64,000 bases of DNA from Lewinellaceae bacterium. GTDB lineage: Bacteria > Bacteroidota > Bacteroidia > Chitinophagales > Saprospiraceae. The stretch is from the NCBI GenBank assembly GCA_024644235.1, contig JAHELJ010000008.1, positions 1 through 64,000 of the forward strand, given 5' to 3'. The translations under genes and the position numbers were made by a program. Position 1 is the first letter of the stretch, and the number at the start of each line of letters is the position of its first letter. Below, piece after piece: positions 1-64,000 of this stretch. The notes below the pieces were generated by a model. The model did no database searches. It was given only the letters and a program-made list of their open reading frames with translations, and had not been told where the DNA came from.

Positions 1-3000
1 CATGATGCTGTCGCAGATCACATAACGGAAGCTGTCAAGACCGGCAAAGTGCTCGGTAGGCTCATAGTCAATCGTACCATCCGGCAACACCGTCGCCATG
101 CCCCGCGTCGGCTCCCCTCCAATCACGATCTCCACACTCGCCGTATCCAAGCCCACCAGCCCGGGTATATCATTCGCCGCCACCGGCACGTTCCTCAACG
201 TGTTCGCCGCCGTCATCACCGTGTCGTTCACCGCCACGATCGGCTCGGAAGTCACCGTCACATACACCGTAGCCGTGTCACAAAGTGGTCCAAAAGAGGG
301 GGGAGTTGAATCGCAGACCACGTACTGAAAACTATCCCGGCCGGCAAAGTTCTCTTCAGGTACATAGGTTATGGAACCCATTGAAGCATTAAACATCACC
401 TGACCATGATTAGGACCGAAACCAATCAATGTATCTACCGACTCAGGTGCGATATTGTTCTCGAGGTCTGAGTCATTTGTCAAAACTGACACGACCACTG
501 AGGAATTAGCAGCGGTCGTGTCGTAATCATTGTTAGCTTCAGGCACGCCATATATCGTCACCCCACTTTGCCCTTCTGCTGAGGGAACAGCAGTATTGTT
601 GATGTCTTTCGCGAAGGAAACTTCTGCGGTGTTTAGGGAAAGAAGGCATGGTCCTTCCGCAACAAATACAACGCTGATGACAATTGAATCATCTACATTG
701 AGCGGGGCTAAATTCCAGAGAATACTACCCCCACCAGCTCCAGCTGGTGGCATTGAGGCACTGACGTACCGCAGACAAGCTGCATCATAGACATCCGAAA
801 GAGGAAGTTCGCTTATTGTCGTGCTACCAATATTTTTCAGTACGATAGAAAAAGTAACTGTGTCACCTATGACTACCGTATCTAAAGGCGAAGCATCTCC
901 TTTCAATTTTTTGGAGACTGATATTTTGGGATCTGTAATGGTCACGCTGGCGGAATCTGATTTATTGCCAATTGATTGGCTGAACTCGTCTTGCACATTG
1001 GATGCCGCTATCGTGTCGGTTGTATAAGGAGCACAGTCATTTATGGCTGTGAAAAAAAGACTCAATGTGATCGCATTCCCGGTTGAGATTTGGCCCAGTA
1101 CATTTTGATCCCATGCTACGAATCCACCTCCCATTGACGTGGGAGAAACGATGGTACCAGCAAGTGTGGCGGAGTCAAACTGCAGACAGAGTGGATCAAA
1201 ATAATCGGTCAACGTATACTGAGTTATCGCCGAATTTCCAGTGTTAGAAAAGGTAATATTAAACTGAATGAGGTCGTCAACAATGGCAATACTGTCACTG
1301 GGCACAATACGTGACTTGGTGACTACATAATTTGGATTGGCATCCAAAATGTTCGCGTTTGATTCGCAGATGTCTAGTTCATTATCTGGATCTATATATC
1401 TTAATGTCAAGAGAGCCCCAGGGGGTGCGAGCAATATCGAATTGTCGTGACCGGAGCCCAGAGTGGTACTTGCCATAAGGCATCCCTGGAATACACCGGT
1501 ACTCATGCCACTCTCAAGAATCTCAAAGGTTTCCTGATCTCCGCTACTCGACGAGACAGTAATGACAAGTGTATCGATGACACTGGTATTGAGATCCTGA
1601 TCCGCATCAATCACTTGCACGCAAATGTTCTCATTGGGATCAAAAGTCATTTTTGCTGCATAAGTCATATCCACAAACTGACTTTGGCATTCGGTTCCTA
1701 AATCCAACTCATCAATCAGTAAAACTTTGATTAGAGTATCCGTAACAATTTGCTCTAAACCTTCATGGGCCACGTTTTGAATGCTGTAGTTACCGGGTGA
1801 CGGAGGCGTTTGCCAGCAATATTCGTAGACTTTCGTACAACCTAGTGTGAGGATGGTATCTAAGTCATTAAGACCTTCCGTCAGAATAGGGGTCATGCCT
1901 TCGTCCAATATTTTCAGCTGAAGTGAATCGATATCGAAGGAACCAAAAGGATCGCTGACATAGGTACGGATATAAACCTGATCGCCAGCTATTGCACTGC
2001 TGATCGGACTACCGGCGGGATAAGTATCATCATAAATAACAATGCTGTCGATTCCGATGAAGGTAGTTGTCTGCAAATCGATCTTGGAAGGTTTGTTTTG
2101 GCTATCGTAATCGATGGCAAAAGCCGCCGAAGGTTCGGAGGAGGTAATCTTGAGGGTGATGGCATCACCAGCGGGAATGGTGATTTCGGATGGTGATATG
2201 AAGCCAGTCCACGTCAAGGTGCTGAGACCTGCATCATAGACAGGATCTGTGAGTGTGATGATAGTAGTAGGTCCAGACCCATACTGCAGATCTACGGTAA
2301 CTAATGGTGGTGACGAAAAAGATCCGCTTGAAAGATCAACATAGGTAGCGACCGTCACTTCTCCATTCAAGGGCAGGGTAAAGGACTCACACAGAACCGG
2401 GTCTTGCACAAAAGTCACTGAAGTATTACCCACCAGGGTGGCTGGCAGCAGAGAAACCCCTCCTGCCACCCAGTGAGCATCTGAACCACTCCAGGAAAGT
2501 GAAACATTTGGAGAAGCTCCTAACTTAGATTGTCCTGCTCCGGTTGTTTCTTCGCTTTGTGGTATTTCACTCCATAGGGAAGTACCGCCACCCGTGACCG
2601 AATAATTCAAATCGGACCTGCCTCCGACCACTCCAAATACTAGTTGTCCAGCAGCAGAAGTTACCGAGACATTGGGATTTTCATTATCGCCATTTTGTGA
2701 ATTAAAGGTACCTGTAGGTGTGTTTTGATTGACTCCAGCATAATTGACCACTCCAATGACAGCGCTTTCGTTAATCTGACTGCTCCAGGTAACTGATAAG
2801 CTGAATGATCCTCTTGGTGGGTCGACTAAACGATAGAGGTAAATTCGGGCATTTTCACCTCTCTGAGCTGTCCCAACTAAGGTCATTGTACTGTCTCCGT
2901 AAGTCACCGAATTGACAGTTTCACTATCCTGATTACGATAGGAAATGCCGACCATCAGAACACGATCAGTTCCCGTCAAGCCCGAGTCGTATGCAAAACT

Positions 3001-5463
3001 ATGAGAGGTTGTTGTTCTGGGAGCGGTGGAAACGGCTGGAGATGCTACCTGGCTAATTGTCGCCGTACCTCCTTGTGAGAGTATTTCAGTAGTAGCGGTA
3101 CTGCCATCTTGAGAAGCAACAGGATCTATCCGATCGAGGCCTTTGGTGGACGATGCCCCACTCCCCGTTCCACTGAGATACAACTGTTTGGTTTGTGAAG
3201 TCGGAATAATATTGATGACTGCAGAGCAGGTATCGGCAAATGCCGCACTAGTGAAAGTTGCTGTAATTTGATCACCTACCGGAGCAAATAATTGCCCATT
3301 TTCCATCGCCTGACCACCGCTGGCGGAAGTACCTATGCTTCCTGTAAAAACTCCGGAAGCTCCTTCCGTCAAACTAATTGTTTCCTGGTCACCTGACGTA
3401 CTGTTAAGCTTGGCCGTCACCATTCCGTTCCCACTTAGATAGGAGGCAGTGAGTTCCAGATGCACACTGTCATTGCTGGAGTAGGTAAAGACCTGAGTTG
3501 GATTCATATCCCCATCCGTGTAAATAAGACTGCAAAAGGGGAAAACCTGGTCTACCGCATTTGACACCTCCGCTTTCAAATCTTCGTTTTCACTGGTGGT
3601 TACCCTGACCTGATTCTTAGTTATGGGGGTGGACAGTGAAAGTATATCCGAATTTGCCACCACTTTAAATTCAATTGTATCTATCTGCGTTCCGTTAAGG
3701 ATCGCGATCTCATAGCCTGTTTCGTCCAAAGGAAAGGCAGTTGCAGGTCCAGGATCATCGCTAACATCAATACTCATACCCATATCGGTATGGAGTTTTG
3801 TTGTTCCACGGACATAATCAAGTTCAGAGGGCAGGGTATCGAAAACCTGGACCATCGTGCGTTGACGAACACTAAGGTTTGCAATTACAATGCGGTAAGT
3901 CAGCGTATCACCAATGTCTACAAGTCCATCTCCGTCTTGGTCATGAAGGTCCGCATCTTTGAAAATGTGTATCAACAAGCTGGGTACCACTGAGGTTCCC
4001 AAGTCTAAAGCAGGATTGCCAGCCGGAGCTACGGTGGGATCCTGGCCCCAAGCCAGGGACAATGGAGTACCATCCACGGTATACACCCGCATACCGGTAT
4101 TGTCATTGTCTCCGGAGGTATCATAAATTCTCACGTATTCGAATGCGCTAACATTGAACAGCTGATCAAATTTATTTCCACTGGGATCAGTCATTGGCCC
4201 AGTAGCTGGGTTACCGTCGAAATCAGCATATATGGTGGTAGCCTTAGTGGCGATGGCCCAGACCGGACTGACATTAATTGATCTGTCGGCAGAGCCCGGA
4301 CCCCATCCCACTGTAGCAGAAGGGGTCAGATAAGAATCAGGTAGTAGTGAAAAGCCCCAATCATATGTCAAATTTCCACCGGCATCGCTGTCTATTGTGG
4401 TGAGTCCAAAGAACATTTCTCCATTGGTGCTGTAGAAATGAGCACCCGACATGAGTGGCATAATATACCTCTGAACTTCTCCGGGATTGACCGTAATCGT
4501 TCCCATACCCGCCGTCGATTCATAATTGATATCGATCGAGGATCCATTTGGGTTGTATAAATAAACGTGCGTTTCAGCATTGACTGTAGGAGTACCTACT
4601 GGGTTGTAGTAAGAACTGCCCCATAGCTCGGTTGGATACAATGTAAACTGCCGTAGCTCGTAGAAGGCGCCAATGTCACCGGTTACTAAATGCACTTGAA
4701 TCCGTTTATCAGCCAGGACTCGTGCATTTGATTGAACTCCCGTGACATTGTATGTCTGACCTTGATTGAGAATCATGGACATGTCGAAGATGGCATCGCC
4801 GTCGACATCGATCTGAACGAATGTGTTGTTCTCTGCAGCCATGATGTAAGCTTCTGTGTACTCAAACATCTGGTTTGACAACGCATTGAGATCAATACCG
4901 ATGGGAATTTTGTAGTCCAGTCCCCATTGAGCCGTGTCTACCACCTCATTGGCACCAGCAAGTACTGCTCCTGGATTGGTAGCCCACGCTGCTCTGGACA
5001 TGGTAAGAGCTTTGTTGGAACCAAGTTTGTCTTTGCCATCAAATCGAATTTCCGAAGTATTGCGCGGAATACTGACCGTGTTTTCCATCGCAATGACTGT
5101 CCCAATATTTAAGATGTCAGATGGCACCCCGGGAGGTGATCCATTAGCGAGATTGCCATCACCCCAGATCTCAGTTGTCGCCTGAGTCTTTACATTAATA
5201 TCTACTTCGTACCCATCCTCCCAATGATCGTAGTGAATGATCGTGTTCTGTTCTTGCACGACCACAGAAATGACGCTGTTGATCGTATTGTTACTGGTGG
5301 CAAAAACGTTTAAGGTTGAATGGTAATCCTGATCAGGTAATGGAACAAAAAAAACCGTATTCGATTGGCTGTACAGATAAGAGACTGGAAGTAAAAGTGG
5401 AAGAGATAACACCAAGTGTTTTGATGGCAGGAGGTATTTCCATAACCTAGACAATTTGAGCAT
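1..5463 (-). CDS. Giant modular surface/adhesin-like protein, partial (C-terminus beyond left edge)
   Basis: An unbroken minus-strand frame runs from an ATG at 5463 to the left edge, at least 1821 codons with no stop. The N-terminus (about residues 1-32, MLKLSRLWKYLLP then a hydrophobic stretch ending SYLYSQ) looks like a signal peptide. Residues about 35-480 form a domain resembling the N-terminal part of IgGFc-binding-type Bacteroidota surface proteins. Three DUF11-like repeats follow (about 495-620, 1375-1500 and 1505-1625), recognised by phrases such as DIGDTLTYRIVIANL and VIGDTVTFSIVLKN. From about 1640 there are two cadherin-like repeats beginning NDYDTTAANSS and VNDTVMTAANT. DUF11 and cadherin-like repeats are usual in extracellular stalk proteins. 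A T9SS sorting domain would be expected at the missing end, but this is inference. No enzyme motif is visible. Confidence 0.85.
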   Translation of the reverse strand, partial: MLKLSRLWKYLLPSKHLVLSLPLLLPVSYLYSQSNTVFFVPLPDQDYHSTLNVFATSNNTINSVISVVVQEQNTIIHYDHWEDGYEVDINVKTQATTEIWGDGNLANGSPPGVPSDILNIGTVIAMENTVSIPRNTSEIRFDGKDKLGSNKALTMSRAAWATNPGAVLAGANEVVDTAQWGLDYKIPIGIDLNALSNQMFEYTEAYIMAAENNTFVQIDVDGDAIFDMSMILNQGQTYNVTGVQSNARVLADKRIQVHLVTGDIGAFYELRQFTLYPTELWGSSYYNPVGTPTVNAETHVYLYNPNGSSIDINYESTAGMGTITVNPGEVQRYIMPLMSGAHFYSTNGEMFFGLTTIDSDAGGNLTYDWGFSLLPDSYLTPSATVGWGPGSADRSINVSPVWAIATKATTIYADFDGNPATGPMTDPSGNKFDQLFNVSAFEYVRIYDTSGDNDNTGMRVYTVDGTPLSLAWGQDPTVAPAGNPALDLGTSVVPSLLIHIFKDADLHDQDGDGLVDIGDTLTYRIVIANLSVRQRTMVQVFDTLPSELDYVRGTTKLHTDMGMSIDVSDDPGPATAFPLDETGYEIAILNGTQIDTIEFKVVANSDILSLSTPITKNQVRVTTSENEDLKAEVSNAVDQVFPFCSLIYTDGDMNPTQVFTYSSNDSVHLELTASYLSGNGMVTAKLNSTSGDQETISLTEGASGVFTGSIGTSASGGQAMENGQLFAPVGDQITATFTSAAFADTCSAVINIIPTSQTKQLYLSGTGSGASSTKGLDRIDPVASQDGSTATTEILSQGGTATISQVASPAVSTAPRTTTSHSFAYDSGLTGTDRVLMVGISYRNQDSETVNSVTYGDSTMTLVGTAQRGENARIYLYRLVDPPRGSFSLSVTWSSQINESAVIGVVNYAGVNQNTPTGTFNSQNGDNENPNVSVTSAAGQLVFGVVGGRSDLNYSVTGGGTSLWSEIPQSEETTGAGQSKLGASPNVSLSWSGSDAHWVAGGVSLLPATLVGNTSVTFVQDPVLCESFTLPLNGEVTVATYVDLSSGSFSSPPLVTVDLQYGSGPTTIITLTDPVYDAGLSTLTWTGFISPSEITIPAGDAITLKITSSEPSAAFAIDYDSQNKPSKIDLQTTTFIGIDSIVIYDDTYPAGSPISSAIAGDQVYIRTYVSDPFGSFDIDSLQLKILDEGMTPILTEGLNDLDTILTLGCTKVYEYCWQTPPSPGNYSIQNVAHEGLEQIVTDTLIKVLLIDELDLGTECQSQFVDMTYAAKMTFDPNENICVQVIDADQDLNTSVIDTLVITVSSSSGDQETFEILESGMSTGVFQGCLMASTTLGSGHDNSILLAPPGALLTLRYIDPDNELDICESNANILDANPNYVVTKSRIVPSDSIAIVDDLIQFNITFSNTGNSAITQYTLTDYFDPLCLQFDSATLAGTIVSPTSMGGGFVAWDQNVLGQISTGNAITLSLFFTAINDCAPYTTDTIAASNVQDEFSQSIGNKSDSASVTITDPKISVSKKLKGDASPLDTVVIGDTVTFSIVLKNIGSTTISELPLSDVYDAACLRYVSASMPPAGAGGGSILWNLAPLNVDDSIVISVVFVAEGPCLLSLNTAEVSFAKDINNTAVPSAEGQSGVTIYGVPEANNDYDTTAANSSVVVSVLTNDSDLENNIAPESVDTLIGFGPNHGQVMFNASMGSITYVPEENFAGRDSFQYVVCDSTPPSFGPLCDTATVYVTVTSEPIVAVNDTVMTAANTLRNVPVAANDIPGLVGLDTASVEIVIGGEPTRGMATVLPDGTIDYEPTEHFAGLDSFRYVICDSIM

Positions 5464-5537
5464 GGTGTCAGTTCTGGCCCTTGCAGCATCTGCCACAAGT
5501 AGCTGAGTTGGTCGTAGATAACCCTACAAAAATCAAA

Positions 5538-5545
5538 CAAATATA
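5538..5545 (-). promoter_or_regulatory. Bacteroidota -7 promoter box for the giant surface protein
   Basis: On the minus strand the octamer TATATTTG matches the Bacteroidota -7 consensus TAnnTTTG exactly. It lies about 75 bases upstream of the ATG at 5463, in a very AT-rich stretch that fills most of the 5464-5736 divergent intergenic region. A clear -33 TTG is not obvious, so this is a moderate call. Confidence 0.45.
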
Positions 5546-5736
5546 GATTTTTATTTATATAAAAAAAGTATATATATGAAAATATATTATTTGTATGACA
5601 CTCTAGATCATTAGATTTATTCATATGTAATTAACTTGTTCAAATTTCTTAAGCAGCGGTTGTGTAGAAAATACACACCCTACAAATACGAGATTTTTGC
5701 CGCATTGCAAATAGAAGTATCTTGGATTTAATTTGT

Positions 5737-6585
5737 ATGATCAAGGCCTTTCAATCCGATGAGATATTGCTAGCAGACATCCATTCTGCTCCCAGGAGTC
5801 AAGATGATCTGCATCTGTGGTGGCTTGGCCAAAGTGGTTTCTTGATCAATTGGCACAATAGGCATGCCTTACTCGATCCCTATCTGTCTGACTCACTTAC
5901 GGTTAAATATCAGAATACCGATAAGCCACATGTCCGGATGTCTGAGCGAGCAATTGATCCCTACCTATTGGACTTTATTGATATCGTCACCTCCAGTCAC
6001 AACCACACAGACCATCTCGATGCAGATACCTTGAGACCTCTTCTTGAAGTGAATCCGGAGTTGAAGCTAATTGTTCCTGAAGCCAACCGCGACTTCGTCG
6101 CTTCGAGATTGCACCTTGACCCTTCAAAACCGATCGGAATGCGAGACCGGCAATCGGTAAATCTGCTGGAAATTACATTTCATGGACTTCCGGCAGCTCA
6201 CAATGATCTGGATCGTGATCCTGCAGGAAATCCCCTTTACATGGGTTACGTCATAAAGTTTGGAGACATTATGATCTATCATTCGGGCGATACTTTGTGG
6301 CATGATGAAATCCTGTCCCAATTGCGGCAATTTGATGTGCACATTGCCATATTGCCAATAAATGGGAACGACCCTAAACGACGGGTAGCCGGGAACCTCG
6401 ATGCTAAGGAAGCTGTCAAATTTGCACTAGAGATCAAAGCTGACATGTTAATTCCTTGCCATTACGATATGTTTTTCTTCAACACTGCTGATGTAAATGA
6501 GTTTGCCGAAATCGCAAAGAGCAATCAACAACCGTTTCGAATTCTACAACTTGGAGAAAGGTTTAGCTTCTTCAGAGCTAATTAA
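5737..6585 (+). CDS. MBL-fold metal-dependent hydrolase (UlaG-like)
   Basis: A 282-residue protein of the metallo-beta-lactamase superfamily, UlaG/UPF0173 branch, a group of cytoplasmic metal-dependent hydrolases that includes L-ascorbate-6-phosphate lactonase. The signature HxHxDH is visible as SSHNHTDHLD around residue 90, with later metal-binding segments YHSGDTLWH and PCHYDMF. An early WLGQSGFLI segment and DPYLSD also fit the fold. The ATG at 5737 is preferred over an in-frame TTG at 5722 because it is a standard start directly before the conserved region. The stop overlaps the end of the convergent next gene by 8 bases. The actual substrate cannot be inferred. Confidence 0.85.
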   Translation: MIKAFQSDEILLADIHSAPRSQDDLHLWWLGQSGFLINWHNRHALLDPYLSDSLTVKYQNTDKPHVRMSERAIDPYLLDFIDIVTSSHNHTDHLDADTLRPLLEVNPELKLIVPEANRDFVASRLHLDPSKPIGMRDRQSVNLLEITFHGLPAAHNDLDRDPAGNPLYMGYVIKFGDIMIYHSGDTLWHDEILSQLRQFDVHIAILPINGNDPKRRVAGNLDAKEAVKFALEIKADMLIPCHYDMFFFNTADVNEFAEIAKSNQQPFRILQLGERFSFFRAN

Positions 6586-7528
6586 GTGCCACTTCCAACA
6601 CCTGGGCATTTGTTTTACTCGGTACCAATCGAAACTGGTCACGCAGTACGATTCTCCCTTTTCGAAATACAGCAAAATAATTGCCAGGAATGAGTAGTCC
6701 CAGATCGAGCGAGTGATATAATATATCGCCGTCGCGGATCGCTACGGGATACTTCCCCACGATTGCTCCTGCCTCATTCATCAACATGCACTCTCCAAAC
6801 CCACCTTCCGGAAGACCAATGAGCTCAATGGTGAATTTTCCACTAGTTGGACAGGGAAAGACCTTAAAGCTGTATTCATCCTTGGATTTGATTTGCGATT
6901 GGTCTAAGCGTTCATGATCTACTGGTGGGCAGAGATCTAAAATCAATTCCGCTCCCAATCCACTCTCCCTACTGGCTATCTCTACGGGTTTTTTCCCATC
7001 CGATTTTATACAGAAACGTAGCACTTCAGTATGTAAATTTTTTGTTAGATACTCAGTTATTTCAAATTGAACTGAACCACCTTCATTCACCTGGCGACTG
7101 GCTATCAGATGTTCGCTTTGAGGTTGGTTGTGCCAATTGGTCGTGTCCTCATCTATTCTACCGGATATCGCATATAACAATAGCGATCCCTCATTTCTTT
7201 TGGAAACCGTGTAAACATTTAAATAAGATTTCTCGATGTGATTGGCATCGACCTTGGGAAGATAAAATGAAACCAAAGCCTGCATACTCTTCTTGGCAGG
7301 AGTGCCACGAACCTTTAAGGTAGTTTCTCCCCCAAACGTACTGCTATCTTTGACAATCGATGTATAAGTATCTCGCCAGGGACTCTCTACAAAGACAATA
7401 TTTGGACATTGCTTTTCCTGTGCAGAATCGTTGAGCTGTTCCACCGACCCAGCAGTCAGCGAAGCAGCCTGACTATTGACCGTTGCTGAAAAGATGAGAC
7501 AGAAACACACGGTGTGAAGGCATCTCAT
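6578..7528 (-). CDS. Secreted DNRLRE/CBM96-like protein with T9SS-type C-terminus
   Basis: A 316-residue exported protein. The ATG at 7528 begins a good signal peptide (MRCLHTVCFCLIFSATV...SQA); an upstream in-frame ATG at 7576 would bury it. Residues about 35-200 resemble the DNRLRE/CBM96 beta-sandwich found in Bacteroidota extracellular proteins (phrases such as DTYTSIVKDSS, QALVSFYLPKV and TNWHNQP). The last ~85 residues resemble a T9SS type A sorting domain: YSFKVFPCPTSGKFTIEL corresponds to the usual FPNPTSG start, with Cys replacing Asn. The final strands extend further than normal (ending in QVLEVALN), so the sorting domain may be atypical. It is probably a secreted glycan- or surface-associated protein; no catalytic motif is seen. 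Confidence 0.7.
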   Translation of the reverse strand: MRCLHTVCFCLIFSATVNSQAASLTAGSVEQLNDSAQEKQCPNIVFVESPWRDTYTSIVKDSSTFGGETTLKVRGTPAKKSMQALVSFYLPKVDANHIEKSYLNVYTVSKRNEGSLLLYAISGRIDEDTTNWHNQPQSEHLIASRQVNEGGSVQFEITEYLTKNLHTEVLRFCIKSDGKKPVEIASRESGLGAELILDLCPPVDHERLDQSQIKSKDEYSFKVFPCPTSGKFTIELIGLPEGGFGECMLMNEAGAIVGKYPVAIRDGDILYHSLDLGLLIPGNYFAVFRKGRIVLRDQFRLVPSKTNAQVLEVALN

Positions 7529-7865
7529 AGCAAAAAATGTTTGTTGCCTGCTCAAAAAGCAGACGGGTTTCCTCAAGTATTAACCAGCTGAAAAATAGTC
7601 TGAAGCGTGAGTGGGGGCGTGAATTAAAATCGAAACTCAAGTGGGGACAGTCACAAAATAGGGGCTATAGCGTGAAAATTCAACAATTTTCACGTCTAAA
7701 AAAGCACTTTACATATATAATTGATTGTAATTCAATTATATACATACAAAGACCATTATCATCGCAATCTTCCGGATTCAGGCAAAAACAGACAAATCCG
7801 GGCCATTGCCAAGGCAACAGCATGAATGCTTTCAAGGAGTTGAAAGCCTGTTTCTAGTGAAGAAG
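7529..7865. repeat. Gene-less stretch with a cluster of inverted repeats
   Basis: No convincing gene is present in this 337-base interval. It holds four close dyads: a 10-bp perfect stem at 7671-7680/7685-7694 (CGTGAAAATT, loop CAAC), an 11-bp perfect stem at 7714-7724/7732-7742 (TATATAATTGA), a 7-bp stem at 7772-7778/7795-7801 (CCGGATT) and TTGCC/GGCAA at 7806-7817. None is followed by a good T-tract, so they are not ordinary terminators. They may form a structured RNA, operators or remnants of a small mobile element. Confidence 0.5.
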
Positions 7866-8084
7866 CTAGTTCTTGCTGGCCAAATACTCAAAAGTTCGAC
7901 CGTCTTCCGGTCTCACTTTGATGTCAGATTTTGTTGCATAGCAAACAGCGACATACTCTTGCAGACAGGCAGGCTTCTTCTTCGCTGGCCACACTTCTTC
8001 ATAGTATTTGACTCCTGATTCACACAACCATTGACGGTAATGCTCGAAATCTTCAATACGCTGTCTAGGTATTTGAAGGGACAT
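7866..8084 (-). CDS. Small hypothetical protein
   Basis: A 72-residue ORF starting with ATG at 8084, not recognised. The composition is protein-like (mixed charged and aromatic residues, MSLQIPRQRIEDFEHYRQW at the N-terminus) with no signal peptide or membrane segment. A near match to the Bacteroidota -7 box, TATCTTTA, lies about 40 bases upstream on the minus strand (8124-8131), which supports expression. The structured region 7671-7817 lies just downstream of the stop. It could still be a chance ORF. Confidence 0.4.
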   Translation of the reverse strand: MSLQIPRQRIEDFEHYRQWLCESGVKYYEEVWPAKKKPACLQEYVAVCYATKSDIKVRPEDGRTFEYLASKN

Positions 8085-8279
8085 AACGGGTAAATTTGAT
8101 CGGGTTAAAAAATGTATTTGTTATAAAGATAGTCATTATCAGCCGTTTACAAAAGACTCACAGTCGTTTTTCATCTCATGACATACGCCGTATTTGTAAA
8201 ACGATTTTACAGGAAATAACCCTCCGGCTGAAGAGATATTAATCGAAAATATACTTGATGGGATTCGGGTCAAAGGCAT

Positions 8280-8651
8280 TCAAGCTGGTGCTTCCCTAAC
8301 CAGCTCACGTGTTTTCTCGGCAATTCCCAGGCACTCTCTGACCTTCTCAATGGAAAGGCAATACGATGCATGGCCCTCCTCCGTTTTACATGGCATGGGA
8401 CTGAGATCAAGTAATTTAAATCTCGGGTCAATTTCCACGCATTGCTGGTGGAGGTTTTCCATGCTAAACGGTTGATTTGGTTCGATACCCCGGCTTATCA
8501 GAAACCCCCTAAAGTAGTTTGTAATGGATTGACGGGATTGATAGCAAACTTTGTGAGCAACCACATCCTCTAGTGCACGCTGCATCTCAATATTCGCTGC
8601 TGATAACATGTAGTCAGCTTCCGAATAAAGGACATCTGTATTCCTGTTCAT
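8280..8651 (-). CDS. HEPN-like small helical protein
   Basis: A 123-residue predicted all-helical cytoplasmic protein. The layout (N-terminal YSEADYMLSAANIEMQRALE, central CYQSRQSITNYFRGFLISRG, then MENLHQQCVEIDPRF and a C-terminal helix KVRECLGIAEKTRELV) matches Bacteroidota HEPN-domain proteins of about 120 residues as I remember them. Nuclease HEPN proteins carry an RxxxxH motif, which is not evident here, so a binding or scaffold role is more likely. It is divergent from the sulfatase gene that follows. No adjacent nucleotidyltransferase (MNT) partner is present. Confidence 0.55.
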   Translation of the reverse strand: MNRNTDVLYSEADYMLSAANIEMQRALEDVVAHKVCYQSRQSITNYFRGFLISRGIEPNQPFSMENLHQQCVEIDPRFKLLDLSPMPCKTEEGHASYCLSIEKVRECLGIAEKTRELVREAPA

Positions 8652-8801
8652 TTTATCATTTTTTGCTGCACTTAAGATCCAAAGTGAAGCGGGTGGTTAC
8701 CAATGACTTTAATCATCTCTTGAAATGAGAGAATGCGGGAAAGTTATCAGATCATAAATAGGAATTGGTTTTTTACCTTTATTTACCTCGTTGAAATTAG
8801 A

Positions 8802-10346
8802 ATGATTCGAAGTGTACTCTATTGTTGCCTTGTAATACATCTGGTTGCCTGTAAAAATGCGCCGGGCACGGAAAAACTTCCCAACATCATCTTGATTCTG
8901 GCCGACGATTTAGGATATGGTGAACTGGGTTCTTACGGTCAGAAAAAAATTGAAACACCCCACCTTGATGCCTTGGCTGCTCGCGGCATGCGATTCACTA
9001 ATCACTACGCTGGTTCACCCGTATGTGCACCGAGCAGGTGTGTACTGCTGACGGGTAAACATACCGGACATGCCCACATCCGAGGCAATGACGAATGGGC
9101 AGTCAGAGGCGATGTCTGGAACTATCGAGCTATGTTGGGGGACAGCTCTCTAGAGGGCCAAAGACCTCTTCCCGATGAAGAAATCACTTTGGCCGAATTG
9201 CTAAAGAGTAAATCATATATAAATGGCGCTGTCGGCAAGTGGGGCCTTGGCGCACCTGGTACAGAAGGAGTACCCAATCGTCAGGGGTTTGATTTTTTTT
9301 ACGGCTACAACTGTCAACGGCAGGCACATACCTACTTTCCTCTACATCTCTATCGTAACGATAAAAGGGAGTATTTACAGAATGACACGGTAGCTCCTCA
9401 TACCAAATTAGCAGATGATGCCGACCCCGCTGAACCTGGAAGCTATGCTCCATTCAATCTCAAAGACTATGCACCCGAGCTCATGTTTAATGAAGTCATC
9501 GACTTTGTAAATAAAAACGCGGATACTACTTTTTTCCTGTATTGGGCAACCCCTATCCCACATGTTCCATTGCAGGCCCCCAAGAGATGGATCGAATATT
9601 ATCAAAACCTATTTGGCCCGGAAGATCCGTACCTGGGTGAAGATGGTTATTTCCCCCATCAATCCCCTCGGGCTGCTTACGCTGCCATGATCTCTTATTT
9701 GGATGAAAACATTGGAAAACTGGTCTCGACACTGGAACAGAAAAACATACTGGAAAACACATTAATCCTTTTTAGTTCGGATAATGGCCCCTCATTCAAT
9801 GGCGGCACTGACTCACCCTGGTTTCAGAGTGCCGGACCCTTCCGATCAGAAAGAGGAAGGGGAAAAGGGTCGGTCTATGAAGGGGGTATCAGGGTACCAT
9901 TGATCATCTCATGGCCAGAAAAAATACCGGCAGGCACAGTGAGTAATCATGTTTCAGCCTCTTGGGACATATTACCAACGCTGTGTGAAATTACTGGTTG
10001 TCAGATACTGGCAAACAGTGATGGCATCTCGATGTTGCCAACGCTAATAAGTGAGAATGGTCAACAGAAACACCACTATTTGTACTGGGAGTTCCCAAGC
10101 TACGGCGGACAACGTGCGGTAAGACTCGGAAAATGGAAAGGAGTCAACCGTAATCTATTTGATGGATCTTTGGATGTGGAAGTCTATAATTTAGAGACGG
10201 ATTCCGTTGAATCCGTAAATGTCGCACTTCAGAATACGGAAATTGTAGACTCCATAAATCGCATTTTTACCCAAGCTCGCAAGCCGGCTGTTATCGAAAG
10301 ATTTCATTTCGCCATCTTGGGTGATTCTGCAGTGGCAAATCAATAA
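8802..10346 (+). CDS. S1-family sulfatase (arylsulfatase-like) lipoprotein
   Basis: A 514-residue formylglycine-dependent sulfatase that removes sulfate esters from sugars or aryl compounds. The N-terminal metal site is seen as ILILADDLGYGELGSYG, and the formylglycine motif is CAPSRCVLLTG with the modified Cys at residue 75. Later motifs are GKWGLG, LYWATPIPHVPLQAP and FSSDNGPS, with KWKGV near the C-terminus, all as in family S1. The ATG at 8802 starts a lipoprotein signal ending LVAC; an upstream ATG at 8733 is rejected because it would place 23 residues before this signal. The AGE-family gene follows after 6 bases, so the two are probably cotranscribed. No sulfatase-maturing enzyme is in the window. 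The substrate is unknown but a sulfated polysaccharide is likely. Confidence 0.93.
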   Translation: MIRSVLYCCLVIHLVACKNAPGTEKLPNIILILADDLGYGELGSYGQKKIETPHLDALAARGMRFTNHYAGSPVCAPSRCVLLTGKHTGHAHIRGNDEWAVRGDVWNYRAMLGDSSLEGQRPLPDEEITLAELLKSKSYINGAVGKWGLGAPGTEGVPNRQGFDFFYGYNCQRQAHTYFPLHLYRNDKREYLQNDTVAPHTKLADDADPAEPGSYAPFNLKDYAPELMFNEVIDFVNKNADTTFFLYWATPIPHVPLQAPKRWIEYYQNLFGPEDPYLGEDGYFPHQSPRAAYAAMISYLDENIGKLVSTLEQKNILENTLILFSSDNGPSFNGGTDSPWFQSAGPFRSERGRGKGSVYEGGIRVPLIISWPEKIPAGTVSNHVSASWDILPTLCEITGCQILANSDGISMLPTLISENGQQKHHYLYWEFPSYGGQRAVRLGKWKGVNRNLFDGSLDVEVYNLETDSVESVNVALQNTEIVDSINRIFTQARKPAVIERFHFAILGDSAVANQ

Positions 10347-10352
10347 ATTAAT

Positions 10353-11726
10353 ATGATGAGGTCAAATCTCTTGAGTGGCACACTGTACCTGCTTTTCGCA
10401 TTATTAGTGATTAGCGGTTGTTCCGGTCCTGTTTCTACACCCCGGGAGGTGATCAGCGATGAGGTCGAAACAGAATTAAACAACTTGCTAGAGGCCTGGT
10501 ACCCCCTCATTGTTGACTCCCTCAACGGAGGATACTGGACCAATCTCGAGTACGATTGGACCATCTCTCCTGATCAGGTGAAGATGCTGGTGACACAGGC
10601 AAGAGGCCTCTGGACCTCTGCCAGGGCAGCTGAGATATTTCCTGAAAACCAGATCCTTCGTGAAGCTGCAGATCATGGGTTCAACTTCCTGACCAATCAG
10701 ATGTGGGACACAGTTCACGGCGGCTTCCACCAGTACGTTCGCCTTCCATATGATACTGTGCAATACCCAGCACACAAAATGATTTATGGCAATGCCTTCG
10801 CTCTATACGCACTATCACAATACGCCAAGATAAACCCGGCTCAGCATGTTGTTGATTGGGTGAAAAGAACATTCGATTGGATGGAGAGGACTGCTCACGA
10901 TCCCGAGCTCGGAGGCTATTTCAATCTTATCACACCTGATTCCAAAACCTTCAAATCTCCCGACTTTGATGCCAATGCTCTCTCTGATGCCGGGTGGGGA
11001 CGACCATCCTGGAAAGATCAAAATAGCAGTATACACTTGCTGGAAGCATTGACCACCACTATTCAGGTCTATAAAGATGCCCTAGTAAGAGAGCGACTAT
11101 CTGAAATGCTGATTTTGGTCCGCGACACTATGGTACGATCTTCTGGTTCACTCCATCTCTACTTCGAAACTGATTGGAAACCTATTTCACACGCTGACTC
11201 TTCCCGGTCATTTATTTTGGAAAACCAAAATCTCGATCATATATCTTTTGGACATGATATTGAAACTGCATATCTGCTCATCGATGCTTCCAGAATGCTC
11301 CATGGCTCTCCCGATGAAAAGACAATGAGGGTTGCTAAGCAGATGGTAGATCATACACTACAACATGGGTTCGAACCAGATTTTAGAGGCATGTTCGACC
11401 GGGGCTATTTGTTCAAAGGTACTGACAGCATTGAGGTAATCAATAGAGAACGTATTTGGTGGGCAGAAGCCGAGGCCTGGCACACACTGATCTTGATGAG
11501 CAATCTTTATGAGGAAGAAACTATCTATGAGACTGCGGCCCAAAATATGTGGGAGTACATCAGCACATACCAAATTGATCAAATCCATGGAGGATGGTAT
11601 GCAAAAGGAATCGATCTGAATCCAGAATCTCAGTCGGCCCGGAAGGGACATCAATGGAAAGGTTGCTATCATGACGGTCGTTCTCTATTGCAAGTCTATT
11701 TATATCATCAGGGAAAAGGATTGTAA
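10353..11726 (+). CDS. AGE-family epimerase/isomerase-like lipoprotein
   Basis: A 457-residue (alpha/alpha)6-barrel protein of the N-acylglucosamine 2-epimerase/cellobiose 2-epimerase family, which interconverts sugar epimers. Repeating Gly-rich corners typical of the family are visible: NGGYWTNL, HGGFHQY, LGGYFNL, HGGWYAKG and a late KGHQWKGCYHDGRSL. Catalytic His residues expected in this family are plausible at SFGHDIETAYLL and in WKGCYHDGR. The N-terminus has a lipobox (LLVISGC), so the enzyme is predicted to be a lipoprotein, unlike most family members, which are cytoplasmic. It starts 6 bases after the sulfatase stop, suggesting an operon acting on desulfated sugars at the cell envelope (inference). 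Confidence 0.85.
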   Translation: MMRSNLLSGTLYLLFALLVISGCSGPVSTPREVISDEVETELNNLLEAWYPLIVDSLNGGYWTNLEYDWTISPDQVKMLVTQARGLWTSARAAEIFPENQILREAADHGFNFLTNQMWDTVHGGFHQYVRLPYDTVQYPAHKMIYGNAFALYALSQYAKINPAQHVVDWVKRTFDWMERTAHDPELGGYFNLITPDSKTFKSPDFDANALSDAGWGRPSWKDQNSSIHLLEALTTTIQVYKDALVRERLSEMLILVRDTMVRSSGSLHLYFETDWKPISHADSSRSFILENQNLDHISFGHDIETAYLLIDASRMLHGSPDEKTMRVAKQMVDHTLQHGFEPDFRGMFDRGYLFKGTDSIEVINRERIWWAEAEAWHTLILMSNLYEEETIYETAAQNMWEYISTYQIDQIHGGWYAKGIDLNPESQSARKGHQWKGCYHDGRSLLQVYLYHQGKGL

Positions 11727-11728
11727 GT

Positions 11729-12418
11729 ATGAGAGCTTCATGCACACTCCTGCTGACTCATAATGGTAACCGGTTTCCAGTGTTCCAGGGATGAGCTGCC
11801 AGAGCCTCCCGATCATGTCAGACTGATCAAGAATAGAACTTTCAAGTTAGATCCAGGCAATATCGATCTATTGCCATATGACTCAGCCCACTATGTGAAC
11901 TTTCGCAATTCGCCTGGAGATGAGATCAGACTAGTGGTAAAAACTCGGAGCCCACTATCGTTGATGATCAATAGGTTGAGTACAATGTAAAAGCAACCGG
12001 AGATACCATCACCACTCGCTACCTCTTTACTATGCAGGATAAGTCAATCGTCATCAACAATACAAGATTTCATTAGCAATTTCATTTGGAGCATTATACC
12101 CATGTCAACCAGCAGCGTCCGGAAAATGGTGAAGCAACTGACGTACTTCGGATTTCGTTTTCAAACAATAACAATGGGCTCTCCTACACCTCGAATCTGG
12201 TTTTCCGGGATGCAATCGCAGAAGAAGTGAACTTTGTGGCCGATTTGTATGATTTAACAATGCTTGACAAAGTCAAGTTTGGTGAACATGAGTACGTGGA
12301 TGTGATCTTGAGCAAGAAAGATCGATCTGGGGTAGAGCTCTATTTTTCTAATGAAATAGGGATTATCGCTTTTCGAGACGAGGCCGATACCCTTTGGTTT
12401 CTGGATGAAATCCATTAA
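11729..12418 (+). pseudogene. Decayed lipoprotein gene with two frameshifts and two in-frame stops
   Basis: An ATG 3 bases after the AGE gene opens MRASCTLLLTH. To continue into the lipobox-like VTGFQC and the next ~75 codons (11763-11990) the frame must shift once. It must shift back near 11945 to read on through VEYNVKATGDTITTRYLFTMQ and KSIVINNTRF to NEIGIIAFRDEADTLWFLDEIH at 12418. In that frame TAG codons interrupt after TIVDDQ (near 11970) and after NTRFH (near 12070). Four lesions in about 690 bases argue for a decayed gene rather than a sequencing slip. The intact ancestor would be a small lipoprotein of about 225 residues in the sulfatase operon; its family is not recognised. Confidence 0.65.
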
Positions 12419-12456
12419 GTAATAAAAAATCCACTTGACCAAATCATGAGATCTAC

Positions 12457-12615
12457 TTACTCAATGGTAGCATGCCTGGCTTCCTGAACCTGAATACAGG
12501 TTGGACATCTATCTGCATCAAGAAAACCATAGCGTTGTAGAATCACTAACACTTCAGCATTGTCCCTGGCCTGAAGCATTTCAAGAGCCAGTTTTCTTCG
12601 GTCAAAATTTTTCAT
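12457..12615 (-). CDS. Small hypothetical protein with a CxxC pair
   Basis: A 52-residue ORF from ATG 12615 to TAA at 12457, too short for most gene finders. The sequence begins MKNFDRRKLALEMLQARDNA and ends DADRCPTCIQVQEARHATIE. It appears to be one helical segment followed by a CPTC pair that could bind metal. The regular amphipathic pattern and lack of rare features make it look coding, but no family is recognised. It sits between the decayed lipoprotein gene and the Kazal gene, facing away from the latter. Confidence 0.4.
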   Translation of the reverse strand: MKNFDRRKLALEMLQARDNAEVLVILQRYGFLDADRCPTCIQVQEARHATIE

Positions 12616-12753
12616 TTTACTATGTCGTAGCATAATTTAAGTTGTCACCTGGGAAGTATCAATGATCAAGATCATCGGTAGGAAGTCAAAACGAGAAATC
12701 TTCACCTGCTACTATTGATCGATGTAGATAAAGCACTTAAATTATCCCTAAAA

Positions 12754-14022
12754 ATGCAGAACAAGATTTTCAGCTTTTTACTGGTGTGCGGCGTTCTATT
12801 TCAAGTCTATGAAGTAGCAGCTCAAGATCTCTGTATCGATCCTACATTGATAGACACCAGTGCGGTATGCATCACTCTTTATGCCCCGGTCTGCGGCTGT
12901 GACGGTGTCACATATTCCAATGCCTGCCAAGCTGAAAATTTTGGAGGCATCGGTGAATATGTAGATGGAGAATGTCAAACATCTTCATGCCAGGATTCTT
13001 CCCTGATCAACGAGTTAATTCTCTGCTCTCAAGTAGTTGATCCGGTATGTGGCTGTGATGGAGAAACGTATGTCAATGAATGCATTGCCCAGTACCGCCA
13101 TGGCATCACCAGCTGGACAAAAGGAGCCTGTGCTGGTAATTTCTGTGTCGATTCCAGTCAATTCGACACATCTGTGATCTGCCCGACTATCTACGACCCG
13201 GTCTGCGGTTGTGATGGAATCACTTATGGCAATGATTGTGAAGCCCTTCGTAATGGTGTCACAAGTTGGTCAAAAGGCGCATGTGGTGATGAGATTTGTC
13301 AGGATTCCAATTTGATCAACTCGCTAATTATTTGTTCTACAATATACGATCCGGTTTGTGGCTGCGACGGGATCACCTACTCCAATGAGTGTGAAGCTCA
13401 GTATCGGCATGGCATCAGTCAGTACACTCATGGACCATGTATCGAACTCGGCTGCGTTGATTCCAGCAGCATTGACACCAGCGCCATTTGTACAGAGGAG
13501 TACGACCCTGTCTGTGGCTGTGATGGGGTAACCTATTCTAATGCGTGTGTTGCATCGACCCAAAATGGTGTGACAGAATGGATCGAGGGGGAATGTGCTC
13601 AAAGCACATGCATTGATTCCAATGTGATCAACACCCTAATCCTGTGTGCGGATATCTATGATCCCGTCTGTGGCTGTGATGAACAAACTCATCCAAACGA
13701 GTGTGTCGCAAAATATCATCATGGTGTGACAGTGTGGACGGAAGGAGAGTGTACGACCACGAGTTCTTTTCAAGAAAACAAATACAGGATAAGATTATTT
13801 CCGAATCCGGCAGACAAGTTGGTACAAATTCACTTTGACCCAAAGTTGTCCTTCATTTCGTATGAATTCATCTCCTCACAAGGTCAAATATTGATTGAGA
13901 AGAAGCTAGGGAATGATCAAAGAGAGGTTGGGATAAATATTGAAAACTTTCCAACTGGCACCTATTGGATCCGTCTACGAGGAAGTGCATCAGTGAAAGT
14001 CCTTTCAGTCCTTAAACTTTAG
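12754..14022 (+). CDS. Secreted six-domain Kazal-type protease inhibitor with T9SS sorting domain
   Basis: A 422-residue secreted protein. The ATG at 12754 begins a signal peptide (MQNKIFSFLLVCGVLFQVY...AQ). Residues about 25-335 contain six tandem Kazal-like domains of roughly 50 residues, each with the core PVCGCDGxTYxNxCxA and a closing TxGxC. The last domain is degenerate (PVCGCDEQTHPNEC). Kazal domains are classical serine-protease inhibitors; the inhibitory P1 residue cannot be assigned confidently here. The C-terminal ~75 residues are a T9SS type A sorting domain (RIRLFPNPADKLVQIHF to GTYWIRLRG), so the protein should be secreted and surface attached. The TTG at 12715 is rejected in favour of the ATG before the signal peptide. 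It appears to be a single-gene unit. Confidence 0.92.
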   Translation: MQNKIFSFLLVCGVLFQVYEVAAQDLCIDPTLIDTSAVCITLYAPVCGCDGVTYSNACQAENFGGIGEYVDGECQTSSCQDSSLINELILCSQVVDPVCGCDGETYVNECIAQYRHGITSWTKGACAGNFCVDSSQFDTSVICPTIYDPVCGCDGITYGNDCEALRNGVTSWSKGACGDEICQDSNLINSLIICSTIYDPVCGCDGITYSNECEAQYRHGISQYTHGPCIELGCVDSSSIDTSAICTEEYDPVCGCDGVTYSNACVASTQNGVTEWIEGECAQSTCIDSNVINTLILCADIYDPVCGCDEQTHPNECVAKYHHGVTVWTEGECTTTSSFQENKYRIRLFPNPADKLVQIHFDPKLSFISYEFISSQGQILIEKKLGNDQREVGINIENFPTGTYWIRLRGSASVKVLSVLKL

Positions 14023-14848
14023 CACAGAAAAGGGTCTCTTTATTGACAAAATACCTTTGCGAAGAACTGGGGAGTCCTTCTATTTCTAAAAGAGAACCCA
14101 AGGCATATTGAGCAGTCCACAAAACTGGCAAAGGGCAGGTGGATCATCCGTGTTTGATTTCTTTACCTAGTACGAAGATGATTAGATTGTAAGTGAAAGA
14201 CGAAATTGAAATGTAATATGCTGTGGTTAACTCTCGATAAAGCTGTGAATTGTTCAATTTATGATGTAGGCAGCTTCATTTCAGCAGTGAATGGTAAAAT
14301 CTCTCTCCCGCCAAAAGCGACCATTAAATTTTCTTGAGAGAATCTATGTGGAAGGCATGGCATCAGAATTTGGATAACTCTCAAAACACGGTCAGTTTCT
14401 GACCAATTTATTGAAAATTCAACCCACAATTACCCCTCAAAATTTGTAAATTGGTAAAACCAATTGTTCTACCCAATTTCTGTTCGCACCTCCGGATTTC
14501 TTTACTAAGGCAGCGTATAGTACCGCCAGGTAAGTTTTTAGAAAGGAGTTTCGAAATTTCATAGCCGGAGAAAAAAAAGGCAACCCTTTGGTTGCCTCAT
14601 CTTAACAAAGTACGAAAAAGCTCTCCTTAGAAACTTTTCAGTCCCAAGATAATGGCCAGATGGTGTTCATGCTATGAAAAAGCTCCAGGGTGATTCAGGT
14701 TTGATTCCAACCTGGATTTCTATGCTGCGATCGCAATGAACGAGCAGTGTAATACCCGGATTTAAGAGAATACGGCATTGGTCGGCTTTTATAGATCAAT
14801 AGTCGACAGAGGTAACTGATTAATCCTAAATGCAAAAGTTCTTAATAA
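14023..14848. other. Gene-less stretch with a possible gene remnant
   Basis: No intact gene is visible over 826 bases. On the minus strand a short run reading SNLNHPGAFS, stop, HEHHLAIILGLKSF and then stop (about 14720-14627) looks like the decayed C-terminus of an outer-membrane-type protein ending in Phe, just before the terminator at 14579. The part from 14023 to 14570 shows nothing recognisable. Confidence 0.3.
14571..14596 (-). terminator. Rho-independent terminator, minus strand
   Basis: A GGCAACC / GGTTGCC stem at 14579-14596 with a 4-base loop is followed on the minus strand by a run of eight T (14571-14578). This is a textbook intrinsic terminator for leftward transcription, yet no intact minus-strand gene lies to its right before the plus-strand kinase gene. 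Confidence 0.75.
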
Positions 14849-16030
14849 GTGAAAACAGTTGAATCGATATCCAAAGCAATCCCAATACCCATGCCATCGC
14901 AAACCGTGAAGAAAGAAACAACCTTCACGGAGATTCACCTAATTGCCTTGGCAGCGTTATTCTGGACCATATTGCAAATCATTACATTTTTCAAGAATGT
15001 ACTTATTTATCAGATGTACGATGAACCGATAAAATTCAAGTTGCTAATTCTCACACGGCTTGTTTCATGGCTTACAGCATTTGTATTCATCGTACTTATT
15101 ATGAAAACAACTAGGAAATGGCTTGAAAGACCCTACTCCTGGCGCCGACTGGTGGCCCTCCATTTGGTGCAGGCATTGGTGATGTCTTTCAGTATGTATG
15201 CCCTGGCTTACCTGACGATGGTTGGCATTCAACTGGTCGACTACTCCAGCACCTCCTTGATTAAATGGTACGTCATGGAGATGGATCGATTATTCCTCAT
15301 CTACCTGTTGTTTTGTGCAATGGCACATGCCTATTATTACTATCGAACCCGCGATCCAAATGATGAGTTATCCAAAATGATCCGGTCACTTCAGCTCCAT
15401 AAACATAAAGTCCTATTCAATCGACTGGAGTCTCACTTGCTTTTTAATCTGCTGCAGAGTTTGTCGACATTAATCGAAGAAAGTAGGCATGCGGCACAGG
15501 ATTTCGTAATTCAAATAAGTGAATTTCTGAGGTATCACTTCAAGGAGGCAAAATCACTTTCGCATGAGGTACATGATGAGTTAAAATACCTGGCGAAATA
15601 TATTCAACTCATGCAGGGTCAATCTGGTACTGCCATCCGATATAATGTACATGTTCCGGAAGAAATTCAAACTGCAAAGATCCCAACAGGTCTATTACAA
15701 CCCTTTGTAGAAAACGCGATTAAATATGGTAAAGCATCTTCCAATGGAACTACGGACATCGATCTTCGTATGGAGCAGAAGAATGATATGATCACTATCA
15801 TCATATCCAATCCTGCCGATCTCACCAAGACAAAAACCAATTCAACAAAGGAAGGCTGGAGCTTGGTAGCAGAAAGACTAAGATTATGTTATGGCTCTAG
15901 ACATCATCTGAGCAGAAAGCAATCCACACACTTTTTTACAGTAGAAATCTGTATTCCAAATTCGAACAAAACAAGCAATAAGTGGGGAACCAACCAATCC
16001 GTACAATTATCGTCGACGACGAGTCCTTAG
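14849..16030 (+). CDS. LytS/YehU-type sensor histidine kinase
   Basis: A 393-residue membrane kinase of the PF06580 family that would phosphorylate the LytTR regulator encoded next. Four hydrophobic segments occupy about residues 30-175. The phospho-acceptor box is RLESHLLFNLLQSL, where the usual motif is QxxPHFLFN; the His and the FN are kept but Pro is replaced by Ser. The ATP-binding N-box is LLQPFVENAIKYG. The C-terminal G-box is weak (KEGWSLVAERLRLCYG instead of GxGLxNxxxRL). The start is a GTG at 14849, with an alternative ATG at 14891. The 3' end overlaps the regulator gene by 49 bases, so the pair is cotranscribed. The signal sensed is unknown. Confidence 0.85.
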   Translation: MKTVESISKAIPIPMPSQTVKKETTFTEIHLIALAALFWTILQIITFFKNVLIYQMYDEPIKFKLLILTRLVSWLTAFVFIVLIMKTTRKWLERPYSWRRLVALHLVQALVMSFSMYALAYLTMVGIQLVDYSSTSLIKWYVMEMDRLFLIYLLFCAMAHAYYYYRTRDPNDELSKMIRSLQLHKHKVLFNRLESHLLFNLLQSLSTLIEESRHAAQDFVIQISEFLRYHFKEAKSLSHEVHDELKYLAKYIQLMQGQSGTAIRYNVHVPEEIQTAKIPTGLLQPFVENAIKYGKASSNGTTDIDLRMEQKNDMITIIISNPADLTKTKTNSTKEGWSLVAERLRLCYGSRHHLSRKQSTHFFTVEICIPNSNKTSNKWGTNQSVQLSSTTSP

Positions 16031-16773
16031 CCCGGAAGAGGATTATTCAGGTTTTAAATAAAACCTCCGAATTTGAAATCCTCGCTGAGTGCAGCTCAGG
16101 TGAAGAGGCACTGCAAAAAATTCACAAACTCAATCCTGATCTAATATTTCTTGACATCGAGTTGGGAGACATGGATGGATTCACTCTTCTTGAAAATATT
16201 CATTTACCCAGAACCCCCTTTGTTGTTTTTATTACCGCCCATGAACATTTTGCCCAGAAGGCCTTTGACGTACTGGCATTCGACTACCTGCTAAAACCCT
16301 TCGAAGAATCCAGACTTAGCAAGACGCTTCTGCGCGTAAAACATGCATACAAGAAAGACGAATCTTCAGGCATGGGTGATAAAATAAATGCTCTGTTCAG
16401 ATATATTCAAAATGTCGATGATCTTGAATTTAAACAACAGGAAGGAATCAGATTTTTTCCTGTTAAACAATCCGGAAAAATTCACCTCATTAAAATTGAG
16501 GATATCATGTACATCGAAGCCTCCGGATATTATGTAGATATTGTCACGGGGACAAAAAAATATCTGGTCAGGGTGTCCATGACCGGTATGTTGGAAAAAT
16601 TAAATAATAAAAATTTTATTCGCATTCACCGGTCCGTAATTATTCATTTGTTATACGTCAAGGAAATTCAAAAATTAGGACAAAATGACTATTCGGTTGT
16701 GATGAAAAATGATCAGTCATTTAAAATCAGTAAATCTTATAAGAATGAGGTTTTTCAGAGATTGGAATTGTGA
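15982..16773 (+). CDS. LytTR-family response regulator
   Basis: A 263-residue response regulator. The receiver domain (about residues 5-120) has the acidic pair VDDES, the phospho-acceptor Asp in LIFLDIELGD, the Thr in FITAHE and the Lys in YLLKPFE. The LytTR DNA-binding domain (about 155-260) shows IMYIEASGYYVDIVT, FIRIHRSVIIHL and KISKSYK. It starts with GTG inside the kinase gene, and this long overlap indicates translational coupling. It is the partner of the preceding kinase; target genes are unknown. Confidence 0.92.
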   Translation: MGNQPIRTIIVDDESLARKRIIQVLNKTSEFEILAECSSGEEALQKIHKLNPDLIFLDIELGDMDGFTLLENIHLPRTPFVVFITAHEHFAQKAFDVLAFDYLLKPFEESRLSKTLLRVKHAYKKDESSGMGDKINALFRYIQNVDDLEFKQQEGIRFFPVKQSGKIHLIKIEDIMYIEASGYYVDIVTGTKKYLVRVSMTGMLEKLNNKNFIRIHRSVIIHLLYVKEIQKLGQNDYSVVMKNDQSFKISKSYKNEVFQRLEL

Positions 16774-16808
16774 GAAGATCTAGAACCAAAAAATACATTT
16801 AGGAAGAA

Positions 16809-17441
16809 TTACTTCTGATACAGGTGATACTCCCATTCTCGCCACTTGTTGATCTCTCGATTCTGGAATCCCAAAGTTTCCAGCAGATATTCTATTTCTC
16901 CGATGGGATGAATATAAGTTGGAAAATGATCACCTCTCAACTGCCGCCATTTTGTATCCAAATATTCTCCGACTTTCACCCACCACTCATCTCTTGGCAG
17001 ACTAAAGGCAATCCAGCGGGTGGAAAGATCTGCCACTGTGTGGATTAATGGTTCCCAGTCCGGGTAGCAGCAGATCACTTTATCCATTACCACCAATTCG
17101 GCATTTCTTAATTGTGATCTAAGTTCTACGCAATCCCCTGCATGAGTAGAAATATGGTCCAGCTGTCTTCGGTTTGCTTCCTGCCTGAAGGCATCAAGAT
17201 AAGCGGAGGAAATATCCACCAGCGATGCTGATTCTGCTCCCCGCTTCAAGAGCTCAAAAGTGATCGACCCTACCCCACTGCCGATATCCAACACATGACC
17301 ACCTTGCAAGTTTAGATTCTGAATCAAGCGAAACAGGGGGCGGGAATTCCTCTTCACTCCATTCTGAAGATAGTCTGACAAATCGGCCGCCGCTTGAGCC
17401 GAGTCGAACTTGGTGTGATATAGATCTGAGCAACATTTCAT
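16809..17441 (-). CDS. Class I SAM-dependent methyltransferase
   Basis: A 210-residue cytoplasmic methyltransferase. The SAM-binding motif I is VLDIGSGVGSITFELLKRG at about residue 50, followed by the acidic motif LVDISSAYL and a motif III-like LVVMDKVICCYPDW. The last feature recalls Mg-protoporphyrin O-methyltransferase-like proteins, but no tetrapyrrole genes are nearby, so the substrate is left open. It is convergent with the LytTR gene and upstream, on the same strand, of nothing obviously related. The ATG at 17441 is well placed. Confidence 0.8.
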   Translation of the reverse strand: MKCCSDLYHTKFDSAQAAADLSDYLQNGVKRNSRPLFRLIQNLNLQGGHVLDIGSGVGSITFELLKRGAESASLVDISSAYLDAFRQEANRRQLDHISTHAGDCVELRSQLRNAELVVMDKVICCYPDWEPLIHTVADLSTRWIAFSLPRDEWWVKVGEYLDTKWRQLRGDHFPTYIHPIGEIEYLLETLGFQNREINKWREWEYHLYQK

Positions 17442-17474
17442 GATCGGAATTTAGACCCGAGAAAGATCACCACC

Positions 17475-18083
17475 TCAAAACGGCACTGCCAAATACTCCA
17501 CCATCTCACCCTTCACGGGAGGCTGGGCATTCATAAAGCCTGCGGGAACGCTGTGGAAATCTCCACAATCCGACATGCAGTCGACAACGTCGAAGTGGAG
17601 GAGTGGCTCACGAACAAACCCGGTGTCGCCACTGAGGGCGATGGTGTCACCTCGAAGCACTTCCTGACCTAACTCCACCAGCACTCCATCCTGCTTGAGA
17701 TGGAGGTAACGGCCGAAGGTGCCATTGAAGTGAGCGATGATCAGGATGTTGTGCCGGTTGACGGTACGGTCACCATCTACTACACCTTCTTCAAACATGA
17801 ACACATTACCGTCCTGGGCAGCAGTGACTACGCTACCTATTGGCATCGCGAAATCGAAGGCGTATCGGATATTGTTGATGTGATCCTGAGATCCACAATT
17901 CCCCTGAACGAGGGTGTAAGCCTCACCTATCGGATAGGGCAAGAGATAGTCCAGATCAACCGGAGATTCACAGCCGAGATCCTGCACCACCCTCGGCTCA
18001 GCCGAATCATCGTCTGAACATCCATACTGGGCCCATGTGATCAGAAGACAAAAGGTGATTAACCATCGTGGAAAATTGATCAT
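17475..18083 (-). CDS. M23-like (LytM-fold) lipoprotein, probably inactive
   Basis: A 202-residue predicted lipoprotein: the ATG at 18083 begins a signal (MINFPRWLITFCLLI) with a Cys at YGCSDDD; the upstream ATG at 18149 is disfavoured. The remainder resembles the M23/LytM peptidoglycan endopeptidase fold: RYAFDFAMPIGSVVTAAQDG, FGRYLHLKQDG, ALSGDTG and LLHFDVV. Active enzymes have HxxxD and HxH zinc ligands. Here the first His is Arg (RYAFD) and the HxH is LLH, so two expected ligands are missing. It may be a non-catalytic envelope protein or may use different ligands. It is divergent from the small lipoprotein gene at 18237. Confidence 0.7.
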   Translation of the reverse strand: MINFPRWLITFCLLITWAQYGCSDDDSAEPRVVQDLGCESPVDLDYLLPYPIGEAYTLVQGNCGSQDHINNIRYAFDFAMPIGSVVTAAQDGNVFMFEEGVVDGDRTVNRHNILIIAHFNGTFGRYLHLKQDGVLVELGQEVLRGDTIALSGDTGFVREPLLHFDVVDCMSDCGDFHSVPAGFMNAQPPVKGEMVEYLAVPF

Positions 18084-18236
18084 GCTGAACTTTATAGCTG
18101 GCGTAAAATAGAATGTTCCCGGTTCTAATTCAAATGGTAGTTTCTTCAACAGACAACCACTTCCGGATTCTTCAATTTTCGTAAATTAATTGTCAGGAAC
18201 ATCGTTCCTCAAGCTAAACCAGTCAAACCCCGAATT

Positions 18237-18494
18237 ATGCGCCATCGTCTTATAGCATTTCTTTTCCTCGGTTTTTTCTCTTTGTTGAGCTGTGGGGGTG
18301 ACGATACTGGAGGAGGCAACTGTAGTATTTCATGTGGTGGTTTTGGCACTGGCCAGCCCTTCGTGCAAACAAATCATCCCTTTGTCACTGAAGCAGAATG
18401 CATCCAACTCGGCATGGAACGAAGTGGAGGCTGCAAAGCATCGTATTGCCCTCCCACCGGTGATCCCGACGACTGCTACCAGGTTTATCCTTGA
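18237..18494 (+). CDS. Small cysteine-rich lipoprotein
   Basis: An 85-residue ORF with a lipoprotein signal (MRHRLIAFLFLGFFSLLSC) followed by GGDD and a Cys-rich body containing six further Cys residues (NCSISCG, AECIQLG, GGCKASYC, DDCYQV). The even number of cysteines suggests a disulfide-bonded envelope protein. No family is recognised. The GH51 gene starts 52 bases downstream and may share its transcript. Confidence 0.7.
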   Translation: MRHRLIAFLFLGFFSLLSCGGDDTGGGNCSISCGGFGTGQPFVQTNHPFVTEAECIQLGMERSGGCKASYCPPTGDPDDCYQVYP

Positions 18495-18546
18495 TTCATT
18501 TTAGTGCGTTTAATCAGGGAAAATTATCTTGTGAGAAAATCAACCA

Positions 18547-20124
18547 ATGAAAACCTTGTATACTTTGTCTGTGTTCTTCCTTACTCTTGTGGTAGCCTCT
18601 CAATTACCAGCCCAGGAAGCCCGGATTAAGATCGACCCGGACCGGGTGGTAGGCGAAATCAGCCCTTTGATCTATGGCAACTTCGTAGAACACCTTGGTA
18701 GATGTGTCTATGGAGGCATCTATGATCCTGGATCGCCACTAGCCGATGAAGATGGATTTCGAAAAGACGTAATGGAAGCGGTAAGAGACCTCAATATCTC
18801 CATTATTCGATATCCGGGAGGCAATTTTGTTTCGAACTACCACTGGCTGGATGGAGTGGGCCCCGATCGCATTCCAAGGATGGAATTGGCCTGGAACCGG
18901 CTGGAAACAAACGAATTTGGCACCAATGAATTCATCAAGTTCGTACGAAAGGTAGGTGCTGAACCATTCTTTGCAGTCAATATGGGTACCGGTACGATGG
19001 TGGAAGCCCGACGCTGGGTGGAATACACCAATGTGGCTTCCGGACCTCACTACGCAGAACTAAGAAAAGAGCATGGTTATCCGGAACCTCATGACATTAA
19101 GTTCTGGAGTCTTGGCAATGAAATGGATGGAGGCTGGCAGATGGGTCATTTAAACGCGGAAGACTACACCAAAAAGGCCAGGGAGACGGCCAAGCTGATG
19201 AAGTTGACCGACCGGGATATCAAGATAATCGGATCGGGCTCTTCGAACTACGGTTCCGACGCAAATCCGAACCAATGGAATCAAACTGTTGTAGACGTCC
19301 TCCATCAGTACATCGACTACCTAGCCCTGCACCTTTATCTGGGCAACCCGGATAATGACTACTACGGATTTATGTCTACACCGATGGTGATGGAACAACG
19401 CACCGACATCGCTCGCGGATTGATTCAACGCACTATGGAGGAAACCGGCCGAGATCAGCCAATCTACATTGCCTGGGACGAGTGGAATGTGTGGTATCGC
19501 GCTACGGGAGCTGCTGCTACCCAGGGTGACCGGGCTTTGGAGGAACACTATAATCTTGAAGATGCCCTGGTCGTGGCAGGCATGCTCAATGTGTTTATCC
19601 GTAATGCAGATATTGTAAAAATGGCCAACATGGCTCAGCTGGTAAATGTGATCGCACCAATTTTTACTAATGACACTTCCCTTTTCAAGCAAACGATATA
19701 CTATCCCTTTCAAATGTTTTCCAGTCACATGGTGGGCAAATCATTGGACGTCTTTCTGGAAGTGGACACTTATGAGACCGGCCAGTTCCGCATGAATGCC
19801 TGGGCTGAACCAGAAAACCAAAAGGATGTGCCTTATTTGGATGTAACTGCAGCTTTGGATGAGGATCAGATCGTCATTGCGGTTGTGAACCGACACCGCG
19901 ATCAGTCGATACAAACATCCGTACTTTGCCAGGAATGCACCTTCGAGGGAGACATTCAGATTCTTGAATTAACTGGTCCCGACATCAAGTCATCCAATAC
20001 CTTTGGAAAGGAGGATGTGCAAACCAAGGAACTCTCACCATTGTCGAATAGTGGGAATCAGGTGGAGTACAGTTTCCCGCCTCATTCTCTGACCCTGTTG
20101 ATTGGAAAGGTCCATAGTCGATGA
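18547..20124 (+). CDS. GH51 alpha-L-arabinofuranosidase, exported
   Basis: A 525-residue glycoside hydrolase that releases terminal arabinofuranose from arabinoxylan, arabinan or related glycans. A signal peptide (MKTLYTLSVFFLTLVVAS...QLPAQ) is followed by the GH51 start VGEISPLIYGNFVEHLGRC and a (beta/alpha)8 barrel. The acid/base Glu is E192 in SLGNEMDGGW, and the nucleophile is E312 in AWDEWNVWY. A C-terminal beta-sandwich domain ends near residue 520. The length is normal for the family. It is convergent with the Gfo/Idh gene, leaving 7 bases between the stops. It is likely periplasmic or surface located, supplying arabinose to central metabolism. Confidence 0.95.
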   Translation: MKTLYTLSVFFLTLVVASQLPAQEARIKIDPDRVVGEISPLIYGNFVEHLGRCVYGGIYDPGSPLADEDGFRKDVMEAVRDLNISIIRYPGGNFVSNYHWLDGVGPDRIPRMELAWNRLETNEFGTNEFIKFVRKVGAEPFFAVNMGTGTMVEARRWVEYTNVASGPHYAELRKEHGYPEPHDIKFWSLGNEMDGGWQMGHLNAEDYTKKARETAKLMKLTDRDIKIIGSGSSNYGSDANPNQWNQTVVDVLHQYIDYLALHLYLGNPDNDYYGFMSTPMVMEQRTDIARGLIQRTMEETGRDQPIYIAWDEWNVWYRATGAAATQGDRALEEHYNLEDALVVAGMLNVFIRNADIVKMANMAQLVNVIAPIFTNDTSLFKQTIYYPFQMFSSHMVGKSLDVFLEVDTYETGQFRMNAWAEPENQKDVPYLDVTAALDEDQIVIAVVNRHRDQSIQTSVLCQECTFEGDIQILELTGPDIKSSNTFGKEDVQTKELSPLSNSGNQVEYSFPPHSLTLLIGKVHSR

Positions 20125-20131
20125 TAGCAGG

Positions 20132-21364
20132 TTAGACGTAGTCTTTCCAATGGATGACGGTGCCTTTCTCCATCGCCATATTGCCTAAAGCTACACAGAT
20201 GGCACTGTCACGACCGCTGTCATATCCTACTTCCGGAATTCGGTCTTCACGGATATCACGACCAAAGCTTGCGAGCCCGTCTCGGGTAGGCCCGGCATCT
20301 TCTTCTCCGGGAGCGGACTCATAGATGGTGATGGGTTCTCCTTTCTGAAGTAATTCGGTGGCACCAGTGGTTCCATCTACTTCTGCATTTGAAGATTTCT
20401 CAAAACTTTGATAGTAGGTAGGTTCTACAAAAAGGCGGGCTGTATAGTTGTTTTCACGGGTAAGTTCGATGGTGGCATTCTTTCCGTAAAACTTCATTTG
20501 GAAGCCCATTTCGGCATTGGTCGTGAGGCTCGTGCACGATACTTTCAACCCTCCTGGATAATCGTAGATCAGATGGATATTGTCGTACGTTTCCCGACCG
20601 TCCTTCCAGTAATCAATCCCTCCAAAACCTACCACCCTTTCCGGTACACTTCCTAACATCCAATTGACAATATTTAATTGATGGGAAGTGAGTTCTGCAA
20701 GCAAGCCTCCGGAATATTCCTTGTACATCCGCCAATTGATCACCCGCTCCCATTTAGGATCCGGTACCGGTCGGCGCCAATCTCCGTTGCGGTTCCAGTA
20801 GCATTCGATATGACTTAGAGGGCCAAACTCATCTCCCTTAATGTATTCTAAGACTTTGTGATAAACGGGATTGAAACGGTGCTGATAGCCTACCTGGAAC
20901 TTCAGACCTGAATCTTGCACAATGCTCTTCAAATTCTTAGTCTCTTCCAATGTGAATGTCATGGTCTTTTCACAGTAAACATGGTTGCCGGTACCGAGAC
21001 TGTCTTTCACAATATCGAAATGGGTATTGAGAGGAGTGGCAACGATCACCATATCCAGATCGGATTGTTCCAGCAGCGCTCTATAATCCGCATGACCTTT
21101 AGCCCCGCTACACAAACTCAATGCTCTTTCCAGACGGAAAGGTAGAATGTCACAACATGAAGTGACTTCCATGCCTTCGATTTCAGCAATGGTCTCGATC
21201 AGATTCAAACCCCGGCCACCGGTGCCGATCACACCCACATTAATCCGGTCGCTGGCTGCGGTCCAATGTTTGCCCTTGGTAAAAGAAGGTAGACTTGTGA
21301 AGAAAAGACCTGCACCGAGGGTCCTTCCAGTCCGCCCAAGAAATGTTCTTCTGGATGAATTCAT
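20132..21364 (-). CDS. Gfo/Idh/MocA-family oxidoreductase with Tat-type signal
   Basis: A 410-residue NAD(P)-dependent sugar oxidoreductase, predicted to be exported folded. The ATG at 21364 begins MNSSRRTFLGRTGRTLGAG, a twin-arginine signal of the kind common on Bacteroidota Gfo/Idh proteins; the upstream ATG at 21433 would hide it. The Rossmann motif is GVIGTGGRG, the family's Lys region is VYCEKTMTFTLEE (EKP is usual), and ECYWNRNGDWRRPVPD and a C-terminal substrate domain follow. Such exported members act on glycosides or glycan fragments in the periplasm. It is convergent with the GH51 gene; the shared sugar theme is inference. Confidence 0.9.
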   Translation of the reverse strand: MNSSRRTFLGRTGRTLGAGLFFTSLPSFTKGKHWTAASDRINVGVIGTGGRGLNLIETIAEIEGMEVTSCCDILPFRLERALSLCSGAKGHADYRALLEQSDLDMVIVATPLNTHFDIVKDSLGTGNHVYCEKTMTFTLEETKNLKSIVQDSGLKFQVGYQHRFNPVYHKVLEYIKGDEFGPLSHIECYWNRNGDWRRPVPDPKWERVINWRMYKEYSGGLLAELTSHQLNIVNWMLGSVPERVVGFGGIDYWKDGRETYDNIHLIYDYPGGLKVSCTSLTTNAEMGFQMKFYGKNATIELTRENNYTARLFVEPTYYQSFEKSSNAEVDGTTGATELLQKGEPITIYESAPGEEDAGPTRDGLASFGRDIREDRIPEVGYDSGRDSAICVALGNMAMEKGTVIHWKDYV

Positions 21365-21607
21365 CTTGCAAAAACTTGAAAGGTTATTAATGGTGAAGCT
21401 CGAACTCAAAGGTAAAGAATTTGTACAGGACATCTAAATTGACAATGGTCCAGTGAGTCGATTTACTGATAATTGCGACTTGCGAACAGAAGCAGATCAA
21501 TCGTATATTTTAAGAACCAATTAGAAACCCCGGCAACATTTGAATCCTAGAAAATTCAAGTGGTCTCGGTTCACTAATTTTAATTTGGATTCTTAAGAGA
21601 CGTAAAA

Positions 21608-22324
21608 ATGAAATCTGAAACCAGAGACAAACTTATGAAAGTCAGCACGGCCACCATAGCCACCTGTCTATACAAAAGAGGACTTAGAAATCAATACATC
21701 CAGGATGTTTTACCGTTAAAGAAAATGACAAGGAATATGGTGGGTGAGGCCTTTACTCTACGATACATACCAGCACGCGAGGACATTAATCAAATCGAAG
21801 TATTCCGAAATCCGGACCATCCTCAGCGTAAGGCGATGGAAACCTGTCCAGCTGGGGCTGTGATGGTGATAGATAGCAGGAAAAGTGCAAGAGCCGCCTC
21901 GGCGGGATCTATCCTGGTCTCCAGACTAATGGTGCGAGGAGCTGCAGGAGTCGTGACCGATGGTGGTTTTCGTGACGCTGATCTGATCGCTGAGTTGGAT
22001 ATTCCATCATTTCATCGGAGGCCTTCAGCTCCCACTAATTTGACCCTGAATCAGGCTGTGGATATCAATGTACCAATCGGTTGCGGAGACGTGGCCGTGT
22101 TTCCCGGTGATGTAATTGTGGGTGACAATGATGGGGTGATGGTGATTCCAGCTGAGATTGCGGACGAAGTAACGGAAGAGGGAACTCAAATGACTTTGTT
22201 TGAGGATTTTGTGACTGAAAAAGTACTTGAAGGACGAACAATCATAGGACTTTACCCGCCTACCAACGAGCAAACATTAATTGATTTTGATGAATGGAAA
22301 AAAGAGAGGGGTCAAGCTGAATGA
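21608..22324 (+). CDS. RraA-like / HMG aldolase family protein
   Basis: A 238-residue protein of the RraA / 4-hydroxy-4-methyl-2-oxoglutarate aldolase fold. The diagnostic segment GVVTDGGFRDADLI carries the Gly-Arg-Asp residues used for metal and oxaloacetate-type substrate binding. The downstream GDVAVFPGDVIVGDNDGVM loop is also typical. In RNase E-lacking Bacteroidota these proteins are more likely small aldolases/decarboxylases of sugar-acid metabolism than RNase regulators (inference). The ATG at 21608 is preferred. The transcript probably ends at the terminator at 22439-22466. Confidence 0.88.
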   Translation: MKSETRDKLMKVSTATIATCLYKRGLRNQYIQDVLPLKKMTRNMVGEAFTLRYIPAREDINQIEVFRNPDHPQRKAMETCPAGAVMVIDSRKSARAASAGSILVSRLMVRGAAGVVTDGGFRDADLIAELDIPSFHRRPSAPTNLTLNQAVDINVPIGCGDVAVFPGDVIVGDNDGVMVIPAEIADEVTEEGTQMTLFEDFVTEKVLEGRTIIGLYPPTNEQTLIDFDEWKKERGQAE

Positions 22325-22438
22325 AATGGTGGCTTGAAGACCAGATTTTGATATTACGATTGATCCTAACCGTTTAAATCGAGTGAGTTCTACTTCTCAC
22401 ATACTCACATACTATCAAATCACTCCAACCCACACTAC

Positions 22439-22466
22439 AAAGGCCAGCCTCTCAAGGCTGGCCTTT
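22439..22466. terminator. Strong bidirectional terminator hairpin
   Basis: AAAGGCCAGCC and GGCTGGCCTTT form an 11-bp perfect stem around TCTCAA. It lies between the RraA-like gene (+) and tRNA-Pro (-) and probably serves mainly the former. Confidence 0.7.
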
Positions 22467-22533
22467 GTACTCGTCGGGCCTGCCCGACGGAGCCCGCCCA
22501 GGAAAGGAGCTAATAATATTGACGATTGGCGTA

Positions 22534-22572
22534 AAAACAAAAATGCCCGCCGTTGCTAAAGCTGTGGCGGGC
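22534..22572 (-). terminator. Terminator of tRNA-Pro
   Basis: GCCCGCC at 22545-22551 pairs with GGCGGGC at 22566-22572. On the minus strand the stem is followed by ATTTTTGTTTTTA. It lies 5 bases beyond the tRNA 3' end, so it terminates the tRNA transcript. Confidence 0.8.
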
Positions 22573-22576
22573 GAAG

Positions 22577-22651
22577 TCGGGGTAGCAGGATTCGAACCTG
22601 CGACCCCCTGCTCCCAAAGCAGGTGCGCTAGCCGGGCTGCGCTATACCCCG
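22577..22651 (-). tRNA. tRNA-Pro (anticodon UGG)
   Basis: Read on the minus strand, CGGGGTA opens a 7-bp acceptor stem that closes with TACCCCG plus discriminator A. The anticodon arm is CCTGC-TTTGGGA-GCAGG, giving TGG at positions 34-36. The T arm holds GGTTCGAATCC. The length is 75 bases and CCA is not encoded. The upstream flank is an unusual GT/AC-rich repeat. Confidence 0.97.
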
Positions 22652-22652
22652 A

Positions 22653-22766
22653 AGATGGGTGTGAGTGTGTGTTTGGGTGTGACGGGTGTGTCTGCGGTGT
22701 GGGTACAAATGTGGGTGTAACTTCACGTCAATCCTGGAGATGGGTGTGAGTGTGTGTTTGAGTGTG
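22653..22766. repeat. GT-rich tract with 29-bp direct repeat
   Basis: A 29-base unit beginning AGATGGGTGTGAGTGTGTGT occurs at 22653-22681 and again at 22738-22766 with one mismatch, inside a GT-dominated tract. It starts 2 bases from the tRNA-Pro 5' end and may contain that tRNA's promoter. Confidence 0.7.
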
Positions 22767-22781
22767 GGATCTTGGTGTGGG

Positions 22782-22801
22782 CCTGCCTGCCGGCAGGCAG
22801 G
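22782..22801. repeat. 20-bp perfect palindrome
   Basis: CCTGCCTGCC is followed directly by its reverse complement GGCAGGCAGG. It lies in the GT-rich tract with no T-run on either side, so it is not a terminator. Short GC-rich palindromes of this sort are often dispersed repeats. Confidence 0.8.
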
Positions 22802-23162
22802 TGTGAGTGTGACATATGTGACTTCCACTTTAGGAAGCGAGCGCAAAGGTAATAATTTCTTCTCTGGAGTGAAGGTAAACTACCTTCTGAATTATCACGT
22901 GCATACGGGATATAACTAGACTTGTGATATAGTTAGATTAGTGCCTTCTCTAACTTTTGTCGAATTTGCCTCTGGTGTCAGCGTAGTTTTCTTTCACTCG
23001 GAAACGGGTCGTATTAGTCGGGATAGCAAAAGATCGATTAGGGCTATCAGACTGTCATAATTTCAACCTGACAACCGATCGAAATGTTCCACCTCAATGG
23101 TTCATTTGTTTCACCTATCAGGGTAAAATTGAAAGCTATGAAGATCACAACGGCTGTCAGTC
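22802..23162. other. Gene-less stretch
   Basis: No ORF, RNA gene or clear terminator could be supported in these 361 bases. The first ~20 bases continue the GT-rich tract. Confidence 0.5.
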
Positions 23163-23591
23163 TTACTTCTCCAAGTTTTGTTTAATCTTCTTCAAGATTT
23201 CTATGGCTTGTTGATCAACGATTCTCTTCACCACTCCCGATGCTAGACGAAAAAACCCTGCTAATTTCAATTCCAGATTAATGGACAAAATGGAATGGTC
23301 ATTTTTATTATTCAATGTAAGTTCCACCTGGATCGGGAATATGCTCTTAATGGTTTTGGCAGAGATTAACTCGTTGGGCTCATAGCGGATAACTTGGTAC
23401 GAAGTTCTTAACTTTCTCCCGGCAATAGTGGCAACCTCTATATAACGACTTCCTTCCTTGATCGGCAAAGGGTCCAGCATGATTACTTCCTCTAACAATG
23501 GTATATATTCCCTGCGGTTGTCTGGATCAATCAAATAATTGAATACGTCTTCTGCGGATGCTCGAATTGAAATGCTCTGCCTCACTTCCAT
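23163..23591 (-). CDS. SRPBCC-family (START/polyketide-cyclase-like) protein
   Basis: A 142-residue protein with the SRPBCC ligand-binding fold: an N-terminal strand VRQSISIRASAEDVFNYLID, a first helix, LEEVIMLDPLPIKEGSRY, and a long C-terminal helix from FRLASGVVKRIVDQ onward. Proteins of this type bind hydrophobic ligands. The fold gives no specific function. It is a monocistronic unit, divergent from the cyclase gene. Confidence 0.8.
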   Translation of the reverse strand: MEVRQSISIRASAEDVFNYLIDPDNRREYIPLLEEVIMLDPLPIKEGSRYIEVATIAGRKLRTSYQVIRYEPNELISAKTIKSIFPIQVELTLNNKNDHSILSINLELKLAGFFRLASGVVKRIVDQQAIEILKKIKQNLEK

Positions 23592-23769
23592 AAGATCGAG
23601 TTAGTATTTGACTGGTTCAAAGAAATATTTAGGGATAATGCCCTGCAAATATGCCTCAGAAATCCCACTATTAGACACGAATGTGGTTCAATAGTAGATC
23701 AGTTCATTGAATGACTGCCATCATAGAGATCAATGATGAACATCCCTACTTTCTTAATTGGGAAATTTT

Positions 23770-25770
23770 ATGCAGTCATCAGCACACAAACTCGCCGCTA
23801 TAGTCTTCACAGATATCGTAGGATACACTGCCACCACCCAAGTCAATGAACAGAAAGCCTGGTCGCAGGTCCGGAAACATGAGGAAGCAATCGAGTCCTG
23901 CACCCAACAATATGGAGGTGAAGTACTGAACTACTATGGAGATGGCAGTCTTGCCACCTTCTCCAGTGTAACGGATGCTATTGAGGCAGCCGGCAAAATT
24001 CAGGAGAAGATGCAGGAATGGCCGAGAGTACCCCTGCGCATAGGCATCCATCTGGGAGAAATCCACTTTAAAGACGGCAACTATTTAGGAGATGGCATCA
24101 ACATCGCTTCCCGCATCCAGTCAGAAGCGGAAGAAGGCCAGATCTACGTCTCCGAGACAGTGTACCAGATGGCGAAAAATAAACCGAATTTCCGGTTTGA
24201 AGCACTAGGCGAAAGTGCTCTAAAAAATGTTGATCGTCCCGTCAAGATCCACCGGGTAAAAGTTATCGGTTACATGGGCGCATCGACTCAAAAAAAGCCA
24301 CCGAAGAAACACCGATGGATCTATTGGGTCGCTGGTGTTATGATCCTTGCCGGAGCCACTTTCATCTTTGGTCGGCAAACAGCTGCTCCTGCAAATGGGG
24401 TATCCAACCAGGTCCCCTCGATCCTTATTTTACCTTTCGAAGAGCAGTATCCGGAGGAAGAAGAAAACTTTTTTGGTCTGGGGGTTGCCGATGAGATTCG
24501 GTCAAAACTATCCAGCATCCGGCAGTTGGAGGTGAAATCGCGTTCCTCCTCGCTGTTTTTACAGAATAAGAACTGGAGTGCCAAAGAGATTGCGGACCAC
24601 CTGGAAGTGCAGTATATTCTGGAGGGAACGATCCGGCAACAAGACGATCAGGTATATCTGAACCTTTCATTGATTAATGCCCGGGAAGATCAACTGATCC
24701 AACCGATCGATTATCGTGGGGGTCTTAATACCGACTTGATAGGTGTACAAAATGAAATCGCCCGGACGGTCATCGAACTGATCAAGATAACCCTCCTGCC
24801 CGAAGAGCAGGAAAAATTAACGGAAGTTGCCACAGATAATTTCGAAGCTTACAAATACTATTTAATGGGATTAAACTATTTGGGCAAAGGCAGTTTACCA
24901 GAATATCAAAAGAAAGCGGAGCAGTATTTTCGGAAGGCGATCCAGGAAGATTCCGGCTTGGTGGTTGCGTATGCTGGCTTAGCCGAAGCGCTAATGTCAG
25001 GAGCTGGGTTTGGCTACAAATCCACCGCCGAGGCCTTGGAAAATGCCCGACCATATGCCGAAAAGGCCTATCAGCTAGATCCCACCCTGGCAAAAACGAA
25101 CCAGGTGATGGGTACCATCTTTTTCCATTTGGGAAATTTTATTCAGGGTGAAGAGAAATTGAAAAAAGCCATTGAAATCGATCCTTCCCATGAGGGGTCA
25201 TATGCTTACCTGGCCATTATTTACCGTGCCATGAAGCGCTATGACCAGGCCCTGGACTATATGAATATAGCCATCCGCCTCAACCCCTTTAGTCCCCTCC
25301 TGAAAACGAATTACATCATGATACTCATCGATATGGGTCGCCTAGAAGAAGCAATTGACGTATCCGATTCTTTTTTAGTTGACTACCCGCAATCCAATAT
25401 ATTGTTGTTTATAAAGGGATTTGGCCTGACCATGCAAGGTGCCTATGACGAGGCCATTGAAACGTTTTTGTCCAGAGCCGTAGAGACGAAAGCATTTAAT
25501 TGGGTGTTGGGATATACCTATGGACTAAAGGGCGATAATGTAAAAGCCAGGGAAGTACTCGACTATTTACTGGAAAAGGCGGAGAAAACCTATATTTCAC
25601 CCTCCCAGATTGCCTGTGTTTATCTCGGTTTGGGCGACATGGAAAAGGTATACGAATGGTTTGAAAAAGAAGATTCAATCTATTTTAAACTGTTCCCCAT
25701 GTTTAGAGAGCTGCGCTATGATCCCAGGCTGAAGAATGCTTTTGCTTTTATGCAGCCCTTTCTGGATTGA
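23770..25770 (+). CDS. Class III nucleotide cyclase domain fused to FlgO-like and TPR domains
   Basis: A 666-residue membrane protein. Residues about 5-165 are a class III adenylate/guanylate cyclase homology domain: FTDIVGYT (metal Asp), NYYGDGSLATF (second metal Asp), GIHLGEIHF and DGINIASRIQ (transition-state Asn/Arg). The Lys that usually specifies adenine before the GDG motif is replaced (VLNYYGDG), so the product nucleotide is uncertain. A single membrane segment (WIYWVAGVMILAGATFIFG) follows at about 175-195. Next is an FlgO/TolB-like domain (SILILPFEEQ to LEGTIRQQ), then TPR repeats from about 360 to 640. The ATG at 23770 is preferred over the TTG at 23758. The architecture (cyclase-TM-FlgO-TPR) is common in Bacteroidota and Proteobacteria. 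Its regulatory role is inferred. Confidence 0.88.
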   Translation: MQSSAHKLAAIVFTDIVGYTATTQVNEQKAWSQVRKHEEAIESCTQQYGGEVLNYYGDGSLATFSSVTDAIEAAGKIQEKMQEWPRVPLRIGIHLGEIHFKDGNYLGDGINIASRIQSEAEEGQIYVSETVYQMAKNKPNFRFEALGESALKNVDRPVKIHRVKVIGYMGASTQKKPPKKHRWIYWVAGVMILAGATFIFGRQTAAPANGVSNQVPSILILPFEEQYPEEEENFFGLGVADEIRSKLSSIRQLEVKSRSSSLFLQNKNWSAKEIADHLEVQYILEGTIRQQDDQVYLNLSLINAREDQLIQPIDYRGGLNTDLIGVQNEIARTVIELIKITLLPEEQEKLTEVATDNFEAYKYYLMGLNYLGKGSLPEYQKKAEQYFRKAIQEDSGLVVAYAGLAEALMSGAGFGYKSTAEALENARPYAEKAYQLDPTLAKTNQVMGTIFFHLGNFIQGEEKLKKAIEIDPSHEGSYAYLAIIYRAMKRYDQALDYMNIAIRLNPFSPLLKTNYIMILIDMGRLEEAIDVSDSFLVDYPQSNILLFIKGFGLTMQGAYDEAIETFLSRAVETKAFNWVLGYTYGLKGDNVKAREVLDYLLEKAEKTYISPSQIACVYLGLGDMEKVYEWFEKEDSIYFKLFPMFRELRYDPRLKNAFAFMQPFLD

Positions 25771-25827
25771 TTGGCAAGTTAGATTGAAAATTCGTCTTTA
25801 TTAATTATCCCTAGCTGGTAGTGTCCT

Positions 25828-26787
25828 ATGAACTTGTGGTGGCATTGCAAACGGTGGTTTCAACCGGAGGTTGGTCGTGTCAACCTGGATCCGAAGCGAT
25901 TGATAAGTCTGGATCGCCAGCAAGAGATTGAAGAGCTGATGTCCTCGGTGGGCTTTTCGAAGCCAGATCGAATCTTACCGCTTAGATCCACCAACAATGA
26001 AGTATACGAGTTACAGTACGATCATCAGTTTCTGGTGCTGAAAATCGACCTCAACGATGCTGAATCTTCCCTGCTTTATGAGGATGCGGTGTTGCGATTT
26101 CTGAAGAAGCAGAGACTTCCCCATCCGGGAGTTCTTCGTAGCGGCTCCACAGAAGAGCCTAAACTGACCTGGCTACTCATGAATCAGGAAGGTTATGCGA
26201 TGCATTTTTATCGATGGATTATTCCCCTGCTGTTGTACGAGTCAGGCAAACTATTAGCCAACTACCACTCGGTGCGATTCGATGAAAATCAGCAAGAGGA
26301 AGAAGGACTTACTGCCGGGATTCGCATCGATCGACTCCTCCCTTTCGATGGTTGGTCAAATGACATGAGTAAATTGATCGAACAACGCATCATTTCACCT
26401 GGATCTGCTGAAACCATCTTAAGGAAGCTGAAGAGAGTAACCCAACCACCGGGTAGGTCACTTTGTCATGGTGAATTTACCCTGCCCCACATTCTGATCA
26501 AAAAGAAAAGGGTCAACTGCGCGATTGACTGGCCATCTGCTTGCTGGTCCTGTCCCGCTTCGGATCTGGCGATCAGCGAAGTTTACTTCCGATCTATTCA
26601 GTATCCATTTCGTTACTTCCTAAAAGGATACCGCAGTATGCTGTCGATCGACGACTATCTAGCGCACCGACAGGAATATATGATTCTTGCTGTCATCAAA
26701 CGTCTAAGGACATCTGCACGTGTGGATCAAAACCATAGATTCTTAAAAGTCATGGACCAAATTATCGATGGAAAATACCAGCCCTGA
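25828..26787 (+). CDS. APH-like phosphotransferase-fold protein with altered catalytic motif
   Basis: A 319-residue protein with the aminoglycoside/choline-kinase-like fold. An N-lobe strand with a Lys (HQFLVLKIDL) is followed by an acidic helix (DAVLRFLKKQ). The hinge region TWLLMNQEGY, the catalytic-loop region SLCHGEFTLPHILI and the metal region CAIDWPSACWSCPASDLA come next. Active kinases have HGDxxxxN in the loop; here Asp is Glu and Asn is His. It may be a pseudokinase or act on a different substrate. It begins 57 bases after the cyclase-TPR gene and could be cotranscribed. It is convergent with the amidohydrolase. Confidence 0.7.
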   Translation: MNLWWHCKRWFQPEVGRVNLDPKRLISLDRQQEIEELMSSVGFSKPDRILPLRSTNNEVYELQYDHQFLVLKIDLNDAESSLLYEDAVLRFLKKQRLPHPGVLRSGSTEEPKLTWLLMNQEGYAMHFYRWIIPLLLYESGKLLANYHSVRFDENQQEEEGLTAGIRIDRLLPFDGWSNDMSKLIEQRIISPGSAETILRKLKRVTQPPGRSLCHGEFTLPHILIKKKRVNCAIDWPSACWSCPASDLAISEVYFRSIQYPFRYFLKGYRSMLSIDDYLAHRQEYMILAVIKRLRTSARVDQNHRFLKVMDQIIDGKYQP

Positions 26788-26811
26788 TAATTTGGCAGCC
26801 GTAATTTCTGT

Positions 26812-28041
26812 CTACCGCCCAAACGGCAATCTATTTACTACCAGCTGTCCGTTGCTCATTACCAGTACGACGTCTTGCAATGCTTTAATGGATTCAATTG
26901 GATTGTCTGGTACAGCAATGAGATCTGCTTCCAAGCCCACCTCCAATTTTCCGGTCAGGGAGCTTAGATCCAGGAGTTCGGCCGCTAGTGATGTGGTCGT
27001 TTTCAAAGCATTATATGGAGCCATACCCAACCGGACGAAATGCTCCACCTCCATGGAGACCCGGCTCGTGCTATGGGGGTGATATCGGTTGTCGGCGCCC
27101 GTGGCCAGCTTCACTCCCAGCTCATGAGCACGTTTGATGACCGCTTCGCTCTTGGGAATCATGTAGCGGCCTCGCATGTTGATGACAGGATCATCATAGT
27201 CTCCTCCCGGCTCAACCAGATCCCATAAGGTGATGTGGGTAGGGACCAGAAAACAATCTCGCTCTTTCATCAATTGCAGTGTCTCGTCAGATAAGAAAGT
27301 ACCATGCTCGATGCTTTTAGCTCCAGCTTGCACAGCTGCCATAGCTCCTTCATCTCCATGGGCATGAACCATTACCGGCACACCCAGCTTCGCTGCCTCG
27401 TCCATAATTACTTCTAATTGCGAAAGCGTATAAGTCTGCTTTCTTGGATCGGTGTCGGGCAGCCCGGCTCTTTCGGTACCACGAGCTTTAATAACCCTGG
27501 CTCCTCGATCCACATTGATCCGAACCACAGCTCGCAGTTCTTCCTCGGTATCGATGCTATCCATCATAGCCAACTGGCTGTCAGCCAAGGCCGTCTCTCC
27601 AAGATCCGGAGTGACGTAAACACCAGCTGGTACCATATCAGGTCCGGCAAGCTTTGCCGCTTCGACCATATGGGCAAGGGCAACATCCTGATAGGCCGGA
27701 ACACTTGCACTTCGAACAGTGGTCACCCCCGAATGCAGAGCTACTTTCGCCGATTCCAGGCTCGACAGGTGTGTGTGGACGTCAATCATTCCCGGTAAAA
27801 GATAGGTTCCGTCCAGATCAAGTAGATCGCATTCTTCCCTGACGGCCGGATCTTCACTGATTTCCTTGATAAGCCCATCTTGCACCAGTAGCGAAACATC
27901 AGTTCGAATCAAACGATTCTCGATATCGACAAGTTGAAAATTGGTCAATTGATAACATCCGGGATGGTACATCTTTTGAGCCAGCGCCGACCAGGATGAT
28001 AGTAAACTGCTTAATAGCAGGAATAGCATTTTCTGTTGCAT
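26812..28041 (-). CDS. Exported amidohydrolase (imidazolonepropionase-like)
   Basis: A 409-residue metal-dependent hydrolase of the amidohydrolase superfamily. The signal peptide is MQQKMLFLLLSSLLSSWSALAQ. Metal ligands are visible in order: HTH in GMIDVHTHLSSL, the Lys in ARVIKARGTE, His in VMVHAHGDEG, His in SIEHGTFL and Asp in LATGADNRYH. The C-terminal beta domain (GKLEVGLEADLIAV) is typical. Relatives hydrolyse dipeptides (Xaa-Pro/Xaa-Arg type) or imidazolones; the specific substrate is open. It is predicted periplasmic, and convergent with the APH-like gene. Confidence 0.9.
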   Translation of the reverse strand: MQQKMLFLLLSSLLSSWSALAQKMYHPGCYQLTNFQLVDIENRLIRTDVSLLVQDGLIKEISEDPAVREECDLLDLDGTYLLPGMIDVHTHLSSLESAKVALHSGVTTVRSASVPAYQDVALAHMVEAAKLAGPDMVPAGVYVTPDLGETALADSQLAMMDSIDTEEELRAVVRINVDRGARVIKARGTERAGLPDTDPRKQTYTLSQLEVIMDEAAKLGVPVMVHAHGDEGAMAAVQAGAKSIEHGTFLSDETLQLMKERDCFLVPTHITLWDLVEPGGDYDDPVINMRGRYMIPKSEAVIKRAHELGVKLATGADNRYHPHSTSRVSMEVEHFVRLGMAPYNALKTTTSLAAELLDLSSLTGKLEVGLEADLIAVPDNPIESIKALQDVVLVMSNGQLVVNRLPFGR

Positions 28042-28082
28042 TGTGGGAATTTAATAAACTCCTTCACAAGCAGGTCAATTTC

Positions 28083-28583
28083 CTAAGTGCTAGTCACCGA
28101 ACCCCTTTTCAATATTAGCGCACTTATCAAAGTAATAATTGAGCCCATGAGGATCACTATGACAAACATGAGTAAACCCTGAAACCACGGGTCCATCACA
28201 AATTCTGGCATTTGATCCAATTGCTGCTGTGCCTCTACTAGTTCATCGGCTGTGAAGTATTTCTTCCGCCATTCCTGAAAAACTTCACCGGAAAACTGAA
28301 AAAACCCTACACTATACAAACCCATGATCAATGCTGTAATCGATGTAATTCCGATACCGATTTTTAATCCCTGGACAAATGTGAGCTGACCAATGTTCGT
28401 GGTATCCCGAAAATATCTTAGACCTAATGGGATGCAGAGTAATGCGATAAAAATTGAGACGTAACCCGCAACTTGTGAGGCATCATATCCCAGATTTCTG
28501 GCAATCAAATGCCAATTTATCATTGCCAGCATGATGGAGATGACACCTCCTGCCATACCATATCCAAACACTGTTTTTCTCAT
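28083..28583 (-). CDS. DUF4199-family membrane protein
   Basis: A 166-residue inner-membrane protein with four hydrophobic segments (GMAGGVISIMLAMINW, VSIFIALLCIPLGL, GIGITSITALIMGLY and LLMFVIVILMGSIITL). The order, the loop with EWRKKYFTADE and the length match the Bacteroidota family DUF4199, whose role is unknown. It lies just downstream of the LuxR-type gene on the same strand, a pairing that hints the regulator and membrane protein work together. Confidence 0.8.
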   Translation of the reverse strand: MRKTVFGYGMAGGVISIMLAMINWHLIARNLGYDASQVAGYVSIFIALLCIPLGLRYFRDTTNIGQLTFVQGLKIGIGITSITALIMGLYSVGFFQFSGEVFQEWRKKYFTADELVEAQQQLDQMPEFVMDPWFQGLLMFVIVILMGSIITLISALILKRGSVTST

Positions 28584-28698
28584 TGCAATTTGGTTTGTTG
28601 AATTTGCCTAATACTACAATTCTGATGCTATTCAAGCCTCATGCGAAAGTACCAATCTCACCTATGCAGTCGAATTGGAACTAAAGTACCGATGCCAA

Positions 28699-29109
28699 TC
28701 AAGGAATGATCTTCAGCGTTCGTCCAATTTTGACCGCCTCGGTTCTTCTGCGGGCATTCAGTTTTGACAACACATTTGACACATGTGTTTTGACGGTACT
28801 TTCCGTGATGTAAAGACTTTCTGCGATCTCAAGATTAGACAACCCTTCGGCCATCAAGGAAAGGACTTTAAACTCCTGACTACTCAGATTCACCTCATTT
28901 TTTGGTAGTTGGACAGGCCGGTATGCTCCGATGGATGGGCGTCGAAATAGCTTGGCCAGCACAAAGCCGAGGACCAGAAAAGCCGGTCCCACGATAAAGA
29001 CCCAATGAAATCCCGACGATCCGAAGCTCCACATCGACCATTTGCTGATCTGTAGCAGCAACAAAATGGCAATGGAAATACCTCCAAAGACCAGAATTGT
29101 CTTCTTCAC
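28699..29109 (-). CDS. Membrane-anchored LuxR-type HTH regulator
   Basis: A 136-residue protein with two N-terminal hydrophobic segments (ILVFGGISIAILLLLQI and WVFIVGPAFLVLGFVLA) and a C-terminal LuxR/NarL helix-turn-helix: SSQEFKVLSLMAEGLSNLEI, then ESTVKTHVSNVLSKLNARRR. No receiver domain is present, so it is a one-component, membrane-tethered DNA-binding protein. It probably regulates itself and the downstream DUF4199 gene (inference from gene order). Confidence 0.85.
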   Translation of the reverse strand: MKKTILVFGGISIAILLLLQISKWSMWSFGSSGFHWVFIVGPAFLVLGFVLAKLFRRPSIGAYRPVQLPKNEVNLSSQEFKVLSLMAEGLSNLEIAESLYITESTVKTHVSNVLSKLNARRRTEAVKIGRTLKIIP

Positions 29110-29230
29110 TTAGCTCCGATTTTACATCCCTGGCGATTAGGCAGGGGGTAAAACGAAGGAAATCAATCTTGGGCGTATTGACAAGTATTCCAAACGGAAC
29201 CATTTCCGCTTTCGAGTAGATTTCTTTAGC

Positions 29231-30391
29231 CTACAGTTTGATGATCCGTTGCTGAAAGATATTCGAGGTTGTTTCTATCCGCAAGAAATAAACTCCACCT
29301 GGCAGATCAGAAACCTTGATGACTCCCTTCTTCAAAACTTTGCTCACATCTAGATAAATCAGGTGTTTGCCTGCCGAGTCTAAAATCTGTAACAGCTTGA
29401 GATCTTGAGGATTTTGCAGCCGGATATTCAAATAATCAGCCACCGGGTTGGGAAAAACCTCAACCAATTCGCTCAATTGCACATCGATGATTGAGGTTGT
29501 AGAACAGCCATTTGACGGAGCATTGCTATAGTCAAATACTATTTCAGGACACTCAGTTGAGTTTAGCTCGTTACCCTCACCGACTATATCAACCGAAACA
29601 TCTGATTCGACATAGAAAAGATTGTTGTTGCCTACCACGTTTACGTCACCGCCGTTCTTGATATATACGGTATGACCATCACCAGTAATCTCCACATCAG
29701 CACCATCATTTGTGTACACCGTATTCCCGTTGGATACCAAGTTTAGTTGACCTCCCGACTCAACGAAAAATGTGCCTTCAATGGATCCCGGCACGTCTGC
29801 ACGACTATCACTACAAATCCAGTAAGTGCCTGCCTGAACCACCGTTTGATCAGTTGAAATCACCACCGCATTGGCAGGAATTTGTCCGATACATTGCGCA
29901 GATCCGCCTCCACCACCATCAATACATCCGTTAGCAGGAGCATCAGAATAGTCAAAGTCTACCGAGCCGCAGTCCACATCGTTCACTTCGTTATTAAATC
30001 CTACTACATCTGCTGGCACATTATCTTCTATATAGACAATATTGTCATTTCCCACTATATCGATCTCACCGCCGTTCCGAACATAAACCACATGACCATC
30101 GCCGGTGATATTCACATCGGCACCGGCATTGACATAAATAGTATCACCGTTTGACACGAGATTTAAATGGCTTCCTGATTCCATATAGAAGTTTGCTTCG
30201 ATCGGGATAGGAACATTAACAAAGCCGCCATCACAGACCCAGTACACACCATCTTCTGTTATTGATACGTTGACATCAATTATGGTGGCGTCGGGTGGAA
30301 TATGCGCGGCGCAGTTCTGTGCATACAGAGCTGAAACGTTTAAGCCGGTCATACCAATCATCAGACAATAGAGAAATAATTTCTTCATCAT
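29231..30391 (-). CDS. Secreted DUF3060-like beta-repeat protein with T9SS sorting domain
   Basis: A 386-residue secreted protein. The signal peptide is MMKKLFLYCLMIGMTGLNVSAL...YAQ. Two similar units (about residues 25-155 and 165-290) each contain short beta repeats spaced by Gly/Asn (HLNLVSNGDTIYVNAGADV, ITGDGHVVYVRNGGEIDI), resembling the DUF3060 family and probably building a beta-helix. A Gly-rich linker (CIDGGGGGSAQC) separates the units. The end (ELVEVFPNPVADYLNIRLQ to GGVYFLRIE) is a T9SS type A sorting domain. The two units look like an internal duplication. It has no known activity; it is possibly structural or adhesive at the cell surface. Confidence 0.8.
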   Translation of the reverse strand: MMKKLFLYCLMIGMTGLNVSALYAQNCAAHIPPDATIIDVNVSITEDGVYWVCDGGFVNVPIPIEANFYMESGSHLNLVSNGDTIYVNAGADVNITGDGHVVYVRNGGEIDIVGNDNIVYIEDNVPADVVGFNNEVNDVDCGSVDFDYSDAPANGCIDGGGGGSAQCIGQIPANAVVISTDQTVVQAGTYWICSDSRADVPGSIEGTFFVESGGQLNLVSNGNTVYTNDGADVEITGDGHTVYIKNGGDVNVVGNNNLFYVESDVSVDIVGEGNELNSTECPEIVFDYSNAPSNGCSTTSIIDVQLSELVEVFPNPVADYLNIRLQNPQDLKLLQILDSAGKHLIYLDVSKVLKKGVIKVSDLPGGVYFLRIETTSNIFQQRIIKL

Positions 30392-30509
30392 ATTAAAGTT
30401 TTCATAAATCTAACAGAAGGTCGGATGCCTGAAGGTCACACGAATTAGTCTGGACCATTCCTAGTTTGCCAGAATTAGATGAACAGATAATACTCTGAAA
30501 ACCAACACT

Positions 30510-31676
30510 CTAGCTGGTGGCTAAATCATCAGAAAAGTTCCTGAAGCTACTGGGATTCTTGCCGGTGATTCTCTTGAAAGCAGTGTTAAAGGTGCTTTTC
30601 GAGTTGAAGCCGGCCCTTTGAGCAAGATAAATCACTGTGTATTTGCTATTGGATTTGTCCATCAACATCTGCTTGACATCCTCTACACGATATCGATTGA
30701 TATAGTCATAGAAGTTCATCTCCATTCCCCGGTTGATGGCTTGAGAAAGGACAGGGTTGGAGACATTCAATTTCGAGGCAATGTCCGATAGCGTCAGCTT
30801 GCTATCTTGATAGATCTTCTGATCTATCATCAGCATTTCGAGTTGGGCACAGATTTCTCTTATCCGGTCTGGATCCATCTGATAAGACTCATATTTATTT
30901 TCCTTCAAATCGCTGATCTCCCTCTGAGAATATTGTCGGTGCAGCTCCACATCGATTTCCGACTGCATCGTATTGCGATAACCAATAATCAGCAGTATCG
31001 TCGTAATTACGATATATAGCGGCAGGTAAGTTGAAATGGGCAGAGAATCAGGATAGGCCATCCATTCTTTGATGTAGAATCCAAGCCAGATTGTCCAGGC
31101 TATGCCAAGACCCACAGCGGTCCATTGCAACCATTTTACCTCCAGGCGATCAATGTTACTCAGGTACTGTTTGAGTTTTGCATGATAGAGCACAAGTAGC
31201 AGGTAAACGATAATCAAAAAGAATAGACCATAAACAATGCTCAACCCTTCGATGATCAGAAATTCAGACTGAATGTATTCAAACTCAGACTTCCGGTCTG
31301 AATGAAATGTGCTGACATAGATAGCCCTCAACACTGTATAAAGGATATGCAAACCAGGTATGATAAAGTAGGTTTGTTCCCTGCGGCCAACCTTAAAATC
31401 AGGTTCGATCAATGTACGGGCATAAAGCCAAAAAAGTGGTCCGAAAAAGAACTGACTCGGAATCTCATGGAAATAGTACCAGCTCAGGTTCGAGTACAGG
31501 TAGGGAGTGAACTCAAGATCGAGGAAACTGATAATAAAAGCGAAGTAGAAAAGGTGAAACCATCTATTCGCTTCACGGTTCCGACGAGTAAAGAGATTGA
31601 TCAGAAAAATGATCGTTGCATTAATGACAAAGTAGACGAGTACCAACTCATGGATATAGATGCCCTCAATTCTCAA
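30510..31676 (-). CDS. Membrane AraC-family transcriptional regulator
   Basis: A 388-residue regulator with an N-terminal multi-pass membrane region (about six to seven hydrophobic segments over residues 10-235) and a C-terminal AraC/XylS DNA-binding domain of about 100 residues. The domain is seen in LTLSDIASKLNVSNPVLSQA and VIYLAQRAGFNSKSTFNTAF ending KRITGKNPSSFR. Such 7TM-AraC proteins are common in Bacteroidota. The best start appears to be a TTG at 31676, because no ATG precedes the first membrane segment in frame. A tiny hydrophobic ORF lies just upstream (31720-31803). The ligand and targets are unknown. Confidence 0.85.
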   Translation of the reverse strand: MRIEGIYIHELVLVYFVINATIIFLINLFTRRNREANRWFHLFYFAFIISFLDLEFTPYLYSNLSWYYFHEIPSQFFFGPLFWLYARTLIEPDFKVGRREQTYFIIPGLHILYTVLRAIYVSTFHSDRKSEFEYIQSEFLIIEGLSIVYGLFFLIIVYLLLVLYHAKLKQYLSNIDRLEVKWLQWTAVGLGIAWTIWLGFYIKEWMAYPDSLPISTYLPLYIVITTILLIIGYRNTMQSEIDVELHRQYSQREISDLKENKYESYQMDPDRIREICAQLEMLMIDQKIYQDSKLTLSDIASKLNVSNPVLSQAINRGMEMNFYDYINRYRVEDVKQMLMDKSNSKYTVIYLAQRAGFNSKSTFNTAFKRITGKNPSSFRNFSDDLATS

Positions 31677-31719
31677 TAGCCGGATATTTCGGATAACTTC
31701 AAATATGACAGCCTGCTCG

Positions 31720-31803
31720 TCACAATAGGCAGTGCTCCTTGATGATAAGCATTCCGATCAATACAAGGAGTATAACTTGCAGGATCTTTTTCGAAAGATT
31801 CAT
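31720..31803 (-). CDS. Possible 27-residue single-membrane-span peptide
   Basis: A minus-strand ATG at 31803 (or 31809) opens MNLSKKILQVILLVLIGMLI and ends IKEHCLL before TGA at 31720. It is a clean hydrophobic segment preceded by lysines, 43 bases upstream of the membrane AraC gene on the same strand. It is too short to be certain and could be a leader peptide or chance. Confidence 0.25.
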   Translation of the reverse strand: MNLSKKILQVILLVLIGMLIIKEHCLL

Positions 31804-31972
31804 ATGCATTGCTAAAAATTGCAATATGTTCTGAGATTGCGGTTTGCTACAGCTCAAAAAAGGTGCGGTCTAATCTATCCGCACACCAAAACACGAATAG
31901 GAAGATAGAGCTGTACCTACATCTGATAAGTAACCTTTTGCCTCAGATTGCAATCAATGAGAAAAGATCGTC

Positions 31973-32341
31973 ATGAAAAACTTTTTAATAGCAATCATCA
32001 CCACAACCTTGTTCATTCAATGCACAAAAGAAAATGAAATTTTTAATGTCTATACATGGCATGGTACTTACGAGACGACGATAAACAATCGCAGCACTCG
32101 TCTATCCCCGCTGGTTATTGACAGAGCTGGCAATCTCACCATTGCCGGGCAACCCGTGATCTACGAATATGACGTGTTCACCCATTCAGTTATCTTTTCG
32201 GATGTTACCATCAATCGAGAAAGGATTCACTTCGCAAAACTGGTATTCTCACTTGATGGAGTTACGAATACCTTTGATGGCGAGATCTCGACCACCCATC
32301 GCGGCAGTACCGGCAAATATGAAGGACGTTCCCCCAGATAG
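31973..32341 (+). CDS. Hypothetical lipoprotein
   Basis: A 122-residue predicted lipoprotein: MKNFLIAIITTTLFIQC then TKEN. The rest reads as a small beta-rich domain (YTWHGTYETTINN, HRGSTGKYEG) such as those measuring about 90 residues in Bacteroidota envelope proteins. No family is recognised. It is divergent from the AraC regulator and convergent with the S15 hydrolase. Confidence 0.65.
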   Translation: MKNFLIAIITTTLFIQCTKENEIFNVYTWHGTYETTINNRSTRLSPLVIDRAGNLTIAGQPVIYEYDVFTHSVIFSDVTINRERIHFAKLVFSLDGVTNTFDGEISTTHRGSTGKYEGRSPR

Positions 32342-32379
32342 TCTTAAGGATATTGATAATCTCATGGTGATTCGTCTAC

Positions 32380-34275
32380 CTATCGTCTCTGCCCACTTAT
32401 TTCAGCAGATCGAATGATCGGTAAACGAATCAGCGAAGGATAGTCCGGTCCATGATGTACCCGGTTGAAAGCAATGATACCTTTAGACTCGTCATAGTTG
32501 TTCCCGCCTGTATTAAGATTACGCTCAAAACGCGGAAAATTGCTGCTGGAAACTTCAACACGAATTCGATGGCCTGCTTTGAAATAATTGCTGGTTGACA
32601 TAAGGCTGATTTCTAATCGGTAAATCTGCCCATTCTCTATAAAGACTTCTTTGTCATAACCCTCACGGTAACGCACTCTCTGGATGGTCTCATCAAGATT
32701 ATATGCCCGACCGTCCGGGTACACATCCAAAAGTTTTACCGTAAAGTCTGTGTCCTTGACATCAGACGAAATGAACAGAATAATCTCTATGGTACCAGTC
32801 ACCTCCACACCCTCGGCGAGTGTCTCGGAAGTGTAAACCAATATATCGTTTCTGGCCTCCATAGCTTGTTGGTCGAAAGACCCACCTTCGACTGCATTAC
32901 CAGTGCAACATACATTTCCACCATATGATGGCACCGGTTGCATTGGATCATAATAGAATCCATCGCTGCTGTTTCTAGCAGGATGTTCTCTTGTCAATGA
33001 GCCATCTCCGAACCGGCTGTTTGCGCTTCCATTGCTTTGCAGGTAATAGGTAGTCATTTCGGCATCAGATGGAGGCCAGGAAGTGCTGGTTCGCCATTCG
33101 TTTGCTCCCATCAAGTAGTACCGTACTCTGGGTATATTATCTGTAATGCCGTTGGGCTCGTCCTTTAGCCAATAGTCAAACCATTTGTAAATCAGACCTT
33201 TATAGTCAAATCGAGCATCGCCCACATTGCGCTCTCCCACAATGGTATTCTCCTCCGCCCTCGTGTATCCGCAGTGTAGTGTTGGTGCAATAAATAGGAA
33301 CTGGTTTTCACGAACTTCCGGATCTTCAGCATGGTGTAGGACGTGATTAAACAGAGCGAGATTTGGACCGGTGGACACATCGTACCAGGAGGCAAACCAT
33401 AAACTGGGCACCCCAAAGGGCATATCGTCATGATAAAGCCCGCCTTCATACCAGGCCCGATCATTCGGTTTTCTGACCATCATCCGCTCATAGATATTCT
33501 GAGGACCATCAATGTTTTTGAATATATCAATCACCGGAAGGTGACGTAATGCTAAAGACCAGTCAATGGTCGGCATATCCGGCCCCAGGTCAAAATATCT
33601 GGCGACCCTGATCCGATCCTCCTGACTCATGTCGCTTGGAAAATTGGGCCTGAACTTATCTCCTCTTCCATACAACCAAGCCGTGAAAAGCATTTGCTGA
33701 GCCCCACCCCGATACCAGTTGCCTTGTTCGTAAAAAGAACCGACTCTCCCCACTCCCGCTCCATAACCCTGTGGCACCATAGCGGCATGGGCAGGATGGT
33801 CTAATGAAGCCAATCCCATCTGCCACTCGGCCGTTGACGAACAACCATAGGTTCCTACTTTGCCATTGCACCATGGCTGGGCTGCTAACCAGCTAAGCGC
33901 ATCATACCCATCGCTTATTGGTGGTCCAAGGATATCCCACTGCCCTTCGGAAAAGAACATACCTCGCTCGTTCTGCACCACATAAGCATATCCCCTTTCT
34001 ACTGCTTCCAGCGCGCGCTCCATCGTACGAGACACAAACTCTCCCTCTTGGTAAATATTGAAGTTGTAAGGAGTCTTAGAGAATATCACCGGCACAGGCT
34101 CATTGGTCTTTGGCCGGAAGATATCGGTACACAACCTGACGCCATCGCGCATTGGCATCATCAACTTGTGATCGATAGTGGCCACTACCTCCAACTTTTC
34201 CAGTATATCCTGACCAGAGATGAAGCTCCCACTACTCAATAAAAGAATGGACAGAATTGGCATATTTACTTTCAT
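32380..34275 (-). CDS. CocE/NonD-family (S15, X-Pro dipeptidyl-peptidase-like) hydrolase
   Basis: A 631-residue exported alpha/beta hydrolase. The signal is [22 protein letters not shown]. The N-terminal hydrolase domain has [16 protein letters not shown], the oxyanion region IFSKTPYN and a nucleophile elbow [13 protein letters not shown] helical cap and [11 protein letters not shown] (possible catalytic-His region) follow. The C-terminal galactose-binding-like beta domain contains [17 protein letters not shown]. Families with this layout hydrolyse peptides at Xaa-Pro or act as esterases or beta-lactam acylases, so the substrate is not assigned. Length is normal. No operon partners. Confidence 0.9.
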
Positions 34276-34669
34276 ATCGCTATGATTATTCAGGTTTTCC
34301 GCAAATATGCTCTACCTACAAGATTCCAGGATCTATAAAAATGTATGACTTCATGCAATAACTTGGTTCTAATCTGGCGTTAGAATACCGATTTTAGACC
34401 TTATCTCAATAACCGCCTGCGAACACATGCGAAGATTTTTAATCTAGTTAAGTGTTACTATCGAATTAGGCTTCTTTACCAGCAAATTATTGGTGTTTTG
34501 GATTTTCAGGTCGGGGTGATCACCTCTTAAGGACAGAGATTTTTATAAGCCTCAAAAATTTTCTGCCTATATCAGGTGACTTTCGATTGGGATCACGTCT
34601 CTTATCGGTCCCAAGTCCTTACAACAATAGTGTGCTTATTTAATTAACAACTTAAAGTATTGATTTACA
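34276..34669. other. Gene-less stretch
   Basis: Divergent interval of 394 bases between the S15 hydrolase and the coiled-coil gene. No ORF, hairpin with T-tract or exact TAnnTTTG box was identified; it presumably carries both promoters. Confidence 0.4.
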
Positions 34670-35632
34670 ATGGAAAAAAGTGAAAATTTTGACAGGAATT
34701 CTGGAGGTAAAAGTAAAACGACCATCGGGATCCTAAGCGCCCTACTCGGAGTGGCTGTTATTGCCGCTGTATTTTTTGGAATTAAGAGCAGCAATTTTCA
34801 GAGCACTTCTGAAACATTGCAGTCGGATCTAAATGCTCTTAACGAAACCCACACTACTCTGCAAGGAGAAGTGGACACGTTGGAGACTGACTATCAGTCG
34901 CAGATTGAAGAGAACAATACCTTGATAGCTACATTGGAAGAAAGAAAAGTAGAAGTGGAGCAACTACAAGCTCGCGTGCAGCGTGCCAGAGCTCAATTGA
35001 CTGAAAGTCAATCTATGAATGAGAAGATCAACGAACGACTGGTTCAGTTGGAATCCTTGAAGGATAGCCTGGAGAGTGACATTGCATCCCTTCAGATGGA
35101 GAATCAGGAGTTGCTGGCTACGAATGAAGCCATCTCTCTCGATCTGGAAATGTCGAAGATGCAAATCAATGACTTGAATGACAGGATCACTGTGCTGAAC
35201 AACAAAAATGAAGCCTTGACTTCGCGATTGTTCCAAATTGCTCCTGCTGGTTTTGTTGCCGATAATTTTGCAATTAAAGCAGTAAGGAAAAACCAAAAAC
35301 TGACAAGCAAGGCTAGTCAGACGAATGAGATTCTGGTGCGATTTGATTTGCGTGATGTTCCAAAGGAGTACCAGACTGATGAGGAACTCTATTTGGTGGT
35401 GACTGAATTCGATGGCAATCCTATTGACTACATCACTGGTAAAACCGTCCAGATCAAATCAGCTGAACCTATGGAGGTTAAAGCTGCTGATGTGGAGAGA
35501 ATCAAACTGGGAGACCTGCAGAATGTGGAGATGTCATTTACCCCTGAGAAAAACCTGGAGTCTGGTCTTTACAATGTATTGGTATACGCCGACCATGGTT
35601 TCTTGGGTTCCACTAGCTTTGAACTACGATAA
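34670..35632 (+). CDS. Single-pass membrane coiled-coil protein
   Basis: A 320-residue protein. A short basic/polar N-terminus is followed by one hydrophobic segment at about residues 19-38 (GILSALLGVAVIAAVFFGI). Residues about 45-190 form a long coiled coil rich in Glu/Gln/Leu (for example QSQIEENNTLIATLEERK and ARVQRARAQLTESQSM). The last ~120 residues are a beta-rich globular domain beginning near FAIKAVRKNQKL and ending FLGSTSFELR. This layout recurs in Bacteroidota proteins of unknown function. A strong terminator follows at 35688, so it is a single-gene unit. Confidence 0.75.
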   Translation: MEKSENFDRNSGGKSKTTIGILSALLGVAVIAAVFFGIKSSNFQSTSETLQSDLNALNETHTTLQGEVDTLETDYQSQIEENNTLIATLEERKVEVEQLQARVQRARAQLTESQSMNEKINERLVQLESLKDSLESDIASLQMENQELLATNEAISLDLEMSKMQINDLNDRITVLNNKNEALTSRLFQIAPAGFVADNFAIKAVRKNQKLTSKASQTNEILVRFDLRDVPKEYQTDEELYLVVTEFDGNPIDYITGKTVQIKSAEPMEVKAADVERIKLGDLQNVEMSFTPEKNLESGLYNVLVYADHGFLGSTSFELR

Positions 35633-35687
35633 GAACTAAGTAATTTTCAAATGGTCAGTCATCGTTAGGATGACTCACTAAGAAAAG

Positions 35688-35717
35688 ACCCGGATCACGA
35701 GTTGATCCGGGTTTTTT
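35688..35717 (+). terminator. Rho-independent terminator
   Basis: ACCCGGATCA (35688-35697) and TGATCCGGGT (35703-35712) form a 10-bp perfect stem with a 5-base loop, followed by a run of T. It closes the coiled-coil protein gene. Confidence 0.9.
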
Positions 35718-35826
35718 GATTTTTTGAAGAGATCTCATGGAATCAGCATCCACCAAAACCTGCATTGCAGGCTTTGGTAGATTACTGGAGGGCTTTGGTC
35801 GTAGCACTTCTTCTCAGGTGGTCAAG

Positions 35827-36126
35827 CTAGGACCAGGTCCTGCCTAGCTCATCGAGGCCCGCGCGCATCAGGTCTTCCGGGGTCATGAAAGGGAAAAATT
35901 CAACCTGGGCATCGAAATAGAGAAAGAAGGGCTCTGCGTAAAACGGGATCTGCGAAGGATCGTCCAGTTCAATAATATAAATGCCTCCACGTTTCCCGTC
36001 TCTCGCTGTGTAATAAGCTGTTTCCGGCTTTAGGGTTTCCATGATTCTGGCCATTTTCTGACCGGCCGTTCCATCCAAAACAGCTACATTGAACTTGTCC
36101 GGTGGCAATTGAAATGGAATGATCAT
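35827..36126 (-). CDS. Small alpha/beta protein, DUF3303-like
   Basis: A 99-residue cytoplasmic protein with a ferredoxin-like fold pattern: MIIPFQLPPDKFNVAVLDG, KMARIMETLKPETAYYT, GGIYIIELDDPSQIPFYAEP and a C-terminal VEFFPFMTPEDLMRAGLDEL. I recognise this as the small family often labelled DUF3303-like, sometimes misnamed pantothenate synthetase. The ATG at 36126 matches the family N-terminus better than the ATG at 36174. The function is unknown. It is divergent from the B12 unit. Confidence 0.7.
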   Translation of the reverse strand: MIIPFQLPPDKFNVAVLDGTAGQKMARIMETLKPETAYYTARDGKRGGIYIIELDDPSQIPFYAEPFFLYFDAQVEFFPFMTPEDLMRAGLDELGRTWS

Positions 36127-36271
36127 CTTCACGGTCTTCGATTCTTCCTTGGTCAGAAATCGGATTAACATCAAGAAGGTAATGGAGGAGGAGCCTTAAG
36201 TTATGTCAATTTTTCCTGAGTATCAAGATCCTTCCATTAGCGCTCAATAATTTATTCACATGATTATGTTC

Positions 36272-36279
36272 TACCTTTG
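36272..36279 (+). promoter_or_regulatory. Bacteroidota -7 promoter box of the B12 unit
   Basis: TACCTTTG matches TAnnTTTG exactly and lies 5 bases before the P1 stem of the cobalamin riboswitch, so transcription would start at about the first riboswitch base. A TTT-containing -33 region is plausible near 36250. Confidence 0.7.
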
Positions 36280-36283
36280 CTAA

Positions 36284-36431
36284 ACCTGGGTGGCTATGCC
36301 TTGATAGGGAATCCGGTGAAATCCCGGAACAGTCCCCGCTGCTGTAAGCTCATTAGGTTTTTTGGAGACCACTTTCCGTTTGGATGGGAAGGTCCCGGAT
36401 AGAAAGAGCGAGTCAGAAGACCTGCCCAGGT
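36284..36431 (+). promoter_or_regulatory. Cobalamin riboswitch
   Basis: ACCTGGG at 36284-36290 pairs with CCCAGGT at 36425-36431 to form P1. Within lies the invariant core: GGGAATCCGGTGAAATCCCG, then AACAGTCCCCGCTGCTGTAA, and the B12-box-like segment GAGTCAGAAGACCTGCC. This is a class I cobalamin aptamer, which lowers expression of the downstream receptor when B12 is abundant. It is followed after 93 bases by the BtuB-like gene. No T-tract terminator is obvious in the gap, so control may act on translation (inference). Confidence 0.95.
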
Positions 36432-36524
36432 ACTAAATCGATCCATCGCTTTCGGAGGAAAAGCCGGACTACCATTTCATATGATCAAATCCTATGAAGG
36501 CCTGGATCAAGTTGCGATGCATCT

Positions 36525-38417
36525 ATGTCAAGGATTCTGACCGTAGGCTTTTTTCTGATTTCTGTCTTACCCGTCGCCGGACAGTCGTTGTCGGATTCAA
36601 TTCTTACCCTACCCGAGGTTGAGGTATTCTCAGAGCGAATCAGGTTAAATCCCATTGGTAATCAACAGCATGTCTGGACGGTAAAAGACCTAGAAGCCAG
36701 TCAAGCCCACAATCTGTCTGATCTACTCCAGACTACTGGCCTCTCATATGTCAGAAGTTATGGTTTGGGCAGCCTGGCCACCACTTCATTCAGAGGAAGT
36801 AGCGCCCAACAAACGTTGTTGCTTTGGAATGGGGTTCCTATCCAAAATCCTATGCTGGGTATCGACGATCTGGCATTGATTCCTGTTTCTTTGGTGAGTG
36901 AGATCAGATTGACTCAAGGAGGAAATTCAGCGATCTGGGGGAGCGGAGCGATCGGTGGAACCCTTGCACTCAGCAATCCTTCTTTCTATAGTAGAAATCT
37001 TGAAATTAACCTCGGTCTCGAAGCCGGCAGCTTTGGATGGAAAAGAATCTCGGCCCATGGTTCGCTGGGATCAAGTAATTTGTCTTCCGCCCTTCATATC
37101 AACCTGATCAGCGCCGAAAACCGCTTTAGCTACAAAAGAGATGGTGGAGGAATCGGCTATCAGAGCCATGCTGATCAAAGACAGGAAAGCTTTTTGCATG
37201 AGATTCACTTTGCTCCCGGGGATAAGCACCGGTTTTCCTTCTATAATTGGTGGCAGACTGCAAATCGCGAAATACCTCCTACAACCGTTCAGACCAGGAG
37301 TGAAGCAAGTCAGTTTGACCGCTCATTTCGTTCCCTCTTGCAATGGGTGCATCATGGTTATCAGTCTATTGCCCGTTCACGGCTGGCCTACTTCAAGGAG
37401 TTTTTGCACTTTAAAGATCCGCTGGCCACTATTGATGCCAAGAGTGATTTCACTACAGTTATTCACGAATTGGAAAATGAGTGGGATCTGGACTCTATGC
37501 ACCGTGCTGAGATCGGACTACAGCAATCCTTCGTTACCGCTTTCACTGAGAATTATGAAGAACGACATCAGCAATACCAAATGGCCTTCTTCACTTCCTG
37601 GAGGATGAACCTGAAACGATGGCGGCTTCAGCTAAGTGCCCGGCAAGCCCTTCATGATGGCGATCTAACTCCATTTGTGCCCGCACTCGGCTTAGAATAC
37701 CAGTTAAACAGAACAATATCCTGGTCTGGACAAATGGGCAGATCCTACCGAGCTCCCACTTTGAATGATAAGTATTGGCAACCAGGTGGAAATGAACACT
37801 TAAGATCCGAACAAGGGTGGTCGATGGAAAGCACTCTTCTGGGTAAATGGGAAAGTGCTTCATATACCTGGCAACTATCCATGACTGGTTTCCATAAACG
37901 GATAAAAGACTGGATTCTCTGGACCTTGGCACCGGGAGATAATTTTTACTCCCCGCAAAATATCGCAGATGTGTGGAGCCGGGGAGTTGAACTTAGAGGA
38001 TCAGTCGAAACAGTGACCGGAAAGTACTCAATCAAGCTAAATGGAAACTATCAACTGGTGCGCTCTACAAACCGGCAGCCCATCAGTACTCCCAGAATCT
38101 CCAAAGGGAGTCAGCTGATTTACACGCCTAAACACCAAGGAGGAGCAGGAATAAGCTTCATAACGAAAAAGTTCAGACTGGACTATTCGCAACAATGGAT
38201 TGGATCTGTCAGTACTTTCACCGAACCACTTGAGGGCTTCATGCTAGGTACATTCATAGGTCGATATAATAGTCAGATTGCTGAGCAACCTTTGGAGGTA
38301 TTTGGCAGGATTGAAAACTTATGGAATGCCAGCTACCGGATAATTGAACGAAGACCAATGCCGGGAAGACATTTTCGACTGGGACTACTTTTTCAATTTT
38401 CAAAAAATAAGAGCTAG
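36525..38417 (+). CDS. btuB: TonB-dependent vitamin B12 receptor (BtuB-like)
   Basis: A 630-residue outer-membrane receptor. A signal peptide (MSRILTVGFFLISVLPVAG) is followed by a TonB-box-like LPEVEVFS. The plug domain (about residues 45-150) has LSDLLQTTGLSYVRSYG, GSLATTSFRGSSAQQTLLLW and QGGNSAIWGSGAIGGTLAL. A 22-strand barrel region follows, ending HFRLGLLFQF with a terminal aromatic strand. The upstream cobalamin riboswitch strongly supports B12 or a corrinoid precursor as substrate. No CarboxypepD-like N-terminal extension is present, unlike SusC-type receptors. The DUF4465 gene follows after 2 bases. Confidence 0.93.
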   Translation: MSRILTVGFFLISVLPVAGQSLSDSILTLPEVEVFSERIRLNPIGNQQHVWTVKDLEASQAHNLSDLLQTTGLSYVRSYGLGSLATTSFRGSSAQQTLLLWNGVPIQNPMLGIDDLALIPVSLVSEIRLTQGGNSAIWGSGAIGGTLALSNPSFYSRNLEINLGLEAGSFGWKRISAHGSLGSSNLSSALHINLISAENRFSYKRDGGGIGYQSHADQRQESFLHEIHFAPGDKHRFSFYNWWQTANREIPPTTVQTRSEASQFDRSFRSLLQWVHHGYQSIARSRLAYFKEFLHFKDPLATIDAKSDFTTVIHELENEWDLDSMHRAEIGLQQSFVTAFTENYEERHQQYQMAFFTSWRMNLKRWRLQLSARQALHDGDLTPFVPALGLEYQLNRTISWSGQMGRSYRAPTLNDKYWQPGGNEHLRSEQGWSMESTLLGKWESASYTWQLSMTGFHKRIKDWILWTLAPGDNFYSPQNIADVWSRGVELRGSVETVTGKYSIKLNGNYQLVRSTNRQPISTPRISKGSQLIYTPKHQGGAGISFITKKFRLDYSQQWIGSVSTFTEPLEGFMLGTFIGRYNSQIAEQPLEVFGRIENLWNASYRIIERRPMPGRHFRLGLLFQFSKNKS

Positions 38418-38419
38418 CA

Positions 38420-39382
38420 ATGAACAAACAACTTATCATACTATTCCTTACCCTCCTAATAAATTTCGGCTCTGCACAAGGACAGGAAGTAGATACTGCA
38501 CTTTTTGATCACTTTGGCATTGGGCTTGATTCTTTTCTCAACGATGCAGGGGATTTCCGATTCTTTGATGATCAGAATATACAACTACCCAATGATTACG
38601 ACCCTGACTTTGATGCCTGGCAAGGATGGGCGATTTCTAGTATGACCGACACAGATACCCGGGGATTTAGTAACCAATATAGCGCGATCACGGGTGCGGG
38701 TTTCTTCTCCGACAACTATGTGGTAGCCGGAACCTTCGGAGGAGGAAGCGTAGTAAAATTTATTGACGGACCAACCGCCAGCCTGGGTATGATGGTCACC
38801 AACAGCACCTATGCCTATTATAGCATGTTGGAGGGTGATGCCTTTGCCAAACGATTTGGTGGTGAGAGTGGTAATGATCCGGATTTCTTCTTGATGTCTG
38901 CCCGTGCATACTATGGTGACAGCCTTAGTACCGACAGTCTGGTTATTTACCTGGCTGACTACCGCTTTGAAGACAATTCCAAAGATTTCATAATGGATCA
39001 GTGGACCTATTTTGATTTGGCTCCATTGGGAGAACCGGATAGTATATTACTACGAGTTTGGTCAAGTGATACCGGTGCTTTTGGGATTAACACCCCAGCC
39101 TATTTCTGCATGGATCACTTCACTTACTTGCGGCCTATGACGACTTCAACTTATGAAGATCCGTTTGAAGCGAAGATCCTTGGCAACCCGGTCGATGAGC
39201 GGATCAGATTGGAATGGGTGGGGCCATCCAGGCCATATATGTTAGCCGAATCATATGGAAAGCCATTGGCCATTGGCTTCCTAAGCCAGGGAATGAATGA
39301 GATTGAAGTCAGCTCCTTTCCTCCAGGAATCTACATGCTAAAAATCAAAAACGGACCACTTTACAAGATCTTGAAGAGATAG
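38420..39382 (+). CDS. DUF4465 surface protein with T9SS sorting domain
   Basis: A 320-residue secreted protein, signal peptide MNKQLIILFLTLLINFGSAQG. The body is a DUF4465-type beta-sandwich (WQGWAISSMTDTDTRGFSNQ, YSAITGAGFFSDNYVV, MDQWTYFDLAPLG). The last ~75 residues read as a T9SS sorting domain (FEAKILGNPVDERIRLEW to GIYMLKIKNGPLYKILKR). It starts 2 bases after the receptor and so falls under the same riboswitch. DUF4465 genes recur beside B12 receptors in Bacteroidota, and a surface-exposed corrinoid-binding role is the natural inference; I have no residue-level proof. Confidence 0.85.
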   Translation: MNKQLIILFLTLLINFGSAQGQEVDTALFDHFGIGLDSFLNDAGDFRFFDDQNIQLPNDYDPDFDAWQGWAISSMTDTDTRGFSNQYSAITGAGFFSDNYVVAGTFGGGSVVKFIDGPTASLGMMVTNSTYAYYSMLEGDAFAKRFGGESGNDPDFFLMSARAYYGDSLSTDSLVIYLADYRFEDNSKDFIMDQWTYFDLAPLGEPDSILLRVWSSDTGAFGINTPAYFCMDHFTYLRPMTTSTYEDPFEAKILGNPVDERIRLEWVGPSRPYMLAESYGKPLAIGFLSQGMNEIEVSSFPPGIYMLKIKNGPLYKILKR

Positions 39383-39396
39383 TCCTTGATCACAAA

Positions 39397-40872
39397 TTAC
39401 AAGGCTCTTGCACGACGGTGAGCCCTCACTCCCATGATAATGATAGCAATCGTCAAAACTGCCAGGGCAATGGCTATCGGCCTATCAAAAAAGCTCCACA
39501 TTTCCCAGCGTGACTTGATGGCGCTGACCATGAAATTTTGTTCGAGGATTGGACCTAGAACCATCCCCAATACCACTTGTGCGAGCGGAAATCCTCCCCG
39601 GCGCAGAATAAAGGCAATCAAGCCCATGGCCACCATTACCCATACATCGAAAAGACTGTTGTTTATCGTATAGGCTCCTACAATGCAGATCATGCTGATG
39701 GCAGTCATCAGAATGGGAAATTTGATTCTTACCAACCTGGCAGCCAAGCGAGCAGTCAGAAATCCATAAAATGGCAATAGCACTAGATTGGCGATAAGGA
39801 AAGTAGCGTAAAGGGAATAGATCAGTCCTGGTTGCTGTTCGAATAACAGCGGACCGGGAGTAATACCTTTCATCAGAAATACGCCTAGCACTATTGCGGT
39901 GATAGTATCACCTGGTAGCCCCAGTGATAAAGCCGGGATCCATGCGCTGGCCACCGCCGCATTATTGCTACTGGTGCCCGATAGTACTACGTCCTCTTCG
40001 CCGTCTTCTTGATTTGTTCCTCGTTGACGCATCTTCTGCAGGCTGCTGCTCACCCAAGCACCTATGTCTGCTCCTGCACCGGGCAGGAATCCGACCAACA
40101 CACCCACCAAAGATGATCGAAGGACAAGTAGTTTCCTCTTAAAAATTAATCGGAGGGGTTGAAGGAAGAATAGTCTGGACCTGCCATGTTCTTCAGTCTG
40201 CACCGGAGGTTCTTTTGGGCTTTGACTTTGATATGCATATTCGAGCACTTCAGAAAAACCGAATAGTCCGATCATGGCGACGATGTAATTAAGACCACCC
40301 AGTAGATCAGGACTATCAAAATGAAAGCGGGGAAATCCGAGGGTTGGATCAACGCCCACAGTGGCAAAAAGTAAACCCAACAACAAGGAAGCCAGTGATT
40401 TGAGAGGAGAACCTCTCGAGGCAAAAATTCCAGCTGTAAGGCCCAGGACAGCTATCCAGAAGTACTCAAAGGAGGAAAATTGTTTGGCAATAGTCACCAC
40501 ACCCGCCGCTCCACCAATCAACAGCAGAGTGCCGATAATTCCTCCTACTGCTGAACCCATTGCACTGAGTCCAAGTCCAAAGAGCGTGCCTCGCCTGCGT
40601 GCCAGGCTAAACAATTCTTCTAGATAAGCAGCACTAGCAGGAGTTCCCGGAATCTTTGCAATCGTGGATCCGACATCTCCAGCGTATATCGCAACTGATG
40701 AAATCGCAATAATTGCCGGCAATGCAATAGCCGGGTCAAGGAAAAATGCGATCGGAATGAATAGAGCAACCGCCAGAGTGGCTGTTAATCCGGGGATTGC
40801 TCCGAACATTGATCCGTAAAGACCACCAAGCATCAAAGCCAGAACTCCTTCCCAGGTGAGTAGACCAGTCAT
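39397..40872 (-). CDS. tctA: Tripartite tricarboxylate transporter, large permease TctA
   Basis: A 491-residue inner-membrane protein of about 12 hydrophobic segments. It opens with the family signature GLLTWEGVLALMLGGLYGSM / GAIPGLTATLAVALF. It also has the second Gly-rich signature LVGVLVGFLPGAGADIGAWV and ALSLGLPGDTITAIVLGVFL. TctA and TctB form the membrane channel for citrate or another carboxylate delivered by TctC. It overlaps tctB by 4 bases. Length matches the family. Confidence 0.92.
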   Translation of the reverse strand: MTGLLTWEGVLALMLGGLYGSMFGAIPGLTATLAVALFIPIAFFLDPAIALPAIIAISSVAIYAGDVGSTIAKIPGTPASAAYLEELFSLARRRGTLFGLGLSAMGSAVGGIIGTLLLIGGAAGVVTIAKQFSSFEYFWIAVLGLTAGIFASRGSPLKSLASLLLGLLFATVGVDPTLGFPRFHFDSPDLLGGLNYIVAMIGLFGFSEVLEYAYQSQSPKEPPVQTEEHGRSRLFFLQPLRLIFKRKLLVLRSSLVGVLVGFLPGAGADIGAWVSSSLQKMRQRGTNQEDGEEDVVLSGTSSNNAAVASAWIPALSLGLPGDTITAIVLGVFLMKGITPGPLLFEQQPGLIYSLYATFLIANLVLLPFYGFLTARLAARLVRIKFPILMTAISMICIVGAYTINNSLFDVWVMVAMGLIAFILRRGGFPLAQVVLGMVLGPILEQNFMVSAIKSRWEMWSFFDRPIAIALAVLTIAIIIMGVRAHRRARAL

Positions 40873-41318
40873 AACGGAAGCCCCAGCATGAGATTAAAAG
40901 CCAAATAAATCAGTGAAAGGGTGGCCACCACGGTGACTATGACCATTAATGGTTGCAACCTTAAAGTGAATCCTACACCTATCCCCACCAGACCTAAAGA
41001 AGGATATGTACCGAGAAACGGTTGAAGAAAAGGAAACAAAATAATGAGTACAACTCCTGCCAACAGTGGTAAGGCTCTACTTTCTGTCTTGATCTCTGTG
41101 TCGGCCTCATGGTCTTTATTTCCAGGAAATAGCAATAAGACAGCACCGTTTATCAACAGCCCAATTCCCAAGATACCGGGGAATAGACCAGGGCCGGGAT
41201 GACCTTCGGGTAGAGAGGGGAAAGACCGGGCCATCATGAAAATACCAGCACCCAGGAAGACTAATAGCAGTCCTGCCAGGGTATTTCGGCTTTTCATCTT
41301 AGCAAGATTCAACATCAT
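40869..41318 (-). CDS. tctB: Tripartite tricarboxylate transporter, small permease TctB
   Basis: A 149-residue membrane protein with four hydrophobic segments (TLAGLLLVFLGAGIFMMA, GPGLFPGILGIGLLINGAVL, LPLLAGVVLIILFPFL and VIVTVVATLSLIYLAFNLM). The PGPGLFPG motif is typical of TctB. It overlaps tctA and tctC by 4 bases each, a translationally coupled operon. Confidence 0.9.
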   Translation of the reverse strand: MMLNLAKMKSRNTLAGLLLVFLGAGIFMMARSFPSLPEGHPGPGLFPGILGIGLLINGAVLLLFPGNKDHEADTEIKTESRALPLLAGVVLIILFPFLQPFLGTYPSLGLVGIGVGFTLRLQPLMVIVTVVATLSLIYLAFNLMLGLPL

Positions 41319-42301
41319 TGAGCAATACCGGCCTCCTTCATGAGTTTCCCATTCACCTCGTCTTGCCTAGCCATAAATTCTTCTAATTCGCTAGCGAACA
41401 GGACTTGCCGTGTAGATCCAGCATTTTGTAAAGCTTCGATAAAGGATTCGTTATTAGCGGCAGTTTCCACTGCTGACTGCAATTTCACCAGTACTGCATC
41501 TGGAACACCTCTTGGTGCACAAATCGATACCCAGCCACCGATACTCCAATCTACTCCAAGCTCCTTCAATGTTGGCACATTTGGATATTTTGTTGAACGT
41601 TGATCAGCCATTATTGCAAGTGTCTTGACCTGACCTGCTTGCCTCAACCCATCGACTTCGGGTAAAGAAGCTGTCACCACATCTACTCCACCGGCAATTA
41701 GTTCCTGCAAGGCAGGAGCTGCACCCTGGCTCGGCACCCAAGGCATGTCGGAATCCGTTAAATTAGCTGCCTGCAGAAAACCTAAGCGGGCAAGATCCCA
41801 AATACCTCCCCTGGCGGTTCCAGAGGCCTGATGCATTCCCGGATTTTGTCTTATGGATTCCAACAGCTCCTCCAGGGAATTCCAGGGAGCATCGGTCCTG
41901 ACTGTGACTGCTGCCGGATTATTAATCAAGAGAGCGAGAGGTGTATAATCCTGATAGCTAAGGTCCGTCAGACCCATATGTCTAAGCATGGTAATCTCCA
42001 CGGTAACTGCCCCAACAGTATATCCATCAGGCCTTGCCTGCGACAACGCCAGGTGACCCACCACGCCGCCGCCGCCGGTACGGTTTATCACGTTTACGGG
42101 TTTACCGATGGCTTCCTGTAAAACGGTGGCCATGAATCTTGATGTTCCATCAGTCATTCCCCCTGGGGACCACGGAACCAGATAAGTTAATGGTTTGGTA
42201 GGATAGTTCTTGGAAGCGTCTCCGGTCTGGCAGGCTGCTAGAAAGCAACCCACTAAAAACAACAGGATCAATTTCAGCTGGTTTCTCGGTAAAATACTCA
42301 T
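41315..42301 (-). CDS. tctC: Tripartite tricarboxylate transporter, substrate-binding protein TctC
   Basis: A 328-residue periplasmic binding protein of the Bug/TctC family. It begins MSILPRNQLKLILLFLVGCF, and the cleavage region ends LAACQTGD, so it may be lipid anchored. Family motifs include YPTKPLTYLVPWSPGGMTDG, INRTGGGGVVGHLAL and APRGVPDAVLVKLQSAV. The ligand is unassigned because TctC proteins differ widely. It is the first gene of the operon and divergent from mtnA, with 38 bases between the two starts. Confidence 0.92.
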   Translation of the reverse strand: MSILPRNQLKLILLFLVGCFLAACQTGDASKNYPTKPLTYLVPWSPGGMTDGTSRFMATVLQEAIGKPVNVINRTGGGGVVGHLALSQARPDGYTVGAVTVEITMLRHMGLTDLSYQDYTPLALLINNPAAVTVRTDAPWNSLEELLESIRQNPGMHQASGTARGGIWDLARLGFLQAANLTDSDMPWVPSQGAAPALQELIAGGVDVVTASLPEVDGLRQAGQVKTLAIMADQRSTKYPNVPTLKELGVDWSIGGWVSICAPRGVPDAVLVKLQSAVETAANNESFIEALQNAGSTRQVLFASELEEFMARQDEVNGKLMKEAGIAQ

Positions 42302-42339
42302 TGACTAAAAATAGAAATTTTGTAGCCCACATCCGTTGA

Positions 42340-43506
42340 GTGAACCGCGTTTTCTGGATTCGATTTATTTATCTTCAGCGGGTGGTAAATTCGCACCATA
42401 CATCATCTTCCCTTTCCCGGACAATTTGGCTACACCCAATGGATCCGGAGGTTGTACAAATAATTGATCAACGAGTCCTTCCCCATCAATTGGCAGTGGT
42501 AGACCTTAGAAGTCATCATGATGCAGTCATGGCTATCAAAGAAATGTGGGTGCGTGGAGCACCACTTATTGGAGCCACAGCTGCCTTTGGATGCTATCTA
42601 GGAGCCCTGGAGGCACCGGAAAAAGGCTTGCATCATCACATGCAAACGGTGTATTCCGACCTGCATAAAACCAGGCCTACCGCCGTGAATCTCTCCTGGG
42701 CACTTGATAGAGTTCGAAAAGCCGTTGCCGATCTGCAGACCAAAAGTGATCTGATCAAAATGACCATGGCCGTAGCACAAGATATTGTGGAAGAAGATGT
42801 CAAAATCTGCCGTGACATAGGACTGCATGGCCTCAGCCTGATCGAAACCATGCATCATTCAAATGAACGGAGTCCGGTCCAGATACTCACCCACTGTAAT
42901 GCCGGGAGGATGGCTACAATCGAATGGGGAACAGCAACTTCTCCGATTTATCACGCGCACGAGCGAGGCATCCCCTTGCACATTTGGGTTGATGAAACCA
43001 GACCTCGAAATCAAGGAGCACGAATTACAGCCTGGGAATTGGGAGAACGAGGTATACCACATACTGTGATAGCTGACAATACGGGGGGATTGCTGATGAG
43101 ACAGGGCAAAGTAGATCTCTGCCTGGTTGGAACAGATCGAACCGCTAGCAATGGCGATGTTGCAAACAAGATTGGAACCTATCTGAAAGCACTGGCAGCA
43201 CATCACAACAATGTCCCCTTTTACGTGGCATTACCCTCCAGTTCGATCGATTGGAACGCCTCATCGGGTGACGATATTCCAATTGAAGAGCGCGACCCGG
43301 AAGAAATCACTCATATTTCGGGCTTCGATGGTGAAGTCATTCGCAGGGTACAGCTCACCCCTGGCGAAAGTGCGGCTTTGAATTTGGGATTTGATATTAC
43401 TCCAGCGGAGTTTGTGACAGCCTTGATCACCGAGCGGGGTATCTGTCCTGCAAGTGAGCAGGGAATAAGGTCGCTCTTCCCCGAGGGCAATTACTGTCCT
43501 ACCTGA
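42340..43506 (+). CDS. mtnA: S-methyl-5-thioribose-1-phosphate isomerase
   Basis: A 388-residue (or shorter) enzyme of the methionine salvage pathway, converting methylthioribose-1-phosphate to methylthioribulose-1-phosphate. Motifs are RGAPLIGATAAFG, the active-site Cys in ILTHCNAGRMAT, DETRPRNQGARITAWEL and the catalytic Asp in GTDRTASNGDVANKIGTY. The core homology begins at SRTIWLHP, so the GTG at 42340 may be too far upstream; a GTG at 42382 is an alternative. Other salvage genes are not in the window. The tRNA-thiouridine-like fold relatives (eIF2B alpha) are excluded by the THCNAG motif. Confidence 0.9.
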   Translation: MNRVFWIRFIYLQRVVNSHHTSSSLSRTIWLHPMDPEVVQIIDQRVLPHQLAVVDLRSHHDAVMAIKEMWVRGAPLIGATAAFGCYLGALEAPEKGLHHHMQTVYSDLHKTRPTAVNLSWALDRVRKAVADLQTKSDLIKMTMAVAQDIVEEDVKICRDIGLHGLSLIETMHHSNERSPVQILTHCNAGRMATIEWGTATSPIYHAHERGIPLHIWVDETRPRNQGARITAWELGERGIPHTVIADNTGGLLMRQGKVDLCLVGTDRTASNGDVANKIGTYLKALAAHHNNVPFYVALPSSSIDWNASSGDDIPIEERDPEEITHISGFDGEVIRRVQLTPGESAALNLGFDITPAEFVTALITERGICPASEQGIRSLFPEGNYCPT

Positions 43507-43608
43507 ACAGATCGATTCAGAATTCGAGGACGTCCTAAACTCGACTGACTTTATACCCTACAGCGATAATCCTCAGGTCTAAAGGAAATTCGAATGTTGT
43601 CCATCAAA

Positions 43609-43642
43609 GAAAAAAGCCGCTTCCGGGGACTGGAGGCGGCTT
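43609..43642 (-). terminator. Rho-independent terminator, minus strand
   Basis: AAGCCGC at 43614-43620 pairs with GCGGCTT at 43636-43642. On the minus strand the stem is followed by TTTTTTC. It therefore ends a leftward transcript from 43650-43880, not mtnA. Confidence 0.6.
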
Positions 43643-43672
43643 GGCAGGCATGTTCGAGAAATGGGATAATGG

Positions 43673-43855
43673 TCAGGTACAGGCTACCTGAACATCAAAT
43701 GATACGGAATAAATGGATTGAAGTGCTGGAGCGTGTTTAAGACCAAAGATGTCCAGGCATACTGCCTGTATGTAAGAGCGAACGGCCGCTGCGTGTATAG
43801 GGAATCTTTCGGAGATCCCATGTTGAATGTTCTGAGTCAAGTTCATTGCGGTCAT
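43673..43855 (-). CDS. Candidate small protein in a terminator-capped unit
   Basis: A 60-residue ORF (ATG 43855; ATG 43846 also possible) starting MTAMNLTQNIQHGISERFPI and ending QSIYSVSFDVQVACT. It is unrecognised. Supporting signs are a promoter-like TAAACTTTG on the minus strand about 20 bases upstream and the terminator at 43609 about 30 bases downstream. The rest of 43507-44004 is otherwise empty. It could instead be a small RNA. Confidence 0.35.
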   Translation of the reverse strand: MTAMNLTQNIQHGISERFPIHAAAVRSYIQAVCLDIFGLKHAPALQSIYSVSFDVQVACT

Positions 43856-44004
43856 TGGTCGTTTAGGGTTGTACAAAGTTTATATAGCAATTATGACAAT
43901 AATTCAGTGTATCTAGCCTCTGATTTCGTGACTGCTCATGTTAAAAAAAATCAAAAAAAAATCTGGATTTTAGCAACGAAAATGATCCTTACCGAGACTA
44001 TTAC

Positions 44005-44598
44005 ATGAACATCGAATTTCGAAAAGACGAATTCGTTCAGGCGTACCATGAAGATGGTGCGAGATGGAGGGTGATCATGCGCCATATTTATAGTGAATGG
44101 AAACCCGGCATCGTCAAGCATATTGTGATCAGCGGCGGTTCCGCTGAAGATGCCGAAGATGTATTCCAGGATGGAATGGTAGAATTTGTCACTAACATAT
44201 TACAGGACAGGTTCCGGGAACAAAGCTCTCTGAAGACATATTTGACTGTAATCTGCAAATACATGTGGTTTTCGAGATACAAGAAAGCCAGTCGGAGAGC
44301 AGAAATATTGGACCAGATGGTTTTTAGCAAGGAGGAAGAAAACAGCCTGGACTTTGTGATTTACGCTGAATCCACTGACATCCTGCAAGGGATCCTGGAT
44401 CAGCTAGGCGAAAGATGCAGGGAGTTGCTAACACTATGGTCAATGAATTTCCGATTTCGTGAAATAGTACAGAAGATGAACTTCCCAACCGAGGAAGCAG
44501 CAAGGAAAAAAAAATTTGAATGCTTAAAAAAATTAGTGGAGCTCCTTCGTCGAGAACCAAAACTCAAGGAGGAACTTCGATCAATGTATTATGAGTAA
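44005..44598 (+). CDS. ECF-type RNA polymerase sigma factor
   Basis: A 197-residue sigma-70-family factor. Region 2 is seen in SAEDAEDVFQDGMVEFV and TYLTVICKYMWFSRYKK; region 4 in LGERCRELLTLWSMNFRFRE and AARKKKFECLKKLVELL. It directs core polymerase to stress or envelope promoters. The stop overlaps the TPR gene by 8 bases, so the pair is coexpressed. It belongs to the same Bacteroidota-type group as the sigma factor at 60361, judged by length and the LGExCRxLLxL segment. Confidence 0.88.
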   Translation: MNIEFRKDEFVQAYHEDGARWRVIMRHIYSEWKPGIVKHIVISGGSAEDAEDVFQDGMVEFVTNILQDRFREQSSLKTYLTVICKYMWFSRYKKASRRAEILDQMVFSKEEENSLDFVIYAESTDILQGILDQLGERCRELLTLWSMNFRFREIVQKMNFPTEEAARKKKFECLKKLVELLRREPKLKEELRSMYYE

Positions 44599-45334
44599 TA
44601 TGGATCAATTTTCCAGGATTGAAAACTTCACTCGAGGTGAAATGAGTGATGATGAGCAGAGGCGTTTCGAGGCAGAGATGGTCAAAAATCCTGTGCTTAG
44701 AGCAAACTATGAAGATTTCTTACTAGCCCGACACGCTGCTGGTGTGCTGGTACATGAATCTGTCAAAAATAGGATGCAATCAAATAAGGGAGCTAAGGCG
44801 ACAAGCCGTCAAATGGGTCATTTACGCAGGATCGCTGCCGCCATCGCACTGATCATTCTTGGCACATTGATATATTCCAATATCACTTTATCCGATAAAC
44901 AGATTTCTTCACATTTTCTGATAGAGGTTGACGAGGTGCGGACCAGGTCAATCGATCTACCCGGTCCCTATGTGGAACTACTAACCGCTTTCACTAGGGA
45001 AGACTTTGCAACTGCTGTCCGGCTCTATCAGAATGAGCATTTTGACGACGGCTTCCAAAATCCTGCTAAAAAGATTTATGGTTTCTCACTATTGAAAACG
45101 GGTCAATACTCCGAAGCAATTCAAGTGCTGGAAGAACTCGCGGCGGATTCCCACAATGTCACCCGCTCCCGTGAGGAGTTTAATCTTGCATTGGCGTATC
45201 TGAGCAACGGGCAGGAAGACCAGGCCCTAGAAATCCTGCAGGGCATATCATCAGATGAGCAAAATGATTTTCACGCAAATGCCAAACGCACTCTTACTAA
45301 GATTAAGAGCCCACTGAGAAAATTGGTATTCTGA
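44591..45334 (+). CDS. TPR-containing membrane protein, probable anti-sigma partner
   Basis: A 247-residue protein. The N-terminus (MSNMDQFSRIENFTRGEMSD, DDEQRRFEAEMVKNPVLR) resembles the helical sigma-binding region found before FecR or TPR partners. A hydrophobic segment at about residues 78-97 (RIAAAIALIILGTLIYS) spans the membrane. A periplasmic TPR-like region follows (YGFSLLKTGQYSEAIQVL, NLALAYLSNGQEDQALEIL). It overlaps the sigma gene by 8 bases. The same order (sigma, then TM-TPR protein) recurs at 59569-60933. The anti-sigma role is inferred from this context, not shown. Confidence 0.7.
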   Translation: MSNMDQFSRIENFTRGEMSDDEQRRFEAEMVKNPVLRANYEDFLLARHAAGVLVHESVKNRMQSNKGAKATSRQMGHLRRIAAAIALIILGTLIYSNITLSDKQISSHFLIEVDEVRTRSIDLPGPYVELLTAFTREDFATAVRLYQNEHFDDGFQNPAKKIYGFSLLKTGQYSEAIQVLEELAADSHNVTRSREEFNLALAYLSNGQEDQALEILQGISSDEQNDFHANAKRTLTKIKSPLRKLVF

Positions 45335-45546
45335 TGTCCTATAGAATTCCTTAGACCTATTCAAAGTATCTATTTGCTGAGAGCAACTTCACATGCCAGA
45401 GGGCTGCAACAGCAAATCTCACGTGATATTCAAATTCAAAATTGAATTGGAACTCTTAGAGCACGAACTCCTCTGATGCCCTGCATAGGAGCTAATGGTA
45501 GGTCTTCAACCTCTTTCTCTATTAAACCACATCCAAGGACATTAGG

Positions 45547-46239
45547 CTAGCTAAAATCCCTCGCCTTTGAAAGAGCTTTTACATATTCTTGAACGAACTG
45601 ATTTTTTTTCTTCAGCTTGTACTGCATGACCCAACGAGGATGTGGCAATGGTTTCACTTCCTCAAAAAAGCCATATTGGTCATTCAGCTTTTTTAAGTAC
45701 TTAAAATTTTTTCCTTTACCCATGCTGAAGGCAACATCAGTTCTACCGCCAATCCGGATCTGGGTGCGAATATTCTCAATGATAAGTGGTTGTACTACTT
45801 GCTCAAGATGTTTATCATCATAGTAGTTGTAGTTCTTTCCATCCTTCACAAAGCCAAGGGGACATATGGAGGTGATATAGAAGTGACTGTAGAACTCCCT
45901 TACGCCGCCTAAAGCCCTTATAAAGTCATAAACAAACAGGGATGATAATTCTTGTCGCTTGGCAAAATCATTTTCAATTCCACAAACCTCCTGCAACCGG
46001 ATAGGATCAGTAAACGGAACTCCTGTAATGCCGGCACCAAATCTGCCAGGATTGATTCCGAGTAGCAAACATCGGGGATGCGAGTCGTCAAAGTACTTAT
46101 TAAAGAAAAGCTGCATGATCTCTCTGACATAAGAACTATCGTAAGGATAGAGCCAATCAATTTCTCTTGGTAGATTGATTGTGGGCAAGCCAAAATGATA
46201 GTCCAGAACTTGCTCACCGAATGTTGGAGATTTTGGCAT
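45547..46239 (-). CDS. SMUG2/DUF4918-type uracil-DNA glycosylase family protein
   Basis: A 230-residue protein of the uracil-DNA glycosylase superfamily, resembling the SMUG2/DUF4918 branch. Motif 1 is CLLLGINPGRFGAGITGVPF with DP following; motif 2 is PLPHPRWVMQYK. The C-terminal YGFFEEVKPLPHPRW region fits. It would remove damaged bases such as uracil from DNA. The ATG at 46239 is preferred because the upstream ATG at 46290 lies before the Hsp20 terminator. Confidence 0.75.
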   Translation of the reverse strand: MPKSPTFGEQVLDYHFGLPTINLPREIDWLYPYDSSYVREIMQLFFNKYFDDSHPRCLLLGINPGRFGAGITGVPFTDPIRLQEVCGIENDFAKRQELSSLFVYDFIRALGGVREFYSHFYITSICPLGFVKDGKNYNYYDDKHLEQVVQPLIIENIRTQIRIGGRTDVAFSMGKGKNFKYLKKLNDQYGFFEEVKPLPHPRWVMQYKLKKKNQFVQEYVKALSKARDFS

Positions 46240-46242
46240 GGG

Positions 46243-46278
46243 GCTAAAAATAAAAATTGCCAGACATACGTCTGGCAA
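46243..46278 (-). terminator. Terminator of the Hsp20 gene
   Basis: TTGCCAGAC (46257-46265) and GTCTGGCAA (46270-46278) form a 9-bp stem with a 4-base loop, followed on the minus strand by TTTTTATTTTTAG. It ends the Hsp20 transcript. Confidence 0.85.
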
Positions 46279-46314
46279 CCCAACTGTCATAAAGTATTAA
46301 TCCTCAGATTGAAA

Positions 46315-46761
46315 TCAGGAGATCGTGATCTTCTTTGTTTCGGGTTTGGCGATCTCCATTTTTTTCATGCGTAACTTCAGTATTCCATTTTCATACTTAG
46401 CCTCGATCGTGTCAGAATTCGCGTTTTCCGGCAGTGTGAACGATCGGTAAAAGGATCGATAACTGAACTCTTTGCGAGTATAGTTGTCTTCCTTTTCGTC
46501 CTTCTTCTCTTCCTTTTCACACGAAATTACAAGTAACCCGTTTTCGATATTAACAACGAAATCCTCCTTGCGCAATCCCGGGGCTGCCACCTCGATCTCA
46601 AAGTGATCTTTCTCATCCTTGATATTTACAGCCGGTAGCCAACGGTCCCGTGCGGTGAAGAAATCGTCATCGAAAAATTTGTCTGAACCCCAGAAATCAT
46701 CCAGCCAGGACCTCATGCTGGGCGTCAGACCCCATCCATTTTTTCTTCTTACTGGTTTCAT
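46315..46761 (-). CDS. Hsp20/alpha-crystallin small heat-shock protein
   Basis: A 148-residue cytoplasmic chaperone that binds unfolding proteins without ATP. An N-terminal region rich in Trp/Phe (MRSWLDDFWGSDKFFDDDFF) is followed by the alpha-crystallin domain: PAVNIKDEKDHFEIEVAAPG, LRKEDFVVNIENGLLVISCE, YRSFYRSFTLPENANSD and the closing YENGILKLRM. A C-terminal IxI-like tail (KKITIS) is present. Length is typical. It is a single-gene unit closed by the terminator at 46243. Confidence 0.95.
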   Translation of the reverse strand: MKPVRRKNGWGLTPSMRSWLDDFWGSDKFFDDDFFTARDRWLPAVNIKDEKDHFEIEVAAPGLRKEDFVVNIENGLLVISCEKEEKKDEKEDNYTRKEFSYRSFYRSFTLPENANSDTIEAKYENGILKLRMKKMEIAKPETKKITIS

Positions 46762-46839
46762 CGCAGAAGTTTTTTATTGTGAATTAGTACCAATAAATGC
46801 AAATGTTAAAGATCAATATGAAAAATGTAATGATCCCAA

Positions 46840-47757
46840 TTACAGCTGGATATGATCTAAATCTTCTCTTGATCGGGAATTGGAGCGTTGGTAAATATCC
46901 GGTAATCGGATCGTATCACCTTCCACGTTTTTTACATTAAGATCATATCTGATTCGAACCAGCGTACCCACCGGGGCATGATAGTATATGATCCATGCTT
47001 CCTTTTCGCCCGTTCCAATACAACCATTAGAATACGCCTTGCCCAAGGTGATGGGATTGGTAGTCGGATGAATGAGTTGACCATTGCGTCTTCCGTTGAT
47101 TTCCGTTTCGAGCCAAGGAATTAGAGGCATGGCCGTGACTTTTCCATCGTCCCTCATTGTTTCGTGATAGCGCTTATTAGTGACAGGGTTGATGAAGGGA
47201 GGATCCTTGAAGATTTTCACAATTTGGCCTTCTCCAGTTAGCGTCCGCAAATCAGCATTTCTATCAATTGCCGCCAGGTATGCCTTACTATTGCGGCCCA
47301 CTCGCACAGGAAACTCCCACAATAAGACCTGATCACGAAAGATGCGAAGCTTGTACTCTGGAATATTGATATCTATGGCAAGAGTGGCCAACTCTTGCTG
47401 AATTCTGTTCAGTGAACCAGAATCAGGCAGTTGGATCTCATCGCCTTTCTCCAGGATTACCATATTCTTCTGATCAGCGATAAACTTGCCTTCCTCTGCG
47501 AGAATGTAGTAGTCTGTTCTGACCAGCCTCTCTAATATCCAAGGATTAGAATGTACCAGCAAATGCTCACGGATCTCTTTAGGAAATGAAGATAGATAGA
47601 CATCGGTCAGTTCTTTCAAATGCTCGAAGTAGTCCTGGATCTTTACATCTTTCTCCACTCGAATCATAATGGCTTCGTCCTTGACGATCTGACTAACTGC
47701 TAAAGGCATATTTAGCAGGATAAGGACGAAGACCTGTGCAACTAGTCGTAGAAACAT
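46840..47757 (-). CDS. L,D-transpeptidase (YkuD family), exported
   Basis: A 305-residue exported enzyme that cross-links peptidoglycan or attaches proteins to it. The signal peptide is MFLRLVAQVFVLILLNMPLAVS. The YkuD domain (about residues 150-290) has KLRIFRDQVLLWEFPVRVGR, the His in GQLIHPTTNPITLG and the catalytic Cys in KAYSNGCIGTGEKEAW. The usual SHGCIR is SNGCIG here, but Cys and the upstream His are kept. It is the second gene after the small membrane protein, 3 bases away. Confidence 0.88.
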   Translation of the reverse strand: MFLRLVAQVFVLILLNMPLAVSQIVKDEAIMIRVEKDVKIQDYFEHLKELTDVYLSSFPKEIREHLLVHSNPWILERLVRTDYYILAEEGKFIADQKNMVILEKGDEIQLPDSGSLNRIQQELATLAIDINIPEYKLRIFRDQVLLWEFPVRVGRNSKAYLAAIDRNADLRTLTGEGQIVKIFKDPPFINPVTNKRYHETMRDDGKVTAMPLIPWLETEINGRRNGQLIHPTTNPITLGKAYSNGCIGTGEKEAWIIYYHAPVGTLVRIRYDLNVKNVEGDTIRLPDIYQRSNSRSREDLDHIQL

Positions 47758-47760
47758 TTC

Positions 47761-48033
47761 TTAGCTAAATCCAATTAGAATCAATGCCAAAAGGATCAAG
47801 ATCAAGAGCCAACGAATTACCATCCATATCCTAGGATGATATAGAAAAACCATTGCGAAAGACTCGACGAATAGTATGATTGCCAGCGCAACGATGATCG
47901 TCATTGTCCAGTCTGTATCCCAAGCATTAAAGAAATGGGCCAATACCACAATCAAAATTGTAAGCAAGGTGTAGATCCTAGTAGACCAACTCAGATCATT
48001 ATGGAAGTCCTTCCATGTTTTACGTTTCATCAC
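47761..48033 (-). CDS. Small three-span membrane protein
   Basis: A 90-residue protein with three hydrophobic segments (IYTLLTILIVVLAHFF, WTMTIIVALAIILFVESFAM and WMVIRWLLILILLALILIGF) and a short charged N-terminus (MMKRKTWKDFHNDLS). No family is recognised. It precedes the L,D-transpeptidase gene by 3 bases, so the two are coexpressed and may share an envelope role. It is divergent from the xylulokinase gene. Confidence 0.7.
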   Translation of the reverse strand: MMKRKTWKDFHNDLSWSTRIYTLLTILIVVLAHFFNAWDTDWTMTIIVALAIILFVESFAMVFLYHPRIWMVIRWLLILILLALILIGFS

Positions 48034-48179
48034 CTGTGGTTTTCCTTTTCAATTATCGACCTACAGAGTGAGACCTCATATGATCAGGCTCACATTTCAC
48101 TATGATCCGGCAAATAGTTCCAATCCAAGTCCAGAAACCATATTTTGGGCATAAGTTATGGTTTGTCAAAATCAAGCAT

Positions 48180-49673
48180 ATGTACCTGATTGGATATGAC
48201 ATTGGTAGTTCTTCGATAAAGGCCGCCCTGGTGGAAGCAGATACTGGCCGAGTATTATCGATAGTGCAAATGCCAGACACGGAAATGGCTATCGAGGCCA
48301 GGCAGGATGGTTGGGCGGAACAGGCTCCCGAGACCTGGTGGAAGCATGTCTGTGATGCTACCAAGAAGCTGCTCAGCGACCACCCCGAAGCTACGCCCGA
48401 GGAGATCAAGGGAGTTGGTATTGCCTATCAAATGCATGGATTGGTATTAATGGACAAGGATGGCAATGTTCTACGCCCTGCCATTATTTGGTGCGACAGC
48501 AGAGCGGTGGATATTGGCCGGGAAGCCTTTCAAGGTATCGGGCCTGAACGCTCACTCGAACACTTACTTAATTCACCGGGCAACTTCACTGCATCTAAAT
48601 TAAAATGGGTCCAGGAAAATGAACCCCAGATCTATCAGCGAATCCATAAAATCATGCTGCCCGGTGATTACATCGCTTACAAAATGTCTGGCGTGATGAA
48701 CACGACGATCTCCGGTTTGTCTGAGGGCATACTATGGGATTTTAAAGAGAAAAAAGTGGCCGATCTGGTCATGAGATACTATAATTTTGACGATAGCTTG
48801 ATCCCGGAAATCGTGCCATCAGTCTGTGTGCAAAGCAAGATTGGCAGATGGGGAGCTAGTGCCACAGGGCTGGCACCTGGGACATCCATCGGATACAGAG
48901 CTGGAGATCAGCCCAATAATGCCGTTGCCTTGAGGGCCTTATACCCGGGAGAAGTGGCTGCCACCGGTGGCACCTCGGGAGTAGTTTATGGAGTAGTCGG
49001 CGAACCGGTTTTCGATCCGAAGAGCCGAGTGAACGGATTTGCGCATGTGCCCTACACCCCGACTAATCCCAGCATCGGCATTTTACTCTGTATCAATGGA
49101 GCAGGTATTCTGTATGCGTGGATACGGAACCAAATCGCTGGTTCAGACACTACTTATCATTCACTTGAGGAAGAAGCCTCAAAAATACCGGTAGGTAGCG
49201 ACGGGTTGCTTGTGCTGCCATTTGGCAATGGGGCCGAGCGTATGTTTCAGAATCGAAATTTAGGGGCTACGGTGAGCAATCTACAACTCACCCGTCATCG
49301 TAAAGAACATCTCTATCGGGCCAGTTTGGAGGGTATTGCCTATTCTTTCGCCTATGGCATTGACATCCTGAAAGAGATTGGTTTGAGTGTCGATGTGATC
49401 AGAGTAGGAAATGACAATCTGTTTCAATCTAAAATATTCAGTCAAACCATTTGCAACCTCACCCAGTCTGGTATTGAGGTCGCGGAGACCACGGGGGCAG
49501 TAGGTGCCGCCTTGGCTGCCGGAGCAGGAGTAGGTTACTATCCTACTTTGGAAGATGGTCTTCAGCAATTGAAGATCATCCAAAGCTTCGAGCCTGACCA
49601 AAACATTAGCGCATATAGCAGCGGCTACGGCAATTGGCTAGAGGAATTGGAAAAACTATTGCAGTCCCAATAA
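48180..49673 (+). CDS. xylB: Xylulokinase (FGGY family)
   Basis: A 497-residue cytoplasmic sugar kinase that phosphorylates D-xylulose to xylulose-5-phosphate. The N-terminal phosphate-binding signature is YLIGYDIGSSSIKAALVEA. The substrate region is GIAYQMHGLVLMDKDG with AIIWCDSRA. Later motifs are TASKLKWVQENEP, GYRAGDQPNNAVALRAL and the second ATP-site signature around TTGAVGAALAAGAG. The ATG at 48180 places the Gly-rich start at residue 5; the upstream ATG at 48102 is rejected. Other pentose genes (isomerase, transporter) are not adjacent. Fits use of xylose or arabinose released by GH51-type enzymes (inference). Confidence 0.88.
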   Translation: MYLIGYDIGSSSIKAALVEADTGRVLSIVQMPDTEMAIEARQDGWAEQAPETWWKHVCDATKKLLSDHPEATPEEIKGVGIAYQMHGLVLMDKDGNVLRPAIIWCDSRAVDIGREAFQGIGPERSLEHLLNSPGNFTASKLKWVQENEPQIYQRIHKIMLPGDYIAYKMSGVMNTTISGLSEGILWDFKEKKVADLVMRYYNFDDSLIPEIVPSVCVQSKIGRWGASATGLAPGTSIGYRAGDQPNNAVALRALYPGEVAATGGTSGVVYGVVGEPVFDPKSRVNGFAHVPYTPTNPSIGILLCINGAGILYAWIRNQIAGSDTTYHSLEEEASKIPVGSDGLLVLPFGNGAERMFQNRNLGATVSNLQLTRHRKEHLYRASLEGIAYSFAYGIDILKEIGLSVDVIRVGNDNLFQSKIFSQTICNLTQSGIEVAETTGAVGAALAAGAGVGYYPTLEDGLQQLKIIQSFEPDQNISAYSSGYGNWLEELEKLLQSQ

Positions 49674-50074
49674 GGTAGCCCTTCTGCATGAACTCAGGCT
49701 GAGGTTAACCGATTGCAGATCCCAAACCATGCTCCTCGATTTAATAACACCACCAATGGACCTTTACCCAGCAAATGTCGAACGACATTTTTCGCACCGT
49801 TTTGATCCAAACTGCGGATAGATGCTATCTTATCCCCCACTTGACCGACCTAGCGGGATGCGGTTATTATTGAGATCCATCCCTAGTCTATAATGGTTGA
49901 TTCTCTAAGCAAACACGACGGCGCTTTACATCAGGATACATAGTCAAAACAAGTATTTCAGAAATGATGCGTTATCCTTTAAAGGAAGAAGACATAGTAA
50001 TGTTTTTGATATTTTGGGACATAGATATCCTAGCGAAAAAAGTTAAATTGGCATTTCTTAAAACAAGTTTTTTC
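49674..50074. other. Gene-less stretch with a short dyad
   Basis: No convincing gene in 401 bases. AAATGTCG and CGACATTT form an 18-base dyad at 49773-49790 followed by TT; it may be a weak xylB terminator or an operator. Nothing else could be supported. Confidence 0.4.
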
Positions 50075-50482
50075 ATGAAAAATGGTTTGATATGTTTCTT
50101 AGCCACTGGATTGCTGGTGGCAGTTGGGATGATGACAACATCATGTTCGGCATCAAAGAAAGCGACTGCAAAAGCGGCAGAGCTGAAAGATCCTGTGACA
50201 GGTACTTGGGATTATGAGGTCTCAGGGACTCCGGATGGCGATGTAAATGGCCAGATGATCATCACCAAGGAGGGCGATAGCTACAAAGCGAAATTGGCAA
50301 GTGATATCGGGGAGGTGCAAATTGACAATTTGGTCATTGACAATCAAAGTATGAAGGGTTCATTTGACTACCAGGGATTTCAGCTTGATATTTCCGGTGA
50401 CTTTGAGGGAGAGGCTTTCAACGGAGAAGTCGGTGTTGATTTTACCACTTTTCCAATCAATGCAACCCGTCGAGTCGAGTGA
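50075..50482 (+). CDS. Hypothetical lipoprotein
   Basis: A 135-residue predicted lipoprotein (MKNGLICFLATGLLVAVGMM then TTSCSASKK). The body is a small beta-rich domain with alternating strands (TGTWDYEVSGTPDGDVNG, MIITKEGDSYKAKLAS, FDYQGFQLDISGDFEGEAF). This pattern is common in Bacteroidota lipoproteins of unknown role. The ATG at 50075 is favoured over the ATG at 49964, which would place a non-signal stretch first. It is convergent with dnaA. Confidence 0.75.
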   Translation: MKNGLICFLATGLLVAVGMMTTSCSASKKATAKAAELKDPVTGTWDYEVSGTPDGDVNGQMIITKEGDSYKAKLASDIGEVQIDNLVIDNQSMKGSFDYQGFQLDISGDFEGEAFNGEVGVDFTTFPINATRRVE

Positions 50483-50509
50483 GATTCTTGATGGGATAAA
50501 GTTGGGAGA

Positions 50510-51910
50510 CTAACCTGCGAGGCTCATAGCCACTTTTTTCTCGAGCTCCTGAACGGTGTCTTTAAAAATCGCATCGGTATCCATTAGATCCTGTACAGCA
50601 TTACAGGAGTAGATAACGGTGCTGTGATCCCGGCCACCAAATTTTGCACCAATCGATTTCAATGATTTATTGGTAAGTTTCTTAGCGAGATACATCGACA
50701 GTTGCCGGGCAATCACGATGGATCGTTTGCGCGTTTTACTCTGCAACTTTTCTACCGGCATGCTGAAATGGTCAGCCACCAGATCCTTAATACTATCGAC
50801 GGTGACCTGCTTAGAAATCTGACTGACAAATTTTTGGATCACCTCTCTGGCAAGGTCAATATCTATTTCCCTACGATTGAGAGAGGCTTGTGCAATGATC
50901 GAAATGAGGACTCCTTCCAATTCACGGATGTTGTTCTGGATGTTGTAGCAAATAAATTCAACTACGGTATTGGGCACCTCAACACCCTCATCAATCATTT
51001 TCGACTCAAGAATCGCAATTCTAGTCTCAAGGTCAGGAGCTTGGAGATCGGCAGTTAGTCCCCACTTAAATCGTGATATCAACCTTTCCTGCATGCCATC
51101 AAGGTCTTTTGGAGGTCTGTCGGAAGTGAGAATCAGTTGCTTGCCGCTTTGGTGAAGCTGATTGAAGATATGGAAGAAGATCTCCTGGGTCTTTTGTTTA
51201 TTAGCGAGAAACTGGATGTCGTCAACAATCAACACATCGATTAGTTGGTAGAAGTTCACAAAATCATTGATTGCATTGTTCTTGATCGACTGAATGATTT
51301 GATTGGTAAACTTCTCACTTGAGACGTAAAGCACAGATCGGTTCGATTGCTCACTGACAATTTGATTGCCTACTGCCTGTGCCAGATGTGTTTTACCTAA
51401 TCCCACATCACCATAGATCACAAGTGGATTGAAGGCTGTTCCACCAGGTTTGTTTGCCACAGCAACGCCTGCACTTCGGGCTAACCGGTTGCAATCTCCT
51501 TCGATATAAGATTCAAACGTGTATTTAGGGTTGAGTTGTGGATCAACCTTCAATTTCTTGATACCAGGAATGACGAAAGGATTCTTAATCTCTTCTTCGT
51601 CGATAGATACTGATACTCCGGTACTACCATTTGATGGTTTGTAACGATTCTCATCTGTTCGAAGCAGGATTTGATATTCCAAGCGGCCCTCTACGCCAAG
51701 TTGTTCTCGGATGGATCTTTTGAGCAGATTTACATAGTGCTCTTCAAGCCACTCATAGAAAAATTTATTGGGTACTTGGATGGTAAGTGCATTCTCGTTT
51801 AGCCCCACTGGTTTGATTGGCTCAAACCATGTTTTGAAACTCTGGGGATTCACAGAATCTTTTATGGTGTCGAGACACCTCTCCCATACAGTTTGACAGT
51901 CTTTAACCAT
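50510..51910 (-). CDS. dnaA: Chromosomal replication initiator DnaA
   Basis: A 466-residue initiator that opens the origin of replication. Domain I is at the start (WERCLDTIKDSVNPQSFKTW). The AAA+ domain has Walker A GDVGLGKTHLAQAVG, Walker B DVLIVDDIQFLANK and sensor QLILTSDRPPKDLDG. The C-terminal domain IV has the DnaA-box recognition segment SIGAKFGGRDHSTVIYSCN. Length is typical. No DnaA-box cluster could be found nearby, so dnaA may not be at the origin here. Confidence 0.98.
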   Translation of the reverse strand: MVKDCQTVWERCLDTIKDSVNPQSFKTWFEPIKPVGLNENALTIQVPNKFFYEWLEEHYVNLLKRSIREQLGVEGRLEYQILLRTDENRYKPSNGSTGVSVSIDEEEIKNPFVIPGIKKLKVDPQLNPKYTFESYIEGDCNRLARSAGVAVANKPGGTAFNPLVIYGDVGLGKTHLAQAVGNQIVSEQSNRSVLYVSSEKFTNQIIQSIKNNAINDFVNFYQLIDVLIVDDIQFLANKQKTQEIFFHIFNQLHQSGKQLILTSDRPPKDLDGMQERLISRFKWGLTADLQAPDLETRIAILESKMIDEGVEVPNTVVEFICYNIQNNIRELEGVLISIIAQASLNRREIDIDLAREVIQKFVSQISKQVTVDSIKDLVADHFSMPVEKLQSKTRKRSIVIARQLSMYLAKKLTNKSLKSIGAKFGGRDHSTVIYSCNAVQDLMDTDAIFKDTVQELEKKVAMSLAG

Positions 51911-52214
51911 TCTTTTACAGTCTCTTTCGAATCGAATAATCGGATAAAAAGTACAGTCTTTATATCAGGGAAAAACGAAGAAATTCAGTTCACGGTTTTT
52001 CATCAGTTTAATTAGCTTCCCTAAGCTCAAACAAATTTGAAAAAAAAAAATTGTAAACCGAATAGATGCACTTTGATTTACTCCTATTTTAATTAAATTA
52101 AGAATCAATTTAAAGTATAAAACTAGCTATGTCAACTAGTTCTACCTAAAATTCTTTGAAAAAAAATATTGAAAATTTCTAACATACGTCTTCCTGACAA
52201 CCGCACGCGAAAGG
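51911..52214. other. AT-rich gene-less stretch upstream of dnaA
   Basis: 304 bases, strongly AT-rich (including a run of eleven A near 52038 and TTTTAATTAAATTAAG near 52090). A TTATCCGAT-like sequence on the minus strand near 51940 is the only approach to a DnaA box; no array is present. It probably holds the dnaA promoter. Confidence 0.4.
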
Positions 52215-53138
52215 TCAGCTAATCATGCGGTTTTGGCAGGTAACACAGTGCTTTTTCCGGTTGTATTCGAAGTGAATATCAAGCCTTCCAAGCAGTATTC
52301 CTGCCCACCCTACTTGATTGATCGTCACTGGATTGTTGTGCTTGTTCAGAACTATCTCTGGAGCCCTCATGAACGTGTGGGTGTGACCCCCCAGGATGAG
52401 ATCAATATGTGAAGATTGATTGGCCAATTTTACGTCATCAATTTTGTTGCTACGGTACTTGTAGCCAAGGTGGGAAAGACAAATTATATAGTCACATTTC
52501 TCGTCTTTTTTCAAAATCGACGCAATGTGATTTACCCTTTCTACCGGAGTCTGATAACGGGTGGCTTTGTAAAGTTTGTCAGGGACCAAGCTTTCCAATT
52601 CGATGCCGACACCCAGAACTCCTACTTTCAAATGATCGATTTCGAAGATTTGGTAAGGTCTACTTTTACCATTCATCACCGTATCACTAAAATCATAGTT
52701 GCAATTGAGCATTGGAAATGTGCATCCGGTAGCCAATTCCGCCAATCGATCGATCCCTCCATCAAAATCATGATTACCGATGGTAGCAGCATCATACTTC
52801 ATCAAATCCATCAACTCAAATTCAACTTCGCCCCCAAAAAAATTGAAGTACGGCGTACCCTGAAGAATGTCTCCTGAGTCGAAAAGCAAGACGTTGGGTT
52901 CCTGGGCACGGATCTCTTCGATGACTCGCATCCGCTTGGAAGCTCCGCCCAAGCCAGCGTTTCTGCTTCCATCATTAGGAAAAGGCTCTACCCGGCTGTG
53001 TACATCATTGGTGTGAAGGATGGTCAACTTTACGAAGTCAGGCACCCCTTCAAATGCCAGTCCTGGCATGGCCCCCAGACTCATCAGTGCGGCACCGGTA
53101 GCCGACTTCTGTAAAAAACTTCTTCTATTCAATTTCAT
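52215..53138 (-). CDS. 5'-nucleotidase N-terminal metallophosphatase with Tat signal
   Basis: A 307-residue protein carrying only the calcineurin-like catalytic half of UshA-type 5'-nucleotidases. The start MKLNRRSFLQKSATGAALM is a twin-arginine signal; the ATG at 53204 is rejected. Metal motifs are ILHTNDVHSRVEPF, LLFDSGDILQG, TIGNHDFDGG, ICLSHLG and LGGHTHTF. The substrate-binding C-terminal domain is absent from this chain but encoded by the preceding gene, which it overlaps by 4 bases (ATGA). The two chains probably form one periplasmic enzyme acting on nucleotides or sugar nucleotides. Confidence 0.9.
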   Translation of the reverse strand: MKLNRRSFLQKSATGAALMSLGAMPGLAFEGVPDFVKLTILHTNDVHSRVEPFPNDGSRNAGLGGASKRMRVIEEIRAQEPNVLLFDSGDILQGTPYFNFFGGEVEFELMDLMKYDAATIGNHDFDGGIDRLAELATGCTFPMLNCNYDFSDTVMNGKSRPYQIFEIDHLKVGVLGVGIELESLVPDKLYKATRYQTPVERVNHIASILKKDEKCDYIICLSHLGYKYRSNKIDDVKLANQSSHIDLILGGHTHTFMRAPEIVLNKHNNPVTINQVGWAGILLGRLDIHFEYNRKKHCVTCQNRMIS

Positions 53139-53908
53139 TCCTCGAGCACGATTGTTCGACCTTCGATGGTTGCCTCGATCTGTTTTCCATTCTTCTCCAG
53201 CCACATCACCTGATCTATTAAAGCATCTCTAAAATAAACTTCCAGATTCTCACGGGGTTGATCCTCCAAGAAATCACAACGGTCGCCCCCGTTTGCTACA
53301 TAGTCACTGATGACGATCGTGTATATTTTTTGGTTATCAATGGGCAGGCCATGGAGAGTGACCTCATGAACCAGGCTATCCCTGATGCTGAGCTGAACGC
53401 CCCGGCTTATCGGCCAGCCACCATAGTCTGCTATCCTTTCGAATAAACGCATGAGTACATCTCCTTTGAGTGAAAGCACCACGAGGTAATTGTCGAATGG
53501 CATCAATTCATAAATCTTACCCTTGTTGATGTCTCCTGCCGGCAGACTCGGAATACGCAGACCACCATAATTTGACATCGCCAAATCAAGATCCTTACCG
53601 GTGTATCGAATCGCGTAGTCCAGAATCGCGTCAGCGACCCAATTACCAAGAGTAGATTCAGGTTTTTCTTTCAGTAGTTCCATTGCACATTGGCCAATCA
53701 CCTGGCTCATCTGTTGATCCAGCTGAGCCTTATATGGAGCGATCAAGGATTCTACTTCCGAATCAGAAGGACTGGCTGCAATCTTCTCATTGATTCGAAT
53801 CGTTTGAGGGTCCTCTTTTGCAATGTGGTAAACACGACTGCATCCGGAAAAGACAGTTAACAACCCTAGAATTATGGCGGTTCTAATGTCTTTGTATAAG
53901 TAGCTCAT
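53135..53908 (-). CDS. 5'-nucleotidase C-terminal domain lipoprotein
   Basis: A 257-residue lipoprotein (MSYLYKDIRTAIILGLLTVF, SGC) carrying the substrate-binding half of 5'-nucleotidases. Family motifs are ESTLGNWVADAILDYA, DLAMSNYGGLRIPSLPAG, KGKIYELMPFDNYLVVLSLK and YVANGGDRCDFL. In ordinary enzymes this domain follows the metallophosphatase domain in one chain; here it comes first in the operon as a separate membrane-anchored protein. It overlaps both neighbours by 4 bases. Confidence 0.9.
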   Translation of the reverse strand: MSYLYKDIRTAIILGLLTVFSGCSRVYHIAKEDPQTIRINEKIAASPSDSEVESLIAPYKAQLDQQMSQVIGQCAMELLKEKPESTLGNWVADAILDYAIRYTGKDLDLAMSNYGGLRIPSLPAGDINKGKIYELMPFDNYLVVLSLKGDVLMRLFERIADYGGWPISRGVQLSIRDSLVHEVTLHGLPIDNQKIYTIVISDYVANGGDRCDFLEDQPRENLEVYFRDALIDQVMWLEKNGKQIEATIEGRTIVLEE

Positions 53909-54438
53909 ACATGCAACTTTGCTTCCTGCTTGATAGCAAATAGAGCTTTCCTGCCTGGGTCATGCTTGCTTCGTGAGAAGTGTTCAATAAGCGCATTACT
54001 GTAGATATCAGCGTCCTCGGTGAAGGCTACATTTATCATGACCTGATTGAGCTGATTAAAGATTTCCTGTTTGGCTACCTTCACGATCTCCCAAAGCTTG
54101 TCTGAGACATAAATCTGTTGGGTTACGTTATGTTCAAACTCCTGCTGAATGGCAATCATCAAAGCCGATTGAAGATCACCTGATGACATGCCTTTTGTCT
54201 TTAGTCGGGCTATCAATGCAGGAATGTCAATTCTCTCAAAAAATAGGGCAAGACGTTCGTAAGCCTTAAGTTTTAGCGGTAGTGTTTGCCCGTTTGTCTG
54301 TCTTTGAAGTTCTATCATTTCCATCTCTCGACGATTGTTGAGAAACTGCTTGATGAGCATATAGCAAATAACAAATACAATCAGCGCCGGCAAGCACACC
54401 AGGAGTAGATAAAACCAGCCTATGGATGCATCTCCCAT
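53905..54438 (-). CDS. DUF7935-like membrane protein
   Basis: A 177-residue protein with one N-terminal membrane segment (WFYLLLVCLPALIVFVICYML) and a cytoplasmic helical domain. The segments LPLKLKAYERLALFFERIDI and QQEFEHNVTQQIYVSD resemble a conserved Bacteroidota family I know as DUF7935. The function is unknown. It is the first gene of a three-gene operon with the split nucleotidase, overlapping the next gene by 4 bases. Confidence 0.7.
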   Translation of the reverse strand: MGDASIGWFYLLLVCLPALIVFVICYMLIKQFLNNRREMEMIELQRQTNGQTLPLKLKAYERLALFFERIDIPALIARLKTKGMSSGDLQSALMIAIQQEFEHNVTQQIYVSDKLWEIVKVAKQEIFNQLNQVMINVAFTEDADIYSNALIEHFSRSKHDPGRKALFAIKQEAKLHV

Positions 54439-54562
54439 GGAAGTGAAGGATTAATTTTGAAAATGAACAAATTACCATTAAAATACGTTAGTCACAACGA
54501 TAGATCACCGGGTACTGGTGGCTTTTCGTAACTTTACAGAGACTTTCGAAATCATTAGTAAT

Positions 54563-54916
54563 ATGAGCGCAATAAACGAAGTTTCTACGAGACCTGTGAT
54601 ACTGACAGATGGCGCTGTCAGGGAATTAAAAAGGATCATGGAGGAGCAGAAGGTGCCGTCAGACTACGGCCTTCGGATAGGTGTAAAGGGTGGTGGATGT
54701 TCGGGTTTCTCATATATCCTCGGCTTCGACGTGCAGAAGGATAACGATGAGGAATTTGAAATTAACGGCATGCGTGTACTGATGGCAAAATCTCACGGAA
54801 TCTACCTGGTTGGGATGGAGATTGATTACGTGGAGGGTCTGAATAATCGTGGATTTACATTCACCAATCCTAATGCCAGTGAAACGTGCGGTTGCGGAAC
54901 TAGTTTCTCGGCTTAA
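54563..54916 (+). CDS. IscA/HesB-family iron-sulfur assembly protein
   Basis: A 117-residue A-type carrier that inserts Fe-S clusters into client proteins. The three ligand cysteines are in GVKGGGCSGFSYILGF and NPNASETCGCGTSFSA. LTDGAVRELKRIMEEQ forms the first helix. The ATG at 54563 gives the normal family start; an upstream TTG-type start at 54518 is not needed. A near -7 box TAACTTTA lies at 54529-54536. It is divergent from the DUF7935 operon and ends in a 4-base overlap with the convergent DUF4956 gene. Confidence 0.95.
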   Translation: MSAINEVSTRPVILTDGAVRELKRIMEEQKVPSDYGLRIGVKGGGCSGFSYILGFDVQKDNDEEFEINGMRVLMAKSHGIYLVGMEIDYVEGLNNRGFTFTNPNASETCGCGTSFSA

Positions 54917-55584
54917 TTCTCAATATATATTTGTGACAGTGAGTGGCCATTTGCCTCAGCTGACGAAGAACCATTCTGACTTGCCTTTACATTTGTCCGA
55001 GATGAATGGCCAGGTTTGGTAAGTTCCACCATCAAATTGGCTTCGCCATCCTTTAGATTGACACACATTACCCGTATTGATTTTAGGGCGTGACCGGTCC
55101 TGGTTTCAAGAATTTCCTGCAGATAGTCCTGATTACCGGGACGCAGCAAATCAAGGTTGTCAATTCTAACCTTAATCCTTAATGATGACTCCTTACCCGT
55201 ACTTTGCCCAAAAGTGAAGACAATCAACACTACGTCAATCAATAGTACCTGGGCCACATCCAACACACTAGGCATGGAAGCATGGATAAATCCCAATCCG
55301 ATTAAAAGCAGCAGGTAGATGAGCTCTTCCATCTTGAGTACCTCACTTCGGAAACGTAACATGGCCAATACGGCAAAAAGTCCCACTCCCGCTCCGATAG
55401 AGATATCCATATGTATCAATACGGAGCAAAAGACATATATCAGGAGATTGAAGAGGATCAAGGTTGATCTTCTGATCTGCCCAAGATAACCCAGCCCCTG
55501 CAGCCGGTAGACAACCAAAAGCACAACCCCCAGGTTTAGAGCCAGGGCTGAGGCCATTGTAGTCAGGTTAAATAAAGGTCCCAT
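54913..55584 (-). CDS. DUF4956-family membrane protein
   Basis: A 223-residue protein with about four hydrophobic segments in the first 125 residues (ALALNLGVVLLVVYRL, LILFNLLIYVFCSVLI, IGAGVGLFAVLAML and LLIDVVLIVFTFG) and a cytoplasmic tail. The central segment AGVGLFAVLAMLRFRSEV is characteristic of DUF4956. Some family members are linked to polyphosphate or VTC-like metabolism, but there is no such neighbour here. The Ser/Gly-rich tail (KASQNGSSSAEANGHS) is unusual. Confidence 0.82.
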   Translation of the reverse strand: MGPLFNLTTMASALALNLGVVLLVVYRLQGLGYLGQIRRSTLILFNLLIYVFCSVLIHMDISIGAGVGLFAVLAMLRFRSEVLKMEELIYLLLLIGLGFIHASMPSVLDVAQVLLIDVVLIVFTFGQSTGKESSLRIKVRIDNLDLLRPGNQDYLQEILETRTGHALKSIRVMCVNLKDGEANLMVELTKPGHSSRTNVKASQNGSSSAEANGHSLSQIYIEN

Positions 55585-55807
55585 TGTGTATTCATTTTTA
55601 TGGTTATGAGGACTATCTATTCCATCCTTCAGCCGGGCATTTCTTCTTCGCGCAAGGTTTCTTCTGGTGCTACGGTGAGTGTCTGAATAGAACTTTTCTG
55701 TTCTTAATGATCAAAAGCTGCAAATGGTCACCCAATTTGAAAATCAGCTTGATTATTCAAGAGGTAAATTGATATCTTATCGGTCCCCAAAGTCCCTGTC
55801 TCGAGTC

Positions 55808-58804
55808 ATGATATTAAAGTGGATCATATTTATTGTGGGAATGACATCCCTCTCAAGTCGGGATTTGACCAAGGTACCCACGAGCTTTTACGATGATAGC
55901 TATCGCCTCAATGCCGAGATTCGTCAAGCTGACTCTCTTATGTACCAGGAGAAATTTGCAGATGCAGAGCAAATCTTACGATCAAAACTCAATTCGATTG
56001 GTGAATCACAGGTAGAGACCAAGCTTTATATTCTCAATCAATTGACCTATGTAAACCGACGACTCAGAAACTACAAACTTGCAGCGAATTTTCTCAACCA
56101 GGCTGTAGCCATTCAAAGCTTGCATAATGATCGATTCCACCTCGAACGAGTAAGGTCGCTTTATTATCAGGCTGATCTCCTTTTCTTTACTCCCAACACT
56201 GAAAACAGCGATACAGCGATCATGCTCCTGACAAAAGCAGCAGAAATCGCGGATTCAATCCTTCCGGAAATACATATTGACCGGATCTTTGGCCTCGTCC
56301 TTCAAGGACGAATTTGCTATGGGCTTGATAAATTCTCTGAATCCATTGAATACTATACTGCGGCGTTGCAATTACAGAGAGAAGTCTTTAGTTCGCCCCA
56401 CCCGGAAATCGCATATTCATACCGGCAATTGGGCATAAACTACCGGGGACTACATGATTTCAAGCGAGCTGAATCTTATTTGTTGGAATCGGTAAGGATT
56501 TTTGACCTCCTGGACGAAGCACCTGCTGCCAAGCTCTCTCTTGCCTATACCAGTCTTGCCAATGCCTATTATGAAGAAGATCTTTTCAAAAAAGCCATCC
56601 CCTATTATCAAAGGGCTATCAATCATGCCCTCGTCAATGGCCTGCCTGAATATTTAATTGCCACACCCATGGCTAACCTCGGTACTTCCTATTCAGAACT
56701 TGACAGCTTAGCTAAAGCAAGGCGTTATTTTGAGGAAGCCTTGCGAATCAATAACAGATCAGGAAATCTCACCAGAACTGCCAATGCCTATGAGCAGTTC
56801 GGTGAATTTTACCAGCGCATTGGAGACCTGGATTCTGCTGAATACTGCTTCCTTAGAGCGCTCAAATTTCAACCGAAAGGTGCCTTCGTGGAAGTGTCAG
56901 ATCTCTTTACGTCGCTCGCCAAGGTGGCACATATGAGGAAAGATGTGCAAGGAGGTCTTCGACATGTTGAAAGTGCAATGGCCAGTCTCAACGTCTTTGA
57001 CCAGGAGTCGTCAGAGTTTGCGTTGGGTCAGCTTAATGATGTGCCCGAAGCACTCCTGAGTGAAATATTTCATGTTACCCAGGTGAATGCAAATCTTCTC
57101 CACTTAGGCTATCGACAAAACCATGATAAGGAGATGCTTTATGAAGCGGTCGAAAACTACGAAGTCTCAGAGAACCTTTCCGACCAGATTCGTAATGGTG
57201 CTTACAGTGATGCCTCCAAGCTTCTACTTTCCCAATCCTTAAAAAGTGGTGCCGAGAATGCTATCAGGTGCTATGCAGACCTATATCAGCTGGAGCCGGA
57301 TTCAATGCAACTTTCCAGGGCATTCGATCTTATGGAGAAAAACCGCTATGCACGAATGGCCATGCAGTTGGATCGGATCCAACAATCGGAGTCCAGTGCC
57401 GTTCCCGACAGTCTGATCAGAATGCAGAAGCTGTATACCTCAGAAATCGAAAAACTTCGGCAACAACTGGTTGATGATCCGGACAATAAAGAATTGCAGA
57501 GTGTACTGTTTCAACAAGCGGAAGCCTACCAGCAATTCCGCAAGGAGATGGCAGAGGAGTATCCCTCATACTTTCAGATTGAATTTGATTCAATGATTGA
57601 TCTCCGGCAATTGCAACAAATGCTCACACCGGAGCAACAAATTCTCGAGTACTTCTGGGGTGATTCTATCATTGCAATACTTTCTATTACAAAGGAAAAT
57701 TGCCATTTCGACATACAGAAAAATACTGGAGACTTTCGACTTAAACTTGAGCAACTGTTTAACTGGATCCTTTCCGATACGGTCTTGGCAGCAAGTAATA
57801 GTCAGCAGCGGTACAGGCGATTTGCTGAGTTATCCCATGAAGTGTACCGGGTGCTCCTGGGCAATCTGAGAGATCCGCAAAAGTCTACCCTGCTTATTTC
57901 ACCGGATGGATTGCTAAGTCAGATGCCATTCGAAATGCTGATCACCAACAAAGATGGTCAGGATTTTCGTGCTGCTCCTTATCTACTGAGGGAAGTCAAC
58001 ATTCAATATGCGTTCAGTTCAAACTTGCATTTTAAACTGGATGATCACCAACGTGTGTCTAAGCCTTCTGTTTTGGCTTTTGCCTATTCTGATCAACGAA
58101 CTGATCATTCTTCAGAGGTTCGGAATCAGATGATGGAGATTCCCGAGTCGGGAATGGAAGTGAAACGGATCAGAAAGATTTTAGGTGGTACCAAGAGTGA
58201 TTACTTCACCGGGACCGACGCCACGGAATCCAATTTCAAGCAAAACCTCGATGATCAGGACATTATCCATCTGGCGTTGCATGGAATCGGTGATGTCGAG
58301 TCCGAATTAAATTCCCGCCTCATTTTCCGACCTGATGGTGATGAGGAAAATGACGGCTGGCTATACACACATGAACTATACTACCTCGATTTGTCTAAAG
58401 TGCGGATGGCGGTGCTCAGCGCCTGTGAGACCGGGATCGGCAAAGAATACCCCGGAGAAGGGATGTTCAGTATGGCCCACGGATTTGCCCGTAGTGGTTG
58501 CTCCGGAGTAGTGATGAGCCTGTGGCAAGCTGTGGATGCCAATACGGCTGAGGTGATGGATTTCTTCTACCAAAACATCAAAGCCGGCCGGGGCAGTGCC
58601 GAAGCGCTGCGCCAAGCCAAATTGCAATATCTCGATGAAACAGAGTACTCCATGAATACACCGCCATACTACTGGGCAGCATTTGTGCATATAGGAGATG
58701 CCGACCCAATAGTGAATACAAAAACTTACCCAGCCATCTTTTGGATGTTGGCGATACTTCTGATAGCTATTTTGATCTATGTCTTGACTAAAAGACTCAA
58801 TTAA
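55808..58804 (+). CDS. TPR-CHAT caspase-like protease, membrane anchored
   Basis: A 998-residue protein. The ATG at 55808 starts an export signal or anchor (MILKWIIFIVGMTSLSS). Residues about 25-430 hold many TPR repeats (for example LGINYRGLHDFKRAESYLLE and SLANAYYEEDLFKKAIPYYQ). A helical stretch follows, then the CHAT peptidase domain at about 640-960. The His is H825 in IIHLALHGIGD and the Cys is C873 in VLSACETGIGKEYPGEG, followed by SGVVMSLWQAVD; both catalytic residues are intact. The C-terminal ~24 residues (FWMLAILLIAILIYVLTKRL) form a membrane segment, so the protease domain is probably periplasmic. It is convergent with the sigma-controlled cluster at 58808-60933, with 3 bases between stops. 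Target proteins are unknown. Confidence 0.9.
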   Translation: MILKWIIFIVGMTSLSSRDLTKVPTSFYDDSYRLNAEIRQADSLMYQEKFADAEQILRSKLNSIGESQVETKLYILNQLTYVNRRLRNYKLAANFLNQAVAIQSLHNDRFHLERVRSLYYQADLLFFTPNTENSDTAIMLLTKAAEIADSILPEIHIDRIFGLVLQGRICYGLDKFSESIEYYTAALQLQREVFSSPHPEIAYSYRQLGINYRGLHDFKRAESYLLESVRIFDLLDEAPAAKLSLAYTSLANAYYEEDLFKKAIPYYQRAINHALVNGLPEYLIATPMANLGTSYSELDSLAKARRYFEEALRINNRSGNLTRTANAYEQFGEFYQRIGDLDSAEYCFLRALKFQPKGAFVEVSDLFTSLAKVAHMRKDVQGGLRHVESAMASLNVFDQESSEFALGQLNDVPEALLSEIFHVTQVNANLLHLGYRQNHDKEMLYEAVENYEVSENLSDQIRNGAYSDASKLLLSQSLKSGAENAIRCYADLYQLEPDSMQLSRAFDLMEKNRYARMAMQLDRIQQSESSAVPDSLIRMQKLYTSEIEKLRQQLVDDPDNKELQSVLFQQAEAYQQFRKEMAEEYPSYFQIEFDSMIDLRQLQQMLTPEQQILEYFWGDSIIAILSITKENCHFDIQKNTGDFRLKLEQLFNWILSDTVLAASNSQQRYRRFAELSHEVYRVLLGNLRDPQKSTLLISPDGLLSQMPFEMLITNKDGQDFRAAPYLLREVNIQYAFSSNLHFKLDDHQRVSKPSVLAFAYSDQRTDHSSEVRNQMMEIPESGMEVKRIRKILGGTKSDYFTGTDATESNFKQNLDDQDIIHLALHGIGDVESELNSRLIFRPDGDEENDGWLYTHELYYLDLSKVRMAVLSACETGIGKEYPGEGMFSMAHGFARSGCSGVVMSLWQAVDANTAEVMDFFYQNIKAGRGSAEALRQAKLQYLDETEYSMNTPPYYWAAFVHIGDADPIVNTKTYPAIFWMLAILLIAILIYVLTKRLN

Positions 58805-58807
58805 AAT

Positions 58808-59131
58808 CTATCTATCTAATCCTTCCAATTTAGATCTGGCGGAGCGCGAAGGATGACCAGGATCAGCAGGGTCTTTGTCTGTTTCACGGTTGATATTGAA
58901 GGCCACCCTGATTTCTCCCCCCAAGGGTTTGCAGCGTGCTGTTCTAACTTTGAAGGTTACAATGTCATTAATCTCGACCCTGGGATTCTGATTTCTGAAT
59001 GGTAAGAATACGGCGAATTCTGCTGGAACTAGATCAGTCTCATCGTCACTGTAATGAGTGACACAGATAGTTCCTATCCCTCTTCCGTGAAGTTGATCAC
59101 CTCCGTCGTCATGTACGGTTCCTCTTGGCAT
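58808..59131 (-). CDS. Small cold-shock/OB-like protein, paralogue A
   Basis: A 107-residue cytoplasmic protein (no signal) starting MPRGTVHDDGGDQLHGRGIG. The pattern GTVxxxxxxxxxGxGxI, a central FAVFLPFRN segment and EINDIVTFKVRTARCKPLGG recall the five-strand cold-shock domain (GTVKWFNxxKGxGFI ... G..V.FE), but the RNA-binding aromatics are not conserved. The C-terminal ~25 residues are charged and probably disordered. It shares 17 of its first 20 residues with paralogue B 70 bases upstream. It is third after the sigma and TPR genes. Confidence 0.6.
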   Translation of the reverse strand: MPRGTVHDDGGDQLHGRGIGTICVTHYSDDETDLVPAEFAVFLPFRNQNPRVEINDIVTFKVRTARCKPLGGEIRVAFNINRETDKDPADPGHPSRSARSKLEGLDR

Positions 59132-59201
59132 GATTTAGTTTTTTGTGGTTAGAAAATCAATTGCGTGTCCTGTGGCAGGACCACTCGAACCCTGTATGTC
59201 G

Positions 59202-59516
59202 TTAGGGTTCTAGTTTCTTACGGTCTTTTCGTGCTTTCTTCTTCTTACGTTGCTTTTCATTGCCTTTGGCATCACCACTGGCTACAGCATATCTAATCTG
59301 ACCCACTCCGCGGAGTGCTGCTGATCTGATCTCAAAATCAATGGTCTGACCAATCTTGTATTTCCTTGCAGTGGCGCCTTCGGAAGGGTTTGCAAAAGGC
59401 AGATACCATTCGATCTCTGGTACATAGTCATCATCTAATGAATCCACTTTTACAATTCCCACTCCTTTGCCATGGAGTTGATCACCTCCGTCGTCATGTA
59501 CGGTTCCGCTTGGCAT
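59202..59516 (-). CDS. Small cold-shock/OB-like protein, paralogue B
   Basis: A 104-residue protein beginning MPSGTVHDDGGDQLHGKGVG. The middle contains IEWYLPFANPSEGATARKYK and IGQTIDFEIRSAALRGVGQI, the latter matching the last strands of cold-shock-like domains (EGQ.V.FEI..G.RG). The last ~20 residues are nearly all Lys/Arg (NEKQRKKKKARKDRKK), suggesting nucleic-acid binding. It lies between the TPR partner and paralogue A on the same strand, 52 bases after the former. Confidence 0.6.
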   Translation of the reverse strand: MPSGTVHDDGGDQLHGKGVGIVKVDSLDDDYVPEIEWYLPFANPSEGATARKYKIGQTIDFEIRSAALRGVGQIRYAVASGDAKGNEKQRKKKKARKDRKKLEP

Positions 59517-59568
59517 ATTTCATGTTATTCAGGTTAGTAATTTGGTTTCCCAATTTAAGATAGGTCAC

Positions 59569-60351
59569 TTAATTTAGTTTTTCCAACGCATTGGCTGCTT
59601 TTACGGATTGATCTTGTGCCGTATGTAAGACTTCCTGAAGGGCAGCTTTGGCTTTCTCTTTTTGATCGAGCTTTAAGTAGGTCAATCCCATATACCATTT
59701 CGCCTCCATGGCATATTTACCTCCGGCTTCATCGACTTTCTGCAATCCTTGCAGAGCTGATTCCCATTTATTGAGCTCCATCTGTGTGAGCGCAAGGTAA
59801 AAGAGATCGGCATCCGTACCTGCTTCGGAGCTTGTCCAATCCCCTAGTAGCCTTTCCGCTTCCTCAAAATCCTCTTGATCGTAGGCCCGGTAAGCCTGCC
59901 ACCGCTGATCAAGCTGACTCTGTGATCCTCTTACATTCCTCACCTCAAGGTTGGGAAAGGTCTCATAGTATTCGGCAAAGATCTGATCCGGTGAGGCTGG
60001 CCTAACGTTGTTAAAGAGAAACAAACCAAGCCCGATCAGGAGCAAAGCACTGGCCGCTATCGCCACCATGCTCCAGTTCATTTGTTTGCTTCGGGTAAAT
60101 CGTCCGATCTCGAATCTCGTGGCCTCTCGTTCTTCCTCTCCTCCGGTATATCGCTGCAACTGTGCCAAGACCTCCTCTTTTGATCTCGCCGATGCTGCGT
60201 ACCGTATGCCATCAAGCAAAATCTGGGTTTCATCGACCGAAGCCCCCAGGTCGGGCTCTTCTTCACAACGTTGCTCAAAACGCAGTCGTTCTTCAGCCGA
60301 CATCCTATTGGTTAAGTAAGCCTCAACCTCTCTAAATCGATCCGCTTTCAT
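59569..60351 (-). CDS. TPR-containing membrane protein, probable anti-sigma factor
   Basis: A 260-residue protein. The cytoplasmic N-terminus (REVEAYLTNRMSAEERLRFE, QRCEEEPDLGASVDE) resembles that of the partner at 44591 and would bind the sigma factor. A membrane segment lies at about residues 95-115 (WSMVAIAASALLLIGLGLFL). The C-terminal half is TPR-like (DADLFYLALTQMELNKWESA, AKWYMGLTYLKLDQKEKAK). It starts 9 bases after the sigma stop. Regulated release of the sigma factor would follow a signal sensed by the periplasmic TPR region (inference). Confidence 0.75.
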   Translation of the reverse strand: MKADRFREVEAYLTNRMSAEERLRFEQRCEEEPDLGASVDETQILLDGIRYAASARSKEEVLAQLQRYTGGEEEREATRFEIGRFTRSKQMNWSMVAIAASALLLIGLGLFLFNNVRPASPDQIFAEYYETFPNLEVRNVRGSQSQLDQRWQAYRAYDQEDFEEAERLLGDWTSSEAGTDADLFYLALTQMELNKWESALQGLQKVDEAGGKYAMEAKWYMGLTYLKLDQKEKAKAALQEVLHTAQDQSVKAANALEKLN

Positions 60352-60360
60352 TTACTTGGA

Positions 60361-60933
60361 TTATAATTCGTTTTGTTTTTTTTGCCATTCATTTTTGAAG
60401 ATCTTCTGCAGTCGCAACATGCATTTATACTTCAAATTCTTGGTAGTATTCCTGTTCTTATATCGCAGCTGAGCACTAATTTCATCCATCGACATATTGT
60501 GGAAGTAGTAGAGTTCCAACAAACTCCGGCAGGGTTCTCCCAGTAGTTCCAGGCTACGCTCCACTAATTCCAGTTGTGCTTCGTACTCCCTTTTATCTAC
60601 TTCAGTGGCTTCCTCCTGTCCCATTGTTGGGTCCTGTATCCTTCTTTGGCGGTAAGTCGATCTGCGATGTTCGAGAAATTTCTTCTTTCCGATCCCGAAA
60701 ATGTATGACTTCAGGCTGCTGTTTAAGTTGGAAATTTGTCCGTTTCGAATCTTTTCAGAAAAAGTCAGGATAGTGTTTTGATAAATATCCTTTGCATCCT
60801 GCTCCACACAGCCAAAGTTCGATATCATCCATTGAAGGAACTCAGCCCGATAGCTTTGATATACTTCCGCCAAAGCCTCGGCATTTCCCAATTGTAACTC
60901 CTTTAGTTTCAAATTTTTTTCTTCGGATTCCAT
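60361..60933 (-). CDS. ECF-type RNA polymerase sigma factor
   Basis: A 190-residue sigma factor, first gene of the locus. Region 2 is seen in CVEQDAKDIYQNTILTFSEK and LKSYIFGIGKKKFLEHRR; region 4 in LGEPCRSLLELYYFHNMSMD and NTTKNLKYKCMLRLQKIF. The ATG at 60933 (MESEEKNLKLKELQLGNAEA) gives a family-normal length; the track start at 61107 adds 58 unrelated residues. It likely controls its own operon and possibly the CHAT gene (inference). Confidence 0.9.
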   Translation of the reverse strand: MESEEKNLKLKELQLGNAEALAEVYQSYRAEFLQWMISNFGCVEQDAKDIYQNTILTFSEKIRNGQISNLNSSLKSYIFGIGKKKFLEHRRSTYRQRRIQDPTMGQEEATEVDKREYEAQLELVERSLELLGEPCRSLLELYYFHNMSMDEISAQLRYKNRNTTKNLKYKCMLRLQKIFKNEWQKKQNEL

Positions 60934-61221
60934 ACTTAGTGTCGCAATATCCTGGAAAGTAACCCAAGCTGAGATGGAAAATAGATGACTGGGATCTCTG
61001 TTAGGGGCGTGCCTTTTCAAGTTAGAAATTTCCTGGCTGCAAATCCAGTGCAGTCTCGCTTGGATTTTTTGATCAACTATAGGTGACCTTTCCTTCTCTA
61101 GGCACACAAAGATTGACTGATCTTATGTTTTGACGTGAGTCCGCTAGCAAATTCACAGCATTACATGATCATGACAAACGTATTAAATGTTTTTATCAAT
61201 TCACCTGTAAATCAGCTAATC

Positions 61222-61698
61222 ATGAAACATTCAATATTTAAAGATCTGGGAACCAATTTCTTTCTTCCGGTTCTGATGACCATCATCCTAATAACCTTTG
61301 CTTGTGACAAAACAAAGCCAATTCTACCTGATCCAACTCCGCAAGTGATAATGGAGGGAGATTACCAGAAGACCCAGAATGACTGCGATCCAAATAAATC
61401 TTCCTACTTGCTCTCGATCACGAGGGACAGGCCGACAAAGGAAGATATCGTTGATCGTACGGTAGATGGCGTTATCGTGATCAAAAATCTCATGAATTCA
61501 CCAAAGTCGCGAATCATCGCCGAACGTGTAGGCAGTAGCTATAGGATTCCATCACAAAAGACGGTTCTGACTGGAAGGTCAGCCGAGATCTCCGGCATGC
61601 TACAAAAAAGTGGTAAAACCCTGATAATTAACTACCGGATCCTTCGAGATCAAGAGCCTGCCATGCATTGTCAAAGCGAGTTCCTGGATATCCGTTGA
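61222..61698 (+). CDS. Hypothetical lipoprotein
   Basis: A 158-residue predicted lipoprotein: MKHSIFKDLGTNFFLPVLMT, then IILITFAC. The mature part has two further Cys (NDCDPNK, MHCQSEF) that could form a disulfide and a beta-rich middle (DGVIVIKNLMNSPKSRIIAE). No family is recognised. The upstream start at 61135 is disfavoured because it precedes the signal by 29 residues. It is divergent from the sigma gene and convergent with the plug-domain gene, with 6 bases between stops. Confidence 0.65.
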   Translation: MKHSIFKDLGTNFFLPVLMTIILITFACDKTKPILPDPTPQVIMEGDYQKTQNDCDPNKSSYLLSITRDRPTKEDIVDRTVDGVIVIKNLMNSPKSRIIAERVGSSYRIPSQKTVLTGRSAEISGMLQKSGKTLIINYRILRDQEPAMHCQSEFLDIR

Positions 61699-61704
61699 TT
61701 CTCA

Positions 61705-62130
61705 TCAATTGCGCATTCGCACCCCAGCGGGGGTGCTTTTGCTGGTGATTTCAATGACTCCATTTTGACCGCGTGATCCGTAGATGGCTGCCATGGTTGG
61801 AGATAAGATTCGAACAGATTCTACCTGGCGGACATCTACGGTGATGTTGGCAGTTTTGTAATCCCTGCCCAGTACCACACCATCCAACACATAGAGTGGA
61901 GCATTTTTCCCTTGAAAGGATTTTGCTCCCCTGATGGTGATCTCAACCCGCTCGCCAATTCCCCGAATCTCCAATCCAGGTTTGGTTCGTAATAGATCTA
62001 CCAGTTCTAATTTGGCAGCATTCACATCCATCGGCATTGGACTGGATTTGACATCGCCATCAGTCGTATCTCGTGTCACTTGGCATGCCAGGAAGAGAGT
62101 GAGACAAAACAAAGAAAATCGGAATATCAT
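61705..62130 (-). CDS. Free-standing TonB plug-domain lipoprotein
   Basis: A 141-residue lipoprotein (MIFRFSLFCLTLFLAC) made only of the plug domain that normally begins TonB-dependent receptors: ELVDLLRTKPGLEIRG, VEITIRGAKSFQGKNAPLYV, LDGVVLGRDYKTANITVDVR, VESVRILSPTMAAIYGSRGQ and NGVIEITSK. No barrel follows; a stop comes directly after RVRMRN-like residues. Stand-alone plug proteins occur in Bacteroidota but their role is uncertain. The ATG at 62130 is chosen for the lipobox. Confidence 0.8.
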   Translation of the reverse strand: MIFRFSLFCLTLFLACQVTRDTTDGDVKSSPMPMDVNAAKLELVDLLRTKPGLEIRGIGERVEITIRGAKSFQGKNAPLYVLDGVVLGRDYKTANITVDVRQVESVRILSPTMAAIYGSRGQNGVIEITSKSTPAGVRMRN

Positions 62131-62324
62131 GGTTTTGCAATGAATTTGACTTAGGTCAATGTAGCAAATTAATATGTGATTGGGAATAGAGTTTTGCTTA
62201 AGGCTCTTGGTGGCCACATCTATTTAATTAGATAGATCGGCATATGTGTACCTTATGTGCTAAATTTCAGTCTTCATAAATCGGTCAATGTCATTATTTA
62301 AATATCATCGCGGAATCAGTCATC

Positions 62325-63020
62325 ATGCCTAAAAATCCATTAGCTATCTTTCTGCTAATCTTTGTCTTTTGTACTGCTGCGCTGGGCCAGAACAGTTATC
62401 GAGCTGAACGGCAGCAAATGGTGAATGTGCAGATCAAGCAGCGCGGTGTGGAGGACTTATCGACATTGGTGGCGATGAATACGGTGCCCAGGCACCAATT
62501 CGTGCCACAGGATCAGCAAGCTTATGCCTACGAGGATCGCCCTCTACCCATCGGCTATGGTCAAACCATCTCGCAGCCTTACATTGTTGGCTATATGACT
62601 GATGCACTTTCGCTGGATGCTCAGGACAAAGTTCTGGAAGTAGGGACTGGATCAGGTTACCAGGCCGCTGTTTTATCAGAAATAGTGGATTCTGTTTTTA
62701 CCATTGAGATTGTAGCCGAATTGGCAACGGCATCAGCGAGCCGGCTGCACGATCTTGGATATGCAAACGTATTCGTCAAACATGCCGATGGATACCATGG
62801 ATGGGAGGAACATGGTCCCTTTGATGCCATCATGGTGACGGCAGCATCTGAGTTCATACCGCCTCCACTCATCGAACAATTGAAAGATGGAGGTAAAATG
62901 ATCATCCCTGTTGGATCACCATATAGCGTGCAACATTTGGTATTGGTAACCAAGTCGGGCTCCGAAGTTCGGACGAAAAACTTGCTTCCTGTACGCTTTG
63001 TTCCTTTTACCCGAAATTGA
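62325..63020 (+). CDS. pcm: Protein-L-isoaspartate O-methyltransferase, exported
   Basis: A 231-residue enzyme that repairs age-damaged isoaspartyl residues by methylation. Conserved motifs are RHQFVPQDQQAYAYEDRPLP, IGYGQTISQPYIVGYMTDAL, the SAM site VLEVGTGSGYQAAVLSE and GPFDAIMVTAASEFIPPPL. Unlike the usual cytoplasmic enzyme it has a signal peptide (MPKNPLAIFLLIFVFCTAAL, GQ). SAM is not known to be available in the periplasm, so its setting is puzzling. The spermidine-synthase-like gene follows 41 bases later. Confidence 0.92.
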   Translation: MPKNPLAIFLLIFVFCTAALGQNSYRAERQQMVNVQIKQRGVEDLSTLVAMNTVPRHQFVPQDQQAYAYEDRPLPIGYGQTISQPYIVGYMTDALSLDAQDKVLEVGTGSGYQAAVLSEIVDSVFTIEIVAELATASASRLHDLGYANVFVKHADGYHGWEEHGPFDAIMVTAASEFIPPPLIEQLKDGGKMIIPVGSPYSVQHLVLVTKSGSEVRTKNLLPVRFVPFTRN

Positions 63021-63061
63021 TTGATCACAATTCCAAATAGAGCCTGATCAGCAGCTTGATA

Positions 63062-64000
63062 TTGACCAAAACTGAAAGACAAAGCACGTTTATTGGTGTT
63101 GGGCTTATTTCAATTGCAATCATAGCTCAGCAACTTGCTCTCATCCGGATATTCTCCAATACGCAATGGTATCACTTTGCCTTTGTCATTATATCCATTG
63201 CATTGCTCGGCTTTGGGGTGGCTGGGACAATTCTCAGCCTTTGGAGACCATGGTTTTCTACGAGATTTGAACAGGTATTCAGTCTGTCAACATTCGGTAC
63301 TGGCTTTTCCCTTTGTCTCATCGTGCCGGTGCTGAACTCAGAAGTTCTCTTCTTCGACAGTTATCAGATATTTGAAGACAGTCATCAGATTTTCGCCTTA
63401 CTCTTCAGTTGTCTGGTACTGTCTATTCCATTCTTCTTCGGTGCGCTTGCAATCGGGGTTGCTTTTGTTCAATATAACCGTCAGATCGGCAGTCTATATT
63501 TTTACAATTTGGTTGGATCTGCTCTTGGTGGACCCACCTTTCTGGCATTAGCATGGCTATTATATCCCAGCCAAATGCCAGCGGTTCTGGCTCTTTTTCC
63601 GTTAGCAGCCTTTCTATTTATCCAAAGCAAAAGGGCAAATTTGACTTACAAAATTATCGGTCTGGTATCGATAGCCATCGCTGCTGGACTTGGTATGCAG
63701 TCGATGGATCTTCCTGTTTCAGAGTATAAAAGCTTGTCAAAGACATTGCTCTTGCCAAACACATCTGTCACCATGGAGCGCAATAGTCCGTATGGGCTCG
63801 TGCAGGTCGTGCAGTCACCCCATGTCCGGCACGCTCCGGGTTTGAGTCTCACCTTTCCTGGTGAGGTACCTGTAAGGAATGTCGTTTTCAACGATGGAAA
63901 CTGGGTAGGCCCGGTCTTCAATGCTCTTGATTCCAACAACCTGAGCAGATACACCACACTTGCTTTGCCCTACGTGTTGAGAAGACCAGGGACAGTCCTG
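63062..64000 (+). CDS. Membrane spermidine-synthase-like protein, partial
   Basis: An open frame from about 63062 to the right edge (at least 313 codons) with no stop. The best start is a TTG at 63062 (TTG at 63056 is also possible); a TAG at 63038 blocks anything further upstream. About seven hydrophobic segments occupy the first 205 residues (IGVGLISIAIIAQQLALIRI, HFAFVIISIALLGFGVAGTI, LALAWLLYPSQMPAVLALF). The beginning of a soluble domain follows (RNSPYGLVQVVQSPH, VVFNDGNWVGPV). This matches membrane proteins with a spermidine-synthase-like C-terminal domain, which would lie mostly outside the window. It may be cotranscribed with pcm, another SAM-linked gene. Confidence 0.75.
   Translation, partial: MTKTERQSTFIGVGLISIAIIAQQLALIRIFSNTQWYHFAFVIISIALLGFGVAGTILSLWRPWFSTRFEQVFSLSTFGTGFSLCLIVPVLNSEVLFFDSYQIFEDSHQIFALLFSCLVLSIPFFFGALAIGVAFVQYNRQIGSLYFYNLVGSALGGPTFLALAWLLYPSQMPAVLALFPLAAFLFIQSKRANLTYKIIGLVSIAIAAGLGMQSMDLPVSEYKSLSKTLLLPNTSVTMERNSPYGLVQVVQSPHVRHAPGLSLTFPGEVPVRNVVFNDGNWVGPVFNALDSNNLSRYTTLALPYVLRRPGTVL

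Follow-up and report, generated by a model that had tools for sequence, protein, structure and literature searches.

In regulated proteolysis of the DegS/RsiW type, the protease is a PDZ serine protease. The nearest precedents for the locus described here, as far as the available parts of the two sources go, are the CASP-sigma (PMC10028731) and ECF54-CHAT (PMC8999054) neighbourhoods. In the CASP system, a protease is described as cutting an inhibitor, which is proposed to free the sigma factor (PMC10028731). The accessible part of the ECF54 source lists CHAT, subtilase and carboxypeptidase neighbours and describes this sigma group as having no anti-sigma factor (PMC8999054). The open-licence literature yielded no account of a sigma/anti-sigma/CHAT triple in Bacteroidota, and the initial annotation likewise named no described system of this composition.

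The window (the whole stretch of DNA analysed, 64,000 nucleotides) carries the following features:

55724..58804, plus strand: TPR-CHAT protease, 1026 aa (ORF call, PF12770)
Parts of this protein: hydrophobic/signal segment at residues ~25-43, TPR superhelix, CHAT domain at 704-992, C-terminal transmembrane (TM) segment at ~1004-1022, then KR
58808..59131, minus strand: small protein B, 107 aa, paralogue of small protein A
59202..59516, minus strand: small protein A, 104 aa, with the N-terminal motif MPxGTVHDDGGDQLHG
59569..60351, minus strand: TM-TPR anti-sigma factor, 260 aa (TPR matches, TM segment, position)
Predicted layout of this protein: N-terminal domain cytoplasmic, TM segment at 95-113, C-terminal TPR part across the membrane
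60361..60933, minus strand: ECF-type sigma factor, 190 aa (PF07638, TIGR02937)

All five genes of the initial annotation are real and lie where it placed them, except for the CHAT start: the ORF begins at 55724, and 55808 corresponds to an internal Met in the same frame, 28 codons into the ORF, at the hydrophobic segment. The longest sigma ORF reaches a GTG at 61107, and the start at 60933 was favoured because related sigma ORFs are mostly ~180-210 aa long. The ORF coordinates also agree that the minus-strand unit ends 3 bases from the convergent CHAT stop, measured from the stop of small protein B. Ordinary genes, for example one for an Fe-S biosynthesis protein, are among those around the locus.

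The sigma factor is of the ECF type, with sigma regions 2 and 4 only and ~190 aa, and its matches to PF07638 (E 1.9e-6) and TIGR02937 (E 5.7e-15) were both over the cut-offs. The gene directly 3' of it encodes an N-terminal domain, one TM segment and Pfam TPR matches. Its score against the NCBIfam 'antisigma' model (E 2.9e-8, 34 bits) stayed under the curated cut-off of 100; the protein was therefore called an anti-sigma factor by position, TM segment and co-divergence, and not by family. Across loci, 69 of 72 anti-sigmas had one TM segment. A sequence search of solved structures gave no match for the window anti-sigma. A juxtamembrane motif was rejected as a CHAT cleavage site, being no commoner in linked anti-sigmas than in others (32/58 vs 10/20).

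The CHAT protein matched PF12770 (E 3.8e-57) and TPR_12 (E 3.6e-29) in Pfam, and it is a TPR-CHAT protein, with a dyad-bearing CHAT domain preceded by TPRs. The catalytic dyad, His853 and Cys901, is intact, as had been claimed. Both residues were invariant in 32/32 aligned linked rows, in which one CHAT (locus L086, flanked by two sigma pairs) was entered twice, and in a 24-row alignment. Membrane segments are predicted at both ends, again as initially described. In a sample that kept 14 duplicate CHATs, a hydrophobic segment of linked CHATs was found at the N-terminus in 60/70 and at the C-terminus in 62/70, the tail being net positive in 60 of these 62. Unlinked CHATs had no different predicted topology. 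Since most CHATs combine a hydrophobic N-terminus with a C-terminal membrane helix and a positive tail, the CHAT domain is probably on the periplasmic side, as are the predicted anti-sigma TPRs. This predicted topology fits the suggested pairing of regulated transcription with an envelope protease.

In sequence searches of solved structures, TPR proteins were the only matches for CHAT. With Foldseek, the first match of the CHAT model was Csx29 bound to Csx30 (E 6.5e-16), and the Craspase TPR-CHAT, at Z 30.9, is the best fold match of this model. The CHAT model also matched DdvA, a transmembrane anti-sigma factor of solved structure (8rot, 8rw5; E 5.2e-14), a likeness to the TPR-rich CHAT model and not to the window anti-sigma. 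This suggests that membrane-spanning TPR-type anti-sigmas exist; no paper on DdvA was found in the open-licence literature.

The ECF sigma, the transmembrane anti-sigma with its TPRs and the TPR-CHAT protein recur together as a module, spread across Bacteroidota and also present in Balneolota. A sigma gene of the locus's sigma family lay within 4.5 kb of 17 of the 46 family CHAT matches, in 14 cases with an anti-sigma called beside it. This count restores the linked matches omitted from loci L099-L137 (n = 39), whose 10 triples among 46 distinct CHATs are biased low. In the named loci, a sigma of the same family was within 4.5 kb of CHAT in 36/80 (the 14 duplicates kept), a sample overlapping the first, since part of the named loci lie on contigs that also supply unnamed family loci. 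Among the anti-sigma matches listed, 27/150 had a listed CHAT at ≤10 kb, with ~1.1 expected; the ORF caller missed the anti-sigma of L081, which had been listed as a match. Conserved co-occurrence, on which the initial annotation had staked its proposal, thus holds for these three genes; the twin small genes were found in this genome only, among 396 of the order. No sigma was found near 29/46 family matches and 44/80 named loci, therefore CHAT can act without a sigma partner.

The triples are convergent, divergent or tandem, and CHAT is often outside the sigma's operon. In 20 of 26 convergent triples, the anti-sigma and CHAT stops are ≤125 bp apart, with no gene between. Kordia zhangzhouensis, Roseivirga echinicomitans, Splendidivirga corallicola and Aquimarina have sigma, anti-sigma and CHAT in a compact tandem. 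On a tree, the triple label was scattered, with 39 changes against a shuffled mean of 45.7 and values as low in 7/500 shuffles. The tree was built quickly and leaves many forks open, and two of its rows (L016_8, L017_7) are long or doubtful. Its branching shows a spread of the triple over lineages, and not one origin.

Co-divergence was assessed on 58 triples, with several triples in each of 9 genomes, by swapping partners only inside a genome, a test which controls for species, whereas the free Mantel test has no such control. The signal was p = 0.0004 for sigma/anti-sigma, p = 0.015 for anti-sigma/CHAT and p = 0.021 for sigma/CHAT. Neighbouring CHAT and anti-sigma thus co-diverge beyond genome identity, the signal with CHAT being modest.

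A shared element, GGTAAC/GTTACC, was present upstream of sigma in 12/32 regions (1.4 expected; 0/200 shuffles), the same regions in which it was first noticed. The named set, an independent repeat, gave 7/26 (1.1 expected; 0/200 shuffles). A minority of CHAT operons were also preceded by it, 7/32 rows (6 distinct, the L086 operon being counted twice) and 4/19 in the named set; the looser GTAAC/GTTAC was not enriched before CHAT operons in either set. The window's own intergenic regions lack the GGTAAC element and have only a related GGGTTAC, 33 bases ahead of the sigma start. The element is a candidate promoter part or operator.

The small proteins are paralogues, as initially annotated (37% identity, E 5e-20). 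Their family was found in none of 149 other genomes of the same family and none of 395 others of the order, so that this genome is alone among 396. A pattern search of genome contigs gave 142 stretches and no relative, in a collection from which near-kin records are possibly absent. Within this genome the family occurs in 4 places, one broken by stop codons. We rejected the small proteins as a conserved part of the module, and by their distribution the genes are locus-specific passengers. The proposed cold-shock likeness survived as a weak OB-fold/CSD profile signal: the comparison with 22 CSD domains scored 20.1 (maximum of 40 column shuffles 13.9; probability 9%). Pfam and NCBIfam gave no match. 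In Foldseek, OB-fold proteins were near the top for a single low-confidence model (pLDDT 58), at a non-significant best E of 0.27. A CSD search of the genome itself matched two other loci and not the small genes. At best, the small proteins may be OB/cold-shock-like; nucleic-acid binding by them is putative.

Other loci have different neighbour genes, or none, in place of the twins. Adjacent co-directional paralogue pairs occur near CHATs both with and without sigma; we therefore claim no enrichment for twin passenger genes and dropped them as a rule. The genes beside CHAT in linked loci often encode exported proteins, among 20 scanned 4 subtilases, 2 thiol-activated-cytolysin-like proteins and several that carry T9SS sorting tails, and in divergent loci such exported-type genes are directly upstream of CHAT on the same strand. 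A third thiol-activated-cytolysin-like protein adjoins an unlinked CHAT of this genome.

Our best reading, held tentatively, is a DegS-RseA-like pathway with a caspase-like CHAT protease, resembling Csx29-Csx30-CASP-sigma without CRISPR. The anti-sigma would hold sigma at the inner membrane, and an envelope signal, perhaps a TPR-bound client, would activate the CHAT protease. As site-1 protease, CHAT would cleave the anti-sigma close to the outer segment that adjoins the membrane, and further proteolysis would release sigma. The freed sigma would drive its own operon, passengers included (the twin small proteins in this case), and also the CHAT operon at some of the loci. Anti-sigma binding, cleavage, signal and regulon are what we infer; the CHAT protease may contribute to triggering the sigma switch. 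The interpretation in the initial annotation is partly supported; its stress- or damage-responsive proteolytic pathway is a proposal.

A serious contender, if not a probable one, makes CHAT an output. Sigma and anti-sigma would sense the envelope unaided, and CHAT with its exported neighbours would be the regulon, CHAT processing or activating these neighbours (subtilases, cytolysin-like lipoproteins, T9SS-tagged proteins) or envelope targets. The often exported types of neighbours in linked loci, their position directly upstream of CHAT on the same strand in divergent loci, and the GGTAAC-type sites ahead of some CHAT operons all fit. However, CHAT abuts the anti-sigma without an intervening gene in 20/26 convergent triples, in several tandems it shares, by gene arrangement, one transcription unit with its supposed regulator, and co-divergence favours direct contact, short of proof. 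It is improbable that CHAT is a scaffold or sensor for which proteolysis is irrelevant: the long TPR part and the PDB sequence matches solely to TPR proteins would suit such a role, but not the invariant His and Cys of both alignments.

A defence module also seems quite unlikely. In it, the TPR-CHAT of a CRISPR-less Craspase relative would sense a phage or foreign component and free sigma for protective or suicidal genes. Such a role would agree with the closest solved fold, with the differing neighbour genes and with a sigma-factor response as the natural output of Craspase, as given in the available part of PMC10028731. Yet PADLOC had no match for 5/5 proteins, no CRISPR array was seen at 44000-64000 (20 kb examined, no direct repeats ≥20 bases within 200 bases), genes such as that for the Fe-S biosynthesis protein are nearby, and the predicted periplasm is an unlikely site for sensing intracellular phage. 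Coincidental neighbours are the least credible explanation. The window CHAT is on the opposite strand with the twin small genes between, and 4/7 CHATs found in this genome had no sigma of the locus's family called alongside, but linkage is far over chance in many lineages. Coincidence is already refuted for the module type and could hold for the window copy alone.

The favoured pathway of CHAT-triggered sigma release matters because prokaryotic CHAT proteases are common and few have a known substrate. Here the conserved neighbour, a membrane anti-sigma, is a candidate substrate, which makes the function of the whole CHAT class directly testable. More broadly, and somewhat doubtfully, non-CRISPR caspase-gated sigma switches may be phylum-wide, with a periplasmic tethered TPR-CHAT as site-1 protease of the TPR anti-sigma. 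If so, Craspase would follow the same logic under RNA guidance in its Csx29-Csx30-CASP-sigma arm, which would be tied to an older CRISPR-free envelope-signalling pathway, and the passengers (cytolysin-like proteins, subtilases, twin small proteins) would serve as clients or as alternative outputs.

Like DegS-RseA-sigma E of E. coli and RsiW of B. subtilis, the proposed pathway places an anti-sigma that spans the membrane, and a protease in the envelope, upstream of an ECF sigma; it differs in that the protease is a caspase-like CHAT, for which cleavage is proposed. ECF54, from the available part of PMC8999054, likewise has an ECF sigma with CHAT in a conserved context, with subtilases in both, but in the window a TM-TPR anti-sigma follows the sigma; this comparison is by described context and not by group models. 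Csx29-Csx30-CASP-sigma of type III-E CRISPR, as far as the accessible part of PMC10028731 describes it, has in common with the module a TPR-CHAT His/Cys protease, an ECF-type sigma and an inhibitor encoded together. In contrast to that system, the window CHAT is a predicted exported protein with a membrane anchor, and the inhibitor is a TM-TPR protein, set beside Csx30 by description and not by sequence.

All five open reading frames proposed for the window locus by the initial annotation were present as described. In family scans, the sigma ORF was a sigma-70/ECF protein, and the CHAT protein had its CHAT domain (E 3.8e-57) C-terminal to the TPRs. The anti-sigma-like ORF was a TPR protein, with a single transmembrane helix by membrane-segment prediction. 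Three bases separate the stop codons of CHAT and small B. The small A and small B proteins are paralogues (37% identity, E 5e-20), and scans of Pfam and NCBIfam gave no match to either. Despite this low protein identity, their genes have in common one unbroken run of 32 identical bases early in the frame (window 59095-59120 and 59480-59510). The HDDGGD motif is encoded at four places in this genome, all within the small-protein family; the fourth family copy (L010:1501-1764, minus strand, contig C108) is broken by in-frame stop codons.

Linkage counts showed the grouping at this locus to be conserved for the sigma factor, the transmembrane TPR anti-sigma and the TPR-CHAT protein (hereafter, the triple), and not for the twin small genes, which are the window locus's own passengers. 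Within the family genomes, 27 of 150 listed anti-sigma matches, from 18 genomes, had a listed CHAT within 10 kb, against a rough expectation of 1.1. A sigma of the window-sigma family lay within 4.5 kb of 17 of 46 CHATs (the first 46 listed matches outside this genome), with the anti-sigma also called beside it in 14. The same distance held for 36 of 80 named genome_contigs loci, ranked by likeness to the window CHAT; here, sigma genes numbered 40 in 868 kb close to CHATs and 4 in 323 kb farther away. Once 14 duplicates had been dropped, 144 distinct CHATs remained, including loci picked for linkage: 59 belonged to triples, 8 had the sigma alone and 77 had neither partner. Triples occurred in Flavobacteriaceae (Kordia, Aquimarina), Splendidivirgaceae, Roseivirgaceae, Fulvivirgaceae, Spirosomataceae and Saprospiraceae, and in one Balneolota genome. 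A 25-row CHAT tree group in the family genomes (94% SH-aLRT; e.g. Aureispira loci L183, L184, L196-L203) had no sigma nearby, so CHATs have also expanded without a sigma switch.

Among 58 distinct triples, 26 were convergent, 21 divergent and 11 tandem, with compact tandem forms in Kordia zhangzhouensis, Roseivirga echinicomitans, Splendidivirga corallicola and Aquimarina. The anti-sigma and CHAT ends overlapped or lay at most 125 bp apart in 20 of the 26 convergent triples, as counted from the list. The window locus thus shows a common, convergent arrangement into which two extra genes are inserted. The CHAT nearest to its own (39% identity over 435 columns) is encoded elsewhere in this genome, at locus L015 on contig C242, also convergent, whose own paralogous passenger pair (250 and 242 aa) showed no clear kinship to the window pair on comparison. 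At locus L086 (named copy L191), a single CHAT gene sits between two sigma/anti-sigma pairs; the first is convergent, and the second lies upstream in tandem.

Twenty passenger proteins neighbouring CHATs were scanned. Four were subtilases, seven carried a T9SS sorting domain (three of them subtilases), and eight had no match at E 0.1. Three were thiol-activated-cytolysin-like, the only PF01289-type genes in the loci retrieved:

L014:14167-15783, contig C180 of this genome, plus strand, cytolysin-like protein (PF01289) adjoining an unlinked TPR-CHAT
L090:9279-11099, cytolysin-like protein (PF01289) adjoining TPR-CHAT
L095:4964-6763, cytolysin-like protein (PF01289) adjoining TPR-CHAT

The neighbouring CHATs fall in one 10-row tree group (96% SH-aLRT). 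A caspase-like protease with an adjoining pore-former-like protein recalls gasdermin systems.

His853 and Cys901 were unchanged in all 32 aligned CHAT rows. Linked CHATs, those with such a sigma nearby (n = 70), had a hydrophobic segment at the N-terminus in 60 cases, at the C-terminus in 62 and at both in 53. Because the tail beyond the C-terminal segment was net positive in 60 of 62, the positive-inside rule predicts that the CHAT domain probably faces the periplasm. Unlinked CHATs (n = 80) were alike (58, 70 and 51; positive tails in 69 of 70). A mid-protein membrane segment in 69 of 72 anti-sigma-like proteins likewise places their TPRs, by prediction, outside. The best Foldseek match of the AlphaFold2 model of the window CHAT (pLDDT 80) was Csx29 bound to Csx30 (E 6.5e-16, TM 0.39 and 0.51). 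The model was likewise closest to the Craspase TPR-CHAT, at Z 30.9 over 560 residues (rmsd 8.9), and separases ranked next.

Co-divergence was assessed by swapping partners solely within single genomes, which controls for species; the swaps involved 21 of the 58 triples, in 9 genomes. Distance correlations exceeded the swapped means for sigma/anti-sigma (0.533 vs 0.338, p = 0.0004), anti-sigma/CHAT (0.318 vs 0.227, p = 0.015) and sigma/CHAT (0.248 vs 0.169, p = 0.021), a modest pairing signal. Of 32 sigma genes, 12 were preceded by the element GGTAAC/GTTACC (1.4 expected), as were 7 of 32 CHAT operons (2.2 expected; one operon counted twice), with none of 200 shuffles as high in either case. 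In a separate named set, the counts were 7 of 26 sigma genes (1.1 expected, 0/200 shuffles) and 4 of 19 CHAT operons (1.2 expected, 5/200 shuffles). The exact element was absent from the window's intergenic regions.

We tentatively favour, at somewhat below an even chance, a DegS-RseA-like pathway in which CHAT would act as a caspase-like site-1 protease; its cleavage, binding, signal and regulon are what we infer. The main rival, that CHAT and its neighbouring genes are the output of the sigma factor, is on balance doubtful and still a substantial possibility. Gene linkage is explained by both. Exported passengers and divergent operons lean towards sigma output, whereas co-divergence and the abutting of anti-sigma and CHAT lean towards the site-1 protease. 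The two readings could be true together.

In the open-licence papers searched, the sigma/TM-TPR/TPR-CHAT triple was not described for Bacteroidota. PMC8999054 reports that ECF54 sigma factors, which have no anti-sigma, occur in a genomic context with CHAT and subtilase genes. In passages of PMC10028731, Csx29 cleaves Csx30, an inhibitor of CASP-sigma, and that source itself likens Csx29-Csx30-CASP-sigma to DegS/RseA.
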